Assembly (NCBI RefSeq): GCF_002838835.1
Contig: NZ_NHPP01000002.1
Coordinates: 1 to 64,000, forward strand
DNA from: Siphonobacter sp. SORGH_AS_0500
GTDB taxonomy: Bacteria > Bacteroidota > Bacteroidia > Cytophagales > Spirosomataceae
DNA length: 64,000 nt
Reading direction: 5' to 3'
Both the position numbers and the translations under genes were made by a program. Below the pieces are notes generated by a model. It was not told the DNA's origin and searched no databases. It saw nothing but the letters and a program-made list of their open reading frames with translations. This document shows, one piece after another, positions 1 through 64,000 of this stretch; within the stretch, counting starts at the first letter, position 1; every line of letters starts with the position of its first letter.

Positions 1-1
1 A

Positions 2-1678
2 AGTACGATCCTGGGTAAAAGCAGTGGGGGGGACAACTTTGGCATTGATCTGCGTTACGATCAGGTAAGTTCGGGAGCGACGGCTCAGAAAAACGGGAAT
101 ATTGCTCAGTTGCTCTGGAAGAAGAATGCCAATGACTGGACGGGTTTTAACTACACCTACGATGGAGCCGGTCGGCTGAAGACGGCGGTAGGGGTAGGGG
201 CCATTGGTTCCATCAAGGCGTATACGTATCGAGAGACGATATCCTCGTATGATCGCAATGGTAATATTAACGGCCTGAGTCGTTGGGGAGAAGGGAGTCA
301 GTGGGATGATCTCACGTATACTTATAGCGGTAACCGTTTAAGCAAGGTCTATGATGCTACTACGGGCAGTGATAAAGCGAAAGGCTTTGACAATGGCACT
401 ACCGTGAATAACACAGACTATAGTTATGATGCGGCAGGGAACTTGATTCAGGATGCCAACCGGGGCATTGCGGCTGAGGGGATCAAATACAACCTGTTGA
501 ATCTGATTGGGTCCATTCAGCTGGACAGCCTAATCACCTACGATTATGACGCTTCAGGAACCAAAGTAAGAATGACCCGAGGGGGCGTGTACCACACGCG
601 GTATGCAGGTCTTTTTGAATACGATGAAAATAATTTTCTAACGCGCATCGCTACGGAGGAAGGGCAGATCAGGGTGAGCAATGGCGGTAATAACTACGCC
701 GTGGAGTATTACCTCAAAGATCACCAGGGCAACGTGCGGGTGGTGCTGGATGAGAATGGGAATAAAGTACAGGAGACGGAGTACTTTGCTTTTGGGCTAG
801 CGATTCCGAAAACGATGGGCTCGAATAAGTATCTTTACAATGGCAAAGAGTTACAGCCGAAAACGGGTTTTCTGGATTATGGGGCTCGGCAGTATGATCC
901 TGCTATTGGACGATGGATGAGTATTGATCCTCTAAGTGAAAAATTTATATCTATATCACCGTTTAATTACGTTTCAAATAATCCAATTGTATTATTCGAT
1001 CCAGATGGAATGGATATTAAATCAACACATACTGATTTATATGGTAACATATTAGCTGTCTATAATGACGGCGACTTGGGCGTTTATACACACAAAGATG
1101 CTAATACTAAGGAAGATATAGACAAAAAGCACTCAAATAAAGATACTTCAGCAAAAGGGAAAAAAATGGGCGAGACGGCTTATTGGGATGAGTTCATTAT
1201 TCCAGGGACTAGTACAGCTGGTGGTAGAATTATATTCAATACCTCATGGGATGATCTTATTGATTGGGGTAATAACAGAGCTATTAACCAAGATTTAACA
1301 ATAACACAGAAGGAATCTAAACTTAAAGCTGAGTTAGACATAAAAAATAATAAAGCATGGACTACAGGCGATCCTCCGCAAATGACAGGAAGACTGCTAA
1401 ATGGTAAATATACCACTGCTAGATCAGCTGGCAACTATCTAGCTGGTATGAATGGTGTTATGGGAACTTTTCAAGGTCATCATATTAGTGGAGAAACCTA
1501 TATGAAGTTGGCCGGAGCTTATCAGCAAAGAAAATATAATAAACTTAACATTATTCAAATTATGCTAAATGGCAAAGCATTTGGAAAAGCTCCGTATTAT
1601 GGAGAAGAACCGTATTCAGGGCGTCGAATACTGGAAGGAATTAAGGAAGGATATAAACGATTAAATACAAAAAAATGA
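2..1678 (+). CDS. RHS repeat protein, C-terminal part with variable tip (5' end outside window)
   Basis: The reading frame is open from the first base, so the gene begins left of the window; a TTG at 110 is not the real start. The translation carries YD/RHS repeats (motifs such as YDAAGNL and YDYDASGTKV), then the RHS-associated core with the segments KDHQGNVRVV, YNGKELQ, LDYGARQYDPAIGRW and DPDG. In this family the core marks where a conserved shell meets a variable C-terminal tip that is often a toxin. Here the tip begins near base 940 and runs about 210 residues; its DNA is clearly more AT-rich than the core. It contains TTARSAGNYLAGMNG and GHHISGETY, resembling a tip I recall in other Bacteroidota RHS proteins, but its activity is not known to me. 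The stop overlaps the next gene by four bases (ATGA). RHS identity is secure; toxin function is inferred. Confidence 0.9.
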   Translation, partial: STILGKSSGGDNFGIDLRYDQVSSGATAQKNGNIAQLLWKKNANDWTGFNYTYDGAGRLKTAVGVGAIGSIKAYTYRETISSYDRNGNINGLSRWGEGSQWDDLTYTYSGNRLSKVYDATTGSDKAKGFDNGTTVNNTDYSYDAAGNLIQDANRGIAAEGIKYNLLNLIGSIQLDSLITYDYDASGTKVRMTRGGVYHTRYAGLFEYDENNFLTRIATEEGQIRVSNGGNNYAVEYYLKDHQGNVRVVLDENGNKVQETEYFAFGLAIPKTMGSNKYLYNGKELQPKTGFLDYGARQYDPAIGRWMSIDPLSEKFISISPFNYVSNNPIVLFDPDGMDIKSTHTDLYGNILAVYNDGDLGVYTHKDANTKEDIDKKHSNKDTSAKGKKMGETAYWDEFIIPGTSTAGGRIIFNTSWDDLIDWGNNRAINQDLTITQKESKLKAELDIKNNKAWTTGDPPQMTGRLLNGKYTTARSAGNYLAGMNGVMGTFQGHHISGETYMKLAGAYQQRKYNKLNIIQIMLNGKAFGKAPYYGEEPYSGRRILEGIKEGYKRLNTKK

Positions 1679-2127
1679 AAGCATGTGTAATGATTTTTGT
1701 GTTTTTATTAACAAGTTGTTTATCTGAAGGAGATAACTTCCAATCAAAGCAGCTTAAATCTACAAAAGGTGAAACTATTTATGTAAATACTGTAAACTGG
1801 GGTGTAACCAACGATTATCAGATGTCATGTATTTCAAACAACCCTAATAAGCTTAAAGATATAGCTGACTCTTCTTATACAGTTAGAGGGCTTGAACCAT
1901 TTTTATATTCATTTAAAAATGATACTCTTAACTTATTTTTTAAAGATAGTGTTAATTATAAGCTTTCAGACAAAACCAAGACAATTAAAGTTCTTTATCA
2001 TATTTTAAATAAAGACGAATATTATAAAATATATTCAAAGGCTTTAGTTAATGATGAGTTTTTTACTGTACCTGCTACCATAAACAAAGGTTATCCTAAA
2101 GATATGCCTTTACCAAAGTCTCACTAA
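1675..2127 (+). CDS. Small lipoprotein, candidate immunity partner of the RHS tip
   Basis: A 150-residue protein whose start codon overlaps the RHS stop codon (ATGA at 1675-1678), implying translational coupling. It opens with a short lipoprotein signal, MKACVMIFVFLLTSC, with the lipidated cysteine at residue 15, so it should sit in a membrane facing the periplasm. The rest is AT-rich, lysine- and asparagine-rich, with no domain I recognise. Its base composition matches the AT-rich RHS tip rather than the RHS core, which suggests tip and lipoprotein arrived as one unit. Position directly after a polymorphic tip is the classic place for an immunity gene; that role is inferred from context only. 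It could instead be an unrelated passenger lipoprotein. Confidence 0.7.
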   Translation: MKACVMIFVFLLTSCLSEGDNFQSKQLKSTKGETIYVNTVNWGVTNDYQMSCISNNPNKLKDIADSSYTVRGLEPFLYSFKNDTLNLFFKDSVNYKLSDKTKTIKVLYHILNKDEYYKIYSKALVNDEFFTVPATINKGYPKDMPLPKSH

Positions 2128-2186
2128 GGTAGCTTACTTCAGTATCTAAACTTTAATTCAACATTAGCAAATTAATCCATTGACCT

Positions 2187-2555
2187 ATGCGAATATATGT
2201 GTTTTTATGGTGGGCCTTCAGCCTGCTGAGCGGCACCTGCTTTGCCCAGATTCAGGGCAAAGTCTATCAGGATGGCAACGCCAGCGGTAACCAGGATGCC
2301 TTTGAAGCCGGCATTGCGGGCATTCGCATCGCGGCCTTCAATGCCCAATCCCAACTCATCGATCAGACCCGTACCGATGGGCAGGGATGGTATACTTTGT
2401 CGGTGACCGTGGGTCAGGCTGTATCTCTACGTTTTCTCGACGTACCCAAAGGGCTTAGCCCCAGCAAAGCTTCTCTTTTGAACCGCTTTCTGACGGCTCC
2501 GGCCCCCCCTGTTCCAAGTGTTCGTCCAAAGGACGCCACTTGGAACGAACGATAA
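2187..2555 (+). CDS. Exported SdrD-B-like domain protein, probably truncated
   Basis: 122 residues with a clear signal peptide (about residues 1-20, ending GTCFA) followed by one SdrD-B-like / carboxypeptidase-regulatory-like beta-sandwich repeat: IQGKVYQDGNASGNQDAFEA, then GIAGIRI and a TDGQGWYTL turn. Such domains normally occur as several repeats in large exported Bacteroidota proteins next to RHS genes, so one domain alone looks like a stub. The reading frame ends in a near-perfect hairpin (2511-2546) that supplies the last residues, so the natural C-terminus was probably lost there. GC-rich codon use matches the RHS core and not the AT-rich lipoprotein just upstream. Start ATG at 2187 is the only one giving the signal peptide. 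Confidence 0.6.
   Translation: MRIYVFLWWAFSLLSGTCFAQIQGKVYQDGNASGNQDAFEAGIAGIRIAAFNAQSQLIDQTRTDGQGWYTLSVTVGQAVSLRFLDVPKGLSPSKASLLNRFLTAPAPPVPSVRPKDATWNER
2511..2546. repeat. Near-perfect 36-base hairpin at the end of the SdrD-like stub
   Basis: GTTCCAAGTG at 2511-2520 pairs exactly with CACTTGGAAC at 2537-2546. Inside, CGTCC (2523-2527) and GGACG (2531-2535) pair around an AAA loop. No T-run follows on either strand close to the stem, so a terminator is not the best reading. It looks like an extragenic palindrome that interrupts the preceding gene. Confidence 0.7.
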
Positions 2556-2696
2556 AAAGGCAGTTTATAACTGCTGCCAGTTACAGACTGATAGTCATCC
2601 GTCGTTGTGAGTATTAAGTGGACCAATCTATTGATGGACAACATCCGATGAAATATAAAAAATAGTAATAATCTAAGAAAAAAAATTCCATTAGAC

Positions 2697-2925
2697 CATA
2701 TGCCTAAAACTAAAAATGTACCCCGAAGATTAGGAAGTTGACCTTAGTCTTGGGTTGAGTCCAATTCCAATCGAAAGGCTGGAAAAAGCGTAACCCATTC
2801 ATTCGTCAACCTAACCTAATTATTGAGGTAAATCATACCATGAAAATATCTTTATTAATAAGCCTTTTAACGATTGCTGGTGGGTCTTTATCTGGGGGTA
2901 TATGAGGATGTCAATGGTCAGTTCG
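2697..2925 (+). repeat. Degenerate direct repeat, copy A
   Basis: This stretch matches 5315-5552 at low but unmistakable identity, offset about 2616-2618 bases. Shared landmarks in order are an RHS C-terminal scrap (ATGCCTAAAACTAAA here, ATGCCAAAAACAAAA there), CTTAGTCTT, GAAAAAAGCG-like, CATTCGTC, AGGTAAATCAT, a start codon, TAATAAGCCTTTTAACGAT, and an out-of-frame VYED coding segment. The two copies flank the RHS half-gene at 3029-5365. Confidence 0.75.
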
Positions 2926-2987
2926 ATTACTTTGATCCTGATAAAATAGGCATAGTTATTAAAGCCTTATCAATTCAAATAACGTAA
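2697..2987 (+). pseudogene. Remnants: RHS end and frameshifted SdrD-like leader
   Basis: Two gene scraps lie here. First, bases 2697-2741 encode HMPKTKNVPRRLGS then a stop, a decayed version of the C-terminus YMPKTKEVSEDYGANP of the RHS gene at 3029-5365. Second, an ATG at 2840 opens a signal-peptide-like sequence MKISLLISLLTIAGG that stops after 21 residues; one frame over, the sequence continues VYEDVNGQFDYFDPDKIGI to a stop at 2987, an SdrD-B-like domain start. The frames would have to be joined to give a working protein. The rest of 2556-3028 is AT-rich with no further gene visible. Confidence 0.6.
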
Positions 2988-3028
2988 AAAGGTTTTTGCT
3001 ATTCAAGAGTTAGTAAAACGTAAATACT

Positions 3029-5365
3029 ATGCGATTAAAATACTTTTTGATCATCCTTTCATTGATTCAGGCCTTAAATTCTTTTTCTCAAAAGCCTGAG
3101 GTAATTCCTCCGTCCCCTAACGTGGCAAGTTTTGCAAAGTATGGAGACATTCCCGTTAACTTAAGCACTGGGCAGGTGGGCTTGCAAATTCCCATTTATA
3201 CGATTCAGGAGAAAGGATTGACCTGGCCCCTATACCTATCGTATTCCTATACGGGCTATCGTCCTTCTGAAGAAGCCAGCTGGGTTGGCAGAGGTTGGGC
3301 TTTCTCTACCGGTACAGTAAGTAGGACCATACGGGGCTTGCGGGATGAAGCCCTAAATGACGGTTACCTATCTACATATTCGATTGTAAAAAGCATTGTT
3401 GATCTGCATCAAAACAATGCGAGTAACCAGGCTTTTTTGAAAACCGTAGCATCGGGAGCTAAAGATGCTGAACCTGATCTTTTTTCATTTTCGTTTGGAT
3501 CATACAGCGGCAAATTCAGTTTTGGTTCTGATGGACTAATACATATTAGTTCAAACCTCCCCTTAAAAATAACCTATGAAATTGCCACTCAGCCTTTAGA
3601 CGCTACCTACTCCGCCATTGGCAGATCTATTATCAAATGGATTTTTACGGTTGAAAACGGAACTCAGTATATCTTTTCAGACGCCGAATATGGGTGGAGT
3701 GAATCTCCTCAAGGGGCTTATAATATCAAAAATAGTAAGTCTATTACTTCTTGGCATATTTCCAAGGTAATAGATATAACAGGTAATGCTGTTAATTTTT
3801 CCTATACTACTCCCTCTGACACCTACAAGCGAGTACAATGTAGTTATACACAAAGGAAAATTTTACCGGTTCCCGCTTGCGTATCCAGTCTGGATTATGA
3901 TGGTATACAGTTTAACTATTCTGCGGAACGATATCTTTCATCCATAGAAAGCTCTACTGTAAAAATTAGTTTTAATTCTATTCTTCAGAGCAAACCGCTC
4001 AATGGAAGTACTAGTTACTTTCGAAAACTCAAGGCCATACAAATTACCTCTAACATAGGCACTAGTATACCTATCAAAAATTTTAGTTTTGATTATGATT
4101 CTGAAGGTCTAGACTTGTTAACAACCTTTCAGGAAAGTGGAGCAAATCCATATATATTCTCATATGAATCATTGAATAAGCTTGGAACAACCAGAGCTGT
4201 TGACTACTGGGGGTATTACAATGGTCCCGAACAAAATAGTTTGATTACTTACGGGGAAATTGTTTCTAATCGAGAGCCCTCTTATTACCATACTCTCATG
4301 GGATCGCTAAACAAGGTTCAATACCCAACGGGAGGATCATCAAGTTTTGAATATGAGCTTAATACCGCTAGTTATAAACAAGCTGCAGTTAGTCCACGAA
4401 CTAGAACCCTTTATAGAGGTAAAGTATTTGAGTGGACTTATAATGGCCAAAGTCTAAACGTAAATAGTAGTAATAACTTTAGTTTATCTGTCGCAACGAA
4501 CTGTAAAATAACGTATTCATTGCGAGACAAAAATGGCAACAACCTTAGTATGTATCAAAGTTGTCAGGGTTTACCTAATTCTGATGTACTTTCCGCTGGT
4601 AATTATACAGCAGAAAACTTTATGAATAAGCATTGTCAGCTAGCTCCATTTAATACGGGGGATGTACTTACGGCTACGGTTACGCTTATTACTACAGTAA
4701 CTGATTTGATTTCTAATGTCGGCGGTCTGAGAATTAAAAAAATTACAGATTACGTAGGAGACACTACCGTAGCTAAAGTGAAAGAGTATAAATATAATAG
4801 ATTCGATTCTAATAACCTATCTAGTGGAGCCGTAGCTGACTGGCCGGATAACCATTATGTAACTACGTTAAGTTCTGATTGTTATGCAGCTTACCAAGTA
4901 GATGTATGGAAGTCGGAACCAATTAACTCAATGGCAGTGACACCTATTTTATATTCTAACGTAGAAGAACGAACAGGTGATAGAGTTAATTATTATACTT
5001 TTTTAAGTTACGAAAATGGTTATCCTGATTATTATGGATATACCCTGTTTGATTCCTCAGATGACCCTATTCGGGAATCTACAGCTGGACCCACAGAAAG
5101 CTACGAGTTTGCTCGTGGATTTAATACCTCTACTGTAACCAAGAATACAGCCGGGACTACATTATTTAAGACAACATATACCTACCCTACGGATAAAAAT
5201 ATAGCAACACTTTACCGAGCTCCAGGTATTTACATTGAAAATATAACGGGGTCAGGTGGTAATGAATTCACAATAGATGGGTTTAATTCCAAAGCCTACA
5301 AAGTGCCATTAGGCTATATGCCAAAAACAAAAGAAGTCTCCGAAGACTATGGAGCCAATCCTTAG
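3029..5365 (+). CDS. RHS/YD-type protein, amino-terminal half only
   Basis: 778 residues with a signal peptide (residues 1-20, ending NSFSQ) and the typical Bacteroidota RHS amino-terminal region: PPSPNVASFAKYGDIPVNLS, then a long beta-rich shell with WVGRGWAF and VDYWGYYNG motifs. It ends YMPKTKEVSEDYGANP, where an intact family member would continue into the YD repeats and core. No YD-repeat array, core or tip is present, so this is half of a large protein. Its last bases lie inside the direct-repeat copy B, which suggests recombination removed the distal half. AT content is moderately high. The other half is not adjacent: the RHS 3' part at 2-1678 lies upstream, in the wrong order. Whether the half protein is made is unknown. 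Confidence 0.8.
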   Translation: MRLKYFLIILSLIQALNSFSQKPEVIPPSPNVASFAKYGDIPVNLSTGQVGLQIPIYTIQEKGLTWPLYLSYSYTGYRPSEEASWVGRGWAFSTGTVSRTIRGLRDEALNDGYLSTYSIVKSIVDLHQNNASNQAFLKTVASGAKDAEPDLFSFSFGSYSGKFSFGSDGLIHISSNLPLKITYEIATQPLDATYSAIGRSIIKWIFTVENGTQYIFSDAEYGWSESPQGAYNIKNSKSITSWHISKVIDITGNAVNFSYTTPSDTYKRVQCSYTQRKILPVPACVSSLDYDGIQFNYSAERYLSSIESSTVKISFNSILQSKPLNGSTSYFRKLKAIQITSNIGTSIPIKNFSFDYDSEGLDLLTTFQESGANPYIFSYESLNKLGTTRAVDYWGYYNGPEQNSLITYGEIVSNREPSYYHTLMGSLNKVQYPTGGSSSFEYELNTASYKQAAVSPRTRTLYRGKVFEWTYNGQSLNVNSSNNFSLSVATNCKITYSLRDKNGNNLSMYQSCQGLPNSDVLSAGNYTAENFMNKHCQLAPFNTGDVLTATVTLITTVTDLISNVGGLRIKKITDYVGDTTVAKVKEYKYNRFDSNNLSSGAVADWPDNHYVTTLSSDCYAAYQVDVWKSEPINSMAVTPILYSNVEERTGDRVNYYTFLSYENGYPDYYGYTLFDSSDDPIRESTAGPTESYEFARGFNTSTVTKNTAGTTLFKTTYTYPTDKNIATLYRAPGIYIENITGSGGNEFTIDGFNSKAYKVPLGYMPKTKEVSEDYGANP

Positions 5366-5552
5366 TCTTCGGGTTGAGGCTTGTTTCCATCGAAAAGATT
5401 GAAAAAAGCGTGGCTCATCCATTCGTCTACCTAACTATCCAAGGTAAATCATCTTATGAAAGAACCTGTACTAATAAGCCTTTTAACGATCGCGAGCGGT
5501 TCTTTAGTCAGCTCAGGTGAGTGGCTGGGTGTATGAAGATATCAATGCCAAT
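5315..5552 (+). repeat. Degenerate direct repeat, copy B
   Basis: Partner of copy A at 2697-2925. It covers the last 17 codons of the RHS half-gene, about 90 bases of spacer, and the frameshifted SdrD-like leader. The best conserved block is TAATAAGCCTTTTAACGAT (5472-5490 here, 2856-2874 in copy A). Confidence 0.75.
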
Positions 5553-5810
5553 GGATACCTTCGAGTCGGGCAAAGTGGTTATCTTAGTCAAATCTACAGT
5601 TTAAGTCAGGAGTGCGGGCAGCCCCAGTTAATGACTCAAACCTGTAGTAATGAGCAGGGCTACTACCAGCTTTCTTCCTTTCTGTTCGCATGGTCTCTGG
5701 TGGACATATTCGTGGTCTGTCTATCGGGATTTGTTATAAAGACTTTAGTAGTTAAAAAATCCTTAGAGCGTTCACGTCTAACTAGAACTATTCTCTCCCT
5801 TTCATTTTAA
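5456..5810 (+). pseudogene. Frameshifted SdrD-B-like leader fragment
   Basis: An ATG at 5456 gives MKEPVLISLLTIASGSLVSS and stops after 26 codons, while the adjoining frame (open from a GTG at 5517) continues as SGWVYEDINANGYLRVGQSG and later CSNEQGYYQLSS, which is the SdrD-B-like consensus. After that the sequence turns into unrelated hydrophobic residues and stops at 5810. It is therefore frameshifted near 5520 and truncated after about 50 domain residues. It is the better preserved of the two frameshifted leaders, and should be read as a broken gene rather than a 97-residue protein. Confidence 0.6.
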
Positions 5811-5841
5811 ACTTATCAATATCTAAATACCATAAAAACAG

Positions 5842-5870
5842 ACGAGGCTTGAAAAAACTTCAAGCCTCGT
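5842..5870 (-). terminator. Terminator of ndk
   Basis: Eleven-base perfect stem, ACGAGGCTTGA with TCAAGCCTCGT, seven-base loop. On the minus strand it follows the ndk stop by about 20 bases and is followed by a short T-run. Confidence 0.8.
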
Positions 5871-5889
5871 TCAGATAAGAGAAAATTAC

Positions 5890-6309
5890 TTAATACTGTT
5901 CGGTCTGAGCAAAGAAGAAATTAGACTCAATTTCAGCGTTTTCATCTGAGTCAGATCCATGGATCGCATTGGCTTCCATCGATTTTGCAAATAATTTCCG
6001 GATGGTGCCTTCTTCTGCATTGGCAGGATTGGTGGCTCCAATCAGTTTACGGAAGTCAGCTACGGCGTTGTCTTTTTCCAGAATGATCGGAACGATAGGG
6101 CCAGAAGACATATACGCACACAAATCATTATAAAAAGGACGCTCGGCATGTACGGCATAGAACTTGCCCGCCAGCTCTTTCGTCAGCAGTGTTTTCTTCA
6201 AAGCAACAATACGAAATCCAGCTTCTTCAATTAGCTTGATGATTGCTCCGGTGTGACCATCGGCTGTGGCGTCAGGTTTAATCATCGTAAAGGTGCGGTT
6301 CTGTGCCAT
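5890..6309 (-). CDS. ndk: Nucleoside diphosphate kinase
   Basis: Transfers the terminal phosphate of ATP to other NDPs through a phosphohistidine, balancing cytosolic nucleotide pools. From [14 protein letters not shown] the protein is 139 residues, the usual length; the frame is open nine codons further upstream, but that extension is not family-like. The nucleotide-binding start TFTMIKPDA and the active-site segment [12 protein letters not shown] with catalytic His117 are intact. It stands alone on the minus strand with its own terminator and ends the housekeeping side of the RHS region. Confidence 0.97.
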
Positions 6310-6477
6310 ACTATTGAACAGGGTTAAAGAATTCAATTTAAAGTGATGATGAAAAGAAGGGTAGATTCACGACCTGAAAAGCCTTGAATTTTACCATTAT
6401 GGCCGCAATTTAGGGATACATTTTTACCAGAAGGCTAACCTCCGCAGAAATGCAAAGGTTTTTGAACTGTTTTTCAA

Positions 6478-6485
6478 TAACTTTG
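6478..6485 (+). promoter_or_regulatory. Candidate -7 box for the nrnA-like gene
   Basis: TAACTTTG fits the Bacteroidota -7 consensus TAnnTTTG. A TTTG lies only 13 bases upstream (6461-6464), shorter than the usual spacing, so support is moderate. It would give a leader of about 160 bases. The rest of the 6310-6655 gap shows no gene. Confidence 0.4.
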
Positions 6486-6655
6486 CCCGCCCAATAGACG
6501 GAAGACTTAGCAAAATGCGTTTGATAAAGAATTGATTCACAGAATATTGCTGGATCAAATCGCTTCTTTCCTACGGTATGGGGATTCACGAACAGTAATC
6601 TTTACAAGCTGAAAACAAGCCTATGGGCTGTTTCAGTAAAGACTACGACTAAAAA

Positions 6656-7693
6656 ATGAACGAATTGAGTATGAATCAGGATGCGTTGCAGGCTTTACAG
6701 ACTTTGGTCGACACGCCACAACGGGTAGTTATCACCACTCATTATAATCCCGATGCCGACGCACTGGGTTCTTCGTTAGGCTGGGCTGGTTATCTGAAAA
6801 AGAAAGGGCATACGGTTAAGGTAATCACTCCGTCAGAGTCGCCGCGATTTCTTTCCTGGATGTCGGGTAATGAAGATGTTATTGAGTTTAGTCACCGAAA
6901 CGCGGCCCTGGCGGCTCAGACCGTAGCGGCGGCAGACGTAATTTTTTGTCTGGACTTCAATGCTCTGGCTCGTTTGCACGATCTGGAGGCCATTATTCGC
7001 AATGCTACGGCTCCTAAGGTAATGATAGACCATCACTACCATCCCGAAGATTTTGCCATCATCGCTATTTCTGAACCCACCGCAGCGGCAACGGCTCAGA
7101 TGATTTACCAGATCATTGGTGAACTGGGTGGAAAAGATCTGCTGGACGTAAGCATTGGCGAATGCTTATACGCCGGTTTGATGACGGATACGGGTTCGTT
7201 TCGCCACCCCAGCACTAATCCAGCCGTTCACCGGATGGCTGCGGAGTTGATCGAGTTAGGCGTAAACACGAATCGCATTCACCGCCTGATTTTCGATAAC
7301 AACTCCCTGACCCGAATGCAGTTTCTGGGGTATGTATTATCGCAAAAATTAATCGTATTACCTGAATACAAAGCAGCTTACGTTGCCCTGACGAACGAAG
7401 AGCTTAAACGCTTCAATTCCCAAACGGGCGATACGGAAGGGGTAGTTAACTATATCCTTTCGATTGAAAACGTAGTAATGGCTGTATTACTTATCGAACG
7501 GGATCGGGAGGTTAAGTTATCATTCCGCTCCGTGGGCGACGTATTTGTGAATGAATTTGCCCGGAAGCATTTCAACGGTGGCGGACACCGCAATGCCGCT
7601 GGCGGACGTAGTCAGGATTCTCTGGAGGGAACGGTTAATCGATTGGTTTCCCTATTACCTGAAATTAAAGACCAGTTAGATCGGGAAATCTAA
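6656..7693 (+). CDS. nrnA: DHH/DHHA1 phosphoesterase, NrnA type (nanoRNase / pAp phosphatase)
   Basis: 345 residues. The DHH domain shows HYNPDADALGSS (residues 29-40), CLDFN with Asp100, the signature DHH at 125-127 and MTDTGSF with Asp178, together the two-metal active site. The DHHA1 substrate-binding domain ends with GGGHRNAAGG (308-317). Family members degrade short RNA oligonucleotides (2-5 nt), and many also remove the 3' phosphate of pAp. Length and domain order match NrnA rather than RecJ or the longer c-di-AMP enzyme GdpP. A start at the internal Met6 is possible. It precedes two FKBP lipoproteins, but those appear to have their own promoter. Confidence 0.92.
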   Translation: MNELSMNQDALQALQTLVDTPQRVVITTHYNPDADALGSSLGWAGYLKKKGHTVKVITPSESPRFLSWMSGNEDVIEFSHRNAALAAQTVAAADVIFCLDFNALARLHDLEAIIRNATAPKVMIDHHYHPEDFAIIAISEPTAAATAQMIYQIIGELGGKDLLDVSIGECLYAGLMTDTGSFRHPSTNPAVHRMAAELIELGVNTNRIHRLIFDNNSLTRMQFLGYVLSQKLIVLPEYKAAYVALTNEELKRFNSQTGDTEGVVNYILSIENVVMAVLLIERDREVKLSFRSVGDVFVNEFARKHFNGGGHRNAAGGRSQDSLEGTVNRLVSLLPEIKDQLDREI

Positions 7694-7747
7694 CCAGTCT
7701 ACCCCTGGCGGAGTTGAGGCTTTTTTTCTCCATTGTCTTCAATTCCG

Positions 7748-7755
7748 TACTTTTG
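7748..7755 (+). promoter_or_regulatory. Candidate -7 box for the first FKBP lipoprotein
   Basis: TACTTTTG matches TAnnTTTG and lies 30 bases before the chosen ATG at 7786, inside the upstream extension of the open frame that starts at 7714. This supports the later start codon. No convincing -33 TTTG at 17-23 bases. Confidence 0.5.
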
Positions 7756-7785
7756 TTTTTAAACTCTGAAATAGAATTAATTCTC

Positions 7786-8658
7786 ATGCAAAAAAAACTC
7801 TGGATGCTGCCGGTTCTGGCTGCCACCACCCTGTGGTCCTGTAACCAATTTAAGGTCAGCGTCGCTGAAAATGGAGTAAAATACCAATTTCACGAACACG
7901 ATGAAAAAGGTAAAGTAGCGAAAGATGGCGAAGTAATGACGTTCAACATGGTCGTGAAAACGGCTAGTGACTCTATCCTTCGCGATTCTCAAAAAGAAGG
8001 CCAGCCTTTGGTAATGCTGGCTCAGAAAGGCCCCTACAAAGGCAGTTTTGAAGATGGCATGAAAATGCTCGCTGCTGGTGACAGTGCTACGTTCTATATC
8101 AGCGTGGACTCACTCTTCCGTGGAGCAAGTATGCAGGCTCCACCTCCATTTGCAAAACCCGGAACTGATTTTAAATTTCAGGTAAAGCTGCTGAAAATCG
8201 AAACCCAGGAAGCATTCCAGAAACGTGCCGAAGCCGAACGTGCGGCTCGTCCGAAGAAAGAAGAAGCGGATATTGCTGCTTACCTGGCAAAAAATAACCT
8301 TAAAAACGCGGTGAAGTTACCTTCAGGAGTGCAGTACGCCGTAACAACTCCCGGAACGGGCGTGGCTCCTGCCAAAGGTGATACGGTGAAAGTGTTCTAC
8401 GCGGGTAAATTATTAAGCGGAAAAATCTTTGACGAAAACCACAAAGAAGGCTTAACCTTCCCCGTGGGTGTGGGTCAGATGATTCCCGGTTTTGATGAGG
8501 CCGTTCAAAACCTGAAAAAAGGCGAAAAAGCTACCATCCTGATTCCGTCAGCTCATGGATATGGCGAGCAGGGTTCTCCCGGAGCCATTCCTCCCAACTC
8601 TGTCCTGGTATTCGACGTACAATTAATTGACATTAAAAAGGGTAAATTACCTGTTTAG
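7786..8658 (+). CDS. FKBP-type peptidyl-prolyl isomerase lipoprotein
   Basis: From MQKKLWMLPVL the protein is 290 residues and starts with a lipoprotein signal, lipid cysteine at residue 19 (LWSC). The frame opens earlier at 7714, but that extension would bury the signal and crosses a promoter box. The C-terminal half is a complete FKBP domain: GVQYAVTTPGTG, GDTVKVFYAGKL, FPVGVGQMIPGFDEAV, ATILIPSAHGYGE, AIPPNSVLVFDVQL. The preceding ~100 residues look like a second, degenerate FKBP-like domain without most binding-pocket residues. Such proteins isomerise proline bonds and act as periplasm-side chaperones; GldI-type FKBPs of gliding Bacteroidota are relatives, but I cannot assign that role. 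Confidence 0.92.
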   Translation: MQKKLWMLPVLAATTLWSCNQFKVSVAENGVKYQFHEHDEKGKVAKDGEVMTFNMVVKTASDSILRDSQKEGQPLVMLAQKGPYKGSFEDGMKMLAAGDSATFYISVDSLFRGASMQAPPPFAKPGTDFKFQVKLLKIETQEAFQKRAEAERAARPKKEEADIAAYLAKNNLKNAVKLPSGVQYAVTTPGTGVAPAKGDTVKVFYAGKLLSGKIFDENHKEGLTFPVGVGQMIPGFDEAVQNLKKGEKATILIPSAHGYGEQGSPGAIPPNSVLVFDVQLIDIKKGKLPV

Positions 8659-8706
8659 TCACTGAATTTCGATTTTTCGACGAAACTTTTCAGGAATCTT
8701 CCAACC

Positions 8707-8731
8707 GAAAGACACCGCTTTGGTGTCTTTC
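8707..8731 (+). terminator. Hairpin between the two FKBP genes
   Basis: Ten-base perfect stem GAAAGACACC with GGTGTCTTTC around GCTTT. There is no clean T-run behind it, so it may be a weak terminator or an RNA-processing hairpin in a two-gene transcript. Confidence 0.5.
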
Positions 8732-8759
8732 ATCGTTTACTAACAAAAATTGTGTCGCA

Positions 8760-9638
8760 ATGAAATTCTATCTCCCTTTCGTATTGGCAGGAGCAAGTTT
8801 ATTAGCAGGTTGCAAAGGAATTAACAATGAGGCCTCTGAGAAGCTTGATGAAAATGATAAACAAATTCAAGCTTATATCGCAAGTAACAATTTAGCTCCA
8901 ACAAAGTCGCCTTCTGGTTTATATTATCAGTTAAAAAATACAATTCCTACCGCAAGGGCTCCTAAGGAAGCAGAACTGGTATCCTATACACGTGTAATTT
9001 CTCAATTAAACAACAAAGTAGTTGGTGATACTACCAACAAAATTTTCAAAGGCTATTTCGGTTACACGACTGGACCCTTAGCTGTCCACGAGGGCTTGTC
9101 TTACATGAAGGAAGGTGAGTCTAGCGTCCTTTTATCTCCTTACTCCATTGCGTTTGGAATGGATGCTATTAAAGATACGCTGGGTAACGTTCTTTTACCG
9201 GCTTATGCTCCCGTTCGGTTTGATCTTAAGCTTATAAAAACCCGTAATGAATCCGAACAGATTCAGGATTACATTGCAGAAAACAAGCTACAGGTGACAG
9301 GATCAACGACTGATAACCTGAATTACATCCGATTGAAAGAGGGAACAGGCTCTACTATCGCCGCAGGTAAAGCGGTAGTGGTGAAATATGTAGGAAAGCT
9401 TGTAACGGGTGCTGTGTTTGATAAAAGCGATTCTTTTTCCTTTACGGTAGGAGTAACTAGTTTGGTAAGTGGATTTACCCAAGGGGTACAAAAAATGAAA
9501 GTAGGAGAGAAAGCAATCATCATCTTCCCTTCTGCCTTGGGTTACGGTGTGAATGGCCGAAGAGATGGGTATGGCCAATACGTCATTTACCCAAGTGTTC
9601 CATTAATATTCGAATTAGAGGTATTATCCGCTAATTAG
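8760..9638 (+). CDS. Second FKBP-type peptidyl-prolyl isomerase lipoprotein
   Basis: 292 residues, paralogue of the gene just upstream. Lipoprotein signal MKFYLPFVLAGASLLAGC with the lipid cysteine at 18. The C-terminal FKBP domain is recognisable from ITVGV-like core residues: AGKAVVVKYVGKLVTGAVFD, FTVGVTSLVSGFTQGVQKMK, AIIIFPSALGYGVNG and PLIFELEVL. The middle domain is again FKBP-like but worn. Codon use is more AT-rich than in the first copy, so the pair has diverged for a long time. Likely an outer-membrane or periplasm-facing folding factor; substrate unknown. Confidence 0.88.
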   Translation: MKFYLPFVLAGASLLAGCKGINNEASEKLDENDKQIQAYIASNNLAPTKSPSGLYYQLKNTIPTARAPKEAELVSYTRVISQLNNKVVGDTTNKIFKGYFGYTTGPLAVHEGLSYMKEGESSVLLSPYSIAFGMDAIKDTLGNVLLPAYAPVRFDLKLIKTRNESEQIQDYIAENKLQVTGSTTDNLNYIRLKEGTGSTIAAGKAVVVKYVGKLVTGAVFDKSDSFSFTVGVTSLVSGFTQGVQKMKVGEKAIIIFPSALGYGVNGRRDGYGQYVIYPSVPLIFELEVLSAN

Positions 9639-9652
9639 CATTATGATTGATT

Positions 9653-9698
9653 AAAAAAAGGAAACCCCGACCTGAGCAGGTCGGGGTTTCCTTTTTTT
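9653..9698. terminator. Strong bidirectional terminator
   Basis: A 21-base perfect stem centred on GAGC (9674-9677), with an A-run on one side and a T-run on the other. It sits between two convergent genes and overlaps the stop codon of the minus-strand gene. Confidence 0.92.
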
Positions 9699-10896
9699 AA
9701 TTGAATTTTCTTCGAACAATTTCATAAAAATCGTCGGCCTCGTCGGCTACGTCCCGCCATTTGTATTGAGGAGCATAAACCCGATTCATCAAATCCTTGG
9801 CCTGATCAAAGCTCTGGGCTTTTTCCAGTTCATCAATGGCCTGATGGTAGGCGGTAGCGTCACCTTTAAAAAGCTGATTGATGAAAATGAATTTATGGTT
9901 CAGCGAAATGAAGCTATGAATGCTGGAAATGGGTCTATGCTGATACTGACTGCCCAGCGTTTCTGCTGGTTTTTCTTCCTTCAGTTTTTCATTAAGCATC
10001 GTCGGCTGCATCGAAAATTGATCGTTTACGCTGGCCGTCACGTCTTCGGCCGGGGTAATGGCCGGGGCCGTTGGAATTGCAGCGTAATCGGGAGCGGGCA
10101 GTGCCGTTTCCGGAGCTGAAGTAGTCGAAATGCTGGAGGCAATAGAGTCAGGGCTGGATTCCGTACGGCTAATACCAGAAGTCGCTATGTAGTATTCATC
10201 CTTCGAAGGTGAAGACCCCGCTGTCGTTACTTCCACCTGATCAAAAAAGCTTTGATCCGATTCGGCTGGAATTTCTTTTTCGTACAACGATTGCTCATCA
10301 ACGGGAAGGGTAGAAGCAAAAAGATCAAGGGTTGCCGGAATAGAATCCAGACGGCTGGCATCGGCGGTTAACTCCTGTACCCATTCAATGGCCCGTGCAG
10401 TATAAACGGCAGAATCGTTACCCAGCCGTTCGCTGAGGCCGCTGATAACTCCCTTGTGAAGTCGGTTATATTTTTGAAAAGCTTTCAGGTTTTCGGCTGT
10501 CAATCGAAAGTCAGGTAACTCACGTAACCAGCCTTCCAGGTATTCCTGCGGAGCCAGCAGAAACTCCAGACTTTCGTGTGTAGCCTTGGCCAGCAGTGGC
10601 TCCAGGTCTTTTTGCAGAACGGAAATATGCTTGGAAACAGTATTAAGAAAACTTTGCAGGGCCTTTTTTACTTCCTCACTTTCGAAATTGAAATAAGGAC
10701 TACGGAAAGCCGTTGCGGTCTCTTTCCAGACGTCGTACAGATCCCGAACGACAAACAGGTTCACTTGGGAAACCGGGCTTAACCGCAGGAGGGTATCTCC
10801 GTCAATCCGATCCCGATGAGCATACTGCTCTTTACAAAGCTGTGCCGCATACGCTTTAGCGTAGGTTTCAATGGCGGCAACGTCTAACTTCGGCAT
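9697..10896 (-). CDS. Conserved protein of unknown function with a low-complexity linker
   Basis: 399 residues, no signal peptide or membrane segment, so probably cytosolic. Residues 1-190 are mostly helical (LCKEQYAHRDRIDGDTLLRL and following). Residues about 200-310 are a Ser/Ala/Pro/Glu-rich linker. The last 75 residues form a compact segment beginning ISSIHSFISLNHKFIFINQL and ending FYEIVRRKFN, which recalls a C-terminal element I have seen in several Bacteroidota proteins of unknown function. No catalytic motif is visible. The three-part plan (helical domain, flexible linker, short C-terminal module) suggests an adaptor or regulator, but that is a guess. Convergent with the FKBP gene and separated from htrA by a terminator. 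Confidence 0.8.
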   Translation of the reverse strand: MPKLDVAAIETYAKAYAAQLCKEQYAHRDRIDGDTLLRLSPVSQVNLFVVRDLYDVWKETATAFRSPYFNFESEEVKKALQSFLNTVSKHISVLQKDLEPLLAKATHESLEFLLAPQEYLEGWLRELPDFRLTAENLKAFQKYNRLHKGVISGLSERLGNDSAVYTARAIEWVQELTADASRLDSIPATLDLFASTLPVDEQSLYEKEIPAESDQSFFDQVEVTTAGSSPSKDEYYIATSGISRTESSPDSIASSISTTSAPETALPAPDYAAIPTAPAITPAEDVTASVNDQFSMQPTMLNEKLKEEKPAETLGSQYQHRPISSIHSFISLNHKFIFINQLFKGDATAYHQAIDELEKAQSFDQAKDLMNRVYAPQYKWRDVADEADDFYEIVRRKFN

Positions 10897-11003
10897 AAGG
10901 CTTTTACTGTTTTCTCTTCGAGGTAAAACGAAATATTCAATGTAAAAAGTAAGTATCTAAGGTAATTAAGTACGGAAAGTAATGTTTAGAAATCTAGAGA
11001 AAC

Positions 11004-11035
11004 AAAAAATCCCCGTCAAATGACGAGGATTTTTT
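11004..11035 (-). terminator. Terminator of htrA
   Basis: AAAAAATCC, CGTCA, short loop, TGACG, GGATTTTTT with one unpaired base on each side; lies 18 bases after the htrA stop on the minus strand. Confidence 0.8.
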
Positions 11036-11052
11036 AAATTTTTAATGATTGA

Positions 11053-12576
11053 TTAGCGTAAAGTGCCATCAATGCGGTACTGTTGTCCACTGGAAGGATC
11101 AATACCAATGATCCGTACGCGACCTCTGCGGTTCGCCAGCAGATCTCCGGCTTGTTTGGCATCCTTCACGGCCGTATCATCAATTTTCGTGATAATAAAG
11201 CCAACGGGAACTTCCTGATATTCCATCCAGCCATCTGGCAGAACTTCTACGACTTTCGCTCCTCCGTTAATCCGGAATTTCGCTTTTTCGTTAGAGTTCA
11301 CGTTATCCAGTTTCGCACCGATGGATTCTACCTGAACTAATGAAGTCACAGGGGATTTCACAATACCGGTGTTACCTTCCATGTTTTTCAGGGTAACGTT
11401 GAAGTCTTTCAACTGACCGTCGCGGTTAACCGTTACCACTACCACGTCACCGGGTTTGTGCTGAGCACCTACCAGTTCAACCAGACGAGGCAGGTCACGC
11501 ACTTCTTTACCGTCAATTTTAACAATTACGTCACCAATTTTCAGACCCGCAGCTTTGGCGGCACTGGCGTTGGCGTTTTCACCGAAACTACCGAAGTAGA
11601 TACCGGAAGTGGCTTTCAGATCTTTCTGAGCGGCAAATTTTTCATCCACGGCTTGCATCTGAGAGATACCCAGGAAACCACGCTGAACATTACCGTATTT
11701 CAGCAGATCGCTGGCGACACGTTTCACCAGGTTCGAAGGAACGGCGAAGGAGTAACCTACATACGTTCCCGATTGACCACCGGCAATGGCCGTGTTGATA
11801 CCAATCAGATCGCCTTTCGAATTGACAAGAGCACCACCGGAGTTACCAGGGTTTACGGCTGCATCCGTTTGAATAAAGGCTTCAATCGGGCTTTGAGCTT
11901 TGTCACGATCACCAATGATACCAATCGAACGACCTTTGGCACTAACAATACCAGCCGTTACAGTTGACTCCAGATCGAAGGGGTTACCTACGGCCAGTAC
12001 CCATTCTCCTACTTTAATATCGTCAGAGTTGGCAAAGGGCAGGTAAGGCAGGTTGTTAGGGATTTTATCACCCTGCAACTGAATAACGGCAATGTCCGTG
12101 TTAGGGTCCGTACCGATCAGTTTTGCTTTGTAGGTGCGTTTATCGCTTAATACGACTTCCAGTTCGGAAGCATCGGCTACCACGTGGTTATTGGTGACAA
12201 TGTATCCATCAGGGCTGATAATTACCCCAGAACCCGAAGAAATACCTTCCTGACGCTGCGGACGACGGCTACCTCCGCCGAAATCTTCATCACCGAAGAA
12301 ATCGAAGAAGCTAGGCATCTGCCGCTGGCTTACCTGCCGAACGACTTTCGATTTAATATGCACTACCGCGGGCGTTGATTTATCCGCAGCTGAAACGAAA
12401 TCACCGGGAATGCCGGCCATGTTCGTTGTGAACTTCGCGTTTGATCCTGAAGAGCTCGCCTCTGTGAAAATCACATCGCGACTCGATCCTAATCCTAATA
12501 AGTGGGCTCCTCCAAGGGTGATGCCGCTACTCAAAACCCCTACAAGGGCTAGAGATTTCCAATTGCTGTTATTCAT
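11053..12576 (-). CDS. htrA: DegP/HtrA-type periplasmic serine protease
   Basis: 507 residues with an amino-terminal hydrophobic anchor or uncleaved signal (residues about 8-30). The trypsin-like domain has the triad His131 (VTNNHVV), Asp161 (DPNTDIAV) and Ser246 (NPGNSGGAL). A loop rich in Phe/Asp/Gly (about 88-103) matches the regulatory LA-loop region of DegP. Two PDZ domains follow, the first around GIYFGSFGENANASAAKAAG, the second near VVEVLPDGW. It degrades or refolds misfolded envelope proteins. Length and two PDZ domains fit the DegQ/DegP class. Monocistronic by its own terminator. Confidence 0.95.
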   Translation of the reverse strand: MNNSNWKSLALVGVLSSGITLGGAHLLGLGSSRDVIFTEASSSGSNAKFTTNMAGIPGDFVSAADKSTPAVVHIKSKVVRQVSQRQMPSFFDFFGDEDFGGGSRRPQRQEGISSGSGVIISPDGYIVTNNHVVADASELEVVLSDKRTYKAKLIGTDPNTDIAVIQLQGDKIPNNLPYLPFANSDDIKVGEWVLAVGNPFDLESTVTAGIVSAKGRSIGIIGDRDKAQSPIEAFIQTDAAVNPGNSGGALVNSKGDLIGINTAIAGGQSGTYVGYSFAVPSNLVKRVASDLLKYGNVQRGFLGISQMQAVDEKFAAQKDLKATSGIYFGSFGENANASAAKAAGLKIGDVIVKIDGKEVRDLPRLVELVGAQHKPGDVVVVTVNRDGQLKDFNVTLKNMEGNTGIVKSPVTSLVQVESIGAKLDNVNSNEKAKFRINGGAKVVEVLPDGWMEYQEVPVGFIITKIDDTAVKDAKQAGDLLANRRGRVRIIGIDPSSGQQYRIDGTLR

Positions 12577-12790
12577 AGCTGTTAAACGTTGTTTGGAGAG
12601 GGAAATTCAAAAAATTTAGTTGAGTAACAGTGCTCCAAATCGATTCAACAAAAGTTTATACCAAAGTTTTGTAAGTACTTAGACTTGCTAACCTTAACGC
12701 AGTTAGAGAAAATCTGTTGCGAAATTAGCGGCTTTAAGCTTTTTTAACAACAGAATGTGATGATAGGGGAATTGCAGGGCTGAAAGTTAA

Positions 12791-12826
12791 AAAAGCAGAG
12801 AGAATTATCAAACTCTCTCTGCTTTT
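12791..12826 (-). terminator. Terminator of hsp20
   Basis: Thirteen-base perfect stem AAAAGCAGAGAGA with TCTCTCTGCTTTT, ten-base loop, 29 bases past the hsp20 stop. Confidence 0.85.
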
Positions 12827-12854
12827 CCTCACAATCCAACGGCACCATTTAGGG

Positions 12855-13292
12855 TTAGGCAATGGAAATTTCGCGGGGCTGAACTTTCGCTTCTTCTTTT
12901 TTAGGAAGCGTAATGTTCAGAATTCCATCGGTATAAGAAGCTTCGATTTTTTCGCCATCTACCGTTTTGGGTAACATGAACGAACGTTGGAAGCTGCTGT
13001 AGCTGAATTCCTTCCGGCTGTATTTTTCGGTAGTTTCTTCGTTAGAACTTTCCTTTTTCACCGAAATCGACAGACGATTTTCGTGTACGCTGATTTTGAA
13101 ATCTTCTTTTTTCAGACCGGGAGCGGCCAGTTCAATCTGAAAAGCACCTTCTACTTCTTTCACATTGACCGCAGGCAACGAATGAAACTCATCTTTCGTA
13201 GCTACGCCGTTGTAAGTCTTGAAAAAGTCGTCGTTAAAAAAACGATTAACTAAAGAAGGAAAAGCAGGTTGATTGAATTTAACGAGTGTCAT
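12855..13292 (-). CDS. Small heat-shock protein, Hsp20 / alpha-crystallin family
   Basis: 145 residues. After a short amino-terminal region with FNDDFF, the alpha-crystallin domain spans about residues 35-130: LPAVNVKEVEGAFQIELAAP, GLKKEDFKISV, then SFMLPKTVDGEKIEASY and DGILNITLPKK. The C-terminal REISIA contains the I-x-I tail motif that docks onto neighbouring subunits. ATP-independent holdase that binds unfolding proteins in the cytosol. The 180-base upstream region has repeated TGACAAAATG boxes and a small CCGAC/GTCGG dyad, pointing to dedicated stress regulation. Confidence 0.95.
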   Translation of the reverse strand: MTLVKFNQPAFPSLVNRFFNDDFFKTYNGVATKDEFHSLPAVNVKEVEGAFQIELAAPGLKKEDFKISVHENRLSISVKKESSNEETTEKYSRKEFSYSSFQRSFMLPKTVDGEKIEASYTDGILNITLPKKEEAKVQPREISIA

Positions 13293-13394
13293 GGCTATTC
13301 TTACGTTTTATTGTTTTCGATAGTAACCGACGTATAAATTGTCGGACGCTCTACTTATTTAAACACTTGTGCCGAACGTAAAAAAAGTATTTAT

Positions 13395-13474
13395 AATGAC
13401 AAAATGACTTAAATTTTGGTGATCTATATTTTTATTAATGACAAAATGTCTCAAACTGCATTAAAAATGTCATT
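13395..13474 (-). promoter_or_regulatory. Repeated TGACAAAATG boxes upstream of hsp20
   Basis: AATGACAAAATGACTTAAA (13395-13413) and AATGACAAAATGTCTCAAA (13437-13455) differ at two of 19 bases and start exactly 42 bases apart, about four helix turns. The second copy holds the dyad GACA-AAA-TGTC. A third element, TGTCATT (13468-13474), is the reverse complement of AATGACA. Likely binding sites of a regulator of hsp20; they also lie just past the mnmD stop. The regulator is unknown. Confidence 0.55.
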
Positions 13475-14200
13475 TCATTGAAGAATAGCCCGAACAACCT
13501 CCCGCTTTCGTCCCGGTCCTGGATGTTTTTCAATGCGAAAACCAGCCGCTTGTAAGGCCCGCCGAACATCTCCTTTCGAGCAATAGGTTGTTAATACGCT
13601 GCCCGCATGTAATCGCTGAGCTAAACCTGCAAAGATTTCAGGTGTCCACAACTCAGGCTGGGAGTTAGGGGCGAAGGCGTCGTAATAAACCAAATCGTAA
13701 GGTTCGTCCTGAACCTGTTTCTGAATAAAATCCTGAATGGTTGTATGTAATTTGTAAAGCGTAAAATTCGGCTGGATCGTCACCGCTTCGTTCCAGGGAG
13801 CCTGATGAAGCGTTTGCAAGGCCGCCGAATGCATAAAGTCATCGTAATTCAGCTTTTGATATTCTTCTGCACTAACCGGATACGCCTCCAGACTGGTATA
13901 ATGCACCGGAATGTTTTCTTCCTGAGCTTTTAATAAGGTTAGTAAGGCATTAAAGCCAGTACCAAAGCCCATTTCCAGAATGCGTAACGAGCTTTTACCA
14001 GAGGCTTTCATATAATCGAAACCCAATTCCAGAAAAATGCGGCGAGATTCTTCAAATGCCCCGGAAACGGAATGATACCATTGATTAAATCGAGCGGAGT
14101 ATAACGTATGGCTCCCATCTTTAGTCACGACCAATTCATTCGAAAATGCTGGATTTTCCTTAGCGTCCTCTTCATTCTTCCAAGTTCTTTCGTTCATCAT
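13475..14200 (-). CDS. mnmD: tRNA 5-methylaminomethyl-2-thiouridine methyltransferase, stand-alone MnmD
   Basis: 241 residues. Carries the MnmC amino-terminal (MnmD) methyltransferase fold: SARFNQWYHSVSGAFEES, the SAM-binding loop ILEMGFGTGFNALLTL, and the catalytic-site stretch YDAFAPNSQPELWTPEIF. It methylates nm5s2U to mnm5s2U at wobble position 34 of certain tRNAs. The FAD-dependent oxidase half found in enterobacterial MnmC is absent, as in many bacteria with a separate MnmD. Start at Met1 or Met2 cannot be told apart. It is divergent from uxaB, with only about 70 bases to the open frame there. Confidence 0.92.
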   Translation of the reverse strand: MMNERTWKNEEDAKENPAFSNELVVTKDGSHTLYSARFNQWYHSVSGAFEESRRIFLELGFDYMKASGKSSLRILEMGFGTGFNALLTLLKAQEENIPVHYTSLEAYPVSAEEYQKLNYDDFMHSAALQTLHQAPWNEAVTIQPNFTLYKLHTTIQDFIQKQVQDEPYDLVYYDAFAPNSQPELWTPEIFAGLAQRLHAGSVLTTYCSKGDVRRALQAAGFRIEKHPGPGRKREVVRAILQ

Positions 14201-14368
14201 TTCTTTTTCTTCAGGGTGTTCTACAGTTTCGCCCGTCCTTTTTATAATTGATCGACGTTTAACAGCTACTTTTTGAATGGATTAAAAGCAGGACAGTGGC
14301 AGCGTGGGTTTTCCCCAACTGATCTTTTGTCCGGTCTTTCACCCAAAACTTATCATAACTACTCCGTC

Positions 14369-15883
14369 ATGTTGCTCTCCCGCGAAAATTTGTCTCAAAT
14401 TTCGGCATCCGTACCGGTTCAATTACCAGATCCCTCCGTTTTTGAATTGCCCGAACGCATTTTGCAATTCGGTACCGGCGTTTTACTACGTGGTTTATGC
14501 GATTATTTCGTTGACAAAGCCAACCGCCAGGGCGTATTCAACGGTCGGATTGTCGTTGTTAAATCCACAGGAACAGATACGTCTGAATTTGATCAGCAGG
14601 ATCAGTTATTCACGCAGGCCATTCGTGGGTTGGATGAAAACGGTCAGCCCATTGAAGAGTATATTATTAACGCCAGCATTTCCCGGACGCTGGCTGCTCC
14701 CAGCCAGTGGGATGCCATTATTGCCTGTGCATCTAACCCGGATATGCAGATTGTCATTTCCAATACAACGGAAATTGGTATTCAGCTTGATGAGAATGAA
14801 AATCTTCAGGCAACGCCGCCGCAATCCTTTCCCGGTAAATTAACCGCCTTTTTATACGCTCGCTGGAAAGCCTTCGAAGGAGCCGCCGATAAAGGAATGG
14901 TGATCGTTCCAACGGAATTGGTACCCGATAATGGCACGAACCTTCGCAAAATTGTGCTGGAGCTGGCCAAACGTGGTCAGTTGGAAACAGAGTTTATCCA
15001 ATGGCTGGAAACAGCTAACGCGTTCTGTAATTCCCTGGTAGACCGCATTGTTCCGGGCAAACCTAATGCTACCGATCAGGCTGATTATGAGCAGAAACTG
15101 GGTTATCAGGATCACTTACTCTGCGTATCGGAAGTATACCGTCTTTGGGCCATTGAAGGCGACGAAAAAGTGAAAAGCGTACTGAGCTTCGACGAGGCGG
15201 ATTGCGACGAAACTAATGCTCTGGGCGTAATTATTAAACCAGATATTGATCGGTATCGTGAGCTAAAACTTCGCTTACTGAACGGTTCGCATTCTTTAAC
15301 CTGCGGATTGAATTTCCTGGCGGGTAAAAATGCCGTTCGTGAAAGCATGGCGGATCCCGTTTCGGCTCGTTATGTGAAAGAGTTAATGTTTGAGGAACTG
15401 GCTCCCGCCATTCCGTATGACATTGATCTGGAAACAGCTCGTACGTACGGAGCCAGCTTGTTGAATCGATTTGCGAACCCATTTCTGGAACATAAGTTGC
15501 TCAGCATTACGTTGTATTATACCTCTAAGATGAAAACACGTAACGTACCGCTATTGCTGAAACATTACCAGCAGGTAGGCACCGTTCCCGAGCGTTTTGC
15601 TCTGGGTTTTGCAGCGTATGTGTTATTCATGAAGGCCGTGAAGGAAGAACATGGCAAATACTTCGGCGAACGTAACGGTGATTCTTACCTCATTCAGGAT
15701 GAGCCCGCAGGCTGGTATTTTGAGTGGTGGAACCGCCAAGGTGATCTGTCAGAAGTATTAAGCAATCAGGATTTCTGGGGAACGGATCTGAATGCTTTAC
15801 CCGGTTTTAACGAACGCGTTTCGTACTACATCGGTAAGCTCCAGGAGAGCCCTAAAGCTGCCTTTGAAGAGGCTCTGGCGTAG
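14369..15883 (+). CDS. uxaB: Tagaturonate reductase (altronate oxidoreductase)
   Basis: From MLLSRENLSQIS the protein is 504 residues; the frame opens at 14273, but the extra 32 residues are not family-like. Features of the mannitol-dehydrogenase superfamily are present: nucleotide-binding ILQFGTGVLLRGLCDYFVDK, a NTTEIGI segment, and KLRLLNGSHS with the catalytic-region lysine and histidine. It interconverts D-tagaturonate and D-altronate with NADH, the second step of galacturonate breakdown. It heads a cluster with uxaA (87 bases downstream) and uxuA, so the three serve hexuronate use, presumably from pectin or related plant polymers. Confidence 0.93.
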   Translation: MLLSRENLSQISASVPVQLPDPSVFELPERILQFGTGVLLRGLCDYFVDKANRQGVFNGRIVVVKSTGTDTSEFDQQDQLFTQAIRGLDENGQPIEEYIINASISRTLAAPSQWDAIIACASNPDMQIVISNTTEIGIQLDENENLQATPPQSFPGKLTAFLYARWKAFEGAADKGMVIVPTELVPDNGTNLRKIVLELAKRGQLETEFIQWLETANAFCNSLVDRIVPGKPNATDQADYEQKLGYQDHLLCVSEVYRLWAIEGDEKVKSVLSFDEADCDETNALGVIIKPDIDRYRELKLRLLNGSHSLTCGLNFLAGKNAVRESMADPVSARYVKELMFEELAPAIPYDIDLETARTYGASLLNRFANPFLEHKLLSITLYYTSKMKTRNVPLLLKHYQQVGTVPERFALGFAAYVLFMKAVKEEHGKYFGERNGDSYLIQDEPAGWYFEWWNRQGDLSEVLSNQDFWGTDLNALPGFNERVSYYIGKLQESPKAAFEEALA

Positions 15884-15969
15884 TTAATAAACTATCTGTT
15901 CTTTTTTAGATAATTTAGGGTAGCAATTCCTGAGATTTTTCTTTTAAAGGAAAGAATCTTTTTACCTCC

Positions 15970-17622
15970 ATGCAGCAACGAGTATTAAAAGTCCACCCCG
16001 CAGATAACGTTATTGTAGCCCTCACTGACTTACAGAAGGGCGAAGTCATTACGTTCGAAGGCGTTGAGTATGAGCTGGTCGATGATATTGCGGCCAAACA
16101 TAAATTTCTTACGGAAGACCGGGCCGTAGATGAAGACATTACGATGTACGGCGTACTGGTGGGTAAAGCCAAACAGTTTATTCCCCGGGGCGGTTTGATG
16201 CACACGTTCAATACCCGGCACGCCTCTGAAGACTTCGGTTTAGGCTCGCGGAAGCTGGACTGGGAGAAGCCGGATACGTCTAAATTCAAACAGCGGACCT
16301 TCATGGGTTATCCACGTCAGGATGGCAGCGTCGGGACGGGTAACTATTGGATTGTATTGCCTATGGTTTTCTGCGAAACGCGGAACCTGGAAGTAATGCG
16401 GGAAGCTCTCGTCGATTCGCTGGGATATGGGAAAAACCAAACCTGGAAAGACCAGACCGAGCAGTTAATCAACCTGTATCGTTCGGGTAAATCCGTAGCC
16501 GAAATTCTGGAAGCTGATTTAGCGATTGAAGAGGAAGTGGGTACGCCTACTCGCTTGTTCCCGAACGTAGACGGCGTGAAATTTCTCAATCATGAAATGG
16601 GCTGTGGCGGCACGCGTTCCGATGCTCAGGCTCTTTGCGGATTGCTGGCAGGTTATGCCACGCACCCGAATGTAGCCGGAGTTACAGTGTTAAGTCTGGG
16701 TTGTCAGAATGCCCAGGTATCCATTCTGAAGGAAGAAATTGCCAAACGCGATCCTAATTTTGCCAAACCGCTGTACGTATTTGAGCAGCAGGAAATTGGT
16801 TCTGAAGAAAAACTCGTGGCTGGAGCTATCAAGCAAACCTTCGCAGGTCTGATTGAAGCAAATAAAATTGAACGTCAGCCCACGCCACTTTCTAAATTAG
16901 TCATTGGTCTGGAATGTGGGGGCTCCGACGGATTCTCGGGTATTTCAGCAAACCCCGCCATCGGTCATACGTCAGATATTCTGGTATCATTAGGTGGAAC
17001 CGTTATTCTGGCGGAATTCCCCGAGTTATGCGGTGTAGAACAGGAGTTATCGGATCGTTGCGTAGACGAAGAAACAGCCAAGCGTTTCAATTCTCTGATG
17101 AAAGTCTATAACTCTCGGGCCGAAGCGGTGGGTTCTGGTTTTTACATGAACCCTTCGCCGGGAAACATCAAAGACGGATTGATTACCGATGCCATCAAAT
17201 CTGCCGGAGCAGCTAAAAAAGGAGGTACTTCGCCCGTAGTTGACGTGCTGGACTATCCCGAAAAGGTAACGAAACCGGGGTTGAACCTGGTTTGTACGCC
17301 GGGTAACGATGTGGAAAGCACTACGGCTGAGGTCGCTTCGGGAGCAACGGTAGTTTTATTTACGACTGGATTGGGTACGCCCACGGGTAACCCCATTACA
17401 CCGGTAATCAAACTTTCAACAAACACGAAGTTGTACAACAAAATGAACGATATTATCGACATTAACTGTGGTACGATTATCGATGGCGAAGAAGGCATTG
17501 AAGAAGCAGGCGAACGTATTCTGGATTATGTGATTCAGGTAGCGAGCGGAACCGTTACACCTCATTCGGTACGTCTGGGTCAGGATGATTTCATCCCCTG
17601 GAAACGCGGTGTTTCGCTGTAA
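15970..17622 (+). CDS. uxaA: Altronate dehydratase
   Basis: 550 residues: an amino-terminal SAF-like domain (about 10-95) and a large galactarate/altronate dehydratase domain. Diagnostic stretches are GYPRQDGSVGTGNYWIV, NHEMGCGGTRSDAQ, GLECGGSDGFSGISANPAIG and NCGTIIDGEEGIEEAGERI. The conserved cysteines in GCGG and LECGG fit the iron-dependent active site. It turns D-altronate into 2-keto-3-deoxygluconate. Follows uxaB on the same strand and is likely co-transcribed with it; a branched hairpin with a T-run lies after the stop. Confidence 0.95.
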   Translation: MQQRVLKVHPADNVIVALTDLQKGEVITFEGVEYELVDDIAAKHKFLTEDRAVDEDITMYGVLVGKAKQFIPRGGLMHTFNTRHASEDFGLGSRKLDWEKPDTSKFKQRTFMGYPRQDGSVGTGNYWIVLPMVFCETRNLEVMREALVDSLGYGKNQTWKDQTEQLINLYRSGKSVAEILEADLAIEEEVGTPTRLFPNVDGVKFLNHEMGCGGTRSDAQALCGLLAGYATHPNVAGVTVLSLGCQNAQVSILKEEIAKRDPNFAKPLYVFEQQEIGSEEKLVAGAIKQTFAGLIEANKIERQPTPLSKLVIGLECGGSDGFSGISANPAIGHTSDILVSLGGTVILAEFPELCGVEQELSDRCVDEETAKRFNSLMKVYNSRAEAVGSGFYMNPSPGNIKDGLITDAIKSAGAAKKGGTSPVVDVLDYPEKVTKPGLNLVCTPGNDVESTTAEVASGATVVLFTTGLGTPTGNPITPVIKLSTNTKLYNKMNDIIDINCGTIIDGEEGIEEAGERILDYVIQVASGTVTPHSVRLGQDDFIPWKRGVSL

Positions 17623-17644
17623 TGGACTTTTTGAATTACCATAG

Positions 17645-17719
17645 ATTCCTAAAGAATGAATGTTTCACCGACGTATTTCAACTTCAATCGGTAACTTTCA
17701 CTCTTTAGGAATTTTTTTA
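17645..17719 (+). terminator. Branched terminator-like structure after uxaA
   Basis: Outer stem ATTCCTAAAGA (17645-17655) with TCTTTAGGAAT (17702-17712), followed by seven T. An inner ACCGA/TCGGT stem (17667-17671, 17688-17692) fits in the 46-base loop. It would end the uxaB-uxaA transcript or attenuate uxuA. Confidence 0.6.
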
Positions 17720-17842
17720 AGTTAGGGGTGAAGCGATTACTGATACATTAGTAGGTTTAACTCCACAGTAGACTCCTATTCTTACTTCAAACTCGTTTTA
17801 GAAGTTAATTCACCACTCTAAACCGAAAACTCTAAACGCATT

Positions 17843-19039
17843 ATGCCTTTATTACAATCATTCCGCTGGTTCGGACCGAAAGATCCGGTTAAGTTGTCGG
17901 ACATTCGTCAGGCTGGGGCCACCGGAATTGTATCCGCTTTACACGATGTTCCCAACGGTAAAGTCTGGACTTCGGAAGCCATTGAGTCTCGCAAAACCAT
18001 TATTGAAGCTGCCGGATTAACCTGGGCAGTGGTAGAAAGCGTTCCCGTACATGAGCATATCAAACGGGGTATGCCCGATCGAGATCAGCTTATTGCCAAT
18101 TACCAGCAAACCCTGCGAAATCTGGCTGAACATGGCATTAAAACGGTTTGTTACAATTTCATGCCCGTTCTCGACTGGACACGTACCGACCTGGCGTATG
18201 TCGTAGAAGATGGCTCAGAAGCCTTACGTTTTGATGCGGTAGCCTTTGCGGCTTTTGAGTTATTTATCCTGAAACGTCCGGCGGCAGAGGCAGAATATTC
18301 GGAGTCGTTTAAAGCACGGGCAGCGGCTTACTATCAAGCAATGAGCGAAAGTGAAAAAACGCAGCTCATTCGCAATATCATTGCCGGACTACCCGGTTCG
18401 GAAGAAAGCTTTACGGTGGAGCAATTCCAGAAAGTACTGGATTATTATGCTGAAGTAGGGGACTTCGAGTTACGTCAAAACTTATATTACTTCCTGCGGG
18501 CGGTGGTTCCGGTAGCGGAAGAAGTGGGGATTAATCTCTGCATTCACCCCGATGATCCTCCACGTCCCATTCTGGGCTTGCCTCGTGTTCTAAGTACAGC
18601 AGATGACGTGCGGGAAATGTTTGCTGCGGTGGATTCTCCCGCCAATGGATTAACCTTTTGCACGGGTAGCTTCGGAGTGCGGGCGGATAATGATATGCCT
18701 GCCATGCTTCGGGAATTTGGTCCGCGAATTCATTTCTTCCATTTCAGAAGTGTGCATCGCGAAATTGATGAAGTACCCGAAACTTTCCACGAAGCCAATC
18801 ACCTGGAAGGACATGCAGATATGTATGAGGTCATGAAAGCGGCTGTAGAGGAGATGCGACGCCGTGAAAAAGAAGGGCGTACGGACATTGATATTCCCAT
18901 GCGTCCCGACCACGGCCACCGCATGCTGGACGATTTAAATCCTGAAAGACGCACTAATCCGGGTTATACCGCGATTGGTCGTTTAAGAGGCTTAGCCGAG
19001 TTACGCGGATTAGAACTAGGCATCAGTCAAAGTCTTTGA
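17843..19039 (+). CDS. uxuA: Mannonate dehydratase
   Basis: 398 residues, full length. Family signatures: [19 protein letters not shown] at the start, [13 protein letters not shown], the metal-binding region [29 protein letters not shown] and [12 protein letters not shown] near the end. The histidines, cysteine and aspartate of the manganese/iron site are all present. It dehydrates D-mannonate to 2-keto-3-deoxygluconate, the glucuronate branch, joining the galacturonate branch served by uxaB and uxaA. UxuB, UxaC and the KDG kinase/aldolase are not in this window. A 220-base gap with a terminator-like structure separates it from uxaA, so it may have its own promoter. Confidence 0.96.
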
Positions 19040-19116
19040 GTGTTCAGTTGTCGGTTAACTGTTTTCAGCTAAGGACTTGCTTATCGAGGATCTTTTTTCA
19101 GCATAAGTTCTCTTCC

Positions 19117-19248
19117 GCTGCCAGCGTGGTCCGGCCAGCTTTTTTGCTGGCAGCAATAAGCTTCTCGTTTGTTACTAGGTAGTCCTAAAGTAGTACTGCC
19201 AGCGAAAAGGCTGGCAGCGGCTAATAACTACTTCGGGTTACCTAGTGA
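19117..19248. repeat. Nested palindromic (REP-like) cluster
   Basis: GCTGCCAGC (19117-19125) pairs with GCTGGCAGC (19146-19154). A second hairpin, CTGCCAGC-GAAAAG-GCTGGCAG (19196-19217), is enclosed by AGTAGT/ACTACT and by an outer ACTAGGTA/TACCTAGT pair. A third decayed version (CTGCAAAAAACGCTAGCAG) lies near 19272-19291. This fills most of the 19040-19378 gap; no gene is visible there. Confidence 0.65.
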
Positions 19249-19301
19249 TCCAAATAGGAAACTTGTTACTACCTGCAAAAAACGCTAGCAGCGATACATA
19301 C

Positions 19302-19339
19302 ATAAAAGCCGCTTCCATTTCTTTGAAAGCGGCTTTTAT
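19302..19339. terminator. Bidirectional terminator
   Basis: ATAAAAGCCGCTT (19302-19314) pairs with AAGCGGCTTTTAT (19327-19339). It lies between uxuA (plus) and the small protein gene (minus). Confidence 0.8.
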
Positions 19340-19378
19340 CACCTATTCAGTTCAAAACTGACAACTGCAAACGGAAAA

Positions 19379-19528
19379 CTAATTATTGGCCTTTGGTTTG
19401 TGCAGTTTCACGTCTTTCTGGTTATTGGAGTTGTTGTTGCGTTCTTCCTTTACCCGGCTGTCCAGATTATCCTTGTTTTCGGGTTTATTGATATGGCTTT
19501 GGCCTCTGGGTGCTGTGTTCGTTTTCAT
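19379..19528 (-). CDS. Small, charged, Asn/Lys-rich protein of unknown function
   Basis: From MKTNTAPRGQSHINKPENKD the protein is 49 residues, rich in Lys, Asn, Asp and Glu, with no hydrophobic stretch. It reads as a disordered cytosolic protein. The open frame goes back to 19594, but that extension is hydrophobic and unlike the rest. I recall similar short proteins carrying INKPENKDNLDSR in other Cytophagales, which is the main reason to call it a gene; I cannot verify this here. A terminator lies directly after its stop. Function unknown. Confidence 0.55.
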   Translation of the reverse strand: MKTNTAPRGQSHINKPENKDNLDSRVKEERNNNSNNQKDVKLHKPKANN

Positions 19529-19783
19529 AGTGATTATTGGGTTGATGTACGGATAAAGGTAAAAACAGCGTACCAAAGTGAGGAAGAAGTCCAATTTTTA
19601 TGAATTTCTAATACAAACGGAAGCAAAGAGACGGGGTAAAGAACCCTGTATTTCTACAGATCAAAACCCATAGCCTCAACCCTAAACGCTTAAAGTTTAA
19701 AAAAACTCAAAACCCAGAACTCAAAACCCTAAACTCTTTGACTAACTTGCGTGCCATTTAGCACCGATTGGCATCACAAACAC

Positions 19784-20164
19784 ATGAACTTTCCCGCAGA
19801 CCTTCGCTACACTACCGAACACGAATGGATTAAGCTCGTAGACGGTAACGTAGCATTGATTGGTATCACCGATTATGCTCAAGATCAATTGGGCGACGTA
19901 GTTTTCGTTGAGGTGAATTCACTGAACGAAGAACTGGCTGCTAACGAAGTATTTGGCTCCGTAGAAGCTGTGAAAACGGTTTCTGACCTGTTTTTGCCCG
20001 TAGCTGGTAAAGTTCTGGAAGTGAACGAATCACTCAACGATAATCCAGATACGCTGAACTCTGATCCTTACGGTGAAGGCTGGATCATTAAGCTGGAAGT
20101 AAACGATCCCGCTGATCTGGATAACCTGATGGATGCGGCAACGTATCAGCAGTCTGTACATTAA
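19784..20164 (+). CDS. gcvH: Glycine cleavage system H protein
   Basis: From MNFPADLRYTTEHEW the protein is 126 residues, the normal size; the frame begins at 19751 but the extra residues are not conserved. The lipoyl domain is complete, with the lipoylation site Lys64 in FGSVEAVKTVSDL, the start YTTEHEWIKL and the C-terminal SDPYGEGWIIKL. It shuttles the aminomethyl group among the P, T and L proteins of glycine cleavage. GcvP and GcvT are not adjacent. A small hairpin GGAATGAAA/TTTCATTCC follows at 20178-20205. Confidence 0.97.
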   Translation: MNFPADLRYTTEHEWIKLVDGNVALIGITDYAQDQLGDVVFVEVNSLNEELAANEVFGSVEAVKTVSDLFLPVAGKVLEVNESLNDNPDTLNSDPYGEGWIIKLEVNDPADLDNLMDAATYQQSVH

Positions 20165-20232
20165 TAGAAACGAAATGGGAATGAAAGATGGTAAGTTTTC
20201 ATTCCGCCGTTTTCTCCATTAAAGATCCTGAG

Positions 20233-20276
20233 CAAGGAACAAAGTGAATCGAGCCATCGGTCTGCTTTGTTCCTTG
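20233..20276 (+). promoter_or_regulatory. Long-stem hairpin upstream of the dihydroorotase homologue
   Basis: CAAGGAACAAAG (20233-20244) pairs perfectly with CTTTGTTCCTTG (20265-20276); the 20-base loop contains CCATCGG. It ends 22 bases before the start codon and lacks a T-run. It could be a leader-RNA element or a palindromic repeat. Confidence 0.45.
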
Positions 20277-20298
20277 TTCAACATACGACCCTTCAGAA

Positions 20299-21603
20299 AT
20301 GAATCTTCTCTTTCGTTCCGCCCGAATTCTTGATCCTCATTCGCCGCTGCATGGTCAATTGGCCGACGTATGGATTGAAGACGGGGTCATTCGTAAAATT
20401 GGTCAAAATCTTTCGTCCGCTTCGGTGGGGCAGGAAATCAACGTTCCCGGCTTGTGCCTTTCTCCCGGTTGGTGCGACTTACGCGTGCACGCCAAAGATC
20501 CCGGTTATGAGTCTAAAGAAGATTTATATAGCCTGAAACGGGCGGCAGCGGCGGGTGGTTTTACCGAGATTGTTTTACTGCCCAATACTAAACCGGTCAT
20601 TCAGAGTAAGGAAAGTCTCAATTACATCCGTCGCTTTTCGGAGCAGCAGGCGGTTCAATTCCTGCCTACGGCTGCCTTAACGCTGGGTTGTGATGGGAAG
20701 GATTTTACCGAAATGCTTGACCTGCATCATGCGGGTGCTGTGGCGTATACCGATGGCGAAGAACCCATCTGGAACCCTGACATTTTACTTAAATCACTTC
20801 AGTATCTGGCTCAGGTCAACGGACTTCTGATTCAGCGTCCAGAAGAACCTTCTTTAACGGTTCACGGACAAATGCACGAAGGTCAGGTAAGTACCTTGCT
20901 GGGCATGCGGGGTATCCCAACCATGGCCGAGGAGTTAATGATTCAACGGGATTTACGGTTGCTGGAATACGCTGTGGAAACGTTCGATTTACGTCCTCGA
21001 CTGCATTTTTCACTGGTATCAACCGCTCGTTCAGTAGAGTTAATCCGTCAGGCTAAAGCTCAGGGATTACCCGTTACCTGCGATACGGCGGCACATTACC
21101 TGGCGTTCACGGACGCAGACCTAGTGAGTTTTGACACCAATCTGAAAGTAATGCCTCCCTTCCGTCCGGCTGAGGAAGTAGCGGCCCTGAAAGCAGGCTT
21201 AGCCGATGGGACCATCGACGCTCTGGTTTCGGATCATTACCCGCAGGATGCCGAATCTAAGAATCTGGAATTTGATTTAGCTGATTTTGGAATCAGTAGC
21301 CTGGAAACTGCCTTTGCTACTGCTATCACTTATGGCGATTTAGAGCTGGATACAGTATTAGCCTTATTTACTTCACACCCCCGCTCTATTCTGAAACGTA
21401 GCCCCGTTACCATTGCCGAAGGACAGGTTGCTCAGTTAACGGCTTTCAATCCCGATGAAGAATGGACGGTATCCGCAGCGGAATGGAAATCGAAAGGAAA
21501 AAATACGCCTTTCCTGGGCAATACCTTACGCGGAAAAGTGTATGGTATTGTTAATCAGGGTAAAAGTACGTTTCATAGTCAGCCCCTGAGTTTTAAAGTA
21601 TAA
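20299..21603 (+). CDS. Dihydroorotase homologue with altered metal ligands
   Basis: 434 residues with the full amidohydrolase fold of class I dihydroorotases: ADVWIEDGVIRKIG, LCLSPGWCDLRVHAKDPG, AAAAGGFTEIVLLPNTKPV, STARSVELIR, MPPFRP, and VSDHYPQ. The enzyme closes carbamoyl-aspartate to dihydroorotate in pyrimidine synthesis. However, the metal set is incomplete: the usual DxHxH reads D60-L-R62-V-H64, the usual histidine before ST is Leu239, and the segment expected to hold a metal-binding histidine reads LLIQRPEEP. Asp312-His313 remain. It may be a non-catalytic subunit, like the pseudo-dihydroorotases that support aspartate transcarbamoylase, or a variant amidohydrolase. Databases would likely name it PyrC. 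Confidence 0.8.
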   Translation: MNLLFRSARILDPHSPLHGQLADVWIEDGVIRKIGQNLSSASVGQEINVPGLCLSPGWCDLRVHAKDPGYESKEDLYSLKRAAAAGGFTEIVLLPNTKPVIQSKESLNYIRRFSEQQAVQFLPTAALTLGCDGKDFTEMLDLHHAGAVAYTDGEEPIWNPDILLKSLQYLAQVNGLLIQRPEEPSLTVHGQMHEGQVSTLLGMRGIPTMAEELMIQRDLRLLEYAVETFDLRPRLHFSLVSTARSVELIRQAKAQGLPVTCDTAAHYLAFTDADLVSFDTNLKVMPPFRPAEEVAALKAGLADGTIDALVSDHYPQDAESKNLEFDLADFGISSLETAFATAITYGDLELDTVLALFTSHPRSILKRSPVTIAEGQVAQLTAFNPDEEWTVSAAEWKSKGKNTPFLGNTLRGKVYGIVNQGKSTFHSQPLSFKV

Positions 21604-21606
21604 ACA

Positions 21607-21643
21607 GAAGGGCTAACGTTTGTCAAGCAAACGTTAGCCCTTC
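21607..21643 (+). terminator. Hairpin terminator after the dihydroorotase homologue
   Basis: Sixteen-base perfect stem GAAGGGCTAACGTTTG with CAAACGTTAGCCCTTC, loop TCAAG. Only a short pyrimidine run follows, and the next start codon is nine bases away, so some read-through is possible. Confidence 0.75.
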
Positions 21644-21651
21644 CTTTCTCC

Positions 21652-22203
21652 ATGAAAAGTAAAGCGTTTCTTCAATTATCAGTCATTTCCGGCCTCGTGG
21701 CTGGACTGGTGTGTTTTTTATTTTTCTATATTCTGAAAATCAGCGACGCTATGCCGCTGGGGACTCGTCGGAATATCGGCATGATATTCATGTGGATTGC
21801 AATGACCGTAGGAGCTTCTCGGTACTGGAAAACGGTTCATCAGACGGTTAACTTTCTGGAAATCTTTGGTTTTTGTATCATTGTTGTTCTGATCGCCAGT
21901 GCAGTAGATGGGGGCTTGGTTGCTTATTACACTTCTTCGGTTGAACCGTCGCTCATTCCTGAATTTATTGTCGAACTCAAGAAATTAGCTTTGCAGGATC
22001 AGGCTTCCATTCAGGAACAATTTGGGGATGACAAAGCCAGCGGACCGATTGATTTTCAGGTCTTCCTTCAGCAGATTGAACAGATTTCGCCTAGTTCAAT
22101 TTTCTGGAGTAATTTCGGAGTTCTTCGGATGCTTTTTCATTTTCTGTATGCAGCTTTAGTCGGAGTTTATCTTCGAAAAACGAGTTTAAGTACCTATTAT
22201 TAG
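21652..22203 (+). CDS. DUF4199 membrane protein, first copy
   Basis: 183 residues with four predicted membrane helices: about residues 8-28 (LSVISGLVAGLVCFLFFYIL), 40-55 (GMIFMWIAMTVGASRYW), 69-92 and 155-175. This is the small DUF4199 family found almost only in Bacteroidota; no function is established. The loop after helix three carries acidic, glutamine-rich residues. It sits 50 bases upstream of a second family member, then gldF, all on the same strand, so the three may be co-transcribed. Confidence 0.8.
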   Translation: MKSKAFLQLSVISGLVAGLVCFLFFYILKISDAMPLGTRRNIGMIFMWIAMTVGASRYWKTVHQTVNFLEIFGFCIIVVLIASAVDGGLVAYYTSSVEPSLIPEFIVELKKLALQDQASIQEQFGDDKASGPIDFQVFLQQIEQISPSSIFWSNFGVLRMLFHFLYAALVGVYLRKTSLSTYY

Positions 22204-22253
22204 CAGAACATTACCTAACTGAAAACAGAAAATACTAAACTGGAAATTGAGTC

Positions 22254-22799
22254 ATGGACCAAACACCCTCAACCGCCCGGATTGCTTTGAAATGGGGAAT
22301 TATTTCTGGAATTATTACCGGTATTATTTCCATTGGATATCAAGCTTTTAATCTGATGCCAGATGATCCGATGAAGGCTAATATGGGAATGGGTTTGCTG
22401 GCTAATTTCCTGCAAATTGGTTTTACGGTACTAGTACTAGTAATGGCTACCCGCGAGTTTAGAAGTTGGAATGAAGGTTATATTACTTACGGACAGGGCG
22501 TAGGAATAACGGCCTTGACGGGGGCAGTTTGGGGAGTGGTTTCAGCAGGTATTATTCTGATTTATACCCAGTTTATTGATAACTCTGCTCAGGAAAGAAC
22601 ACTACGAGCTTTACGAAATGCCTACGAAGAACGTGGCATGAATGACGAGCAAATTGATACGGCTATGCGGTTTGTAACCATGATGACGAATCCTGGCTTT
22701 AGTTTTGTAATGACGATTTTTACTGGGGTTGTGGTTGGAACGTTACTGGGTTTAATCGTAGCGGCAGTAGTAAAAAAAGACCGGCCGATGTTTAGTTAA
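22254..22799 (+). CDS. DUF4199 membrane protein, second copy
   Basis: 181 residues, four membrane helices (about 13-32, 44-62, 77-101, 149-173), with the family pattern RSWNEGYITYGQGVGITALT in the middle and a cytosolic helix rich in Glu/Arg before the last helix (RALRNAYEERGMNDEQID). Clearer member of DUF4199 than the gene before it; the two look like an old tandem duplication. Inner-membrane protein, role unknown. Confidence 0.85.
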   Translation: MDQTPSTARIALKWGIISGIITGIISIGYQAFNLMPDDPMKANMGMGLLANFLQIGFTVLVLVMATREFRSWNEGYITYGQGVGITALTGAVWGVVSAGIILIYTQFIDNSAQERTLRALRNAYEERGMNDEQIDTAMRFVTMMTNPGFSFVMTIFTGVVVGTLLGLIVAAVVKKDRPMFS

Positions 22800-22851
22800 T
22801 ATTAGTTTTTACGTTCCTTGCGTTACTCCTACGAGCATTCCTTTCATATCC

Positions 22852-23577
22852 ATGTTTACCATTTTCAAGAAAGAAGTCCATTCCTTTTTAAGCTCGCTGG
22901 TCGGTTATGTCGTGATGGCGGTGTTCCTCATGGCGATGGGCTTACTGGTTTGGGTCTTTCCTGATACAAGTGTGCTGGAGGGCGGTTATGCCGATATGGC
23001 TTCGTTCTTTAACCTGGCTCCGTACGTTTTTCTTTTTCTGATTCCCGCTATTACCATGCGTTCCATCGCCGAAGAACGTAAAATTGGGACGTTGGAGTTA
23101 TTGTTTACTAAACCCGTAACAGAGTGGCAAGTGGTAGGTGGAAAGTTTCTGGCTGCCTGTTTCTTACTGTTTTTAACTTTACTTCCTACGCTCCTGTATT
23201 ATTTCTCGGTGTATCAGTTGGGTAACCCCGTCGGGAACATTGATACTGCCAGCGTACAGGGTTCATATCTGGGACTTTTTCTATTGGGATGCGTCTTTGC
23301 AGCCATTGGGTTATTTACTTCTTCTTTAACGGACAATCAGATTGTAGCGTTCTTACTGGGCGTATTTATCAGCTTTATTCTATACGTAGGCTTCAGTTCT
23401 ATTGCTGGACTGGAGTTATGGAATGGGGCAGCTTACTGGCTCGGCTGGCTCGGTCTTGATACGCAATACAATGCTCTGGGACGAGGGCTAATCGATTCCA
23501 GAAATGTGATCTATTTCCTTTCCCTGGTGCTATTGGCCTTATCCGCCACGCGTTGGAAACTAACGCAACGAAATTAA
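22852..23577 (+). CDS. gldF: Gliding-motility-type ABC transporter permease
   Basis: 241 residues, an ABC-2 type permease with six hydrophobic segments. It begins MFTIFKKEVHSFLSSLVGYV and contains FLFLIPAITMRSIAEERKIG followed by LELLFTKPVTEWQVV, the pattern of GldF. In gliding Bacteroidota GldF pairs with the periplasmic-domain protein GldG and the ATPase GldA. Here no gldG follows; instead there is a repeat-filled gap of about 500 bases and a gene on the other strand. The ABC ATPase at 28.1 kb is not GldA-like. So the complex either uses partners elsewhere or this is a GldF-like permease with another job. Confidence 0.85.
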   Translation: MFTIFKKEVHSFLSSLVGYVVMAVFLMAMGLLVWVFPDTSVLEGGYADMASFFNLAPYVFLFLIPAITMRSIAEERKIGTLELLFTKPVTEWQVVGGKFLAACFLLFLTLLPTLLYYFSVYQLGNPVGNIDTASVQGSYLGLFLLGCVFAAIGLFTSSLTDNQIVAFLLGVFISFILYVGFSSIAGLELWNGAAYWLGWLGLDTQYNALGRGLIDSRNVIYFLSLVLLALSATRWKLTQRN

Positions 23578-23736
23578 GCCATACATACCCCATTACAGTC
23601 GCTCGGCTCTTGCCCTGCCGAGTGACGATCTAACCGTAGGCCTCTGGCCGTCTTATGCACTGATTTCCTCGAAACAGAATACAATCACCTTACGCCTTTT
23701 GCTGTTGTCGGATTTGCAATCCAAAACCTGACTGTC

Positions 23737-23968
23737 GTGGGTATGTGATTCGCTTGTAAAAATTATAAATCCGCAAGAGTATCGTTAAAATTGCCTCTAC
23801 CCAGACGCGATAAAGTCGCGTCTCTACAAAAAATGGTAAGGTAAGTGGTAGCAAAATTCGGCTGTTCCGGATCTGTGATCCGCTTGGAGTAATTACAACC
23901 TCCTAAAGAGCAGCATTGTCAACATTGCCTTTACCAAACGCCATAAATGGGCATCTATACAAAAATTG
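23737..23968. repeat. Two tandem, degenerate repeat units containing palindromes
   Basis: Unit 1 (about 23737-23840) and unit 2 (about 23872-23968) align along their length: TGTGATTCGCTT with TGTGATCCGCTT, AAATTGCCTCTACC with ACATTGCCTTTACC, then AGACGCGATAAAGTCGCGTCTCTACAAAAA-type palindrome with its decayed form AACGCCATAAATGGGCATCTATAC. The rest of 23578-24022 holds only a CTCGGC/GCCGAG hairpin; no gene seen. Confidence 0.65.
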
Positions 23969-24022
23969 CATTCACAAGTAATGGCAGACAGGAAGCTCGC
24001 ACCGGTTTTATTATTTATAAAG

Positions 24023-24054
24023 AAAGCCGGATCAGCAACTGCTGATCCGGCTTT
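24023..24054 (-). terminator. Terminator of the DUF4920 gene
   Basis: Near-perfect stem AAAGCCGGATCAGC with GCTGATCCGGCTTT, four-base loop AACT, T-rich on the minus strand behind it. Confidence 0.85.
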
Positions 24055-24071
24055 GTCATTAGAGAAATGTA

Positions 24072-24521
24072 TTATTGCTTGACAATCACTCCGTCCGCAA
24101 CGAAAACCAGAGCTTTTTCGGGTTCGGTGATTTTAGCAACTTCTTCTTTAGATTTACCCGCGTCTTCCGCGTAATGTTTCAGTTCTTTAACGGGTGTAAC
24201 GCGGGAAAATGCTTTTCCTTCAAACACTACCGTTTTTCCTTCAATGTCTTTGGGCACGAAGAAATCATAATCCTTAAAGCTTACCCGCATGGTTTTCCCT
24301 TCGGGTAATTTCACTTTCATCCAACAGCCTTTCATCTTGCAAACGGACTCAACCGTGCCGGTTACTTTCGTATCCAGCGTATCGGTAGTCTTCATTTTCT
24401 CAACGAGTTGTTTCGTAGAAAGAGCTTGATCTGCCGTAATTTTTGCTCCGTGATAGGAGTCCTGAGCCTGAGCGGTAGCTATCGAAAGGCCTAAAGCCAG
24501 AAAAAAGACGAGTGCTTTCAT
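24072..24521 (-). CDS. Exported DUF4920 protein
   Basis: From MKALVFFLALGLSIATAQAQ the protein is 149 residues with a cleavable signal peptide (about 1-19). The open frame extends to 24572 but that would bury the signal and cross a -7 box. The DUF4920 hallmark is VESVCKMKGCWMKVKLP, with two cysteines four residues apart, followed by VSFKDYDFFVPKDIEGKTVV and an OB-like beta core. Periplasmic; the CxxxxC pair could bind a metal or form a disulfide. No biochemical role is known to me for the family. Confidence 0.88.
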   Translation of the reverse strand: MKALVFFLALGLSIATAQAQDSYHGAKITADQALSTKQLVEKMKTTDTLDTKVTGTVESVCKMKGCWMKVKLPEGKTMRVSFKDYDFFVPKDIEGKTVVFEGKAFSRVTPVKELKHYAEDAGKSKEEVAKITEPEKALVFVADGVIVKQ

Positions 24522-24545
24522 GGAGATTGGAATGATAGTAGGAAA

Positions 24546-24553
24546 CAAAGATA
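24546..24553 (-). promoter_or_regulatory. -7 box of the DUF4920 gene
   Basis: CAAAGATA on the plus strand is TATCTTTG on the minus strand, an exact TAnnTTTG match, 25 bases before the chosen ATG at 24521. Confidence 0.6.
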
Positions 24554-24587
24554 AAAGATTAAATAAATTCAATGCATTGACCGCTAG

Positions 24588-26540
24588 TTAATTAACAATC
24601 TGAACCCAGCTTTTGCACTGCTTGCCGTCTGGGAAGGTAATGAGGTAATAATACGTTCCGGCGGCTAGTGATGGAATCCAGTCATTTTGATAACTAACCT
24701 GCTGAAAAACGGCTTTACCCCAACGATTATATACATCCAGCTTTAAGCCATTCGTGCCAATGACAAAACGATCATTTTTACCGTCCCCGTTCGGCGTTAT
24801 TACGTTAGGAACATCAAGGGGGGGATCAATGGTCACGGGTGTTGCTGCCGATAAGGTACAGGAACCTCGTTTGGCCGAACCAGTAATCTGATACGTTCCA
24901 GGATGGAGATACGTGTAAGGGTCGGGTTTCTGAACGCTCAATGAATCGCCGTTACCCATGTTCCAGGAATACTGCTCACCGCCGGAATTAGCCAGATTAA
25001 TCCGTACCTGAGTAGGTCGGGTACAATCAAAAATGCGATCAACCGTAAAATCGGGCCGAAAGGATTCATCGATGGTGACTGTAGCCGTAGCCTGACCCCG
25101 ACAGCCTTTTGAATCGCGTACCGTGACCGTGTAAACGGTGGTCTGGGTGGGTGTAACTTTAATATTGGGCTGAGTGACATTCGTAACACCGTCGCCGCTC
25201 CACTGGTAACTCGACCCCCCGCTGGCATTGATCTGAACGGTTTGACCTTTGCAGATTGTCGGCTCTGAAACTTGCACGGTTACCGGCAGGGGTTGAATCG
25301 TAACCGTAACAGACTTTTCGCCTCGGCAACCTTGGGCATCCGTAGCTTTAACCGTATAAGTCGTGGTTTGGCTAGGGCTGACACTAGGATTGGCCTGCGT
25401 CGTGCTGGAAAGGCTGGGGTCGGCGTTCCACTGGTAATTGGTGCCGCCAGTGACCGATAGGCGAGCAGTGCCCCCGAGACACATGGTAGTATCCTTACTA
25501 ATCTGGAAAGCGGGTTCAGAAATACGAATGGTTCGCTGATAAACGGCTTCCTTTTTACAGCTTAATGGATTTCTTCCTACCAGTGAAATGACATAAATGC
25601 CCGGCTTGGTGAAGTTATATTCCGTCATTAATGGATTCGTAGAACGATCCAGGTTACCAATGGTCCACTCATAGTTTTTACCGCCCGTACTGGTATTGAC
25701 AAATTGCAGTTTCAGGGGAGCACAGGCATTGACCGTATCCTGTTTTTTCCCGTCCAGCATGATGTCAAATTTTACATCAAGATTATCAATATCGAACTTG
25801 AAAACGGCATTATTACAATTGTTGGAGCGGTTCGTACTGGACCAGGCTCCCGGCGTAGTAGGAAAGGAAGACGGCTGACAGGAACAAACGGCCTGATAAA
25901 CATAGCCACGTTTGTCAAAGCGGGAAGTTCCGCCATCCACGTGATCCCCACGGATTTGAGCAGAAACAGTCGTATTACCAAAATAAGTAGCGTATAGCAG
26001 CGACTTCGCTCCACTTTCCAGTAGGGCCAGATAGAAGTTATTACCATCGGTAGCTTTTTGGAAAGCGTCGTTGGTAATCGGTAAGCCACGGGTACTACTG
26101 GCTAAGGCAATGGGGGTGTTTAAGGTATGATTCACCGCCCCGCCCCAGCCTGCTACGTAGATATTCCCGCATTCATTGACCAGAAAAGCCGTAGGAGCAA
26201 GGTCAGGGCGACCGCGACCACTGCCGATTACGGTGGAAAATAAGGTGCGGTCAAGCGTCTGATCAAAGGCATGAATAAATTGTCCGCTGGAGCGATTGGA
26301 ATAAGTACCTGAAGTAACCGGATATTGTCCGCCATCGCTCAAACCCAGAATATAGACGTTCTCGTTTTTGTCAATATCGAGTAACATGGCTACGTCCGCA
26401 TTGTTCGTTCCTACTCGTTTGGTTTTTAATACATTTCCGTTTCTATCCAGCTTAATAATCCAGCCATCTTCAGGAGTTTGAAGGTTATCACGAACGGCCC
26501 CGCATACGTAAATAGTACCGGAAGTGCAGACGAATAGCAA
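24588..26540 (-). CDS. PKD / T9SS type B sorting protein, C-terminal part (split gene, part 2)
   Basis: Continuation of the gene that starts at 27979. It completes the beta-propeller-like repeats (GTIYVCGAV, ENVYILGLSDGG, GNIYVAGWGG), then carries at least three PKD/Ig-like domains in the order FVNTSTGGKNYEWTIGNLD, then two TTTYTVKATDAQGCRG-like repeats, then a PKD near QYSWNMGNGDS. The last 75 residues (PNVITPNGDGKNDRFVIGTN and VYNRWGKAVF to the end) are a gliding-motility / type-IX-secretion type B sorting domain, so the protein should be exported and attached to or released from the cell surface. The first residues before LQTPEDGW are needed to join the other part; the ATG at 26540 is not a real start. 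Confidence 0.85.
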   Translation of the reverse strand: MLFVCTSGTIYVCGAVRDNLQTPEDGWIIKLDRNGNVLKTKRVGTNNADVAMLLDIDKNENVYILGLSDGGQYPVTSGTYSNRSSGQFIHAFDQTLDRTLFSTVIGSGRGRPDLAPTAFLVNECGNIYVAGWGGAVNHTLNTPIALASSTRGLPITNDAFQKATDGNNFYLALLESGAKSLLYATYFGNTTVSAQIRGDHVDGGTSRFDKRGYVYQAVCSCQPSSFPTTPGAWSSTNRSNNCNNAVFKFDIDNLDVKFDIMLDGKKQDTVNACAPLKLQFVNTSTGGKNYEWTIGNLDRSTNPLMTEYNFTKPGIYVISLVGRNPLSCKKEAVYQRTIRISEPAFQISKDTTMCLGGTARLSVTGGTNYQWNADPSLSSTTQANPSVSPSQTTTYTVKATDAQGCRGEKSVTVTIQPLPVTVQVSEPTICKGQTVQINASGGSSYQWSGDGVTNVTQPNIKVTPTQTTVYTVTVRDSKGCRGQATATVTIDESFRPDFTVDRIFDCTRPTQVRINLANSGGEQYSWNMGNGDSLSVQKPDPYTYLHPGTYQITGSAKRGSCTLSAATPVTIDPPLDVPNVITPNGDGKNDRFVIGTNGLKLDVYNRWGKAVFQQVSYQNDWIPSLAAGTYYYLITFPDGKQCKSWVQIVN

Positions 26541-27979
26541 TATGCTCCACTGAAACCACCCATGAGTCGTGGTTTTTCCCAGGCGAGGGTAGATAAATCA
26601 GCGGAAAATTTGAGAACCGTAGCCGCCAGGCGGTCGGGGCGGGTTAGGGGAAGTTCGGCAGGCGTTGTCGTGGCAATGATGATGTTATCCTGATCATCCG
26701 TAACAATTTCACCCCGGTAGGCATCGCCATAATAACGGATGTCGAGAACCGTGTTCAGGTTTAAGCCATCGTTGGCAGTGGTGCCATAATACGTAGCCCC
26801 CAGCAGGCTTTTTCCGTCGGCACTGAGTTTAGCGACGAAGATATCACTGCCGAAATTATAATCCATTCCAGAGAGGGGGGCCTCCGTATCCGTTAAGGCT
26901 TTACCTCCGGTAAAGGTGCGTTTGTAGGCTTTTTCGTGCGTAGGAAAGTTCTGGGAGGAAGTTGTTCCGAAAATCAATAACTCGCCTTTACTGTTCACAA
27001 TCAGGCTGTGCGGAACATCGGTTTGCGTTCCGCCGAGATAGGTGGCATAAAGTAAGCGGGTTCCGGTAGGGTTATACTTTAAAATGGCTACATCCCAAAG
27101 AGTACCACTGTTGTTCCCCCGGTAGTTGATCTGGTAAGCCCCTGCCGTAACGGGAAAACCCGAGGCATTAGCTGAGCCACCCGAAATCAGGTTACCTTCT
27201 GCATCATACGTAGCCGTATGGCCCCAGTTATCCGCATAAGAACCCGAAAAAGTGGCAAAGATTAACTCCGGGTCGATTACCAACGGATGCTTGGGGTCGT
27301 AGCCGTTGGGTAACCTAAACCCAACCGTATTTTTATTCTGGATGGAAAAATGCCCTTTGACTTCCTTGGTTTTACCGCCAATTTCCTGATAGTTATACGG
27401 ATTCAACTCCCGAAACCAGCCTACGGAAGTCTTCACTTCCAGATTACCGTGCTCCGAAACGCTCATTTGTTCGGAGCCTTCATATCGCATTTTAATCACC
27501 TCAGGGTTTGCTCCGCTGTGAACAATGAATTCGTATTTGATGGTGGCCTGGTGAGCATACAGCCGAAGGTCAATGCCGGGATATAACTCTTTGTAAATAA
27601 CTTCCCCAAAACCAGTTACGCCCGTGGCCCAGCGGCTCTGGTTATTGCCCAGAAAGTAATTGCGGGAAATACCATCGGAAAGATCATGCTGTAGTGCAGG
27701 GCTGGTATTAGAACCCTCGAAATAGACCCGAACGCCGTGGAGTCGCAGAGGTGCATCCGCGTTCAGTTGTTGGTCGTGCAGTTTCCGGAAATAGTCCGTG
27801 TCGTAAAAGACGTAATCCATACCATCCCGGCGAAGGTCCATCTGGCCGCCCGGAATCTGGACGCGATACAGTACGCCGTCCTCCCACTGACCTTTGTTAG
27901 GAACGAAGGTAACTGGCTGATTTTCTGCCTGAACAAAGGTGGTAAGGAAAAGAAATAGACAGGTAAAAAGGTTTCGCAT
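26426..27979 (-). CDS. PKD / T9SS type B sorting protein, N-terminal part (split gene, part 1)
   Basis: Signal peptide MRNLFTCLFLFLTTFVQA, then the domain usually found at the front of such proteins (DUF7948 type): VTFVPNKGQWEDGVLYRVQI and YKELYPGIDLRLYA, YNYQEIGGK. SBBP-like repeats follow (LLYATYLGGTQTDVPHSL, FGSDIFVAKLSADGKSLLGA). The frame loses similarity after GGFSGAYCYS near 26540; the remaining 37 residues are out of frame. Part 2 lies in the minus-one frame, as expected if one base is missing around 26535-26545. Joined, the protein would be about 1,130 residues. Either a real frameshift mutation or an assembly error. Confidence 0.85.
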   Translation of the reverse strand: MRNLFTCLFLFLTTFVQAENQPVTFVPNKGQWEDGVLYRVQIPGGQMDLRRDGMDYVFYDTDYFRKLHDQQLNADAPLRLHGVRVYFEGSNTSPALQHDLSDGISRNYFLGNNQSRWATGVTGFGEVIYKELYPGIDLRLYAHQATIKYEFIVHSGANPEVIKMRYEGSEQMSVSEHGNLEVKTSVGWFRELNPYNYQEIGGKTKEVKGHFSIQNKNTVGFRLPNGYDPKHPLVIDPELIFATFSGSYADNWGHTATYDAEGNLISGGSANASGFPVTAGAYQINYRGNNSGTLWDVAILKYNPTGTRLLYATYLGGTQTDVPHSLIVNSKGELLIFGTTSSQNFPTHEKAYKRTFTGGKALTDTEAPLSGMDYNFGSDIFVAKLSADGKSLLGATYYGTTANDGLNLNTVLDIRYYGDAYRGEIVTDDQDNIIIATTTPAELPLTRPDRLAATVLKFSADLSTLAWEKPRLMGGFSGAYCYSSALPVLFTYAGPFVITFKLLKMAGLLSWIETEMY

Positions 27980-28050
27980 ATCTTCATGGGAGGTTATAAA
28001 ACGAAGATACTACGAATGCCAGTAACCCTGATTAAGCAGGGACCTGAAAA

Positions 28051-28668
28051 TTATTTATACGCCTGAATATCAAGCCTTTTTTCACAAAAGCTATACTCAG
28101 CCGGGACGTTCGAACCGATAATAACCAACTGAGAATCATCCAGCTTCTGTACTTCGCGGTAATACCACTCGCTGTTGCGGGCGTCAAGGTTTGAAGTGGG
28201 TTCGTCCAGAATGACAACGGGTACCTGACTGTGGAAAGCCAGACCGAGTTTCAGACGCTGTTTCATTCCGGAAGAAAAATTACGAATGAACTTATCGCTG
28301 GAAGCTTTCAGATCGAGTCTTTCAATGAATTCAGCCGTTTGAAGATTATTCTTGAAGGGTTTGAATTTCTGGTGAAAGTCAACCAGCTCAGTTAAGGTAA
28401 ACTCTTCAATCAACTCCAGGTAAGGAGCTGCAATGGCCACCTGTCGGAACACGTCGTCCGCTGGGATGTCTTGATTTTCGTTGCGGTATGTGAGCTTTCC
28501 TTCACTGGCGGCTAAAGCTCCCGCCACGACCTGAAGGAGCGTGGATTTCCCCGAGCCGTTAGGACCGGTAATGGCCATTCGCTGGCCGGAAGAAAGTTCG
28601 AGGGATAATCGGCGGAAAATCCATTCCCGAATAAACCGTTTACCCAGCTGTTCGAGAATTAATTGCAT
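28051..28668 (-). CDS. ABC transporter ATP-binding protein
   Basis: From MQLILEQLGKRF the protein is 205 residues; a start at 28704 is possible but lies inside the lpxA terminator. Walker A is GPNGSGKST, Walker B is VVILDEPTSNLD, and the signature loop reads FSSGMKQRL rather than LSGGQ, as in the CcmA/export-ATPase type. The H-loop position is unclear, because the usual histidine before the end seems replaced (IIGSNVPAEYSF). No permease is adjacent. It follows lpxA on the same strand, so it could be linked to lipid A or envelope export, but the terminator between them argues against tight coupling. Confidence 0.85.
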   Translation of the reverse strand: MQLILEQLGKRFIREWIFRRLSLELSSGQRMAITGPNGSGKSTLLQVVAGALAASEGKLTYRNENQDIPADDVFRQVAIAAPYLELIEEFTLTELVDFHQKFKPFKNNLQTAEFIERLDLKASSDKFIRNFSSGMKQRLKLGLAFHSQVPVVILDEPTSNLDARNSEWYYREVQKLDDSQLVIIGSNVPAEYSFCEKRLDIQAYK

Positions 28669-28682
28669 GGGAATCAGAGAAG

Positions 28683-28722
28683 AAAAAAGGTCAGGAATCG
28701 TCATGATAGCCTGACCTTTTTT
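28683..28722 (-). terminator. Terminator of the lpx operon
   Basis: Thirteen-base stem AAAAAAGGTCAGG with CCTGACCTTTTTT around a 14-base loop, two bases after the lpxA stop. Confidence 0.85.
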
Positions 28723-28724
28723 AA

Positions 28725-29519
28725 TTATTCAGCAGAAGAGCTCTTGTTAGGGCCTTTCATGATACCTCGTTCGGAAGAGCGGATGAAGTGTAGAATTTCA
28801 TCCCGTTCAGCCGAGGCTGGTAATTCAATTTCAATGCGGTGTAAAGCTTCGGCGTTGTTATATCCCTTCTGGAAAACGTAGCGATAGATTTCCTGGATTT
28901 CAGCAATTTTCTCGTTACTAAAACCCCGGCGACGCAGACCGATGGAGTTTAAACCCACGTAAGCAATCGGCTCACGACCCGCTTTGGTGTAGGGAGGAAT
29001 ATCTTTCAGGACGTGAGAACCGCCACCAATCATGCTGTGAGCACCGATTTTAGAAAACTGATGAATGGCAGTCGTACCTCCCACGAATGCCCAGTCGCCT
29101 AATTCTACGTGTCCTGCCATTTGCACACTATTCGCCATAATGCAGTGATCACCGATGATGCAATCGTGAGCAATGTGCGAGTAAGCCATAATCAGGCAGT
29201 TTTTGCCTACTACCGTTTTTCCGGCGGCTTTGGTGCCTTTATTAATGGTGACACATTCCCGAATGGTTGTATAATCACCAATGACGGTCAGTGTTTCTTC
29301 CCCTTCAAATTTCAAATCCTGAGGAACGGCTGAGATACTGGCAGATGGAAAAATCTGAACGTTTTTTCCAATGCGGGCACCTTCAAAAATGGTAACGTTA
29401 GAGCCAATCCAGCTTCCTTCGCCAATTTCAACGTTTTTATGAATAACCGCAAAGGGCTCAATAACCACATTGGGGGCGATTTTGGCGTCAGGGTGAACGT
29501 ATGCTAAGGGCTGTATCAT
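28725..29519 (-). CDS. lpxA: UDP-N-acetylglucosamine O-acyltransferase
   Basis: 264 residues. Left-handed beta-helix hexapeptide repeats fill residues 1-190 (VVIEPFAVIHKNVEIGEGSW and on). The catalytic histidine is in MAYSHIAHDCIIGDHC, and QMAGHVELGDWAFVGG plus AIHQFSKIGAHSMIGGG match the acyl-chain pocket. The helical C-terminal domain carries GLNSIGLRRRGFS, typical of LpxA. First step of lipid A synthesis: 3-O-acylation of UDP-GlcNAc with a hydroxyacyl-ACP. Last gene of the lpxD, lpxC-fabZ, lpxA run, 57 bases after the fusion gene. Confidence 0.97.
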   Translation of the reverse strand: MIQPLAYVHPDAKIAPNVVIEPFAVIHKNVEIGEGSWIGSNVTIFEGARIGKNVQIFPSASISAVPQDLKFEGEETLTVIGDYTTIRECVTINKGTKAAGKTVVGKNCLIMAYSHIAHDCIIGDHCIMANSVQMAGHVELGDWAFVGGTTAIHQFSKIGAHSMIGGGSHVLKDIPPYTKAGREPIAYVGLNSIGLRRRGFSNEKIAEIQEIYRYVFQKGYNNAEALHRIEIELPASAERDEILHFIRSSERGIMKGPNKSSSAE

Positions 29520-29576
29520 TCTTTCATTTACGGATTACGGTAGCGTATGGGAAGCTATTTACCGTAACGTTCTGGC

Positions 29577-30971
29577 TTATTTTTTACGAACTAAACTCGC
29601 AGTCATGTCACTTTCCATGACCAGCTGACCGGCCACCCAGGCCTGTCCGTGCATTTTGGCAATGCCACGTTTCATGGGAGCCATGAATTCGCATTTGAAA
29701 ATGACCGTATCACCGGGAACTACGTTACGACGGAAACGGCAGTTTTCAATCGCTGCCAAGTACGCCCAGTAATTTTCAGGATCTGGTACGGTGCTCATTA
29801 CGAGGATACCACCCGTCTGAGCCATAGCCTCAATCTGTAAAACGCCGGGCATTACCGGGTTTTCAGGAAAGTGACCCGTAAAGAAGGGCTCATTGATTGT
29901 AACATTCTTAACACCAACAACGCTGGTCTCGTCCATATGAATGATTTTATCAATCAACTGGAAGGGATAGCGGTGTGCCAGCAGATTAGAAATCTGCTTA
30001 ATATCCATCACCGGGGGGACCTTGGGGTCATATACGGGGATACTGGGTTTTTGAGTTTCCCGCATCAGTTTTTTAATTTTTTTCGCCATTTCAACGTTTG
30101 CCGCGTGGCCAGGACGAGCCGCCAGAATTTGAGCCTTCAGGGGGCGTCCAACCAGAGCCAAATCTCCTATAACATCAAGGAGTTTGTGGCGGGCAGGTTC
30201 ATTGGCATAGTGTAAATCGATATTATTAAGAATTCCTTTTCCTGGGACCACACTTACTTTAGGCTTACCTAAGAGTGAAGAAAGGTGGTCAAGCTCGCCA
30301 TCTTCAAACTCACGATCCACGATCACGATGGCATTTGAAAGGTCACCTCCTTTAATCAGGTTTGCTTTAAACAGAGCTTCCAGTTCGTGTAAGAAACAGA
30401 AGGTACGGCTCTTGGCAATTTCCTGTTTGAAAAGCGTAATATCGTTTAGAGAAGCATGCTGACTGCTAAGGACCTTGGAGTTATAGTCCACCATGACCGT
30501 TACGCGGTAATCGTCAAGGGGCAGAGCGGCGATTTCAACGTCGCGGTCTTTATCACGGAAGCGTACTTCCGAAGGAACCTCGAAGTAATTTCGTAAGGCA
30601 TTCTGTTCTTCGATGCCTGCATCATCCAGAGCCTCGATGAACTTAATGGAAGAACCGTCCATGATAGGAGGTTCAGGACCATCTAGCTGGATGAGGCAGT
30701 TATCAATCTGAAGACCCACCAGGGCCGCCAGCGTATGCTCTACGGTATGAACACGGGCACCGCTCTGTTCAAGCGTTGTACCCCGGGAAACATCCACTAC
30801 GTTATCTACATCAGCATCAATAATGGGTTGGCCGGGTAAGTCAATCCGTTGAAACTTGTAACCGTGGTTCGCTGGAGCCGGTAGGAACGTCATGGAGGCA
30901 ACGACACCGGTATGTAACCCAACACCAGATACGGTGACAGGTTTTTGAATAGTATGCTGTTTAAGATTCAT
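29577..30971 (-). CDS. lpxC-fabZ: LpxC deacetylase fused to FabZ dehydratase
   Basis: From MNLKQHTIQKPVTVSG the protein is 464 residues; the 17 upstream codons of the open frame are not conserved. Residues 1-310 are LpxC: TVSGVGLHTG, the zinc-binding HTVEHTLAAL, and LHYANEPARHKLLDVIGDLALVG written across the third ligand region. Residues about 320-464 are FabZ: LLAHRYPFQLIDKI with the active histidine, GHFPENPVMPGVLQIEAMAQ. LpxC commits the pathway by deacetylating UDP-3-acyl-GlcNAc; FabZ dehydrates hydroxyacyl-ACP, drawing on the same pool. This fusion is characteristic of Bacteroidota and some related phyla. Confidence 0.97.
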   Translation of the reverse strand: MNLKQHTIQKPVTVSGVGLHTGVVASMTFLPAPANHGYKFQRIDLPGQPIIDADVDNVVDVSRGTTLEQSGARVHTVEHTLAALVGLQIDNCLIQLDGPEPPIMDGSSIKFIEALDDAGIEEQNALRNYFEVPSEVRFRDKDRDVEIAALPLDDYRVTVMVDYNSKVLSSQHASLNDITLFKQEIAKSRTFCFLHELEALFKANLIKGGDLSNAIVIVDREFEDGELDHLSSLLGKPKVSVVPGKGILNNIDLHYANEPARHKLLDVIGDLALVGRPLKAQILAARPGHAANVEMAKKIKKLMRETQKPSIPVYDPKVPPVMDIKQISNLLAHRYPFQLIDKIIHMDETSVVGVKNVTINEPFFTGHFPENPVMPGVLQIEAMAQTGGILVMSTVPDPENYWAYLAAIENCRFRRNVVPGDTVIFKCEFMAPMKRGIAKMHGQAWVAGQLVMESDMTASLVRKK

Positions 30972-31077
30972 TTTAGACGAATGAGCAGCTATCGACTGGT
31001 AAATTCGATGGGCTTTATACACAAAAGGCCTCTTGAAAAAGAAGCCTCCTGCCAGCTTTGATCGACTCGCTGCTGAA

Positions 31078-32139
31078 CTACTGGATGCTATTAGCCGGCA
31101 AAGATAATTCTTTCAGGAGTTTTTCCAGTTCTCTTACCCGCTTTTCCAATTCAGGAAGTCGACGAAATACGGCCTGCGATTTGAGGTTCTCCCGGTTTTC
31201 GTAGGCCGGAGACCCGGTTAATACGACTCCTTCTTTGGTAATTGTCTTTGAAATGCCGGATTGAGCAGTAATAATGGTATGATTAGGCAATTGCAGATGA
31301 CCAGAAATACCTACCTGGCCGCCAATCATGCAATATTCCCCAATTTTGACCGAACCAGACACACCGCTCTGAGCGGCCATGACGGTATGACGGCCAATTT
31401 CCACGTTGTGAGCGATCTGAATCAGGTTATCCAGTTTAACTCCTTCATGGATAATGGTGGAAGCTTCTGGCATGGTTGCACAGTCAATAGTGGTATTAGA
31501 GCCAATGGAAACGTTATCTTCCAGAATCACATTACCCAACTGCGGAATGCTCTTATACGAACCGTCTTCCTGAGGAGCAAAACCAAATCCGTCTGAGCCA
31601 ATAACGGCATTGGCGTGAATGGTGCAATTCGCTCCAATTTTACAGTTATCGTAAATTTTAGCTCCGGCGTAAATAATAGTGTTATCTCCAATAACTACCT
31701 GATCTCCAATGAACGCCTGTGGATAGATCTTGACATTTTTGCCAATTCGGCAGTTATCACCAATGTAGGAAAAAGCTCCCTGATAAAGGCCTTCCCCAAT
31801 TTCGGTATTGTTTCCGCGAGAGCTGGGTTCTTCAATGCCGGATTTACGAAAAGTAATGGCGTTATGATAAACCTCCAGCAGTTTAGTGAAGGCAGTGTAT
31901 GCGTTATCAACTAGAATTAACGTCGGAGTATAGGCCTTTTTAGGCTCAAAACCTTTATCTACAATCACCGCCGAAGCAGAGGTCGTATAAAGAAAATGTT
32001 CGTATTTGAGGTTGGAAAGAAAACTGATAGCTCCTTCAGTTCCTTCCTCGATTTTAGCCAATCGACTTACTTTCTGATCGGCTTGACCTTTAACTTCACC
32101 GCCCAATAGCTGGGCCACCTGTGCAATAGTAAACTCCAT
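31078..32139 (-). CDS. lpxD: UDP-3-O-(3-hydroxyacyl)glucosamine N-acyltransferase
   Basis: 353 residues. A small uridine-binding domain (1-100; [16 protein letters not shown]) precedes a long hexapeptide beta-helix (110-300) with [20 protein letters not shown] and the catalytic region [19 protein letters not shown]. The C-terminal helix [18 protein letters not shown] forms the trimer tip. Adds the second hydroxyacyl chain in lipid A synthesis. First gene of the lpx operon; a TATCTTTG box lies about 110 bases upstream. Confidence 0.97.
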
Positions 32140-32248
32140 GGAGAATATAGAAAACGACGGTTAGGAATGCGTTTCTCGGTAGCTCGTTTACTAAGCTTCG
32201 GACTTAGTAAAATACAATAAAATTGCCTAAAAACCGGGTTTTTTGTGG

Positions 32249-32256
32249 CAAAGATA
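32249..32256 (-). promoter_or_regulatory. -7 box of the lpx operon
   Basis: CAAAGATA on plus equals TATCTTTG on minus, exact TAnnTTTG. It lies about 110 bases before the lpxD ATG. The remainder of 32140-32446 is AT-rich with no gene visible. Confidence 0.5.
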
Positions 32257-32446
32257 CAAGACTTTTGAAATGAAAAAGTATGCAGTACTTTCTGGTGGTA
32301 AAAAATGAATATTTTTTTGTAACACTGGCGTTTTCAGAAGGTTAGGTTTTAAACTCTATTTTTTAAGTAGATTTTATTTTAGCTCATCCTATTTCTGAAA
32401 AACGTCCCTCGGTAATAAGTTGTTTTAACATTGGACAGATTATATG

Positions 32447-32485
32447 AAAAAACCTTCGATCCCGTACTCAAGAACGAAGGCTTTT
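32447..32485 (-). terminator. Terminator of the TspO-like gene
   Basis: AAAAAACCTTCG pairs with CGAAGGCTTTT with a small mismatch, 16-base loop; 28 bases after the stop at 32513. Confidence 0.6.
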
Positions 32486-32512
32486 GGGTTTATGAGTCTA
32501 TGAATGAGATGG

Positions 32513-33373
32513 TTATACTTTAGGGTGCGTCCAGTTTAAAACGGGACGGCGGCGAATCGGAATAACCAGATTGGTAAAGGCAATCAGTACTACGGAGATA
32601 GTAAGGACTAGAATACAGATTTCGCTAACGTATACAATAGTCATGTTAGGTTCTGGTGCCTGGTAACGCTGAAGGATAATACCTATTAATGCCCAGATAA
32701 CCACTAAGCCATAAGCAACACTGCGATACGTGAAAAGTACAATCTGAGCCAGAATGGTACCCGTAATGATCATAATAACTGCCCACGTTTCTTCCGAAAG
32801 ACCCAACTGATTCCAGTTCATATCGACTAACCAGGCCGCAATGTTAGTAATAGTGGCGATGGAAATCCAGCCTGCATAGAGTCCAAAAGGTGTACGTACC
32901 ACGAAACGCTGCCACCAGCTCGTTTCTATCGACGATACTTCAAACATTTTAGATAATAACACCAATAAACTCACCAATAAGCCCAGCATAATTGCTACGG
33001 AAAGACTCACGTATTCGTAGTGCCAGGCAATAATCCAACTGGCATTTAGCAGATTAGCTGCAATAAGCCAGCCGCTCGCCCGGGCTACCACCTGCTGTAC
33101 GTACTCATGCGGTTGATGATTGAAGAGTCCTTTGAGCTGATAAATTATAAAAAGACCCAGGCTCAGATAAATCACACTCCACACAGAGAAAGTTAGGCCT
33201 GCTGGAGTAAAGAGATTCGGGTATTGATCCGAAAGCTGCTTGGTGGTTTTGTTGTTCAAAGGCAAACTTACCGCCGCCCAGTTGGCCGCAATGGTTACCA
33301 GAAAGGTAAGCAGATTTAAAACCTGTAAACTTTTGACGGCGAATGAATTGGGTTTTTCATAAATCGTATTCAT
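32513..33373 (-). CDS. Tryptophan-rich multi-pass membrane protein, TspO/MBR-like
   Basis: 286 residues with about seven or eight hydrophobic helices. The motif YPNLFTPAGLTFSVWSVIYL and later WHYEYVSLSV and PFGLYAGWISIATITNIAAW match the long TspO-related proteins of bacteria (TspO core duplicated in length). Conserved tryptophans and the PxGLxxAW-like segment support the family. TspO proteins bind porphyrins or other hydrophobic ligands, but for this longer subgroup no function is set. It lies 30 bases downstream of the BrkB-type gene and is probably co-transcribed with it. Confidence 0.65.
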   Translation of the reverse strand: MNTIYEKPNSFAVKSLQVLNLLTFLVTIAANWAAVSLPLNNKTTKQLSDQYPNLFTPAGLTFSVWSVIYLSLGLFIIYQLKGLFNHQPHEYVQQVVARASGWLIAANLLNASWIIAWHYEYVSLSVAIMLGLLVSLLVLLSKMFEVSSIETSWWQRFVVRTPFGLYAGWISIATITNIAAWLVDMNWNQLGLSEETWAVIMIITGTILAQIVLFTYRSVAYGLVVIWALIGIILQRYQAPEPNMTIVYVSEICILVLTISVVLIAFTNLVIPIRRRPVLNWTHPKV

Positions 33374-33403
33374 GACCTTGATAAATTGATGGTGGGTAAA
33401 TAA

Positions 33404-34372
33404 TTAACGTCGCTCGTAATAACCCCGTAGGTTGTTGACATTCACATGGCCCAACTGGCCTTCTTCTAACTGATCGGGACTAATTTCCTGTTCGTAAACA
33501 ATGACTGTTTCGCTTTTGGGAACAATGCCCCGACCAAAACGTCTGACGTAAACTTTCGTAAACTCTGCCCCGAAGTAGAGAATGGCTGCTGAATAGTTAA
33601 CCCAAAGCAGTACGATCACAATAGAACCGGCTGAACCATAGGTAGAGCCTACATTTGATTTGCTCAGGTAAAGGCCAATCAAAAACTTCCCGATCATGAA
33701 TAGAATGGCGGTAAAGCCCGCTCCTACAAATGAATCTTTCCAGTAAAGTTTTCCGTCTGGTAATACATTAAAAACTAGTGCAAATAGTAAAGTAATGACC
33801 GCAAAAATGACCAGTAGGTTAACCACATAAAAAACGACAACCAGATCGTTATTGAAGATGCGTTCAAGCTGGTTGCTGAATACATCGATCATGGAATTCA
33901 GTACCAGGGATACCAGCAGTACGAAACCCATGCTGATGATCATAGAGAACGAAAGCAGGCGGTTAATTAATAGTTTCAGCCATCCTTTTTTGGGTTTAGC
34001 CCGCAACGACCAGATACGATTAATGGAATCCTGCATTTCACCGAAAACCCCGGTAGCCCCAATCACGAGCGTAATGATACCAACCGTTAGGGCTAAGGGC
34101 GAACGATTGGAGAGTTCGGCTTTCTTGATTAGATCCTGAATCTGGAGGGCGGCCTCTTTTCCTACCAACCCCTGAATCTGTCCGAAGACCTGCCCCTGAA
34201 TGGCTTCCTGTCCATAAAAAATTCCTAACAGAGAAATAATGACCAGAAGCATGGGGGCCATGGAGAAGATCGTATAGTACGACAGGGATGCACTCATTTT
34301 TAGTGCATTGTCATTTGAAAACTCATTATAAACTTCCAGAAAAAAGTTACCAATAGACTTTAGACGATTCAT
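33404..34372 (-). CDS. YihY/BrkB family inner-membrane protein
   Basis: 322 residues, six membrane helices. Family markers are ALKMSASLSYYTIFSMAPML at the start, RIWSLRAKPKKGWLKLLINR in the middle and GSAGSIVIVLLWVNYSAAIL plus YFGAEFTKVYVRRFG near the end. Once named ribonuclease BN, this family is not a nuclease; its transport or envelope role is unresolved. The last 45 residues are a charged cytosolic tail. Start ATG 34372 gives the standard amino terminus. Confidence 0.9.
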   Translation of the reverse strand: MNRLKSIGNFFLEVYNEFSNDNALKMSASLSYYTIFSMAPMLLVIISLLGIFYGQEAIQGQVFGQIQGLVGKEAALQIQDLIKKAELSNRSPLALTVGIITLVIGATGVFGEMQDSINRIWSLRAKPKKGWLKLLINRLLSFSMIISMGFVLLVSLVLNSMIDVFSNQLERIFNNDLVVVFYVVNLLVIFAVITLLFALVFNVLPDGKLYWKDSFVGAGFTAILFMIGKFLIGLYLSKSNVGSTYGSAGSIVIVLLWVNYSAAILYFGAEFTKVYVRRFGRGIVPKSETVIVYEQEISPDQLEEGQLGHVNVNNLRGYYERR

Positions 34373-34595
34373 ACAGTGGAGGGTTGATAATTGATGTATC
34401 TATGGAATTACCATTATAATGCCACTTCCGTTCCCCGTTGTACCTCAGGGGTATTTCCCCGCCGTGGGGAATATTGTACTCGTTTTCTTTTTCTTTAAAC
34501 GTATAGACCTATTATATGGGCTTCTGGCACTCCTGGCAAACTGTTTTTATCTACCTAGTCAACATCCAAATCACGAAAAAAAAACTTTAACCGTC

Positions 34596-34748
34596 ATGAG
34601 AAGTCTATTGTATATCATCGCAGTTATCCTGATTATCGGCTGGCTTATTGGAGTAGTAGGATACAGTGCTGGAGGTCTTATCCACATCCTATTAGTAATC
34701 GCCGTGGTATCATTCCTGTTAACCTTTATTCGTAGAGGCACAGTATAA
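34596..34748 (+). CDS. Small lmo0937-type membrane protein
   Basis: From MRSLLYIIAVILIIGWLIG the protein is 50 residues with two hydrophobic helices separated by GYSAGGLIH, and a short RRG tail. This is the pattern of the lmo0937 family of tiny membrane proteins, widely found in Bacteroidota and often induced by stress. The open frame begins at 34419, but the preceding 59 residues are not family-like. It precedes another tiny membrane protein by 36 bases. Confidence 0.75.
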   Translation: MRSLLYIIAVILIIGWLIGVVGYSAGGLIHILLVIAVVSFLLTFIRRGTV

Positions 34749-34784
34749 GATTACATAAAAACCAAGACCACATCTTAAATAATT

Positions 34785-34961
34785 ATGTCATTAGCTCTAA
34801 TCATGCTGTTAACCCTGGGAGTAGGGGCTGCAATCGCCGCAATACTGGACGCTTTTGGATCAAAGAAGGACCTGGGGTATTACCGTCCGCAAAACAGATT
34901 AGAGCGTACTGAATTTACTAACTTCATGCGAAACATCCGAAGTAAATCGGCTCGCGTGTAA
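34785..34961 (+). CDS. Small single-helix membrane protein
   Basis: A 58-residue frame from ATG 34785 to TAA 34961. It reads MSLALIMLLTLGVGAAIAA (one membrane helix, possibly an uncleaved anchor), then a basic, aromatic tail with KKDLGYYRPQNRLERTEF and NIRSKSARV. It has no family I recognise. Support: clean start, good spacing behind the lmo0937-type gene, and a strong terminator 60 bases after the stop. The pair may be one stress-related transcript. Confidence 0.5.
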   Translation: MSLALIMLLTLGVGAAIAAILDAFGSKKDLGYYRPQNRLERTEFTNFMRNIRSKSARV

Positions 34962-35262
34962 TTATAAAGAGTCTTACCCGAAAGGGTTTGTTAGGTTAGG
35001 TAAAACAATGGGGGAAAAGGAAAGTCCAGAAGTCGTTCTTCTGGACTTTTTTGTGTTTTGACGAGTTTAGAGTTTTGGGTTTGGTGTTTTGAGTTGTGAA
35101 TTTTTCTGCATCACCAATATATCAGGTTAAATAAATAAACTTTTAGTATTAACTCTGAACCCCAAACTCAAAACCCACAAACTAAATTATCGCCGCTTAT
35201 CCCAAAACTATTCGTCACTGTGGCTGGGCTTGTGTATCATTGATGAACAATAGTTTGGAAAG
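34962..35262. other. Intergenic region with A/C-rich near-repeats
   Basis: Holds the terminator at 35021-35049, then GTTTTGGGTTTGGTGTTTTGAG (35068 onward) facing CCCAAACTCAAAACCC (35161 onward), an imperfect inverted pair. The same AACTCAAAACCC wording recurs before gcvH (about 19705-19735). No gene seen. Confidence 0.5.
35021..35049 (+). terminator. Terminator after the two small membrane proteins
   Basis: Twelve-base perfect stem AAAGTCCAGAAG with CTTCTGGACTTT, loop TCGTT, then T-rich sequence. Confidence 0.88.
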
Positions 35263-36312
35263 ATGATGACAAGTCTCAAAGTTTGGTTTCTTGGCGTGAG
35301 TCTGGCGGTAACCTTACCCGCCTTTGGGCAGACGACTGCTCCGAAAAAATCGCTTCAGGATTGCGTGGATATTGCTTGGAAAAATAACCTTCAGGTCAAG
35401 CAGAGTGAAGTACAGGTGGAAGTCAATCGAAACACCTTCGAACAATCTAAATATACCCGGCTGCCTACCCTCAACAGTGCTATTACTCAGGGCCTGAACC
35501 TGGGGCGTAACATTGACCCCTTCACCAACGCTTACGTAACTCAGACGTTGAATTATAATAACCTCAACCTGACTTCCTCAGAAATCATTTACAACGGTGG
35601 AATCGTTACGAATACCATCAAACAAAATCAGCAATTGCTGGAAGCCAGTAAGTTAGATGTACAGGCCACTCGCGATCAGGTAGCGTTGAACGTAGTACTG
35701 GCTTATTTGCAGGTATTAAATAACGAAGACGTTCTGGCCGTTTCCCGAACACAGGTGGATATTACAGGCCAACAGGTTGCCCGAACCGAAAAACTAGTTA
35801 GTGCCGGAGCCTTACCTCAGGCGAATCTGCTGGATTTACAAGCTCAATATGCCAACGATGAGTTATCGGTCGTGACGGCTGAGAATAACCTGGTTATTTC
35901 AAAATTGCAGTTGCTTCAATTAATGAATGATCCTGAAATTCAGGAAATTACACTGGATCGGATGAGCGTGAATACGCCTGATGATACGTACAACACGCCC
36001 ATCCAGCAGATTTATGCTTCCGCTCTGAAAACGCAGGCGGCTGTTCAGGCCGCTGATCTTCGAACGCTGAGTGCCCGCACGGGGGTAGCCATTGCCCGGG
36101 GCTCTTACTTTCCCTCCCTGGCTTTTAACGTGAGTCTGGGTAGTAACTATTCGAGTGCCGCCCGCCGTTCGTTGGCAGGTAACCCCACCACTATCACGAA
36201 TACGGCTTACGTTGATTTTCAAGGGCAACAGGTTCCAATCACGTTTACAACTACTCAGCCCGGATACACTACTCAAAATATTCCCTGGTCCGAACAATTA
36301 ACGAATACCTGA
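35263..36312 (+). CDS. TolC-family outer membrane protein, N-terminal part (split gene, part 1)
   Basis: Signal peptide ending LPAFGQ, then the outer-membrane efflux domain: SLQDCVDIAWKNNLQVKQSE, LNLGRNIDPFTN, and long helices with VLAYLQVLNNEDVLAVSRTQ and LVSAGALPQANLLDLQAQYA. Two helical hairpin repeats are expected; the second begins near residue 245. The frame stops at 36312, but from 36300 the minus-one frame continues the family sequence without a gap (NEYLNGGVGLSLRIPIFNAF). One missing A after 36298 (TTAACG for TTAAACG) explains it. With the adaptor gene downstream, this is the outer-membrane channel of an efflux or secretion system. Confidence 0.85.
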   Translation: MMTSLKVWFLGVSLAVTLPAFGQTTAPKKSLQDCVDIAWKNNLQVKQSEVQVEVNRNTFEQSKYTRLPTLNSAITQGLNLGRNIDPFTNAYVTQTLNYNNLNLTSSEIIYNGGIVTNTIKQNQQLLEASKLDVQATRDQVALNVVLAYLQVLNNEDVLAVSRTQVDITGQQVARTEKLVSAGALPQANLLDLQAQYANDELSVVTAENNLVISKLQLLQLMNDPEIQEITLDRMSVNTPDDTYNTPIQQIYASALKTQAAVQAADLRTLSARTGVAIARGSYFPSLAFNVSLGSNYSSAARRSLAGNPTTITNTAYVDFQGQQVPITFTTTQPGYTTQNIPWSEQLTNT

Positions 36313-36704
36313 ACGGTGGGGTCGGATTAAGTCTCCGTATTCCCATTTTTAATGCTTTTCAGGTTCGGTATCGGACGGCAAATGCTTCGCTGAGTGTACA
36401 AAATCAGCAATATCAGGCCGACAATGTTCGGTTGCAGTTACGTCAGAATATTGAACAGGCTTATGTCAACATGACTGCGGCGGCTAAACGTTATGGTTCA
36501 TTGACGCGTCAGGTAGAGGCCTTAGCGTTGGCTTTTAAAGCCTCTGAAAGTCGGTTTAATGCCGGAGCCATCAACTCCGTAGATTACAATCTGGCGAAGT
36601 CAAATCTGGATCGTTCCCGCATTAATCAAATCCAGGCTAAGTATGATTATGTATTGAGAATAAAGGTATTAGACTATTATCAGAATAAACCTTTGTCTTT
36701 TTGA
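36300..36704 (+). CDS. TolC-family outer membrane protein, C-terminal part (split gene, part 2)
   Basis: Reads in frame from 36300: NEYLNGGVGLSLRIPIFNAF, then the last two long helices, QLRQNIEQAYVNMTAAAKRY and FNAGAINSVDYNLAKSNLDR, and the typical end ILDYYQ-like VLDYYQNKPLSF. There is no start codon of its own at the joint; an internal ATG at 36432 would give a meaningless 90-residue piece. Joined to part 1 the protein is about 480 residues, normal for the family. The adaptor gene starts 48 bases later. Confidence 0.8.
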   Translation, partial: NEYLNGGVGLSLRIPIFNAFQVRYRTANASLSVQNQQYQADNVRLQLRQNIEQAYVNMTAAAKRYGSLTRQVEALALAFKASESRFNAGAINSVDYNLAKSNLDRSRINQIQAKYDYVLRIKVLDYYQNKPLSF

Positions 36705-36752
36705 GTTCATTATTAATTGACTAGACTATTACTTAAATAAGGGCTAAAAGCC

Positions 36753-38126
36753 ATGGCAAAACGTTCTTCAAATCGAATTTGGTGGATTCTCGGTGGTATT
36801 GTGGTGGTACTGGTCGGAGGGCTTTTCGTAGCGAAAGCCGCCGGTTGGATTGGAAAGGAAAAAGCCGAAGAAGCCACGTTCAGTACCGTAAAAACGGCTG
36901 ACATTGTGGAAAGGGTTAGTGCTTCGGGAAAAATTCAGCCGGAGGTAGAAGTAAAAATCAGTCCCGATGTATCTGGGGAGATTATCGAATTGAATATTCA
37001 TGAAGGGGATTCCGTTGTGAAGGGGCAGTTGTTATTACGCATTCGCCCGGATAACTACGAGTCGCTGGTGGCTCGGGCGAAGGCAACGGTTAATCAGGCG
37101 AAAGCCAGTTACGAACAGGCAAAGGCGAGTTTGGGACAGGTAGAGGCCCAATTAATTCGGGCTCAGGCTGATTATAACCGGAATAAGAAATTATACGCTG
37201 ACAAAGTAATATCGGATGCGGATTTTGAAACCGTTGAGGCTAACTTTAAAGTAGCCAGGCAGAACGTAGAATCCACTAAGGCTAATATCGAAGCCGCCCG
37301 TTATGCCGTTGAAAGTGCCGATGCCGGCTTACGGGATGCCGTGGAAACCCTACGAAAAACAACCATTTACGCTCCATCGAATGGGATTATTTCCAAACTG
37401 GATGTCGAGCTGGGTGAGCGGGTCGTTGGAACTTCACAAATGGCTGGAACGGAGTTACTCCGCATTGCCAACCTGAATAATATGGAGGTGAGGGTGAATG
37501 TAAATGAAAACGATATCGTACGGGTCAATGTCGGCGATTCGGTGATTATTGACGTAGATGCTTACAGTTATTCAGGGCGGAAGTTTAAAGGTCTGGTCAC
37601 TTCGATTGCCAATACAGCCAATGGTTCAGGAAGTTCACTTTCAGCGGCAGCAAGTTCGACAGATGCGGTTACTGAATTCGAAGTCAAAATGCGGATTTTA
37701 CCGGATTCTTACCGAGATTTAGTAGATCGAAAAAAGAAAAAAAGTTTTCCCTTCAGACCCGGCATGACAGCTTCGGTTGAAGTGATTACTGAGCGGAAAA
37801 ATGGGGTGTTAAGCGTACCTATTTCAGCCGTTACAACCCGTTCATCCGAAAAAGATGCAGAAGTAAATAATTCTGATACTCAGGGAAATGCTAACGCAAA
37901 TCAGGTTCGTAAGGAAGCAAAACCGGAAGAAGTAGTTTTTGTAAATAAAAATGGAGTAGTGGAGCAGCGAACGGTAAAGACGGGTATTAGCGATTTTGAA
38001 AATATTGAAATTCTGTCAGGAGTGAAGGCTGGAGAAGAAATTGTATCAGGGCCGTTTTTACTAGTATCTAAAAATCTGAAAGCGGGCGACAAAGTGATGA
38101 AGAAGGCAGAACAAGTAAAAAAATAA
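36753..38126 (+). CDS. Periplasmic adaptor (HlyD/MacA-like membrane-fusion protein)
   Basis: 457 residues with one amino-terminal membrane helix (about 9-30), no lipobox. The lipoyl halves are VSASGKIQPEVEVKISPDVS and TTIYAPSNGIISKLDVELGE, flanking a long alanine/glutamine-rich coiled coil (about 105-190). A beta-barrel domain follows, and a Ser/Ala loop (GSGSSLSAAASS) is inserted in it. It links an inner-membrane transporter to the TolC-type channel encoded just upstream. No MacB-like ABC transporter or RND pump follows; the next gene is recF on the other strand, so the pump must be elsewhere. Confidence 0.9.
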   Translation: MAKRSSNRIWWILGGIVVVLVGGLFVAKAAGWIGKEKAEEATFSTVKTADIVERVSASGKIQPEVEVKISPDVSGEIIELNIHEGDSVVKGQLLLRIRPDNYESLVARAKATVNQAKASYEQAKASLGQVEAQLIRAQADYNRNKKLYADKVISDADFETVEANFKVARQNVESTKANIEAARYAVESADAGLRDAVETLRKTTIYAPSNGIISKLDVELGERVVGTSQMAGTELLRIANLNNMEVRVNVNENDIVRVNVGDSVIIDVDAYSYSGRKFKGLVTSIANTANGSGSSLSAAASSTDAVTEFEVKMRILPDSYRDLVDRKKKKSFPFRPGMTASVEVITERKNGVLSVPISAVTTRSSEKDAEVNNSDTQGNANANQVRKEAKPEEVVFVNKNGVVEQRTVKTGISDFENIEILSGVKAGEEIVSGPFLLVSKNLKAGDKVMKKAEQVKK

Positions 38127-38197
38127 ATAATTAGTTTGTTGGTCGTAGTTAGGAAAATCTTCACTTCAATAGGTGGAGATTTTTTTGTTTTTAGGCT

Positions 38198-38307
38198 GGT
38201 CAAGGATTGCAAATCCTTGACCGATTGCTTTCGAATTATAAATCCAAACGAGCAGCGGGGTCTCATGAACTGGTACGAGATGGATCTCGCACCAGTTCAT
38301 GAGACCC
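38198..38307. repeat. Two palindromes with a dispersed repeat between convergent genes
   Basis: GGTCAAGGAT (38198-38207) pairs with ATCCTTGACC (38213-38222). A 50-base palindrome, 38258-38307, pairs GGGTCTCATGAACTGGT with ACCAGTTCATGAGACCC and continues inward through CGAGAT/ATCTCG with one mismatch. The middle part GAATTATAAATCC resembles the gldF-side repeat (23.75 kb, AATTATAAATCC). It also may end transcription of the adaptor gene and recF. Confidence 0.7.
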
Positions 38308-38317
38308 TATTCAACCT

Positions 38318-39529
38318 TTAAGTCGTTCGGATAATATTCGCTGTAATCCCCGATTCTGCTAATAAAGACTGCGTTCGTTCGGGGCGAGCATCGGTTAGAA
38401 ACACCTGGCCAAAGGTACCGTCCTGCATCATATCCATAAGCTTGGCAATGCGGCGATCGTCCAGTTTATCAAAAATATCATCTAGCAGTAAAATGGGTTG
38501 ATGGCCTTTTTCCTGGGTTAATAAATGAAACTGAGCCAGTTTTAAAGCGACCACAAAAGATTTTTGCTGACCCTGCGAACCAAATTTTTTCAGCGGATAC
38601 GAGTCAATTTCAAAGACAAAGTCATCCCGGTGTATACCGAGGGTGGTGCGTTGAGCGGCCACATCCCGGTGGCGATTAAGCCAGAATTGATGCTTGAACT
38701 GTTCGATGTCTACTTCAGAGTCATAACGAATCTCTACCGTTTCGCGACTTTCACTCAACTGAGCGTAATGCTCCTGAAAAACCGGGAGAAATTCCTGTAG
38801 AAAGCTTTTTCGGATCGCATTTAGCCGTAAAGCCAGCTCCACCAGCGGTTGAGAATAGGCTTCCAGCAGGTCTTCGTCCATGTAATGGCGTTCGTGGAAT
38901 TGCTTTAATAAGATATTTCGTTGATCCAGAATACGGTTATACTGCAATAAATCGCTCAAATAATCCGGGCGTTGCTGGGACAATACCCCATCAAAAAACT
39001 TCCGACGCTCGTCTGAACCTTCCCGGATTAAATCTGTATCGTCAGGAGCGATTAATACCACGGGGAATTTTCCAATATGATCCGCCAGCCGTTCGTACGC
39101 TTTACGATCATTCATCACCACTTTTCGCTGACCTCGCGGTAATGAAATGGTAATCTGAGACGAGCGAAGGGGGGCAGCTATTCGGGACTCTTCGGAGGGT
39201 TCGGCAATCGTCTCTTCAGAAATAGCCATCGGAGAATGGTTTTCCTCCGAATCATTCGTTATTTTCGCCAGGTTAATAGCAGGCTCGTGAGCCTCGTAAC
39301 GGGAGAACACGCCGTCTATAAGCACAAAATCCGCCCCATGCTGGATAGACAGAGCATCCTGGCTGGTAAAGGCACTTTTCGTCAGAGACAAAAAATAAAT
39401 GGCATCGAGCAGGTTGGTTTTGCCACTGCCATTTTCGCCGACAATGGCATTTACCCGCTCGGAAAAGAGAAAGGCTCCCGATTCGTAGGACTTATAATGA
39501 GTTAAATGAAGCCGTTCTAGAAAAAGCAT
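38318..39529 (-). CDS. recF: DNA replication and repair protein RecF
   Basis: From MLFLERLHLTHYKSYESG the protein is 403 residues; the frame is open further to 39682, but that extension overlaps the pdhA promoter region and is not RecF-like. Walker A GENGSGKTN (31-39), RecF signature GSQGQQKSFVVALKLAQ, Walker B ILLLDDIFDKLD are intact. It loads RecA at gapped DNA. Unusual: residues about 82-124 form an acidic Ser/Glu-rich insertion (SEENHSPMAISEETIAEPSE) in the region where other RecF proteins have a short turn. Divergent from pdhA with about 130 bases between starts. Confidence 0.95.
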   Translation of the reverse strand: MLFLERLHLTHYKSYESGAFLFSERVNAIVGENGSGKTNLLDAIYFLSLTKSAFTSQDALSIQHGADFVLIDGVFSRYEAHEPAINLAKITNDSEENHSPMAISEETIAEPSEESRIAAPLRSSQITISLPRGQRKVVMNDRKAYERLADHIGKFPVVLIAPDDTDLIREGSDERRKFFDGVLSQQRPDYLSDLLQYNRILDQRNILLKQFHERHYMDEDLLEAYSQPLVELALRLNAIRKSFLQEFLPVFQEHYAQLSESRETVEIRYDSEVDIEQFKHQFWLNRHRDVAAQRTTLGIHRDDFVFEIDSYPLKKFGSQGQQKSFVVALKLAQFHLLTQEKGHQPILLLDDIFDKLDDRRIAKLMDMMQDGTFGQVFLTDARPERTQSLLAESGITANIIRTT

Positions 39530-39530
39530 C

Positions 39531-39561
39531 TTTGTGTTTTGACGATTGCAGGCTAATTTCG
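39531..39561 (+). promoter_or_regulatory. Candidate promoter of pdhA
   Basis: TTTG at 39531-39534, 19-base spacer, then TAATTTCG at 39554-39561, which differs from TAnnTTTG at one base. Spacing fits the Bacteroidota -33/-7 arrangement. Predicted leader about 90 bases. Confidence 0.4.
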
Positions 39562-39659
39562 CCGAAAGTTTTGTACCAGGTTTTCCAAATTCGTGCCTTT
39601 GGCCGGAGAAAAAGTTCGGAAAATCAGACGTTATTTCCACTCTTCTAATCCCGCGTGTA

Positions 39660-40676
39660 ATGGCCACAAAAGAAAAAGCCAAAGCGAAGGTAAAATACCC
39701 GAAAGAAACCTACCTCTATTGGTTTGAAAATATGATGCTTCAACGGCGTTTTGAAGAAAAAGCCGGTCAGCTCTATGGACAACAAAAAATCCGTGGTTTT
39801 TGCCACTTGTACATTGGTCAGGAAGCCTGTTCCGTAGGTTCAGTATCTGCTTTGACGAAAGATGACAAATGGATTACCGCCTACCGTGACCACGGTTTTC
39901 CTTTGGCTTTAGGAACGAGCCCCAATGCCATCATGGCCGAATTGTACGGCAAAGCTACGGGTACGACTAAAGGAAAAGGCGGTTCGATGCACATTTTTGA
40001 CAAAGAAGTAAACTTTGTTGGCGGTCACGGAATCGTAGGTGCTCAGATTCCCCTGGGTGCTGGTATCGCCTTTGCTGAGAAATACCTGAAAACGAAAAAC
40101 CTGTGTATCTGTTTCTTCGGAGATGGTGCCGTTCGTCAGGGTGCTCTGCACGAAGCCTTTAACATGGCCATGACCTGGAAACTGCCCGTTATCTTCGTGG
40201 TAGAAAACAACGGTTACGCGATGGGTACTTCGGTAGCTCGTACGTCAAACGTAACGGATCTGTACACGATTGGTGAAGCGTATGACATGCCTTCAGAACC
40301 AGTAGATGGGATGAGCGTTGAAGCCGTTCACGAAGCGGTTAGCCGTGCGGCAGAGCGTGCTCGTGCCGGTGAAGGTCCTACCTTCCTGGAATTCAAGACG
40401 TACCGTTATCGTGGTCACTCCATGTCCGATCCTCAGAAATACCGGACGAAAGAAGAAGTAGAAGAATACAAACGCCGTGACCCTATTGAGTGGACCCGGG
40501 CAACGATTCTTGAAAACGGTTTCGCAACGGAAGAAGAGCTGACTGCGATTGAAGATAAAGTAAAAGAGCAGGTAGCTGAATCCGTGAAGTTTGCGGAAGA
40601 ATCTCCCTGGCCAGATCCAAGCGAAGCGTACAAAGATGTGTACGTTCAGGAGGATTACCCATTCATTCAGGAATAG
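39660..40676 (+). CDS. pdhA: Pyruvate dehydrogenase E1 component, alpha subunit
   Basis: From MATKEKAKAKVKYPKETYLY the protein is 338 residues; upstream codons in the same frame (from 39546) are not conserved. Thiamine diphosphate motif GDGAVRQGALHEAFNMAM to VENN, plus QEACSVGSVSAL, TAYRDHGFPLALG, GSMHIFD and FKTYRYRGHSMSDPQKYR with the phosphorylation-loop region typical of E1 alpha. With E1 beta it decarboxylates pyruvate and passes the acetyl group to lipoyl-E2. PdhB and PdhC do not follow; the gene ends at a bidirectional terminator. Confidence 0.96.
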   Translation: MATKEKAKAKVKYPKETYLYWFENMMLQRRFEEKAGQLYGQQKIRGFCHLYIGQEACSVGSVSALTKDDKWITAYRDHGFPLALGTSPNAIMAELYGKATGTTKGKGGSMHIFDKEVNFVGGHGIVGAQIPLGAGIAFAEKYLKTKNLCICFFGDGAVRQGALHEAFNMAMTWKLPVIFVVENNGYAMGTSVARTSNVTDLYTIGEAYDMPSEPVDGMSVEAVHEAVSRAAERARAGEGPTFLEFKTYRYRGHSMSDPQKYRTKEEVEEYKRRDPIEWTRATILENGFATEEELTAIEDKVKEQVAESVKFAEESPWPDPSEAYKDVYVQEDYPFIQE

Positions 40677-40739
40677 TTATTCGTTGTTGGTTGAGGGTTA
40701 TGTGTAATAACTTGCAGTCAACGAACTAATGAAAGAAAG

Positions 40740-40777
40740 CGGGGTAATGATTATCAGTTTTGATAGTCAGTACCCCG
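40740..40777. terminator. Bidirectional terminator between pdhA and glpK
   Basis: CGGGGTA with TACCCCG, continued inward by TGATTATCA/TGATAGTCA, loop GTTT; pyrimidine-rich on the plus side and A/T-rich on the other. Confidence 0.8.
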
Positions 40778-40824
40778 TTTCCTTTATTCTAATATCCTAA
40801 CAACTAATAACCAACAACTTAAAA

Positions 40825-41991
40825 CTATTCTTCCCACCCAAATGAACGCCGCACGGCTTTTCGCCAGCTTCGGTACATGGAGTTCCGTTTGGCTCGGGGC
40901 ATTTGGGGTTTCCAGGTTTTTTCGATGCCCCAGTTTTGGCGTAAATCGTCCAAATCTTTCCAGTAACCCACCGCCAGTCCGGCAGCGTAGGCGGCACCTA
41001 AAGCCGTGGTTTCAATCATTTTTGGACGTACAACGGGTACATTTAATAAGTCTGACTGGAACTGCATGAGTAATTCATTGACCGTCATGCCGCCGTCGGC
41101 CCGTAACTCGGATAAGCGGATTCCGGCGTCTTTTTCCATCGCTTCCAGAATTTCCAGCGTTTGAAAAGCGGTAGCTTCCAGAGCGGCTCGACCTAAATGC
41201 CCTTTCGTAACAAATCGAGTTAACCCTGCCACCACGCCCCGGGCATCACTTCGCCAGTAGGGAGCGTACATGCCCGAAAAAGCAGGGACAAAGTAGCAGC
41301 CGCCATTGTCTTCCACGGTTCGGGCCAGAGCTTCAATATCCGAGCTTTTTTCAATGAGACCCAGGTTATCTCTCAGCCACTGAACCAATGCTCCGGCAAT
41401 AGCCACTGAACCTTCCAGGGCATATTGAACGGGTTGATTCCCTAATTGATACGCAACGGTCGTGATGAGTCCATGCGTCGATTGGGTTAGAGCATCGCCG
41501 GTATTTAACAACATGAAACACCCGGTGCCGTAGGTATTCTTCGCTTCACCCGGACGAAAACAGGTTTGTCCAACCAAGGCTGCCTGCTGGTCACCCAAAA
41601 TTCCGGCTATCGGTACGCCTTCCAGCACCCCTTTTGCTTTTGCATACACTTCCGAAGACGAGCGGATTTCGGGTAACATTTTTCGGGGAATACCGAAGGT
41701 TTCCAGTAACGAATCATCCCATTTCAGCGTCCGTAAATCCATGAGCTGCGTACGGCTGGCATTGGTTACATCGGTAATATGTTTGGCATTTTTGTTACCT
41801 CCCGTCAGTTGCCAGATGACATACGTGTCCATCGTGCCAAAAAGGACTTCGCCCTTAATCGCGTCTTTTTCAAGCGTAGCCACATGCTTCAATAACCATT
41901 TGATTTTTAAGCTGCTGAAGTAAGTAGCCAGCGGTAAACCCGTCTTTTCCCGAAAGCGATCGGGCCCGCCGTCGGTGGCCAGTTCGTTCAC
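40825..41991 (-). CDS. glpK: Glycerol kinase, C-terminal part (split gene, part 2)
   Basis: 388 residues from the first ATG in frame, but the same frame carries glycerol kinase sequence back to about 42126 ([20 protein letters not shown] and [10 protein letters not shown]). Further signatures are [38 protein letters not shown] and [20 protein letters not shown]. Phosphorylates glycerol taken up by the GlpF channel encoded upstream. The last residues carry the usual [11 protein letters not shown] region. Needs part 1 for the nucleotide-binding start; see there for the break. Confidence 0.88.
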
Positions 41992-42116
41992 TAATGAACT
42001 CGTTCGGGTATCCTGCCAGACAATGGCATTGTAATAAGGCTTCCCCGTAAATTTATTCCAGACGACGGTCGTTTCGCGTTGATTGGTAATGCCGACGGCG
42101 GTTAAACTTTTAGTCG

Positions 42117-42314
42117 TCAGTTTAGCCTTTGCCAGGCTTCTTTAATCACTTCCTGCGTATTCGCCCAGATTTCATCGGGGTTATGTTCCACCCAGCCGGG
42201 TTGGGGGTAGTACTGGGTATGTTCTTTCTGGGCCATGGAAATAATCTCGCCCTTTTTATCGAAAATGATGAAACGAGTACTTGTCGTACCCTGATCTATG
42301 GAGCCAATGTACAT
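42117..42314 (-). CDS. glpK: Glycerol kinase, N-terminal part (split gene, part 1)
   Basis: 65 residues: [20 protein letters not shown] is the FGGY kinase amino terminus, followed by [12 protein letters not shown]. Frame ends at TGA after AWQRLN. In the minus-one frame the sequence runs on as [13 protein letters not shown], so inserting one base near 42127 (GCCTTT on plus where GCCCTTT would restore the frame) gives a normal protein of about 495 residues. The break falls at a short homopolymer. Follows glpF by 74 bases on the same strand. Confidence 0.85.
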
Positions 42315-42388
42315 CTTCAGTTTGTAGTTTTCGGTTTACTGGTTTCAGGGAAGGCTCGGCAGCGTAAGAAGCCGGGAGCTACGCTGAA

Positions 42389-43105
42389 TTAATGAAAAGC
42401 CATGAATAACAGACTTCCCGCCACGCCGCCCAGTAGAGGAGCCACGACGGGAATCCAGGCGTAGGACCAATCGGAAGAACCTTTGCCGGGAATCGGTAAT
42501 AAGGCGTGAGCAATCCGCGGAGCCAGGTCCCGGGCTGGGCTCATGGCATAACCCGTTGGGCCGCCTAATGACAATCCGATACTCCAGACTAATAAACCTA
42601 CGAGATAAGGTCCTAAACCAATGGCTAGTTCACCCGCCCCGGAAATAGAACTAACGCCCAGAATTAATAAGGCTGTGGCAATGAACTCTGAAATGAAGTT
42701 ACCCGCTGGTTTGCGGACGGCAGGACTCGTAGCAAAAACAGCTAGTTTGAGGCCCGGATCATTTGTTTCAGACCAGTGTGGAAGGTAGTGCAGCCAGACC
42801 AGAACGGCTCCCAGAAAAGCCCCAATCATCTGAGCTAACCAGTAGGAAAGCACGTTGGAATAATCGTGATTGGAAACGGCGAAGGCTAGCGTAACCGCCG
42901 GGTTCAGATGAGCATCTGCACTTCCAAAGGCTTTGGCTACGAAAATTCCAAGCATCACGGCAAAACCCCAGCCTGCTGTAATGACAATCCAGCCGCTGTT
43001 TTCGCCTTTGGAGTGTTTCAAAAGAACGTTCGCTACAACGCCATCGCCCAACAAAATCAACACAAGTGTGCCGACTAATTCACCCCAAAACGGAGAAGGT
43101 TGCAT
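42389..43105 (-). CDS. glpF: Glycerol uptake facilitator, aquaporin family
   Basis: 238 residues, six membrane helices. First pore motif is AHLNPAVTLAFAV; the second reads GYAMSPARDLAPR, i.e. Ser-Pro-Ala instead of Asn-Pro-Ala, with the following RD kept as in glycerol channels. The long loop between helices three and four (HWSETNDPGLKLAVFATSPA) is of the GlpF kind. Conducts glycerol across the inner membrane, and GlpK then traps it as glycerol-3-phosphate. First gene of a glpF-glpK operon. A TACAAATA/TATTTGTA dyad lies upstream. Confidence 0.93.
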   Translation of the reverse strand: MQPSPFWGELVGTLVLILLGDGVVANVLLKHSKGENSGWIVITAGWGFAVMLGIFVAKAFGSADAHLNPAVTLAFAVSNHDYSNVLSYWLAQMIGAFLGAVLVWLHYLPHWSETNDPGLKLAVFATSPAVRKPAGNFISEFIATALLILGVSSISGAGELAIGLGPYLVGLLVWSIGLSLGGPTGYAMSPARDLAPRIAHALLPIPGKGSSDWSYAWIPVVAPLLGGVAGSLLFMAFH

Positions 43106-43141
43106 AGGTAGACTTAGAGTAATTATTTGAATATTTTCTTG

Positions 43142-43161
43142 TACAAATAAAAGTATTTGTA
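43142..43161 (-). promoter_or_regulatory. Dyad upstream of glpF
   Basis: TACAAATA-AAAG-TATTTGTA, a perfect 8-base inverted repeat ending 37 bases before the glpF ATG. Possible operator for glycerol control; AT-rich, so chance is not excluded. Confidence 0.4.
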
Positions 43162-43226
43162 AGAATCAGACAAGAAAACACCTAATAAATAACTCTATCA
43201 CTCTACCTATGCATCATGCATCAAGG

Positions 43227-44381
43227 TTAATCCTTTTTCTTTTTATCTTTTTTATCGTCCTTACTGCCAAAGACTTTTTCTAGAAAGGTCTTCTTTTCTT
43301 CTTTTCGGGTACCCACCGTTCCTAAACTAACTTCATGATCCAGTGAAGGTTGAATGGCCCGGATGAAGGCATTTTGCAAAATATTTCCAATCACGAACCA
43401 GACATTGGTTTCCGGTTCCTTGATATCGCCTTCAAAGGGAATCTTTGTGGCTAATTGATCTTTTCGCTGGTTTTTAAAAATCTGGGCAACGCCTCCGGCA
43501 ATACCCTCCCAGATTTTCTGCAAAAGGGTGTCGTGTCGGTCTTCAGGGCCTAGCACTTTCAGGTTAGTAATGAGGGGCTTCACATAACCGTCAAAACGAC
43601 CATTTTTCGCCGCCGCCTCAGAGTAAAGCCCAAAGCTTCCGCGGTTAATATCGACACTAGCGTAAGCCTTAAAAAAGTCATTTAGCTTAACCAGATTGGT
43701 GTTTTTTACTTCAGCGTTAACGTCAAAAGTAGGCCGGGGACTCATCGGGTTTAACCGGGCATTGATGGTCAGAGTGCCCTCGTACACATCGGCTTGAGCG
43801 GTAACGGTGGCGGGCAGTACGCTCGTAGAATCGTAGCTATTTCGCAAATTGAGGGCCAGCAGATGAGCATTGGTAAGGGCAATGTCTACTTTAGGGCTGG
43901 AATGCTCATCGATGTAAGCAATACGACCGTTATTAATTTCCACCCGGTTTACATCCAGTGGCATGAAGTTATTCAGCAGGGTACGGAAATCGCTGGAGTC
44001 TTTCTGCACCTGATTAGGCTCAACCTTATCTTTCGTAAAACGTAACGTAGGCGAGTCAAAAACCAGCTCACCCACAATTCCACCTTTGAAAAGAGCCTTC
44101 CATTCTACTGAAAGATCAATCATTTTTGCCCCGAAAAATGCCGTTTGCTGCTGCGAAGCTGAATCATACTTATTAAGATATACGCTGTCAATTTTATAAG
44201 CTCCCCGTAACAAAGCCAGATCAATGTCTTTGATATGGCCGCGGTAACCATCCATGGTAGCCAGCGTTTTATTGGCGTAATACAGAATGACATAGGGCAG
44301 AGCCAGCCGAATCACAACGAACAGAGCTAGTACGGCGAGAACAATTCGCCAGGTTTTCTTTTTCCGGGAAGTGGTTTTCAT
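43227..44381 (-). CDS. DUF748 / AsmA-like envelope protein
   Basis: 384 residues. One amino-terminal membrane helix (about 12-30) after a basic RKKKTW start, then a periplasmic beta-rich domain with the DUF748 pattern: GYRGHIKDIDLALLRGAYKI, FDSPTLRF, LDVNRVEINNGRIAYID and YASVDINRGSFGLYSEAAAK. Ends in a Lys/Asp tail (KDDKKDKKKKD). AsmA-related proteins bridge the periplasm and are implicated in lipid transport or outer-membrane assembly; this short version has no assigned function. Divergent from the araC-type gene. Confidence 0.85.
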   Translation of the reverse strand: MKTTSRKKKTWRIVLAVLALFVVIRLALPYVILYYANKTLATMDGYRGHIKDIDLALLRGAYKIDSVYLNKYDSASQQQTAFFGAKMIDLSVEWKALFKGGIVGELVFDSPTLRFTKDKVEPNQVQKDSSDFRTLLNNFMPLDVNRVEINNGRIAYIDEHSSPKVDIALTNAHLLALNLRNSYDSTSVLPATVTAQADVYEGTLTINARLNPMSPRPTFDVNAEVKNTNLVKLNDFFKAYASVDINRGSFGLYSEAAAKNGRFDGYVKPLITNLKVLGPEDRHDTLLQKIWEGIAGGVAQIFKNQRKDQLATKIPFEGDIKEPETNVWFVIGNILQNAFIRAIQPSLDHEVSLGTVGTRKEEKKTFLEKVFGSKDDKKDKKKKD

Positions 44382-44509
44382 AAAGCTAAGGTTGTTGGAA
44401 GGTTTTTAATGCAGAAAAATCAATGCCAAACAGGGAGGTTACCTGACTAGTGCTTGGCATCAAGGAGTAAGAATACAGAAATTCCGTTTGATTTTTGTAA
44501 GTTTGTTTT

Positions 44510-45412
44510 ATGGAAAAGACGGAAAGCGTTCAGGATTTTTATTATCATAAATTCAATCAACTACCCCATAATTTTCAGCCCAGCGTGGGTCACTTCAATG
44601 TCTTTCGGCTGGAAGATTGTTTTCGGCCTGAAAGTACGCCCATCCATTACAGTCGACGAGAGTTTTATAAAATTTTGCTGATTCGGGGTCGAAACCTGTA
44701 TCATTATGCGGACAAGAGTATCGAAATTTCCGGTACGACCTTAATGTTTTTCAATCCCCAGGTGCCTTATACTTGGGAGGCTCTTTCCGAAGAGCGAACG
44801 GGTTATTTCTGTATTTTCACGGATTCCTTTTATACGGAAAGGTACCGAGGGAATATCGGTGAAATGCCGATGTTTACTCCCGCCGGAAAACCCGCTTACG
44901 TGCTTACTGAAGAACAGGATCGGCAGGTTTCTGCTTTATATGATAAGATGCTGGATGAAATGGCTGGTGATTACCAGTATAAATACGATCTCTTGCAGAG
45001 TTATACGATGGAGTTGATTCACACGGCTCTGAAGATGCAGCCAACGCAGACGATTTATAAGCATGCTGACGCGAACACGCGAATCACGACTGTTTTTACG
45101 GAGTTACTGGAACGTCAGTTCCCGATTGAAACACCCGTACAACGATTTACCATGCGTTCGGCCAGCGACTTTGCCGACCAGCTTTCCATGCACGTCAATC
45201 ACCTGAACCGGGCCGTTCGGCAGACAACCGGTATGACCACTTCTTCCGTAATCGCTCAGCGAGTATTGAACGAAGCCAAAGCTTTACTCAAGCATACCGA
45301 CTGGAATATTTCTGAAATCAGCTACAGTCTGGGTTTCGAAGAAGCAACGCATTTCAATAATTTTTTCAAGAAACACACCCAGCAAAGCCCAACTGTTTTT
45401 AGAACTGTTTGA
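44510..45412 (+). CDS. AraC-family transcriptional regulator
   Basis: 300 residues. Amino-terminal cupin-like sensing domain (about 20-140; FYKILLIRGRNLYHYADKSI, FFNPQVPYTWEALSE) and C-terminal double helix-turn-helix (about 205-300; DQLSMHVNHLNRAVRQTTG, then EISYSLGFEEATHFNNFFKK and SPTVFR). This arrangement, with two short-chain dehydrogenases 90 bases downstream on the same strand, suggests it controls them. Ligand unknown. The start ATG is the first in frame and matches family length. Confidence 0.92.
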   Translation: MEKTESVQDFYYHKFNQLPHNFQPSVGHFNVFRLEDCFRPESTPIHYSRREFYKILLIRGRNLYHYADKSIEISGTTLMFFNPQVPYTWEALSEERTGYFCIFTDSFYTERYRGNIGEMPMFTPAGKPAYVLTEEQDRQVSALYDKMLDEMAGDYQYKYDLLQSYTMELIHTALKMQPTQTIYKHADANTRITTVFTELLERQFPIETPVQRFTMRSASDFADQLSMHVNHLNRAVRQTTGMTTSSVIAQRVLNEAKALLKHTDWNISEISYSLGFEEATHFNNFFKKHTQQSPTVFRTV

Positions 45413-45464
45413 TTTTTGTAATCATTCGTTTGTTCTACGTAAAGTCCAGCCATTAGCCTGATTC

Positions 45465-45472
45465 TACCTTTG
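45465..45472 (+). promoter_or_regulatory. -7 box of the dehydrogenase pair
   Basis: TACCTTTG, exact TAnnTTTG, 27 bases before the ATG at 45500. It covers the alternative TTG start of the open frame, which supports the later ATG. Confidence 0.55.
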
Positions 45473-45499
45473 TGTCAACCAAAAAAGGTAGAAAAAGCT

Positions 45500-46330
45500 A
45501 TGAAAAAAGTATGGTTTATTACCGGAGCATCCAAAGGCTTAGGGCTGGCTCTGGTTAAAAAATTACTGGCAGAAGGCCACTCGGTCGCTGCTACTTCCCG
45601 CTCGTTTGACAGCCTAGTGCAGGCGGTAGGAGCGTCTTCTTCTTCATTTTTACCCCTTCAGGTGGACCTTACCAGCGAAAGTTCGGTTCAGCAAGCCATT
45701 ACGCAAACACACCAGACTTTTGGAAAACTCGACGTGATCCTTAATAATGCGGGTTATGGGATTGGTGGGAGCATTGAAGAGCTCAGCGATGCGGAGACAC
45801 GGACGAGTTTTGATGTTAATGTTTTCGCTACGCTGAACGTCATTCGTAAGGCTATGCCCCTGCTGCGGGAGCAGCGTTCCGGTCACATCATTAATATTGC
45901 TTCCATTGCTGGCTTTTCGGCCAATACGGGTTGGGCTATTTATTCCGCCAGCAAGTTTGCGGTGGTTGGTTTTTCAGAAGTATTAGCCGAAGACGTTCGG
46001 GAGTTGGGTATCAAAGTAACCGTGTTGGAGCCGGGAGCGTTCCGCACCAGTTTTCTTACCGAAGAATCCCTGGTATTCGCCCAGGAGCAGATTGCTGATT
46101 ATCAATCCATCCGGGATTCTCATGATAAATATCGCCACATGAACGGCACCCAAATAGGAGATCCTGATCGGGCCGCGGAGGTTATTCTTTCCCTGACTAC
46201 GATGGAAAATCCGCCCGTTCGCCTTTTCATGGGAAGTGATGCCTACAAACGGGCTACGCAAAAAGTGAACCTGCTTCAACGGGAGTTAGAAGAGTTTAAA
46301 GCAATTTCTTATTCAACTGATTTTCAATAA
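45500..46330 (+). CDS. Short-chain dehydrogenase/reductase, first of a tandem pair
   Basis: From MKKVWFITGASKGLGLALVK the protein is 276 residues. Rossmann motif TGASKGLG (8-15), NNAGYG, active-site serine region IINIASIAGFSANTGWAIYS and catalytic YSASKFAVVGFSE with the Tyr-x3-Lys. The long C-terminal part fits the classical SDR subgroup often annotated as oxidoreductase. Substrate unknown. Four bases separate it from a closely similar second copy, so the two are a tandem duplication in one operon under the AraC-type gene. Confidence 0.93.
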   Translation: MKKVWFITGASKGLGLALVKKLLAEGHSVAATSRSFDSLVQAVGASSSSFLPLQVDLTSESSVQQAITQTHQTFGKLDVILNNAGYGIGGSIEELSDAETRTSFDVNVFATLNVIRKAMPLLREQRSGHIINIASIAGFSANTGWAIYSASKFAVVGFSEVLAEDVRELGIKVTVLEPGAFRTSFLTEESLVFAQEQIADYQSIRDSHDKYRHMNGTQIGDPDRAAEVILSLTTMENPPVRLFMGSDAYKRATQKVNLLQRELEEFKAISYSTDFQ

Positions 46331-46334
46331 ATAA

Positions 46335-46616
46335 ATGAAAAATATATGGTTTGTGACGGGAGCCTCCAAGGGTTTGGGTCTCTCGCTGGTTAAAAAATTA
46401 TTGGCTCAGGGATATGCTGTGGCTGCCACTTCGCGTAATAAAAAATCATTGCAGGAAGCAGTGAGTGAAACGGACCAGTTTCTGGCTTTGGAAATGGATC
46501 TTTCGAGTGAAGCTTCCGTACAACAGGCGGTGAACCAGACGCTAGAGAAATTTGGTCGTATAGACGTAGTAGTGAATAATGCAGCTACGGCCAAATCGGA
46601 AGTCTGGAAGAGTTAA
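46335..46616 (+). CDS. Second short-chain dehydrogenase, N-terminal part (split gene, part 1)
   Basis: Opens MKNIWFVTGASKGLGLSLVK, near-identical in plan to the upstream SDR, with the NADPH-binding TGASKGLG and later VVVNNA. Similarity ends at NNAAT; the following residues (AKSEVWKS) are out of frame. Adding one G to GCAGCTACGG (near 46584) would restore NNAGYGQIGSLEELSD, exactly what the paralogue predicts. Starts four bases after the first SDR stops. Confidence 0.85.
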   Translation: MKNIWFVTGASKGLGLSLVKKLLAQGYAVAATSRNKKSLQEAVSETDQFLALEMDLSSEASVQQAVNQTLEKFGRIDVVVNNAATAKSEVWKS

Positions 46617-47164
46617 GCGATACCGAGTCCAGAGACAATTTTGAGGTAAATGTCTTTGGTTTGCTGAATGTGATTCGGGCTACCATGCCCCAGTTACGAG
46701 CCCAGCAGTCGGGGCGTTACTATAATATTTCTTCCATTGGTGGTTTCTCAGGGGCTTTCCCCGGTTGGGGGATTTATTGTGCAACGAAGTTTGCTGTACA
46801 GGGGCTTTCCGAGTCTTTCGCGGCTGAATCTGAAGCTTTTGGTGTGAAGGTGACCATTGTTAGCCCCGGTTACTTCCGTACGGATTTCCTGACCGATAAC
46901 TCCCTGGGCTTACCCAAACAGCCCATTGAAGCCTATCAGGCCGTTCGGACTTCACAGCAGATGCATCGCGAACAGATCAATCAAGCCCAGCCCGGTGATC
47001 CGGAAAAAGCGGTTCAGGTATTAATTGATTTATCTCAGGTAGAGAATCCTCCATTACACCTATTCTTAGGAGAAGATGCATACACGACCGCTGAGACTAA
47101 AATTCAGAACGTTCAAAAAGATATGGCAGACTGGAGAAGCGTAGCGACATCAACTGGATTTTAA
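46586..47164 (+). CDS. Second short-chain dehydrogenase, C-terminal part (split gene, part 2)
   Basis: In frame from 46586: YGQIGSLEELSDTESRDNFE, then NVIRATMPQLRAQQSG, active-site YNISSIGGFSGAFPGWGIYC with catalytic Tyr/Lys in IYCATKFAVQGLSE, and the family C-terminus. No start codon at the joint. Repaired, the protein is about 277 residues, matching its neighbour. A strong terminator follows 19 bases after the stop. Confidence 0.82.
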   Translation, partial: YGQIGSLEELSDTESRDNFEVNVFGLLNVIRATMPQLRAQQSGRYYNISSIGGFSGAFPGWGIYCATKFAVQGLSESFAAESEAFGVKVTIVSPGYFRTDFLTDNSLGLPKQPIEAYQAVRTSQQMHREQINQAQPGDPEKAVQVLIDLSQVENPPLHLFLGEDAYTTAETKIQNVQKDMADWRSVATSTGF

Positions 47165-47182
47165 TGATATTAAATTAGATTT

Positions 47183-47218
47183 AAAAAGGTTATGCTTATT
47201 TCTAAGCATAACCTTTTT
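47183..47218 (+). terminator. Terminator of the dehydrogenase operon
   Basis: Sixteen-base perfect stem AAAAAGGTTATGCTTA with TAAGCATAACCTTTTT, loop TTTC. Confidence 0.92.
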
Positions 47219-47641
47219 GCTTTACGATTGAAATAACTTTTAAAAATACTTTATGTAAATCATTTACAGTCAATTGGTTAATTCAAGTAATCCATTTTTT
47301 GAATGTATGGATTTGACCTATAAAGCCCACAAACGTCATTGGTAAAGAGGTTGAATATCATTAAGAAAATGGATCATTTTAATTCCATTTTAATCTGTAT
47401 TCAAGATGGATTTTATGTGATGCGTCTACTTTTGAAGTACAAAGGGAGTAGAAGTAACAGTTAAGTTTCTGATTATCAGTGTTATAGGTAATTGGTTAGA
47501 GGTCTGTTATTAGATAGATTTTAAATTATCTTCTTTTTGTTACATAATGATTATAAATGCTTTTTAATCTCAGTCATTAACGGTTAGAAAAGTGTTTTAA
47601 TAACGGGTGTCCTGCTTAATTCAGGTTCTTTTTAATCAACG
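47219..47641. other. AT-rich intergenic region upstream of the RND operon
   Basis: No gene visible. TACTTTTG at 47427-47434 is the only clear -7-type box. The length and AT-richness suggest a regulatory leader for the following operon. Confidence 0.4.
47427..47434 (+). promoter_or_regulatory. Candidate -7 box upstream of the efflux operon
   Basis: TACTTTTG matches TAnnTTTG; about 200 bases before the small exported protein. No clear -33 element. Confidence 0.35.
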
Positions 47642-48049
47642 ATGAAGGTGCTAATTCGATTCTTGTTATCGCTAAGTTTTATCCTTCTAAATGGATACAG
47701 TTACTCCTACGCTTCGTCGTATGAGAATCCTATTCATTATTCCCCCGTCCAGATTAAAAAGTCAGTTAAAGAAGTTTCTGCAAACGAAGGATCCTTACTA
47801 ATCAAAACCATTCCATTCACGGCTGAAGAAGCTACGGATTCAATTGAAACTGCTGAAAGGAAGGTTGAAGAAGAGGAGCTCAAATCCTTGGAGAAAAGCC
47901 TGGAAGTAAGCCAGTATTTCTCCAGTTTCTACGATGCCTTAACGTCCGTATATGATCATCGTTACGTTAATCATCCTTATTCTTTCTACACAAAATCTTC
48001 AGGTACATCCGCTAATAAATACATCGTTTTGCGGGTGCTTCGCTTATGA
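47642..48049 (+). CDS. Small exported protein preceding an RND efflux operon
   Basis: 135 residues. Signal peptide about 1-24 (MKVLIRFLLSLSFILLNGYS), then a disordered acidic segment (ATDSIETAERKVEEEELKSL) and an aromatic C-terminal part with EVSQYFSSFYDALTSVYDHR, ending NKYIVLRVLRL. I recall similar small proteins with a hydrophobic/basic end of the form YxVLRVxRx ahead of efflux operons in other Bacteroidota, but no function. It has no cysteine for lipidation, so likely periplasmic or peripheral. Same strand as the RND genes, 164 bases upstream. Confidence 0.7.
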   Translation: MKVLIRFLLSLSFILLNGYSYSYASSYENPIHYSPVQIKKSVKEVSANEGSLLIKTIPFTAEEATDSIETAERKVEEEELKSLEKSLEVSQYFSSFYDALTSVYDHRYVNHPYSFYTKSSGTSANKYIVLRVLRL

Positions 48050-48213
48050 TTCAAGAAGCAGTCATTTGTGTTTAAATGGCTGATTATAAATAGATTAATC
48101 ATTGATTTTAAGTCTGGCTACCAAGTTTAAGTGGGCCGGATCCCATTACCCTTTTCCTACTTATATCCATTTCGAAAACCGTATTGCTCCCTAAAAGCAA
48201 AACCGCTCCCGCT

Positions 48214-49296
48214 ATGAAGAGAATTCTCATGCTGATGAGCTTGTCTGGCCTGTTCTACCTAACAAGCTGTGAATCAAAACACGAAGAAAAGGAAGAAGAG
48301 ACCAAGTATCTGGTCACCAGTCCTGCTCAAATGGACACCCTAATTACACAGAATTATGTGTGTCAAATCCACTCCATTAGTCACATCGAATTAAGAGCTC
48401 AGGAGCGAGGTTACCTTCAGAACATTTACGTAGACGAGGGTAAGTTCGTGAAGAAAGGCCAGCTGTTGTTCCGTATCATGCCTAACATCTATCAGGCTGA
48501 AATGGAAAAAGCTCAGGCTGAGGCAAAAGCCGCTGAGATCGAAGTGGAAAATACCAGACCACTGGCGGAGAAAAACGTCGTTGCTAAAAACGAACTGGCG
48601 ATGGCCAATGCCAAACTGGAAAAAGCCAAAGCCGAACTTTCCTTAGCTAAAGTACACCTTCAGTTTACCGAAATCCGGGCTCCTTTTGATGGCATTATCG
48701 ACCGTTTTCAGGTTCGGTTAGGAAGCTTGGTGGATGAAGGTCAGTTATTAACCACTCTTTCTGATAACCGTCAGCTCTGGGTTTACTTCAACGTTCCTGA
48801 AGCTGAGTATCTGAACTTTAAGGCTCATAATCAGACAGATGATAAAATGAAAGTTCATCTGTTGATGGCTAATAACGAGCTTTTCCCACACGTAGGGGTG
48901 GTTGAAACCATTGAAGCGGACTTCAATAACGAAACGGGTAATATTGCTTTCCGGGCTACCTTCCCCAACCCTAAAGGTCTGTTACGTCACGGTGAGACGG
49001 GTAATATTCAAATGACCGTTCCCCTGAAAAACGCCCTTATTATTCCGCAGAAAGCCACCTTCGAGGTGCTTGAAAAACGCTACGTTTTCGTAGTTGGAAA
49101 AGATAATAAAGTACACACTCGGGAAATCAATATCGCCGCTGAAATGCCGGACTTATACGTCGTAAGAGACGGTTTGAAGGCGGACGAGAAAATTCTATTA
49201 GAAGGTATTCGGAAAGTGAAAGATGGTGACAAGATCACCTTCGATTACGAAGACCCCAAAGCGGTAATTCCGAAACTGAAAGTGTATTCCGAGTAG
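48214..49296 (+). CDS. RND efflux periplasmic adaptor lipoprotein
   Basis: From MKRILMLMSLSGLFYLTSC the protein is 360 residues with a lipobox (Cys19). AcrA-type: HSISHIELRAQERGYLQNIY lipoyl half, alanine/glutamate-rich hairpin (about 95-150), FTEIRAPFDGIIDRFQVRLG second lipoyl half, then a beta-barrel and membrane-proximal domain with VEVLEKRYVFVVGKDNKVHT-like FEVLEKRYVFVVGKD. Links the RND pump to the outer-membrane factor; all three genes follow in order with 25-base and overlapping spacing. Confidence 0.94.
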   Translation: MKRILMLMSLSGLFYLTSCESKHEEKEEETKYLVTSPAQMDTLITQNYVCQIHSISHIELRAQERGYLQNIYVDEGKFVKKGQLLFRIMPNIYQAEMEKAQAEAKAAEIEVENTRPLAEKNVVAKNELAMANAKLEKAKAELSLAKVHLQFTEIRAPFDGIIDRFQVRLGSLVDEGQLLTTLSDNRQLWVYFNVPEAEYLNFKAHNQTDDKMKVHLLMANNELFPHVGVVETIEADFNNETGNIAFRATFPNPKGLLRHGETGNIQMTVPLKNALIIPQKATFEVLEKRYVFVVGKDNKVHTREINIAAEMPDLYVVRDGLKADEKILLEGIRKVKDGDKITFDYEDPKAVIPKLKVYSE

Positions 49297-49321
49297 TACA
49301 AGCCTTTAAAAGAGCAAGAAC

Positions 49322-52300
49322 ATGTTTAAACAGTTCATTCATAGACCAGTACTTGCTATTGTTATATCGTTGGTAATCGTATTTACGGGTATCCTTGCGA
49401 TCAATAGCTTGCCTATTTCCCAATTCCCTGAAATTTCACCGCCAATGGTTATCGTTCGGGCTTCTTATCCCGGAGCGAGTGCCAAAGTATTAACGGAATC
49501 CGTACTGATTCCAATGGAACAGGCCATTAACGGCGTTCCTGGTATGAAATACATGACTTCCGATGCCACCAGTGCGGGGGAAGCTAACATTCAGGTAGTT
49601 TTTAACTTAGGAACTAACCCTGACCAGGCGGTTTTGAACATCAACACCCGTATTGCTCAGGTTCTGAACCGTTTGCCCGTTCTGGTTCAACGGGAAGGGG
49701 TAATTGTAAACCGGATTGTTCCGAACATGTTGATGTATGTCAACTTGTACAGTAAAGATCCGCACGCCGACATGAAGTTCCTCTTCAACTTTGCCGGGGT
49801 GAACATGATTCCCGAATTACAACGTCTGAACGGGATCGGACAGGCGAGTATCCTCGGTAGCCGTCAGTACGCCATGCGTATCTGGCTGAAACCCGACCGG
49901 ATGCGGGCCTATAATATTTCGGCTGAAGAAGTGATGGATGCTCTGGATGAGCAGAGTGTGATTGGATCACCCGGTCGTTTGGGCCGAAGTGATGGAAAGC
50001 GGGCTGAAGCACTCGAGTACGTATTGACCTATCAGGGTCGCTTTAACGAAGTAGAGCAATATAAGAACGTAATCGTACGGGCTAACCCTAACGGTGAAAT
50101 TCTGTATCTGAAAGACGTAGCCAACGTAGAGTTAGGTAGTGAGTATTACGATATTTACTCGAACCTGAATGGCTATCCTTCCGCCGCTATCGTGCTCAAG
50201 CAGACCTACGGTAGTAATGCGAGTGATGTAATTAAGGAAGTAAAAGCTAAGCTGGACGAACTGAAAAAATCATCCTTCCCTCCCGGAATGGATTATAAAA
50301 TCAGCTATGACGTATCTAACTTCCTGGATGCTTCCATTGAAAACGTAATCCATACCCTGCGGGATGCCTTTATTCTGGTAGCTCTCGTGGTGTTCATCTT
50401 CCTTGGGGACTGGCGTTCAACGCTCATTCCAACCATTGCCGTTCCGGTATCGCTGGTTGGGGCCTTTATGTTCATGCAGCTCTTCGGGCTGACCATTAAC
50501 ATGATTACGCTTTTCGCCCTGGTATTAGCGATTGGTATCGTAGTCGATGATGCGATTGTGGTGGTGGAGGCCGTTCACGCCAAGATGGAGGAAGAGCACT
50601 TATCGCCCTATAAAGCGGTGAAAAAAGTACTTAACGAAATCAGCGGGGCCGTAATCGCCATTACCTTATTGATGACGGCGGTGTTTATTCCCGTAGCCTT
50701 CATGTCGGGTCCGGTGGGTATCTTCTACCGTCAGTTCTCGATTACCATGGCTACGTCTATCGTACTTTCTGGTCTGGTGGCCTTAACACTGACGCCAGTG
50801 CTTTGTGCGATGATCCTGAAAAATAATCACGGTAAGCCTCGGAAGAAAACCATCCTTAATCGTGGTCTGGATGCTTTTAACCGTGGTTTCGATAAACTAA
50901 CGGGTAAGTACACCGGTCTGCTTCGACTGATTGTCAATCGTCGGGTGATCACCTTCGGTATTTTGTTAGCTTTTGGTGCCGGTATTTTCGGTATCAGTAC
51001 AACACTCCCTTCTGGCTTTATTCCGAGCGAAGATCAGGGGATGATTTATGCGATTATTCAAACGCCTCCAGGTTCTACGCTGGAACGGACGAATGACATT
51101 GGTCGCAAATTGCAGGCAATTGCCGAAAAAGTTGAAGGAATCGAATCGGTATCAGCACTAGCAGGTTATGAGGTATTAACGGAAGGTCGTGGTTCTAACG
51201 CCGGTACCTGTTTGATTAACCTTAAACCCTGGTCGGAACGCAAGCAGACGGTAAACGAGATCATTTACGAACTTGAAGAAAAAGCGAAGGTAATCCCTGG
51301 AGCGACCATCGAGTTCTTCGATCCCCCAGCCGTTCCTGGATACGGTGCTGCGGGTGGGTTCTCGCTGCAATTGTTAGATAAAACGAACTCTGGCGATTAT
51401 CAGCAGCTTCAGAAAGTGAGTAACGACTTTATGGCGGAGCTGAAAAAACGTAAAGAACTGACGGGTCTGTTCACCTTCTTCAGTGCGAACTATCCCCAGT
51501 ACGAACTGGAAATTGATAACAAACTAGCCATGCAGAAAGGCGTCTCGATTGGCAAAGCCATGAACACGCTGTCCATCCTGATTGGTAGTTCGTATGAATT
51601 AGGTTTCATCAAGTTCCAGCGTTTCTTTAAGGTGTTCGTGCAGGCTGGTCCAGAATATCGCCGCTTACCCGACGATCTGATGCAGCTCTACGTGAAAAAC
51701 AACCGCGATGAAATGGTGCCTTTCTCGGCATTCATGAAGATCAAGAAAACTCAGGGAGCCAACGAGATTAACCGCTATAACATGTACACAACTGCGGCCT
51801 TCCGGGGTGCTCCAGCGAAGGGATATAGTAGTGGTGAGGCCATTAAAGTGATTCAGGAAGTAGCGGCAAAAACGCTGCCCCGGGGATTTGACATTGATTG
51901 GGCAGGTCTATCCAAAGATGAGGTGGTTCGTGGAAATGAGGCGGTAGTCATCTTCCTGATTGTATTAGCCTTCGTTTACATGGTATTGGCAGCTCAGTAC
52001 GAAAGCTTTATCCTGCCGCTGGCCGTTATTTTCTCACTGCCCGCCGGGATTTTCGGATCCTTCCTGTTAATCAAAACGATGGGTCTGGCCAATGACATCT
52101 ATGCTCAGGTAGGTCTGGTCATGCTGGTAGGTCTGTTAGGTAAGAACGCCGTGTTGATTGTAGAGTTCGCCGTCCAGCGACACGAGCAGGGGGTAAGCGT
52201 TTTTGAAGCCGCCATTGAAGGAGCAAAAGAACGTTTCCGCCCCATTTTGATGACCTCTTTCGCATTTATTGCTGGTCTGATCCCTCTGGTTATTGCTACC

Positions 52301-52489
52301 GGTCCTGGTGCCATCGGTAACCGTACGATTGGATCTTCAGCTCTGGGAGGTATGCTTTTCGGGACCGTATTCGGAGTAATCATTGTGCCCGGCTTGTATT
52401 ACATCTTCGGCAGTATTGCCGCTAAGCGTAAACTCATCAAGCATGAAGACGAAAATCCCCTCACTGAAGAAATTGAACATCATGGTTAA
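49322..52489 (+). CDS. RND multidrug efflux permease (AcrB/HAE1 type)
   Basis: 1,055 residues, twelve membrane helices and two large periplasmic loops. It starts MFKQFIHRPVLAIVISLVIV; diagnostic stretches include PISQFPEISPPMVIVRASYP, GIVVDDAIVVVEAVHAKMEE with the proton-relay aspartates in helix four, GLLGKNAVLIVEFAVQR, and VFGVIIVPGLYYIFG at the end. Proton-driven export of hydrophobic compounds. The stop overlaps the start of the outer-membrane factor by eight bases, so the two are translationally coupled. Substrate not predictable. Confidence 0.97.
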   Translation: MFKQFIHRPVLAIVISLVIVFTGILAINSLPISQFPEISPPMVIVRASYPGASAKVLTESVLIPMEQAINGVPGMKYMTSDATSAGEANIQVVFNLGTNPDQAVLNINTRIAQVLNRLPVLVQREGVIVNRIVPNMLMYVNLYSKDPHADMKFLFNFAGVNMIPELQRLNGIGQASILGSRQYAMRIWLKPDRMRAYNISAEEVMDALDEQSVIGSPGRLGRSDGKRAEALEYVLTYQGRFNEVEQYKNVIVRANPNGEILYLKDVANVELGSEYYDIYSNLNGYPSAAIVLKQTYGSNASDVIKEVKAKLDELKKSSFPPGMDYKISYDVSNFLDASIENVIHTLRDAFILVALVVFIFLGDWRSTLIPTIAVPVSLVGAFMFMQLFGLTINMITLFALVLAIGIVVDDAIVVVEAVHAKMEEEHLSPYKAVKKVLNEISGAVIAITLLMTAVFIPVAFMSGPVGIFYRQFSITMATSIVLSGLVALTLTPVLCAMILKNNHGKPRKKTILNRGLDAFNRGFDKLTGKYTGLLRLIVNRRVITFGILLAFGAGIFGISTTLPSGFIPSEDQGMIYAIIQTPPGSTLERTNDIGRKLQAIAEKVEGIESVSALAGYEVLTEGRGSNAGTCLINLKPWSERKQTVNEIIYELEEKAKVIPGATIEFFDPPAVPGYGAAGGFSLQLLDKTNSGDYQQLQKVSNDFMAELKKRKELTGLFTFFSANYPQYELEIDNKLAMQKGVSIGKAMNTLSILIGSSYELGFIKFQRFFKVFVQAGPEYRRLPDDLMQLYVKNNRDEMVPFSAFMKIKKTQGANEINRYNMYTTAAFRGAPAKGYSSGEAIKVIQEVAAKTLPRGFDIDWAGLSKDEVVRGNEAVVIFLIVLAFVYMVLAAQYESFILPLAVIFSLPAGIFGSFLLIKTMGLANDIYAQVGLVMLVGLLGKNAVLIVEFAVQRHEQGVSVFEAAIEGAKERFRPILMTSFAFIAGLIPLVIATGPGAIGNRTIGSSALGGMLFGTVFGVIIVPGLYYIFGSIAAKRKLIKHEDENPLTEEIEHHG

Positions 52490-53918
52490 AAATAGAATTG
52501 TTCAGTACGTAGGGATTACGCTGTTCACCTTACTGTACACAACGGCCTGTAAAGTACCTTCGCTGGTACCAAAAACCGAGAATAGAAAAACCCCTGCGAG
52601 TTATAACAACTCGCAGGACAGTACCAACACTGCTCAGTTGAAGTGGAAGGAATTCTATAACGATCCTTACCTGACGGCCCTGATTGACACCGCCCTGCAT
52701 AATAACCAGGAGTTAAATATGGTGTTGCAGGAGATTGAAATTTCCCGGAACGAAATCAGAGTCAGAAGAGGGGAGTACTTACCTTTCGTTGGCTTGAAAG
52801 CCGGAGTAGGTGTGGATAAAGTGGCCCGTTATACCAACATCGGAGCAATGGAAGCGACTACGGAAATGAAGCCCGGTCGTGCCATGCCTGATCCGGTGCC
52901 TGACTTCCTGGGAGGAGCGTATGCTCGCTGGGAAATTGACATCTGGAATAAGCTGCATAATGCTCAAAAAGCCGCAGTGAATCGGTATCTGGCGACGGTT
53001 GAAGGTAAAAACTTCGTCATTACTTCCCTGGTTGCTGAAATTGCCAACTCCTATTTTGAGTTGCTGGCTCTCGATAACCAGTTAGCGATCCTGAAGCAGA
53101 ACATCGACATTCAGACCAACGCTCTGGAAATTGTTCGCTTGCAGAAGCAGGCTACGCGGGTAACGGAATTAGCCGTTCGTCGATTTGAAGCTCAGGTATT
53201 AAATACACGCAGTTTGCAGTATAAAATTCAGCAACAAATCACTGAAACAGAAAACCGGATTAACTTCCTGCTGGCTCGTTATCCTCAGCCAATTCCCCGT
53301 AACGATGATAGCTTCAATCGCTTAACCCCTCAGGCCATTCAGGCGGGTTTGCCTTCGCAGTTATTAGCCAATCGCCCCGACATCAAACGGGCGGAACAGG
53401 AACTGGCGGCAGCCAAACTGGATGTACAGGTAGCGAAAGCTCAGTTTTATCCCTCGTTGGGAATCAGTGCGGCTTTGGGTTACCGGGCGTTCAATCCGGC
53501 CTATCTGATTAAAACGCCCGAGTCAATTCTGTATTCGCTGGCGGGTGAATTGGTAGGGCCATTGGTAAACCGGAATGCGATCAAAGCAACCTACGCCAAT
53601 GCGAACGCAAAACAGATTCAGGCCGTTTATAACTACGAGAAAACCATTTTGAATGCCTATTTTGAAGTAGCCAATCAGATGGCAAAAATCGGTAACCTGG
53701 AGCAGAGTTACAGTTTGCAGGAAAGAGAAGTGGAAGCTCTGACGCAGTCAACGGCCATTTCCAATGATCTGTTTCAGGCCGCTCGTGCCGATTACATGGA
53801 GGTGTTATTAACCCAACGCGATGCCCTGGAATCGAAGTTTGAATTGATTGAAACCAAAAAGCAGCAACTGAACGCCATGGTAAATATTTACCAGGCTCTA
53901 GGCGGTGGCTGGAATTAG
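52482..53918 (+). CDS. RND efflux outer-membrane factor lipoprotein (NodT/OprM type)
   Basis: From MVKNRIVQYVGITLFTLL the protein is 478 residues with a lipobox (TTACK, cysteine 23). Starts further upstream in frame (52383, 52443) would bury this signal. TolC fold: WKEFYNDPYLTALIDTALHN, GGAYARWEIDIWNKLHNAQK, LPSQLLANRPDIKRAEQELA, then YPSLGISAALG. Forms the outer-membrane duct of the tripartite pump; last gene of the operon, ended by a strong terminator. Confidence 0.95.
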   Translation: MVKNRIVQYVGITLFTLLYTTACKVPSLVPKTENRKTPASYNNSQDSTNTAQLKWKEFYNDPYLTALIDTALHNNQELNMVLQEIEISRNEIRVRRGEYLPFVGLKAGVGVDKVARYTNIGAMEATTEMKPGRAMPDPVPDFLGGAYARWEIDIWNKLHNAQKAAVNRYLATVEGKNFVITSLVAEIANSYFELLALDNQLAILKQNIDIQTNALEIVRLQKQATRVTELAVRRFEAQVLNTRSLQYKIQQQITETENRINFLLARYPQPIPRNDDSFNRLTPQAIQAGLPSQLLANRPDIKRAEQELAAAKLDVQVAKAQFYPSLGISAALGYRAFNPAYLIKTPESILYSLAGELVGPLVNRNAIKATYANANAKQIQAVYNYEKTILNAYFEVANQMAKIGNLEQSYSLQEREVEALTQSTAISNDLFQAARADYMEVLLTQRDALESKFELIETKKQQLNAMVNIYQALGGGWN

Positions 53919-53940
53919 GTTTGTTTAGAAATAGTTTCCC

Positions 53941-53968
53941 AAATGCCCTGCTGAGAAGCAGGGCATTT
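53941..53968 (+). terminator. Terminator of the RND operon
   Basis: AAATGCCCTGCT pairs with AGCAGGGCATTT around GAGA, then T-run. Confidence 0.9.
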
Positions 53969-54076
53969 TTTATTTATAATCAAAACAATAGCTTTCTGTC
54001 GTGACTCAGTAATGCTACCTGAGATCGCCTCAGCGATGCATAGCTGCCAATTATTCTATTACAGGGAATGAAGGGT

Positions 54077-54084
54077 TATCTTTG
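54077..54084 (+). promoter_or_regulatory. -7 box of the lipoprotein gene at 54.1 kb
   Basis: TATCTTTG, exact TAnnTTTG. It overlaps the TTG at 54082 that would otherwise be taken as start, so translation must begin later, best at GTG 54109. Confidence 0.55.
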
Positions 54085-54108
54085 AGTGATCAACATAACG
54101 TATTACTC

Positions 54109-54681
54109 GTGAAGTTACTTTGTTTATTACCCCTTGCCTTCCTAGCAGCCTTAGTGGCCTGCACGCCGACGAAAGAAGAAGTCTGTTCAAAAATTGATGA
54201 AGCCATTCGGGCCAACATGGAGGACATCGCCGAAACCTATCAGCTTTCCCTGGCTATTTTCGATATCAAGACCGTCGCTTTCGATACGATCAATGAAAAC
54301 CAACTCGACCGCATGCGATTGGCTACGAATGAAGTGTATACTAAGGTATTCTGGAATAAATACCAGGATCAAAAAGAGAGGATCGAAGAAAAGCTTAATG
54401 AAGTAGAAGCCGATCAGAAAAGGGGTGTACAGCCTACGGCTGCTCATAAGATAGAAATGGAAGACGCAGCCAAGCGAATGATTATTCTTTACGACTCTCT
54501 GAAACATTACCTAACGATAGATTCCACCCTACAGGCCCGCATTAAAACGCGTCAGGACACCAGCAAAACGTATTTGTATAGCAGAACCTATAACAAGTAT
54601 AGGCTCGGAGGAAAGTTAACTATGGATACGAGTCGGTATGTGATTGATGAAAAATATAACGTGGTTCGGTTGATGAATTAA
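54109..54681 (+). CDS. Lipoprotein of unknown function
   Basis: 190 residues if GTG 54109 is used; a start at TTG 54082 would fall in the promoter box. Lipobox LAALVACTP with the lipid cysteine at about residue 18. After it, EEVCSKIDEAIRANMEDIAE and a long charged helical region (KDQKERIEEKLNEVEAD-like) and a C-terminal beta-rich tail with KYRLGGKLTMDTSRYVIDEK. Probably a periplasm-facing coiled-coil protein. No family recognised. It lies between the RND terminator and a region with a LacI-type operator, and is not clearly part of either unit. Confidence 0.75.
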   Translation: MKLLCLLPLAFLAALVACTPTKEEVCSKIDEAIRANMEDIAETYQLSLAIFDIKTVAFDTINENQLDRMRLATNEVYTKVFWNKYQDQKERIEEKLNEVEADQKRGVQPTAAHKIEMEDAAKRMIILYDSLKHYLTIDSTLQARIKTRQDTSKTYLYSRTYNKYRLGGKLTMDTSRYVIDEKYNVVRLMN

Positions 54682-54876
54682 AAAAGAGGAGTGAGTTTAA
54701 AGGAAACTAAAATATAGAAGGCAAAAGGATGCCTGAATAGGTATGGTTAACTAATTCAAAAAGATCTGGTAAGCGACACGCCCTCATGTAAAGGTTGAAG
54801 AAATGTAAGCTGTTGCGATTGTTGGGTAGCATCAATTTTAGTAAACTGAATTTTTTTTACGTTTGTTAGATTATTC

Positions 54877-54887
54877 GCAAACGTTTC
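54877..54887. promoter_or_regulatory. Orphan LacI-type operator half-perfect site
   Basis: GCAAACGTTTC differs by one base from the first eleven bases of the GCAAACGTTTGC sites at 62563 and 62587. An ACGTTTG half site lies at 54859-54865. It is 35 bases ahead of the receptor relic. Confidence 0.55.
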
Positions 54888-54921
54888 GATATTCCATTTT
54901 TTTAAGTAGTTAGGCATCCAG

Positions 54922-54993
54922 TTGATTCAAAAATCAATCATACTTACCATGGTAGTATGTGGGCTTTTATTCCAACTTACTTACGTTAGCTGA
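54922..54993 (+). pseudogene. Relic of a SusC/TonB-receptor signal peptide
   Basis: In one frame the sequence reads LIQKSIILTMVVCGLLFQLT then YVS and a stop. A KSIILT(x)GLLFQLTYVS segment is the hallmark of many SusC-type TonB-receptor signal peptides in Bacteroidota. The rest of the gene is missing; downstream bases have stops in all frames. A LacI-type operator sits just upstream, as expected for such a receptor promoter. So a receptor gene once started here and has been deleted or eroded. Confidence 0.55.
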
Positions 54994-55233
54994 GTATATA
55001 CTTTAATATTTCTATCAGGTTGGTAGATTAGTTTAAATGTAAAGGGCATACTCCCATTAGTTAAACCGTAATTATATGCTGGTTTCTAGTAGCGGATATA
55101 CTGAAGTTAAAAGACTGCTGCCAATTTGATTCCAGCTGAATGAATCTGTGTAGAAATAGAATGAATGTGCCTTAAACTAGTAGATTCACTATTAATAGCG
55201 AAGTAAGACAGGTAATAATTTCAAGAGAGACAG

Positions 55234-56226
55234 TTACAGCGTCCCCCCAGACACATACACAGATTCTACCATCCACTGCTGAGCGGTTAGCCCGTAATGC
55301 ATGCATTCAAACATAGCGGCAATCGCTTGTTTTCCTAGTTTGCGACCACTGGTTTCTACGTAGGAAACTTCGGGATAATAATTCTGAGGAATGGTGCCGT
55401 CGCTGATCGCAATGATGCCTACCTGAGTTGGAACCTGAATGCCTGATTGCTGAACCGCTTTTAACACACCCAGAAGAATTTCATCGCTCATGGAAAAAAT
55501 GGTATCAAAGGAAGCGTCCGAGGTAAGCATCTGATACGTTTGTTGATAGGCGTGCGTCTGACTGGTGACTTCAAGAGCCTGATACGCTACGCCTTGGCTT
55601 TCCAGTTCATCGAGGAAAGCCTGCCGACGAATCATGGAAATGGACATGTTATGATGACCAAACAAAGCCAATACTCGCTGTTTTTTCTGGGCAATGAGTG
55701 CCTGAGCCGCCAGACGAGCCGCCTGTTCATCGGCCAGGCATACCTTAAGACAAGGTTCCCAGGTAGGAACCTTGTCGAAAAACAGAACCGGAATGGAATG
55801 TTCAGCTAGCTTGAGAAAGGCACTAATGTCTTTGGTTTCGGACGTCAGAGAAGCGAAGATTCCAGCTACTCGATTTTCCTTGCATACCTTCAGATTAAAT
55901 AACTCCATAACCGGATCATCCCCGGACTGCAAAATCAGCAGCGAGTATCCCTGCTTTTTCACTTCTTCTTCCAGAGATGCCAGAAAGAAATTATAAAAAT
56001 AGCTGGATATGGAAGGAACTATCACCCCAAAGAGCTTGCTCTGATTGGTCCTTAAGTTGACGGCGTAGGTATTAGGTTCGTAGTCGAGTTCGGCTGACAA
56101 TTCCCACACTTTCTTTTTAGTGGCTTCAGAAATATCCGGGTGGTTTTTAAGTGCTCGGGATACGGTACTGATACTCAGGCCTAAAAGTTCAGAAAGTTTT
56201 CGTAGTGTGGTAGGTTCAGCTTTCAT
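55234..56226 (-). CDS. LacI-family transcriptional regulator
   Basis: 330 residues. Amino-terminal helix-turn-helix (about 6-27, TTLRKLSELLGLSISTVSRA) with hinge helix NTYAVNLRTNQSKLFGVIVP, then the periplasmic-binding-like sugar-sensing domain (60-330, with FSMSDEILLGVLKAVQQ and IAISDG). Such proteins bind palindromes of the kind GCAAACGTTTGC, two perfect copies of which lie before the receptor gene at 62.5 kb and one near-copy 350 bases past this gene. Most likely regulator of the sugar locus that runs upstream of it on the minus strand. The inducer is not known; a fructose or sucrose derivative is plausible. Confidence 0.9.
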   Translation of the reverse strand: MKAEPTTLRKLSELLGLSISTVSRALKNHPDISEATKKKVWELSAELDYEPNTYAVNLRTNQSKLFGVIVPSISSYFYNFFLASLEEEVKKQGYSLLILQSGDDPVMELFNLKVCKENRVAGIFASLTSETKDISAFLKLAEHSIPVLFFDKVPTWEPCLKVCLADEQAARLAAQALIAQKKQRVLALFGHHNMSISMIRRQAFLDELESQGVAYQALEVTSQTHAYQQTYQMLTSDASFDTIFSMSDEILLGVLKAVQQSGIQVPTQVGIIAISDGTIPQNYYPEVSYVETSGRKLGKQAIAAMFECMHYGLTAQQWMVESVYVSGGTL

Positions 56227-56349
56227 GAGGATTGTATCTACAATTTACGCTACTCGTCAGTAGGTATAAATCGTTTCGAGCGGAAAGAAATTTATTTTGT
56301 AAAATAGTGCAAAATAAATAAAATTTAGCACGATACAATCACACTCTAC

Positions 56350-57228
56350 TTAGAGTATTCCTCTCAATCGCTGGGAGGCAGTATCAATACCCTGCTGAAC
56401 GCATATGGCCAGAGGACTATTTCGTAGATACGCCTTAACGAAGCCCGCCCAGAACGCATCGCCCGCCCCCGTAGCATCTTTAATGTCGGAAATAGCTTGA
56501 GCAGGTAAGTATTGCCAGTCTTCCTGAGCGTGTTTGTACCACACTCCATCCCCGCCGCAGGTAAGACATACTACGTTGGACTGGAGATTGGACAAGTATA
56601 CTTTCGCCTGCACAATGCTCATGGGCTCGCCCGTCATTCGGCTTACATCGTCGAGACTGAATTTGAACAAAGGTTTAAACATTTGTAGCTTCTCCAAAGT
56701 CTGGCGGGCCTCCTCAGGATTCGCCCAGATTTTTTCGGAGTAATTCCAGTCAATCGATACCGGAATGCCTCGCTGAGCGGCTTTGTCGAAAGCCTGTAAA
56801 ATGGTGTCACGGGCGGGTTGCTGGCTCAGGGCAAAGGCAGAGGTATGCAGTAGGCCTGCTGGCTCAATCAAATCGTCGGTAATGGGAGCAATCTGAGCAT
56901 CGGCACCCCGATACGGTATAAAATCGGGCGTACCCTTCGTTCGGCCTACAACGATGAGTGACGTGGCGTGCTGAGCCATCGTCGCTACATATGAGGTATC
57001 GAGGCCAATGCTTTGTAAATGATCGAGCAGTTGACGGCCCAGTCCATCTTGACCCACTGCAGCAACCAGTCGCGTTGGAACCTGATAAGTATGAAGGAAT
57101 CGGCAAAAGTTTGCAGCACTTCCGCCAGGATGAAGGCCAAGGGAGGCCGCCTGTCCCAAATGATCTACATATTCACAGCTAATGGCGTCTATTAGTAATT
57201 CCCCTATAACAAGGACGTAAGATTGCAT
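56350..57228 (-). CDS. PfkB-family sugar kinase, probable fructokinase
   Basis: 292 residues. PfkB signatures: GELLIDAISCEYVDHLG at the start, GGSAANFCRFL, and near the end DIKDATGAGDAFWAGFVKAY with the catalytic Asp in the DATGAGD motif. The sugar-binding NYSEKIW and KFSLDDVSRMTGE segments fit the fructokinase group. In a locus with an invertase-like hydrolase it would phosphorylate free fructose for glycolysis. Twelve bases from the hydrolase gene, so co-transcribed. Other ribokinase-type substrates cannot be excluded. Confidence 0.85.
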   Translation of the reverse strand: MQSYVLVIGELLIDAISCEYVDHLGQAASLGLHPGGSAANFCRFLHTYQVPTRLVAAVGQDGLGRQLLDHLQSIGLDTSYVATMAQHATSLIVVGRTKGTPDFIPYRGADAQIAPITDDLIEPAGLLHTSAFALSQQPARDTILQAFDKAAQRGIPVSIDWNYSEKIWANPEEARQTLEKLQMFKPLFKFSLDDVSRMTGEPMSIVQAKVYLSNLQSNVVCLTCGGDGVWYKHAQEDWQYLPAQAISDIKDATGAGDAFWAGFVKAYLRNSPLAICVQQGIDTASQRLRGIL

Positions 57229-57239
57229 GAGTTAGTGGA

Positions 57240-58430
57240 TTAGATAAGCGAAAAAGAAAATCCAGATAAGCTTAGTTCGGCAATTACGGCTCCGGCGGCA
57301 CTCCAGGTACAGAGCGGAACGCCAATGGGGTCCTTGCTTAACCCGTGTAGATTTTCGTAAAAACCGAAGGAAGCGGCGGAGGTATGTTTGTGATTGGCTC
57401 GGTGGATGTATTCGGTTACCTGCTGGGCCAATTCTACTTCCTGACAGGCCATGAGTCCAGCAACGAGGAAGCCGTTCCAGACGGGCCATAACCCCCCGTT
57501 GTGAAATTCATGGGGAAAATTCCTGAACCCATAGGCGTGATTATGCCGGAGTTCCTCCATGAAAAAAGTATCTTCTTCAATGGCCGGAGAAAAGGAAGCT
57601 AACAAATCCTGCTGGGACTGCAAAGATGACCGGATGAAGTTGATCAGGGTCACCTTTTGATCCGGCGTACCCAGTCCCAAAAGCAGAGCCAGAGCGTTAG
57701 CCTGTAGATCGAACTGCGGATAGATTCGGGCGGGATTGAACCCCAACAACCAGTATGGTTTCTGCACTAACGGCATTTGGTGCACCATATTGGCGGCATA
57801 TAATCCGGTAGTACGCTCACTGTACCAGAAATTGACTTGCAGAAGTGAGCGAATCTGCTGAGCTTTTTCACGATAAGCCTGATCATGGTAATAGGCTGCC
57901 GCCAGCTCCAGTGCCCAGAGTCGAAGCAACTGGTCGTATAAAATGTAGCCGTGTTGAATGTATTCGTCGGCCCAGTCGCCACTTTGGGGGACGTAGATCA
58001 GACCTTTTCCGTTGAATTCCCATGCCTCCAGTACTGCCAAACACTTTTGCACCTGGGGCTGGTATTGGTCGGCCAGGGTCGTATCCTCCGTATGAAGCGT
58101 ATAGAACAGCAGGCCAATCACCGCCCAGGAAGGATTGTCGGCCCGGCCAACGGTACCGCCGTAGCTAACAGCGTTTGTACCGGGCGTAACGTTGCTGGGC
58201 ATAAACCCCACCGGATGCTGATGATCGAACAAGGTCTGAAGGGTCGCCTTCGCCGTTTGGATCAGGGCAGGGTCCTGACTGGCCAGGGCGGCCAGACTCG
58301 TGATGACGCCGTCGCGGGTCCAGACGCGTTTGTAGTTGTCGTGTTCATGAACGGCAGCGGTAAATCCCGTTGGGGTTGCCGCTTGCTGCAACAAGTGCAG
58401 ACTGCGTTCGTAATCGGAAATAGATAGCAT
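57240..58430 (-). CDS. GH100-like (neutral invertase-type) glycoside hydrolase
   Basis: 396 residues with an (alpha/alpha)6-barrel pattern. The motifs VWTRDGVITSLAAL (general-acid region), SGDWADEYIQHGYILYDQLL, PHEFHNGGLWPVWNGFLVAG and CTWSAAGAVIAEL correspond in order to conserved blocks of alkaline/neutral invertases (FVRDFV, HNGGSWPVLLW, TWSIAGYL). No signal peptide, so cytosolic. Predicted to split sucrose into glucose and fructose. It could also be another intracellular alpha-glucosidic enzyme of this barrel class; the neighbouring fructokinase and MFS sucrose-type transporter favour sucrose. Confidence 0.7.
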   Translation of the reverse strand: MLSISDYERSLHLLQQAATPTGFTAAVHEHDNYKRVWTRDGVITSLAALASQDPALIQTAKATLQTLFDHQHPVGFMPSNVTPGTNAVSYGGTVGRADNPSWAVIGLLFYTLHTEDTTLADQYQPQVQKCLAVLEAWEFNGKGLIYVPQSGDWADEYIQHGYILYDQLLRLWALELAAAYYHDQAYREKAQQIRSLLQVNFWYSERTTGLYAANMVHQMPLVQKPYWLLGFNPARIYPQFDLQANALALLLGLGTPDQKVTLINFIRSSLQSQQDLLASFSPAIEEDTFFMEELRHNHAYGFRNFPHEFHNGGLWPVWNGFLVAGLMACQEVELAQQVTEYIHRANHKHTSAASFGFYENLHGLSKDPIGVPLCTWSAAGAVIAELSLSGFSFSLI

Positions 58431-58442
58431 GAAAGCAGTTAA

Positions 58443-59783
58443 TTAGCGTGAAGCATACGCCAGTTCTGGCTGGCGGGTGCGGCCCATTTTCAGCGTGAGG
58501 GTCAATGCCGCCGCTATTGTAATCAGTACGCCCGCAAAGTAGATGGCATATACGGGATTACCCTGGAGCACATACCGATAGATGTAGCGAAACGTCAGGG
58601 TTTCCAGCATCATTGGCATCACAATGAACATGTTGAGGATACCCATATAAATGCCCGTCTTTTCTTCGGGAATGCTTCCGGCTAGAATGACGTACGGCGT
58701 TCCCATCATACTGGCCCAGCCAATTCCGAAACCAATCATTGGCAGAAAGAGCAGGGAGGTATTGGAAATCAGTGGTAGTACCAGCAAGCCAACTCCTGCC
58801 AACAGCAAACTCAACGTGTGGATACCCACTGGACTGATTTTCTTGGCTAGCCAGCCCAGCAGGAAAGCCGTACAAAACGTCACAATGTTATAGGTGGCAT
58901 TGACCTTCCCCGTTAGTAGCTGAGCCGAGCTAAAAGCCAGTGAGTTAGGGTCCTGGGTATTGAAAATGGTTTTGGCCAGACACAACGTGATGAATTGCCA
59001 GTAAACAAACATGGCGTACCAATTGAAAAGATAGACCACCCCCAATCGCCGCATCAGCGGAGGCATGTCCTGAAAGGCCTGAGCAATGTCCCGAAAAATA
59101 TAACCGATGCCGTGATGGGTTTCTTGTTTAATCTGTTGAATCTGCTGTTCGGTTAAGGGGTACTCTTTCGTCGTAAAAATTGTGTAAAAGACCGAAGTAA
59201 GGGAGGCCACGGCCCCAATGAGAAAGGCCGCGTACGTAGAGTAGGTAATGTGATTGCTGCTGCGGCTATTTTCAAGAATCAGCCCCGAAGCGACCAGCAA
59301 ACTGGGCGTCAGGTTGGCCAAGGTAATGCCCAGGCCGGTAAAAAAGCTTTGGGTTAAAAAACCCGTAGCGTGTTGGGAGGGTGGAAGTTTATCACTGACG
59401 AAAGCCCGGTACGGTTCCATTGTGATGTTATTAGCCGCATCCAGAATCCACAGTAAACCCGCTGCCATCCATAGTGTTCGGCTGAAAGGCATCAGGAGTA
59501 GGCAGATGCTACAAAAAATAGCCCCGATCATGAAGTAAGGAACCCGTCGGCCAAAGCGGCTGATGGTTTTATCGCTCATGGCTCCTACGATGGGCTGGAT
59601 GATTAACCCCGTCATGGGACCAGCCAGATTTAACAGGGGAATATCATCCGGATTGGCTCCCAGGTAGGAATACAGCGGTGTCATGTTGGTTTGCTGTAAT
59701 CCAAAACTGTATTGAATGCCGAAAAAGCCCACATTCATATTGATGATGGACCTGAAACTGAGCGAGGGCTTAATGAATGCCAT
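58443..59783 (-). CDS. MFS disaccharide transporter, sucrose/SLC45-like
   Basis: 446 residues, twelve helices. It contains the SLC45-type features NMNVGFFGIQYSFGLQQTNM, IQPIVGAMSDKTISRFGRRV followed by PYFMIGAIF, and a WILDAANNITMEPYRAFVSD segment. These are the proton-linked sucrose/maltose transporters. It would carry the sugar across the inner membrane after the TonB receptor brings it into the periplasm. It lies 12 bases upstream of the hydrolase gene, so one operon. Confidence 0.85.
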   Translation of the reverse strand: MAFIKPSLSFRSIINMNVGFFGIQYSFGLQQTNMTPLYSYLGANPDDIPLLNLAGPMTGLIIQPIVGAMSDKTISRFGRRVPYFMIGAIFCSICLLLMPFSRTLWMAAGLLWILDAANNITMEPYRAFVSDKLPPSQHATGFLTQSFFTGLGITLANLTPSLLVASGLILENSRSSNHITYSTYAAFLIGAVASLTSVFYTIFTTKEYPLTEQQIQQIKQETHHGIGYIFRDIAQAFQDMPPLMRRLGVVYLFNWYAMFVYWQFITLCLAKTIFNTQDPNSLAFSSAQLLTGKVNATYNIVTFCTAFLLGWLAKKISPVGIHTLSLLLAGVGLLVLPLISNTSLLFLPMIGFGIGWASMMGTPYVILAGSIPEEKTGIYMGILNMFIVMPMMLETLTFRYIYRYVLQGNPVYAIYFAGVLITIAAALTLTLKMGRTRQPELAYASR

Positions 59784-59855
59784 ACGTGCTGGAAGGCAAG
59801 GGGGGTGAAATGGAGAAAAAACGGGCGGAGGACGTTCCCCCCGCCCGGTAAATAC

Positions 59856-60320
59856 TCAGAAAGTTAATAATAAACTGGCTGAGATGGTACGACCCGTGAT
59901 GGATCGTGCCCGAACAATATTGGTAGCGTTATCCGTAATGGAGCTGTCTTCGGCCTCCGTCAGCCCCAGTGTATTGGTAATGTTGTTGCCACTGATGGTT
60001 CCCGTGAGGAAAGAGCTGAATCGGTAGTTGATGTATGGATTGAAAATAACGTATCCTCTCATCTTTAACTGATTGACATCCTGCGTATACGAACCTGCCG
60101 TTCCAATCGTACTTACACCGATGGACAAGGGACCCGCCGTATAGCTGGGCAGAAGGGTAAAGATAAAAGGAGACTGGCGGCGGGGGAAGTTACCCTGATT
60201 AGCACCCTGCGTAATTTTAGCGTCGGTCAGTGTAGCACTGGCATTGATCGTGAAGGCTTTGGACAGCTTCACAATGGTTTCAATCTCCAGACCAAACGAG
60301 CGGTAGTGGTTGGCTATCAC
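59856..60320 (-). CDS. TonB-dependent receptor, C-terminal part (split gene, part 2)
   Basis: 154 residues of outer-membrane barrel: ANHYRSFGLEIETIVKLSKA, PFIFTLLPSYTAGPLSIGVS, FNPYINYRFSSFLTGTISGN and a last strand ending ISASLLLTF with a terminal phenylalanine, as barrel insertion requires. The frame extends in the same direction to about 60362 as DEQGGFEATTQRV, a stretch characteristic of this receptor family just before the final strands. That shows it belongs to the upstream part. Confidence 0.85.
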   Translation of the reverse strand: MIANHYRSFGLEIETIVKLSKAFTINASATLTDAKITQGANQGNFPRRQSPFIFTLLPSYTAGPLSIGVSTIGTAGSYTQDVNQLKMRGYVIFNPYINYRFSSFLTGTISGNNITNTLGLTEAEDSSITDNATNIVRARSITGRTISASLLLTF

Positions 60321-62482
60321 TCGCTGAGTAGTGGCTTCAAAGCCCCCCTGCTCGTCACGCGAGAGTAAAAAGCGGTCACGAATAATCCTCCGAAGCCCAG
60401 ATTTCCTTTATAGCCAAGTTCTGCCTGATCAATCTGATCTTTCACGCCACGGATGCTTCCGTCAGCCAAAACGTTGCTAGTGAAAAGAATCCGGTCAGCT
60501 TTCGTAGTGGCACCGCTGCTGTAACGGGCAAACACCGACTGATTTTCCTGAAGTTTGTAATTGGCTCCCAGCGAGAATGAACCGTAATTGTACTTATAGT
60601 TGACGGGTTTAGTGCTAGCGTAGTCAATAGAGGCCACTTTTTCTTCTGAGGCAAGAATGACGCCGTCATTGTTCATATCCTTACGTACCGTAGTTCCCCC
60701 GCTATAGGTACCGTTAACCTGACCAAAGTCCCAGCGTACACTGGCATCAACGTTGAGGGATGGCGTAACTTCCCAGGAGCCACTTACGTAAGGAGCAGAC
60801 ATATTGTAAGCCGTGTTATAGTCCCGTTGCAGATTTCCCCACAAGGGTACACCATAAGCAAACTGGCCGTTTTGCGTAAGTCGCGTGCCACTGGCATTCG
60901 TAATATCCAGGGGCCGAAGTCCCTTGCCTGACAGGGTAGTCAGGTAAGAATTCCACAGCCAGGACATGGCAATATTCTGGTATGCTTTATAGAAACCAAA
61001 CGTTACAGAACCTGCTCCAAAATCTTTCTTCAACTTGAAGTCGTTAACGAAATTATTAAGGTTGTTCAGCTCCACATCGAACATGTGAATAATCATGGCC
61101 CGACTACCCGTAAAAGCAGTTCCTGTAATGGCGTCAGTCAGTCGTGCATTGTTCAGATTCCAGCCCTGAGCACCTGCAATTGCACTCAGCATAGATGATG
61201 TACTACCCGCTGTGCCCGGAAAAGGAGAGATGAAACGGCCACTATTGAGTGAATAACGAGCCCGGCTCTCGATGGACCAGTTTTCGCCCAAATCAAAGCT
61301 AAACTCTGCACCAACCGAAGAAGAGACGGGATGCATTCCATCGGCTACGTTAGCCTGACGTAATTCGCCGTTTACGCCCAAACCCAAATCATGCAGTAGG
61401 TAAGGACTCTGTAAGGATCCGTGCTTGGGATCAAATCCCTCTAAGGCGGAATAGGTAGGATGGCTATTCGTTCCAGTTACCTGGATAGGCATGGGCATGT
61501 ACGAAGCAGCCCGGTCATTAAGGTACTTAGCGTATAGACGAACATACCCATTCGAGAAATTTTTCGTCAGGTTCATTTTAAGCTGACCGCCGTTGTTGGC
61601 AGTAAAACCAGCCGTCCGAGGCCCTTGGCCGAGTCGGTAGAAGCCACCTACGTTGAAATGAAAACCATTGCCGATAGGAGATCCATAGTTAAAATCCGTA
61701 CGGAAATTACCATAATCAAGACCCGCACTCATGCCGATGCTTCCTTCCTGCTTCTGACCCGTTTTACTGATAAAGTTGATGATACCAGCGGGTGAGTTTG
61801 TTCCCAGTGTAGAAGCGGAACCGCCGCGAATAGCTTCCACCCGAGCCAGCGTCTGATCCGCTCGCAGGAAGATGTCGGAAGTAGCAAAGGCAATATCTCC
61901 GAACTGCAATACTGGCAAACCATCTTCCTGAAGTTGCAGGTATTTCGAACCCCCTGAAGAAATGGGGACACCCCGAACAGTTATGTTGGTGTTACCTTCA
62001 CCTCCTGAGGCTTCAGCTTTAATACCGGGAATGGTACGAAAGATTTCAGCCGTAGTACGAGGCGATGACTTCTGGATATCGTCCACTTTAATCGTACTGA
62101 TCGAGACACTGGAGGTCAGCTTGGAAACCGGATTCGCTACACCAGTAACTACTACAGCGGATAATTCGAGTGGATCATCCTTAAGAACAACGACCAAATT
62201 AGGAGCCGTTCCCGAACTTAAATCAACTACTCGTTCCGTAGCGGTATACCCCGAATAGGAAAACTTAAGCCTGACATCCTTAGCGGCAGGAAGACCTTCC
62301 AGAGTAAAGTTTCCGTCCTGGTCAGTAATAAAATATTTATTGTCAGGTAACAAGACAATAGAGGCACCAATGAGGGGTTCATTTTTGGTGCCCAGTACCC
62401 GCCCTTTCAGAGTGGCAACAACTGATTGTGCGAAACTGGTATATCCCCCGAGGAGCAGTAGAGTAAATAATAATTTTTTCAT
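60317..62482 (-). CDS. TonB-dependent receptor, N-terminal part (split gene, part 1)
   Basis: 721 residues: signal peptide MKKLLFTLLLLGGYTSFAQ, a carboxypeptidase-regulatory-like domain (about 24-105, TLKGRVLGTKNEPLIGASIV), the plug (about 110-240, VVTGVANPVSKLTSSVS, NITVRGVPISSGG, RVEAIRGGSASTLGTN) and most of the barrel. The frame ends after VTAFYSRVTSRGAL at about 60330; the minus-one frame continues as DEQGGFEATTQRVIANHYRS, so one base is missing near 60362. Repaired length about 875. No SusD partner follows. Likely imports a disaccharide for the adjacent MFS transporter and invertase-like enzyme. Two LacI-type operators lie 80-115 bases upstream. Confidence 0.88.
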   Translation of the reverse strand: MKKLLFTLLLLGGYTSFAQSVVATLKGRVLGTKNEPLIGASIVLLPDNKYFITDQDGNFTLEGLPAAKDVRLKFSYSGYTATERVVDLSSGTAPNLVVVLKDDPLELSAVVVTGVANPVSKLTSSVSISTIKVDDIQKSSPRTTAEIFRTIPGIKAEASGGEGNTNITVRGVPISSGGSKYLQLQEDGLPVLQFGDIAFATSDIFLRADQTLARVEAIRGGSASTLGTNSPAGIINFISKTGQKQEGSIGMSAGLDYGNFRTDFNYGSPIGNGFHFNVGGFYRLGQGPRTAGFTANNGGQLKMNLTKNFSNGYVRLYAKYLNDRAASYMPMPIQVTGTNSHPTYSALEGFDPKHGSLQSPYLLHDLGLGVNGELRQANVADGMHPVSSSVGAEFSFDLGENWSIESRARYSLNSGRFISPFPGTAGSTSSMLSAIAGAQGWNLNNARLTDAITGTAFTGSRAMIIHMFDVELNNLNNFVNDFKLKKDFGAGSVTFGFYKAYQNIAMSWLWNSYLTTLSGKGLRPLDITNASGTRLTQNGQFAYGVPLWGNLQRDYNTAYNMSAPYVSGSWEVTPSLNVDASVRWDFGQVNGTYSGGTTVRKDMNNDGVILASEEKVASIDYASTKPVNYKYNYGSFSLGANYKLQENQSVFARYSSGATTKADRILFTSNVLADGSIRGVKDQIDQAELGYKGNLGFGGLFVTAFYSRVTSRGALKPLLSE

Positions 62483-62562
62483 TTTTTATTTCATTTGCCT
62501 AAGGGGAGCAAATAGAATAAAAAGAAAAATATAATTAAAACACGTTTTTGTTAAACTTTTCT

Positions 62563-62598
62563 GCAAACGTTTGCGGAAATGATTTCGCAAACGTTTGC
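62563..62598 (-). promoter_or_regulatory. Paired LacI-type operators upstream of the TonB receptor
   Basis: Two perfect palindromes GCAAACGTTTGC, at 62563-62574 and 62587-62598, start 24 bases apart and are embedded in a larger near-palindrome. They lie 81-116 bases before the receptor ATG. A weak TCTATTTG box (62509-62516, minus) is the only -7-like element between. Expected ligand: the LacI protein encoded at the end of the same locus. Confidence 0.75.
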
Positions 62599-62605
62599 AG
62601 TTTGA

Positions 62606-62896
62606 ATTTTTTTATTGCATTTAAAAAAGATGAATTAGACTTGAAGTGAGAAAAACAAGAAGACTAGTCTTCGCTTATCTTTATTGATAAAGAACAAGAT
62701 TTTTTGGTCTGTCAGTACAATGAAATAGGCCGTAACAACTATGGTTTTTTCAGAAGGATGAAAGATGTGATCAACTCCGAAGCAAACCTTACAGAATCGA
62801 CATTCATTTTGTGTAAGTTCAGAATTCGCTTCAGAAAGGAATAGAATCTGGGCTCAGCATTCCATTTTTATTAGCTATTCCTAGCCAACCTTCTGC
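62606..62896. other. Intergenic region without visible gene
   Basis: Contains a 14-base perfect palindrome GAAGACTAGTCTTC (62659-62672); otherwise AT-rich with no reading frame of note. Confidence 0.5.
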
Positions 62897-62960
62897 GAAG
62901 AGTAAAGGCCTTAAAAACAAACAGACCCACCCATTGCTGAGCAGGTCTGTTTTTGTAAAG

Positions 62961-63036
62961 TCGGGATGGCGGGATTCGAACGCGGACGGCTAGTTGCGAA
63001 CGGCTAGTTCCACGACCCCTTACACCCCATGCCAAT
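62961..63036 (-). pseudogene. Broken tRNA-Pro copy
   Basis: On the minus strand this keeps the acceptor 3' side, the T-arm with GTTCGAA and the anticodon loop ATGGGGT, but the 5' half (acceptor strand and D-arm) is missing. Between T-arm and anticodon arm it carries about 29 extra bases made of GCGGACGGCTAGTT and GCGAACGGCTAGTT, a small tandem repeat. It cannot fold into a tRNA. Confidence 0.75.
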
Positions 63037-63064
63037 AAGAAGAGTAAACGTTATAAAAACAAAC

Positions 63065-63090
63065 AGACCCGCTCATTACTGAGCAGGTCT
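63065..63090 (-). terminator. Terminator of tRNA-Pro
   Basis: AGACCCGCTCA with TGAGCAGGTCT (one mismatch) around TTAC, then T-run on the minus strand, 12 bases past the tRNA 3' end. Confidence 0.7.
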
Positions 63091-63102
63091 ATTTTTGTAA
63101 AG

Positions 63103-63176
63103 TCGGGATGGCGGGATTCGAACCCACGACCCCTTGCACCCCATGCAAGTACGCTACCGGACTGCGCCACATCCCG
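63103..63176 (-). tRNA. tRNA-Pro, anticodon GGG
   Basis: 74 bases on the minus strand. Acceptor CGGGATG pairs with CATCCCG, discriminator A. D-arm GCGCAGTCCGGTAGCGT, anticodon stem CTTGC/GCAAG with loop ATGGGGT (anticodon GGG), T-arm with GTTCGAA. CCA not encoded. A terminator follows at once. Confidence 0.93.
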
Positions 63177-63249
63177 AAAATGTGGGTGCAAATATAGGGG
63201 TAAAAATGCCCTTTCCGCAACTTGAGCCCGATAAAAATTTCAAAAAAAA

Positions 63250-63276
63250 AGTGTCCCGAACTTGGTTCGGGACACT
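63250..63276 (-). terminator. Terminator of the M1-type peptidase gene
   Basis: Eleven-base stem AGTGTCCCGAA with TTCGGGACACT around CTTGG, followed on the minus strand by nine T. Confidence 0.88.
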
Positions 63277-63310
63277 AAAGGGTTGATTACCACCTTGTAA
63301 TCAAAGAAAA

Positions 63311-64000
63311 TTAATTGCGACCTCCAACGGCTCCGCTGGCTCCCTGACGCTGTTGTTGCATCGGGTTTGGTTGCTGAGAGCCTCCCTGACGTTGTTTGTA
63401 CATCTGGAAACGGGTCGGTTGGGCTGCCTGACGGGGGTAGCTGTTGTTCTCGGTATCAATGTCGGCAATCTCCAGGAAGGGATCGAGCGTCCATTGAGCT
63501 ACTTTTTTATCCGTTGGAATTACCTTTTTGATGCTGACATCGTTCATCCGCCAGATTTCAGCGGGGAAACGGAATACTTCCGTCGTGCCATCTTCGTACT
63601 TCGCCTGAAGAATAACGGGCATCGGAACGCCTCCCTTGTTTTTCAGACTCAAGGTATAGAAATTCTTACCGGACTCTAATAACTTACGTTCGTCGTCAGA
63701 TAAAGTAGCCAGGTAATCGGCGTATTTCTTTTTGTCGGCTTCAGTAACGGCATAACGGTCGTAGCTATTATAGAAATCATTCATCGCCGGATTGGCTTCA
63801 ACCACGGTCTGTTTGATGTCTTTTTTATTCCGTTGTACGGCCATCGTTTGGCGTTTCTTTTCATCGGCAGCTTTCTGAGCAGCCTTGGTGATGGCTGGGT
63901 CCATGGCATCAATGGCAAACCATTCTACTTCCGCTAAATCCTGATCAACGGGTTCAACGCCGTAGAACCAGCCTTTCCAGAACCAGTCCAGATCTACACC
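63311..64000 (-). CDS. M1-family metallopeptidase, C-terminal part (continues beyond window)
   Basis: The frame is open to the last base. The first visible residues GVDLDWFWKGWFYGVEPVDQ are the conserved end of the HEAT-like/aminopeptidase domain seen in Bacteroidota M1-type peptidases (LDWFWRGWFY is the usual form). The later part is a charged helical region (AADEKKRQTMAVQRNKKDIK), a beta-rich stretch PMPVILQAKYEDGTTEVFRF, and a Gln/Gly/Arg-rich tail ending GAVGGRN. The zinc site lies outside the window, so the active enzyme cannot be confirmed. Such proteins are usually exported and trim peptides in the periplasm or at the surface. Confidence 0.8.
   Translation of the reverse strand, partial: GVDLDWFWKGWFYGVEPVDQDLAEVEWFAIDAMDPAITKAAQKAADEKKRQTMAVQRNKKDIKQTVVEANPAMNDFYNSYDRYAVTEADKKKYADYLATLSDDERKLLESGKNFYTLSLKNKGGVPMPVILQAKYEDGTTEVFRFPAEIWRMNDVSIKKVIPTDKKVAQWTLDPFLEIADIDTENNSYPRQAAQPTRFQMYKQRQGGSQQPNPMQQQRQGASGAVGGRN

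What the first reader, a model, noticed from the sequence alone, without database searches (positions are those of the whole stretch)
2697..5552. An RHS half-gene flanked by two decayed copies of the same RHS-end/SdrD-leader junction
Copies A and B share the last codons of an RHS half, the spacer, the start codon, and a frameshifted SdrD-like leader. Between them lies an RHS amino-terminal half that stops exactly in copy B. This looks like the footprint of repeated unequal recombination in an RHS cassette array, with silent halves kept as donors or debris.
Basis: partly seen in the sequence, partly recalled or inferred. Interest (0 to 1): 0.62.

Follow-up and report, generated by a model that had tools for sequence, protein, structure and literature searches.

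The report
Wreckage of a tandem RHS-toxin operon
Next to one apparently intact bacterial toxin gene lie broken leftovers of neighbouring copies of the same toxin operon; this is ordinary birth-and-decay of competition genes, with one odd twist, that the surviving half-gene ends at the same internal point as two distant relatives do.

Summary
Copies A (about 2655-2990) and B (about 5299-5680) align at 75% identity over about 200 nt, and a 778-aa RHS amino-terminal gene (3029-5365) ends inside B. Relatives explain the anatomy. In this family (probably Spirosomaceae) RHS toxins are multi-gene operons: [SdrD_B protein with a type IX sorting tail] - [RHS N-half] - [RHS C-half carrying core and toxin] - [immunity]. 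In sister species G004 the SdrD leader found in A and B is the start of the C-half gene. So A and B are N-half/C-half gene junctions of two different units. In both, the body of the C-half, its toxin and its immunity gene are gone; A has also lost its N-half. A third leader (2187-2504) is the head of the separate SdrD protein gene, cut by a dispersed palindromic repeat. The cluster is the eroded remains of two to three tandem units beside one apparently intact C-half/immunity pair. The debris consists of 5' heads, not the 3' toxin tails of classical Rhs orphan arrays, so donor cassettes are unlikely. Unexplained: the N-half lacks about 270 residues and stops at the same column as two divergent short N-halves in another genus.

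The parts
2..1678 (+). RHS C-half: YD repeats, RHS core (about residues 261-337), then a C-terminal putative toxin domain; 5' part lies beyond the contig end
   Evidence: window = C22 from base 1; TIGR03696 E 1.3e-18; 78% identical to G004:C215, 58% to G001:C13
1675..2127 (+). Probable cognate immunity gene (150-aa lipoprotein-like), start overlaps the toxin stop by 4 nt
   Evidence: position and overlap; no family match; function inferred
2187..2504 (+). Leader2: 5' head (signal peptide and SdrD_B domain) of the separate SdrD/T9SS protein gene, truncated
   Evidence: PF17210 E 9e-9; 83% aa identity to the 587-aa SdrD gene of G004; intact homologues carry T9SS sorting tails
2505..2575 (.). Dispersed palindromic repeat interrupting leader2
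   Evidence: 16 copies in G005, 4 in G004, 1 here; hairpin -33 kcal/mol
2655..2744 (+). Copy A, part 1: last codons of another RHS N-half gene (upstream body lost)
   Evidence: tblastn of the N-half C-terminus, E 1e-5; DNA alignment
2745..2839 (+). Copy A, part 2: N-half/C-half intergenic spacer
2840..2990 (+). Copy A, part 3: 5' head of an RHS C-half gene (leader1 signal peptide and start of SdrD domain), frameshifted, body lost
   Evidence: two-piece match to leader1 of G004, E 5e-4; that leader precedes an RHS C-half in G004
3029..5365 (+). RHS N-half gene (SpvB/TcB-like), 778 aa, intact ORF with signal peptide, lacks about 270 C-terminal residues present in relatives
5299..5365 (+). Copy B, part 1: end of that N-half gene, homologous to copy A part 1
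5366..5455 (+). Copy B, part 2: intergenic spacer; a 10-bp perfect inverted repeat straddles the stop codon (about 5341-5373)
5456..5680 (+). Copy B, part 3: leader1 head of a second RHS C-half gene, frameshifted, body lost
   Evidence: 62% identity over 58 aa to G004 leader1, E 9e-15
5834..7693 (.). Right boundary: conserved flank starting at the ndk terminator (ndk 5890-6336 on - strand, then DHH phosphoesterase)
   Evidence: blastn against G001-G005 syntenic loci

Best explanation
The region is the eroded remainder of a tandem array of multi-gene RHS polymorphic-toxin operons. One unit was: SdrD_B protein with a type IX sorting tail; secreted RHS N-half (SpvB/TcB-like, first part of the toxin shell); RHS C-half with its own SdrD leader, RHS core and C-terminal toxin (TcC-like); immunity gene. 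Copies A and B are the N-half/C-half gene junctions of two such units. Shown: their homology, their identity as gene junctions (from sister species), loss of the C-half bodies, the interrupted SdrD gene, and that the cluster occupies a site that is closed in five related species. Inferred: that the units arose by tandem duplication, then lost toxin and immunity parts by illegitimate deletions and repeat insertions once the copies were redundant. Also inferred: that the C-half/immunity pair at the contig end is the only unit still likely to work, as a surface-delivered antibacterial toxin whose RHS shell encloses the toxin. The 778-aa N-half is either a surviving partner for that C-half or a not-yet-broken relic.
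For: Operon order in relatives: G001:C13 SdrD(T9SS)-N-half-C-half; G001:C7 C-half-immunity-SdrD(T9SS)-N-half; Dyadobacter N-half-C-half-immunity; fused N+C proteins of 2100-2460 aa in others. Sister G004:C181 has leader1 at the head of an RHS C-half with AHH nuclease, then immunity, then the SdrD gene ending in an N-half start motif; that C-half is itself broken by the same repeat. A/B homology is far above chance. No other N-half or C-half in the genome; a second truncated leader2 behind a small gene on C27. ndk and a HupE-like gene are close neighbours in G001-G005 but separated here. An independent case of the proposed process: in the single-contig genome G074 a 10.7-kb RHS operon is duplicated at 98.7% identity and one copy is already frameshifted. 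Foldseek matches of the N-half model are RHS shells and the SpvB N-domain.
Against: The contig ends inside the cluster, so the number of units and the state of the first C-half are unknown. A and B differ at 25% of sites, so the duplication is old or the pieces came separately. No intact unit with leader1, short N-half and C-half together has been seen. The N-half ORF is unbroken over 2.3 kb although its flanks are decayed. Antibacterial function and immunity are inferred from gene order only.
Confidence: 0.8

Rival explanations
1. The N-half gene is functional: its short form is a natural variant (N1 module) that works with the C-half at the contig end, and only the flanking pieces are debris.
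For: Intact 778-aa ORF with signal peptide between decayed pieces. Two other short N-halves (719 and 772 aa, G010:C20), only 25-33% identical to it and 26% to each other, end at the same column, Dyadobacter residue 808-811, in three alignment modes. In G010 the missing part is carried by the preceding gene, behind what looks like its own signal peptide. Copy A ends at the same point, so the short form was inherited through a duplication.
Against: About 50 other uncut N-halves in Bacteroidota are at least 981 aa and nearly all keep the missing module. No copy of that module in the window or in about 1.35 Mb sampled around all contig ends. Only one of the three short forms is seen directly followed by a C-half.
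Confidence: 0.3
2. One reading: a recombination-active cassette array, in which silent halves are kept as donors that can be recombined into an expressed gene.
For: Repeated junctions A and B in direct orientation 2.6 kb apart could recombine; Rhs loci are known recombination hotspots and orphan tails can be switched on (PMC3967940).
Against: Remaining pieces are 5' heads lacking core and toxin; recombination between A and B at 75% identity would only delete the N-half; no variation in cassette number could be observed in relatives.
Confidence: 0.1
3. Independent horizontal acquisitions of unlike RHS operon fragments at one insertion hotspot rather than tandem duplication.
For: N-half G+C 38% and third-position G+C 31%, against 55% in leader2 and 46% in the rest of the window; N-half has no close homologue in the genus; site occupied only in this species.
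Against: A and B share homologous N-half end, spacer and leader1, and the sister species has the same leader1/leader2 families in the same order.
Confidence: 0.2
4. Assembly or sequencing artefact (chimeric contig, indel errors).
For: Draft genome, 31 contigs, 4.9% contamination estimate, contig end inside the cluster.
Against: A and B differ by 25%, so they are not a collapsed or doubled read; whole gene bodies are missing; sister species G004 carries the same gene families, also broken; a second remnant lies on another contig.
Confidence: 0.05

Closest known systems
Two-gene RHS polymorphic toxins of Bacteroidota (N-half gene + DUF6443/RHS C-half gene + immunity)
   Same: Gene content, order and homology to Dyadobacter, G001 and G010 loci
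   Different: Here decayed; C-half had its own SdrD_B leader; N-half lacks the last about 270 residues
Tc toxin BC component (TcB/TcC; YenB/YenC2, TcdB2-TccC3)
   Same: Split of the RHS shell into a SpvB-type N-half and a toxin-bearing C-half; Foldseek matches to 4igl, 4o9x, 6p0x
   Different: No TcA sought or seen; secreted proteins with signal peptides and a T9SS partner; short N-half
Rhs/CDI orphan toxin arrays (C-terminal displacement; PMC3967940, PMC8125069)
   Same: RHS locus with broken extra pieces downstream of a main gene
   Different: Orphans there are 3' ends with toxin and immunity; here the leftovers are 5' heads without toxin

Membership tests
RHS/YD-repeat toxin proteins | RHS core domain followed by variable C-terminal domain and downstream immunity gene | tested here: met
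   C-half 2-1678: TIGR03696 E 1.3e-18; following overlapping ORF 1675-2127
RHS/YD-repeat toxin proteins | N-half belongs to the RHS shell family | tested here: met
   778-aa ORF aligned over full length to N-halves at about 30-36% identity; best Foldseek hits are all RHS shells, E about 1e-9, but the model has pLDDT 64
Tc toxins | TcA partner encoded nearby | not tested
   No search for TcA was made
Tc toxins | B and C subunits as separate genes forming one shell | tested here: inconclusive
   Separate N-half and C-half genes in relatives; assembly into one shell not testable here
Rhs orphan array (C-terminal displacement) | Displaced 3' core-toxin fragments with immunity genes downstream of main gene | tested here: not met
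   2128-5833 holds N-half and leader heads only; tblastn with C-halves found only the ORF at 2-1675
T9SS-exported proteins | C-terminal sorting domain on the SdrD protein | tested here: inconclusive
   Present in intact homologues (PF18962/TIGR04183); window copy is cut long before that point
Antibacterial toxin | Toxin kills cells lacking the immunity gene | not testable with these tools
   Needs experiment

The most novel reading that the evidence does not exclude
The RHS N-half has a real internal seam about 270 residues before its usual end. Some operons encode the two sides as separate secreted proteins (as G010:C20 appears to: second part, then first part, then C-half), so RHS shells can be built from three chains. 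The window's 778-aa gene would be such a first-part protein.
Probability: 0.2. Interest if true: 0.5.

Novelty: new member of a known kind. Interest (0 to 1): 0.3.

Why it matters
It shows how multi-gene RHS toxin operons of Bacteroidota duplicate and die, leaving 5' heads rather than the toxin tails described in Proteobacteria. It also flags a recurrent end point inside the RHS N-half that may be a true domain seam of the toxin shell.

Tried and rejected
Sequence error: rejected, whole gene bodies are missing. A/B as mobile or regulatory elements: only two copies in the genome, both at RHS junctions. Hairpin at the N-half end as cause of the recurrent end point: absent in the other two short N-halves. 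Short N-halves as a group: of the short uncut ones examined, two are simple frameshift pseudogenes (L165, L166) and one (L168) ends elsewhere. Search for the missing N-half module in the window and around all contig ends: none, with working positive controls. Search for an overlapping contig to extend the C-half: none. PDB sequence search with the N-half: no hit. Papers on DUF6443: none held.

Full report
Check of the observation. The window is G000:C22:1-64000 and starts at the contig's first base. Copies A and B are homologous over the end of an RHS half, a spacer, a start codon and a leader: 75% identity over about 200 nt, local score 149 against 20 +/- 2.4 in 300 dinucleotide shuffles. They are the only such sites in the genome. 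Between them is an unbroken 778-aa ORF, 3029-5365, whose stop codon lies in copy B. Both leaders are frameshifted SdrD_B domains: A has 2840 in one frame and 2898-2966 in another; B has 5456 in one and 5511-5675 in another.

What the pieces are. In five or more related loci the gene order is SdrD_B protein with a type IX sorting tail (or a kelch-like protein), RHS N-half, RHS C-half with core and toxin, immunity gene, in whole or in part; in others N- and C-half are one 2100-2460 aa protein. In sister species G004 (97% identical DHH protein) contig C181 carries: immunity-like gene; leader1 (SdrD_B) followed by an RHS C-half with an AHH nuclease toxin; immunity-like gene; an SdrD_B protein gene whose 587-aa frame ends in an N-half start motif (VPPSPPSANSL). 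Leader1 of G004 is the relative of the A and B leaders (62% over 58 aa for B). The G004 SdrD protein is the relative of the window's third leader at 2187-2504 (83% over 106 aa). Hence A and B are junctions between an N-half gene and the following C-half gene. The C-half bodies, toxins and immunity genes that should follow are absent after both (tblastn with C-halves finds only the ORF at 2-1675).

How it came about. The most economical history is a tandem array of such units beside the C-half/immunity pair at 2-2127, eroded by deletions (leader1 joined straight to the upstream region of the next N-half at about 2990; N-half tail joined to foreign sequence at about 2655) and by insertion of a dispersed palindromic repeat into the SdrD gene at 2505. 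The same repeat occurs 16 times in G005 and four times in G004, two of them in its RHS array. Another truncated leader2 behind a small gene lies on contig C27. The insertion site is clean: ndk and a HupE-like gene are close neighbours in G001-G005, while here homology to those genomes starts at 5834 and the HupE-like gene is not found. Duplication followed by decay is seen directly in G074, a single-contig genome, where a 10.7-kb RHS operon is present twice at 98.7% identity and one copy is already frameshifted. The duplication step for the window itself is inferred.

The N-half. Relatives' uncut N-halves are nearly all at least 981 aa; the window gene lacks the last about 270 residues. Of the other short ones examined, two are frameshift pseudogenes and one ends elsewhere. 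The remaining two (L117 719 aa, L164 772 aa, both G010:C20) stop at the same column as the window gene, residues 808-811 of the Dyadobacter protein, in three alignment modes, despite 25-33% identity. In L117 the missing module is at the start of the gene before the short N-half, behind what looks like its own signal peptide, and an RHS C-half follows the short N-half. Copy A ends at the same point, so the short form predates the A/B split. This may be chance in a small sample, a deletion hotspot or a true seam of the shell; the comparison was made after the fact. A predicted model (pLDDT 64, pTM 0.66) matches RHS shells and the SpvB N-domain but is too weak to place the seam.

Comparison with known systems. 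It works like, and is a decayed member of, RHS polymorphic toxin operons; the B/C split resembles Tc toxins, for which fused B-C genes are also reported (PMC7861908). It does not fit the Rhs orphan-array pattern, where displaced 3' toxin fragments accumulate downstream and can be re-expressed by recombination (PMC3967940; PMC8125069): here only 5' heads remain.

Limits. The genome is a draft; the cluster runs off the contig; the family name is a guess from its relatives; toxin and immunity roles are inferred from position. About 1.35 Mb including all contig ends was searched for the missing module and for a continuation of the C-half without success; the rest of the genome was not searched for the module.

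Noticed in passing
2505-2575; copies in G005 and G004: Dispersed 66-71 bp palindromic repeat (REP-like), 16 copies in G005, 4 in G004, 1 in this genome; in G004 two copies lie in an RHS array.
   Followed up: partly
L117 (G010:C20) 1-14436, - strand: RHS operon in which the N-half appears split into two secreted proteins in swapped order (2565-aa gene starting with the last N-half module, then 719-aa first part, then C-half).
   Followed up: partly
L116 and L121 (G074:C1, 2.66 and 3.68 Mb): 10.7-kb RHS operon duplicated at 98.7% identity, one copy frameshifted, with an IS3-type transposase-like ORF nearby.
   Followed up: partly
L059 6850-9700 (G000:C27): Small-gene plus truncated SdrD leader remnant flanked by two copies of another repeat (CTCTGGCCGATGG...GGCCAGAGG).
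   Followed up: no
window 5341-5373 and 2722-2755: Hairpin straddling the N-half stop codon in both copies (-23.2 kcal/mol in B, -13.3 in A); 10-bp perfect arms in B only.
   Followed up: partly
window 5834-6336: HupE-like membrane protein gene next to ndk in G001-G005 was not found in this genome.
   Followed up: partly
L122 (G125:C1), L168 (G068), G141:C3, G111:C1: Classical runs of orphan C-terminal RHS fragments downstream of full C-halves look common in this family.
   Followed up: no
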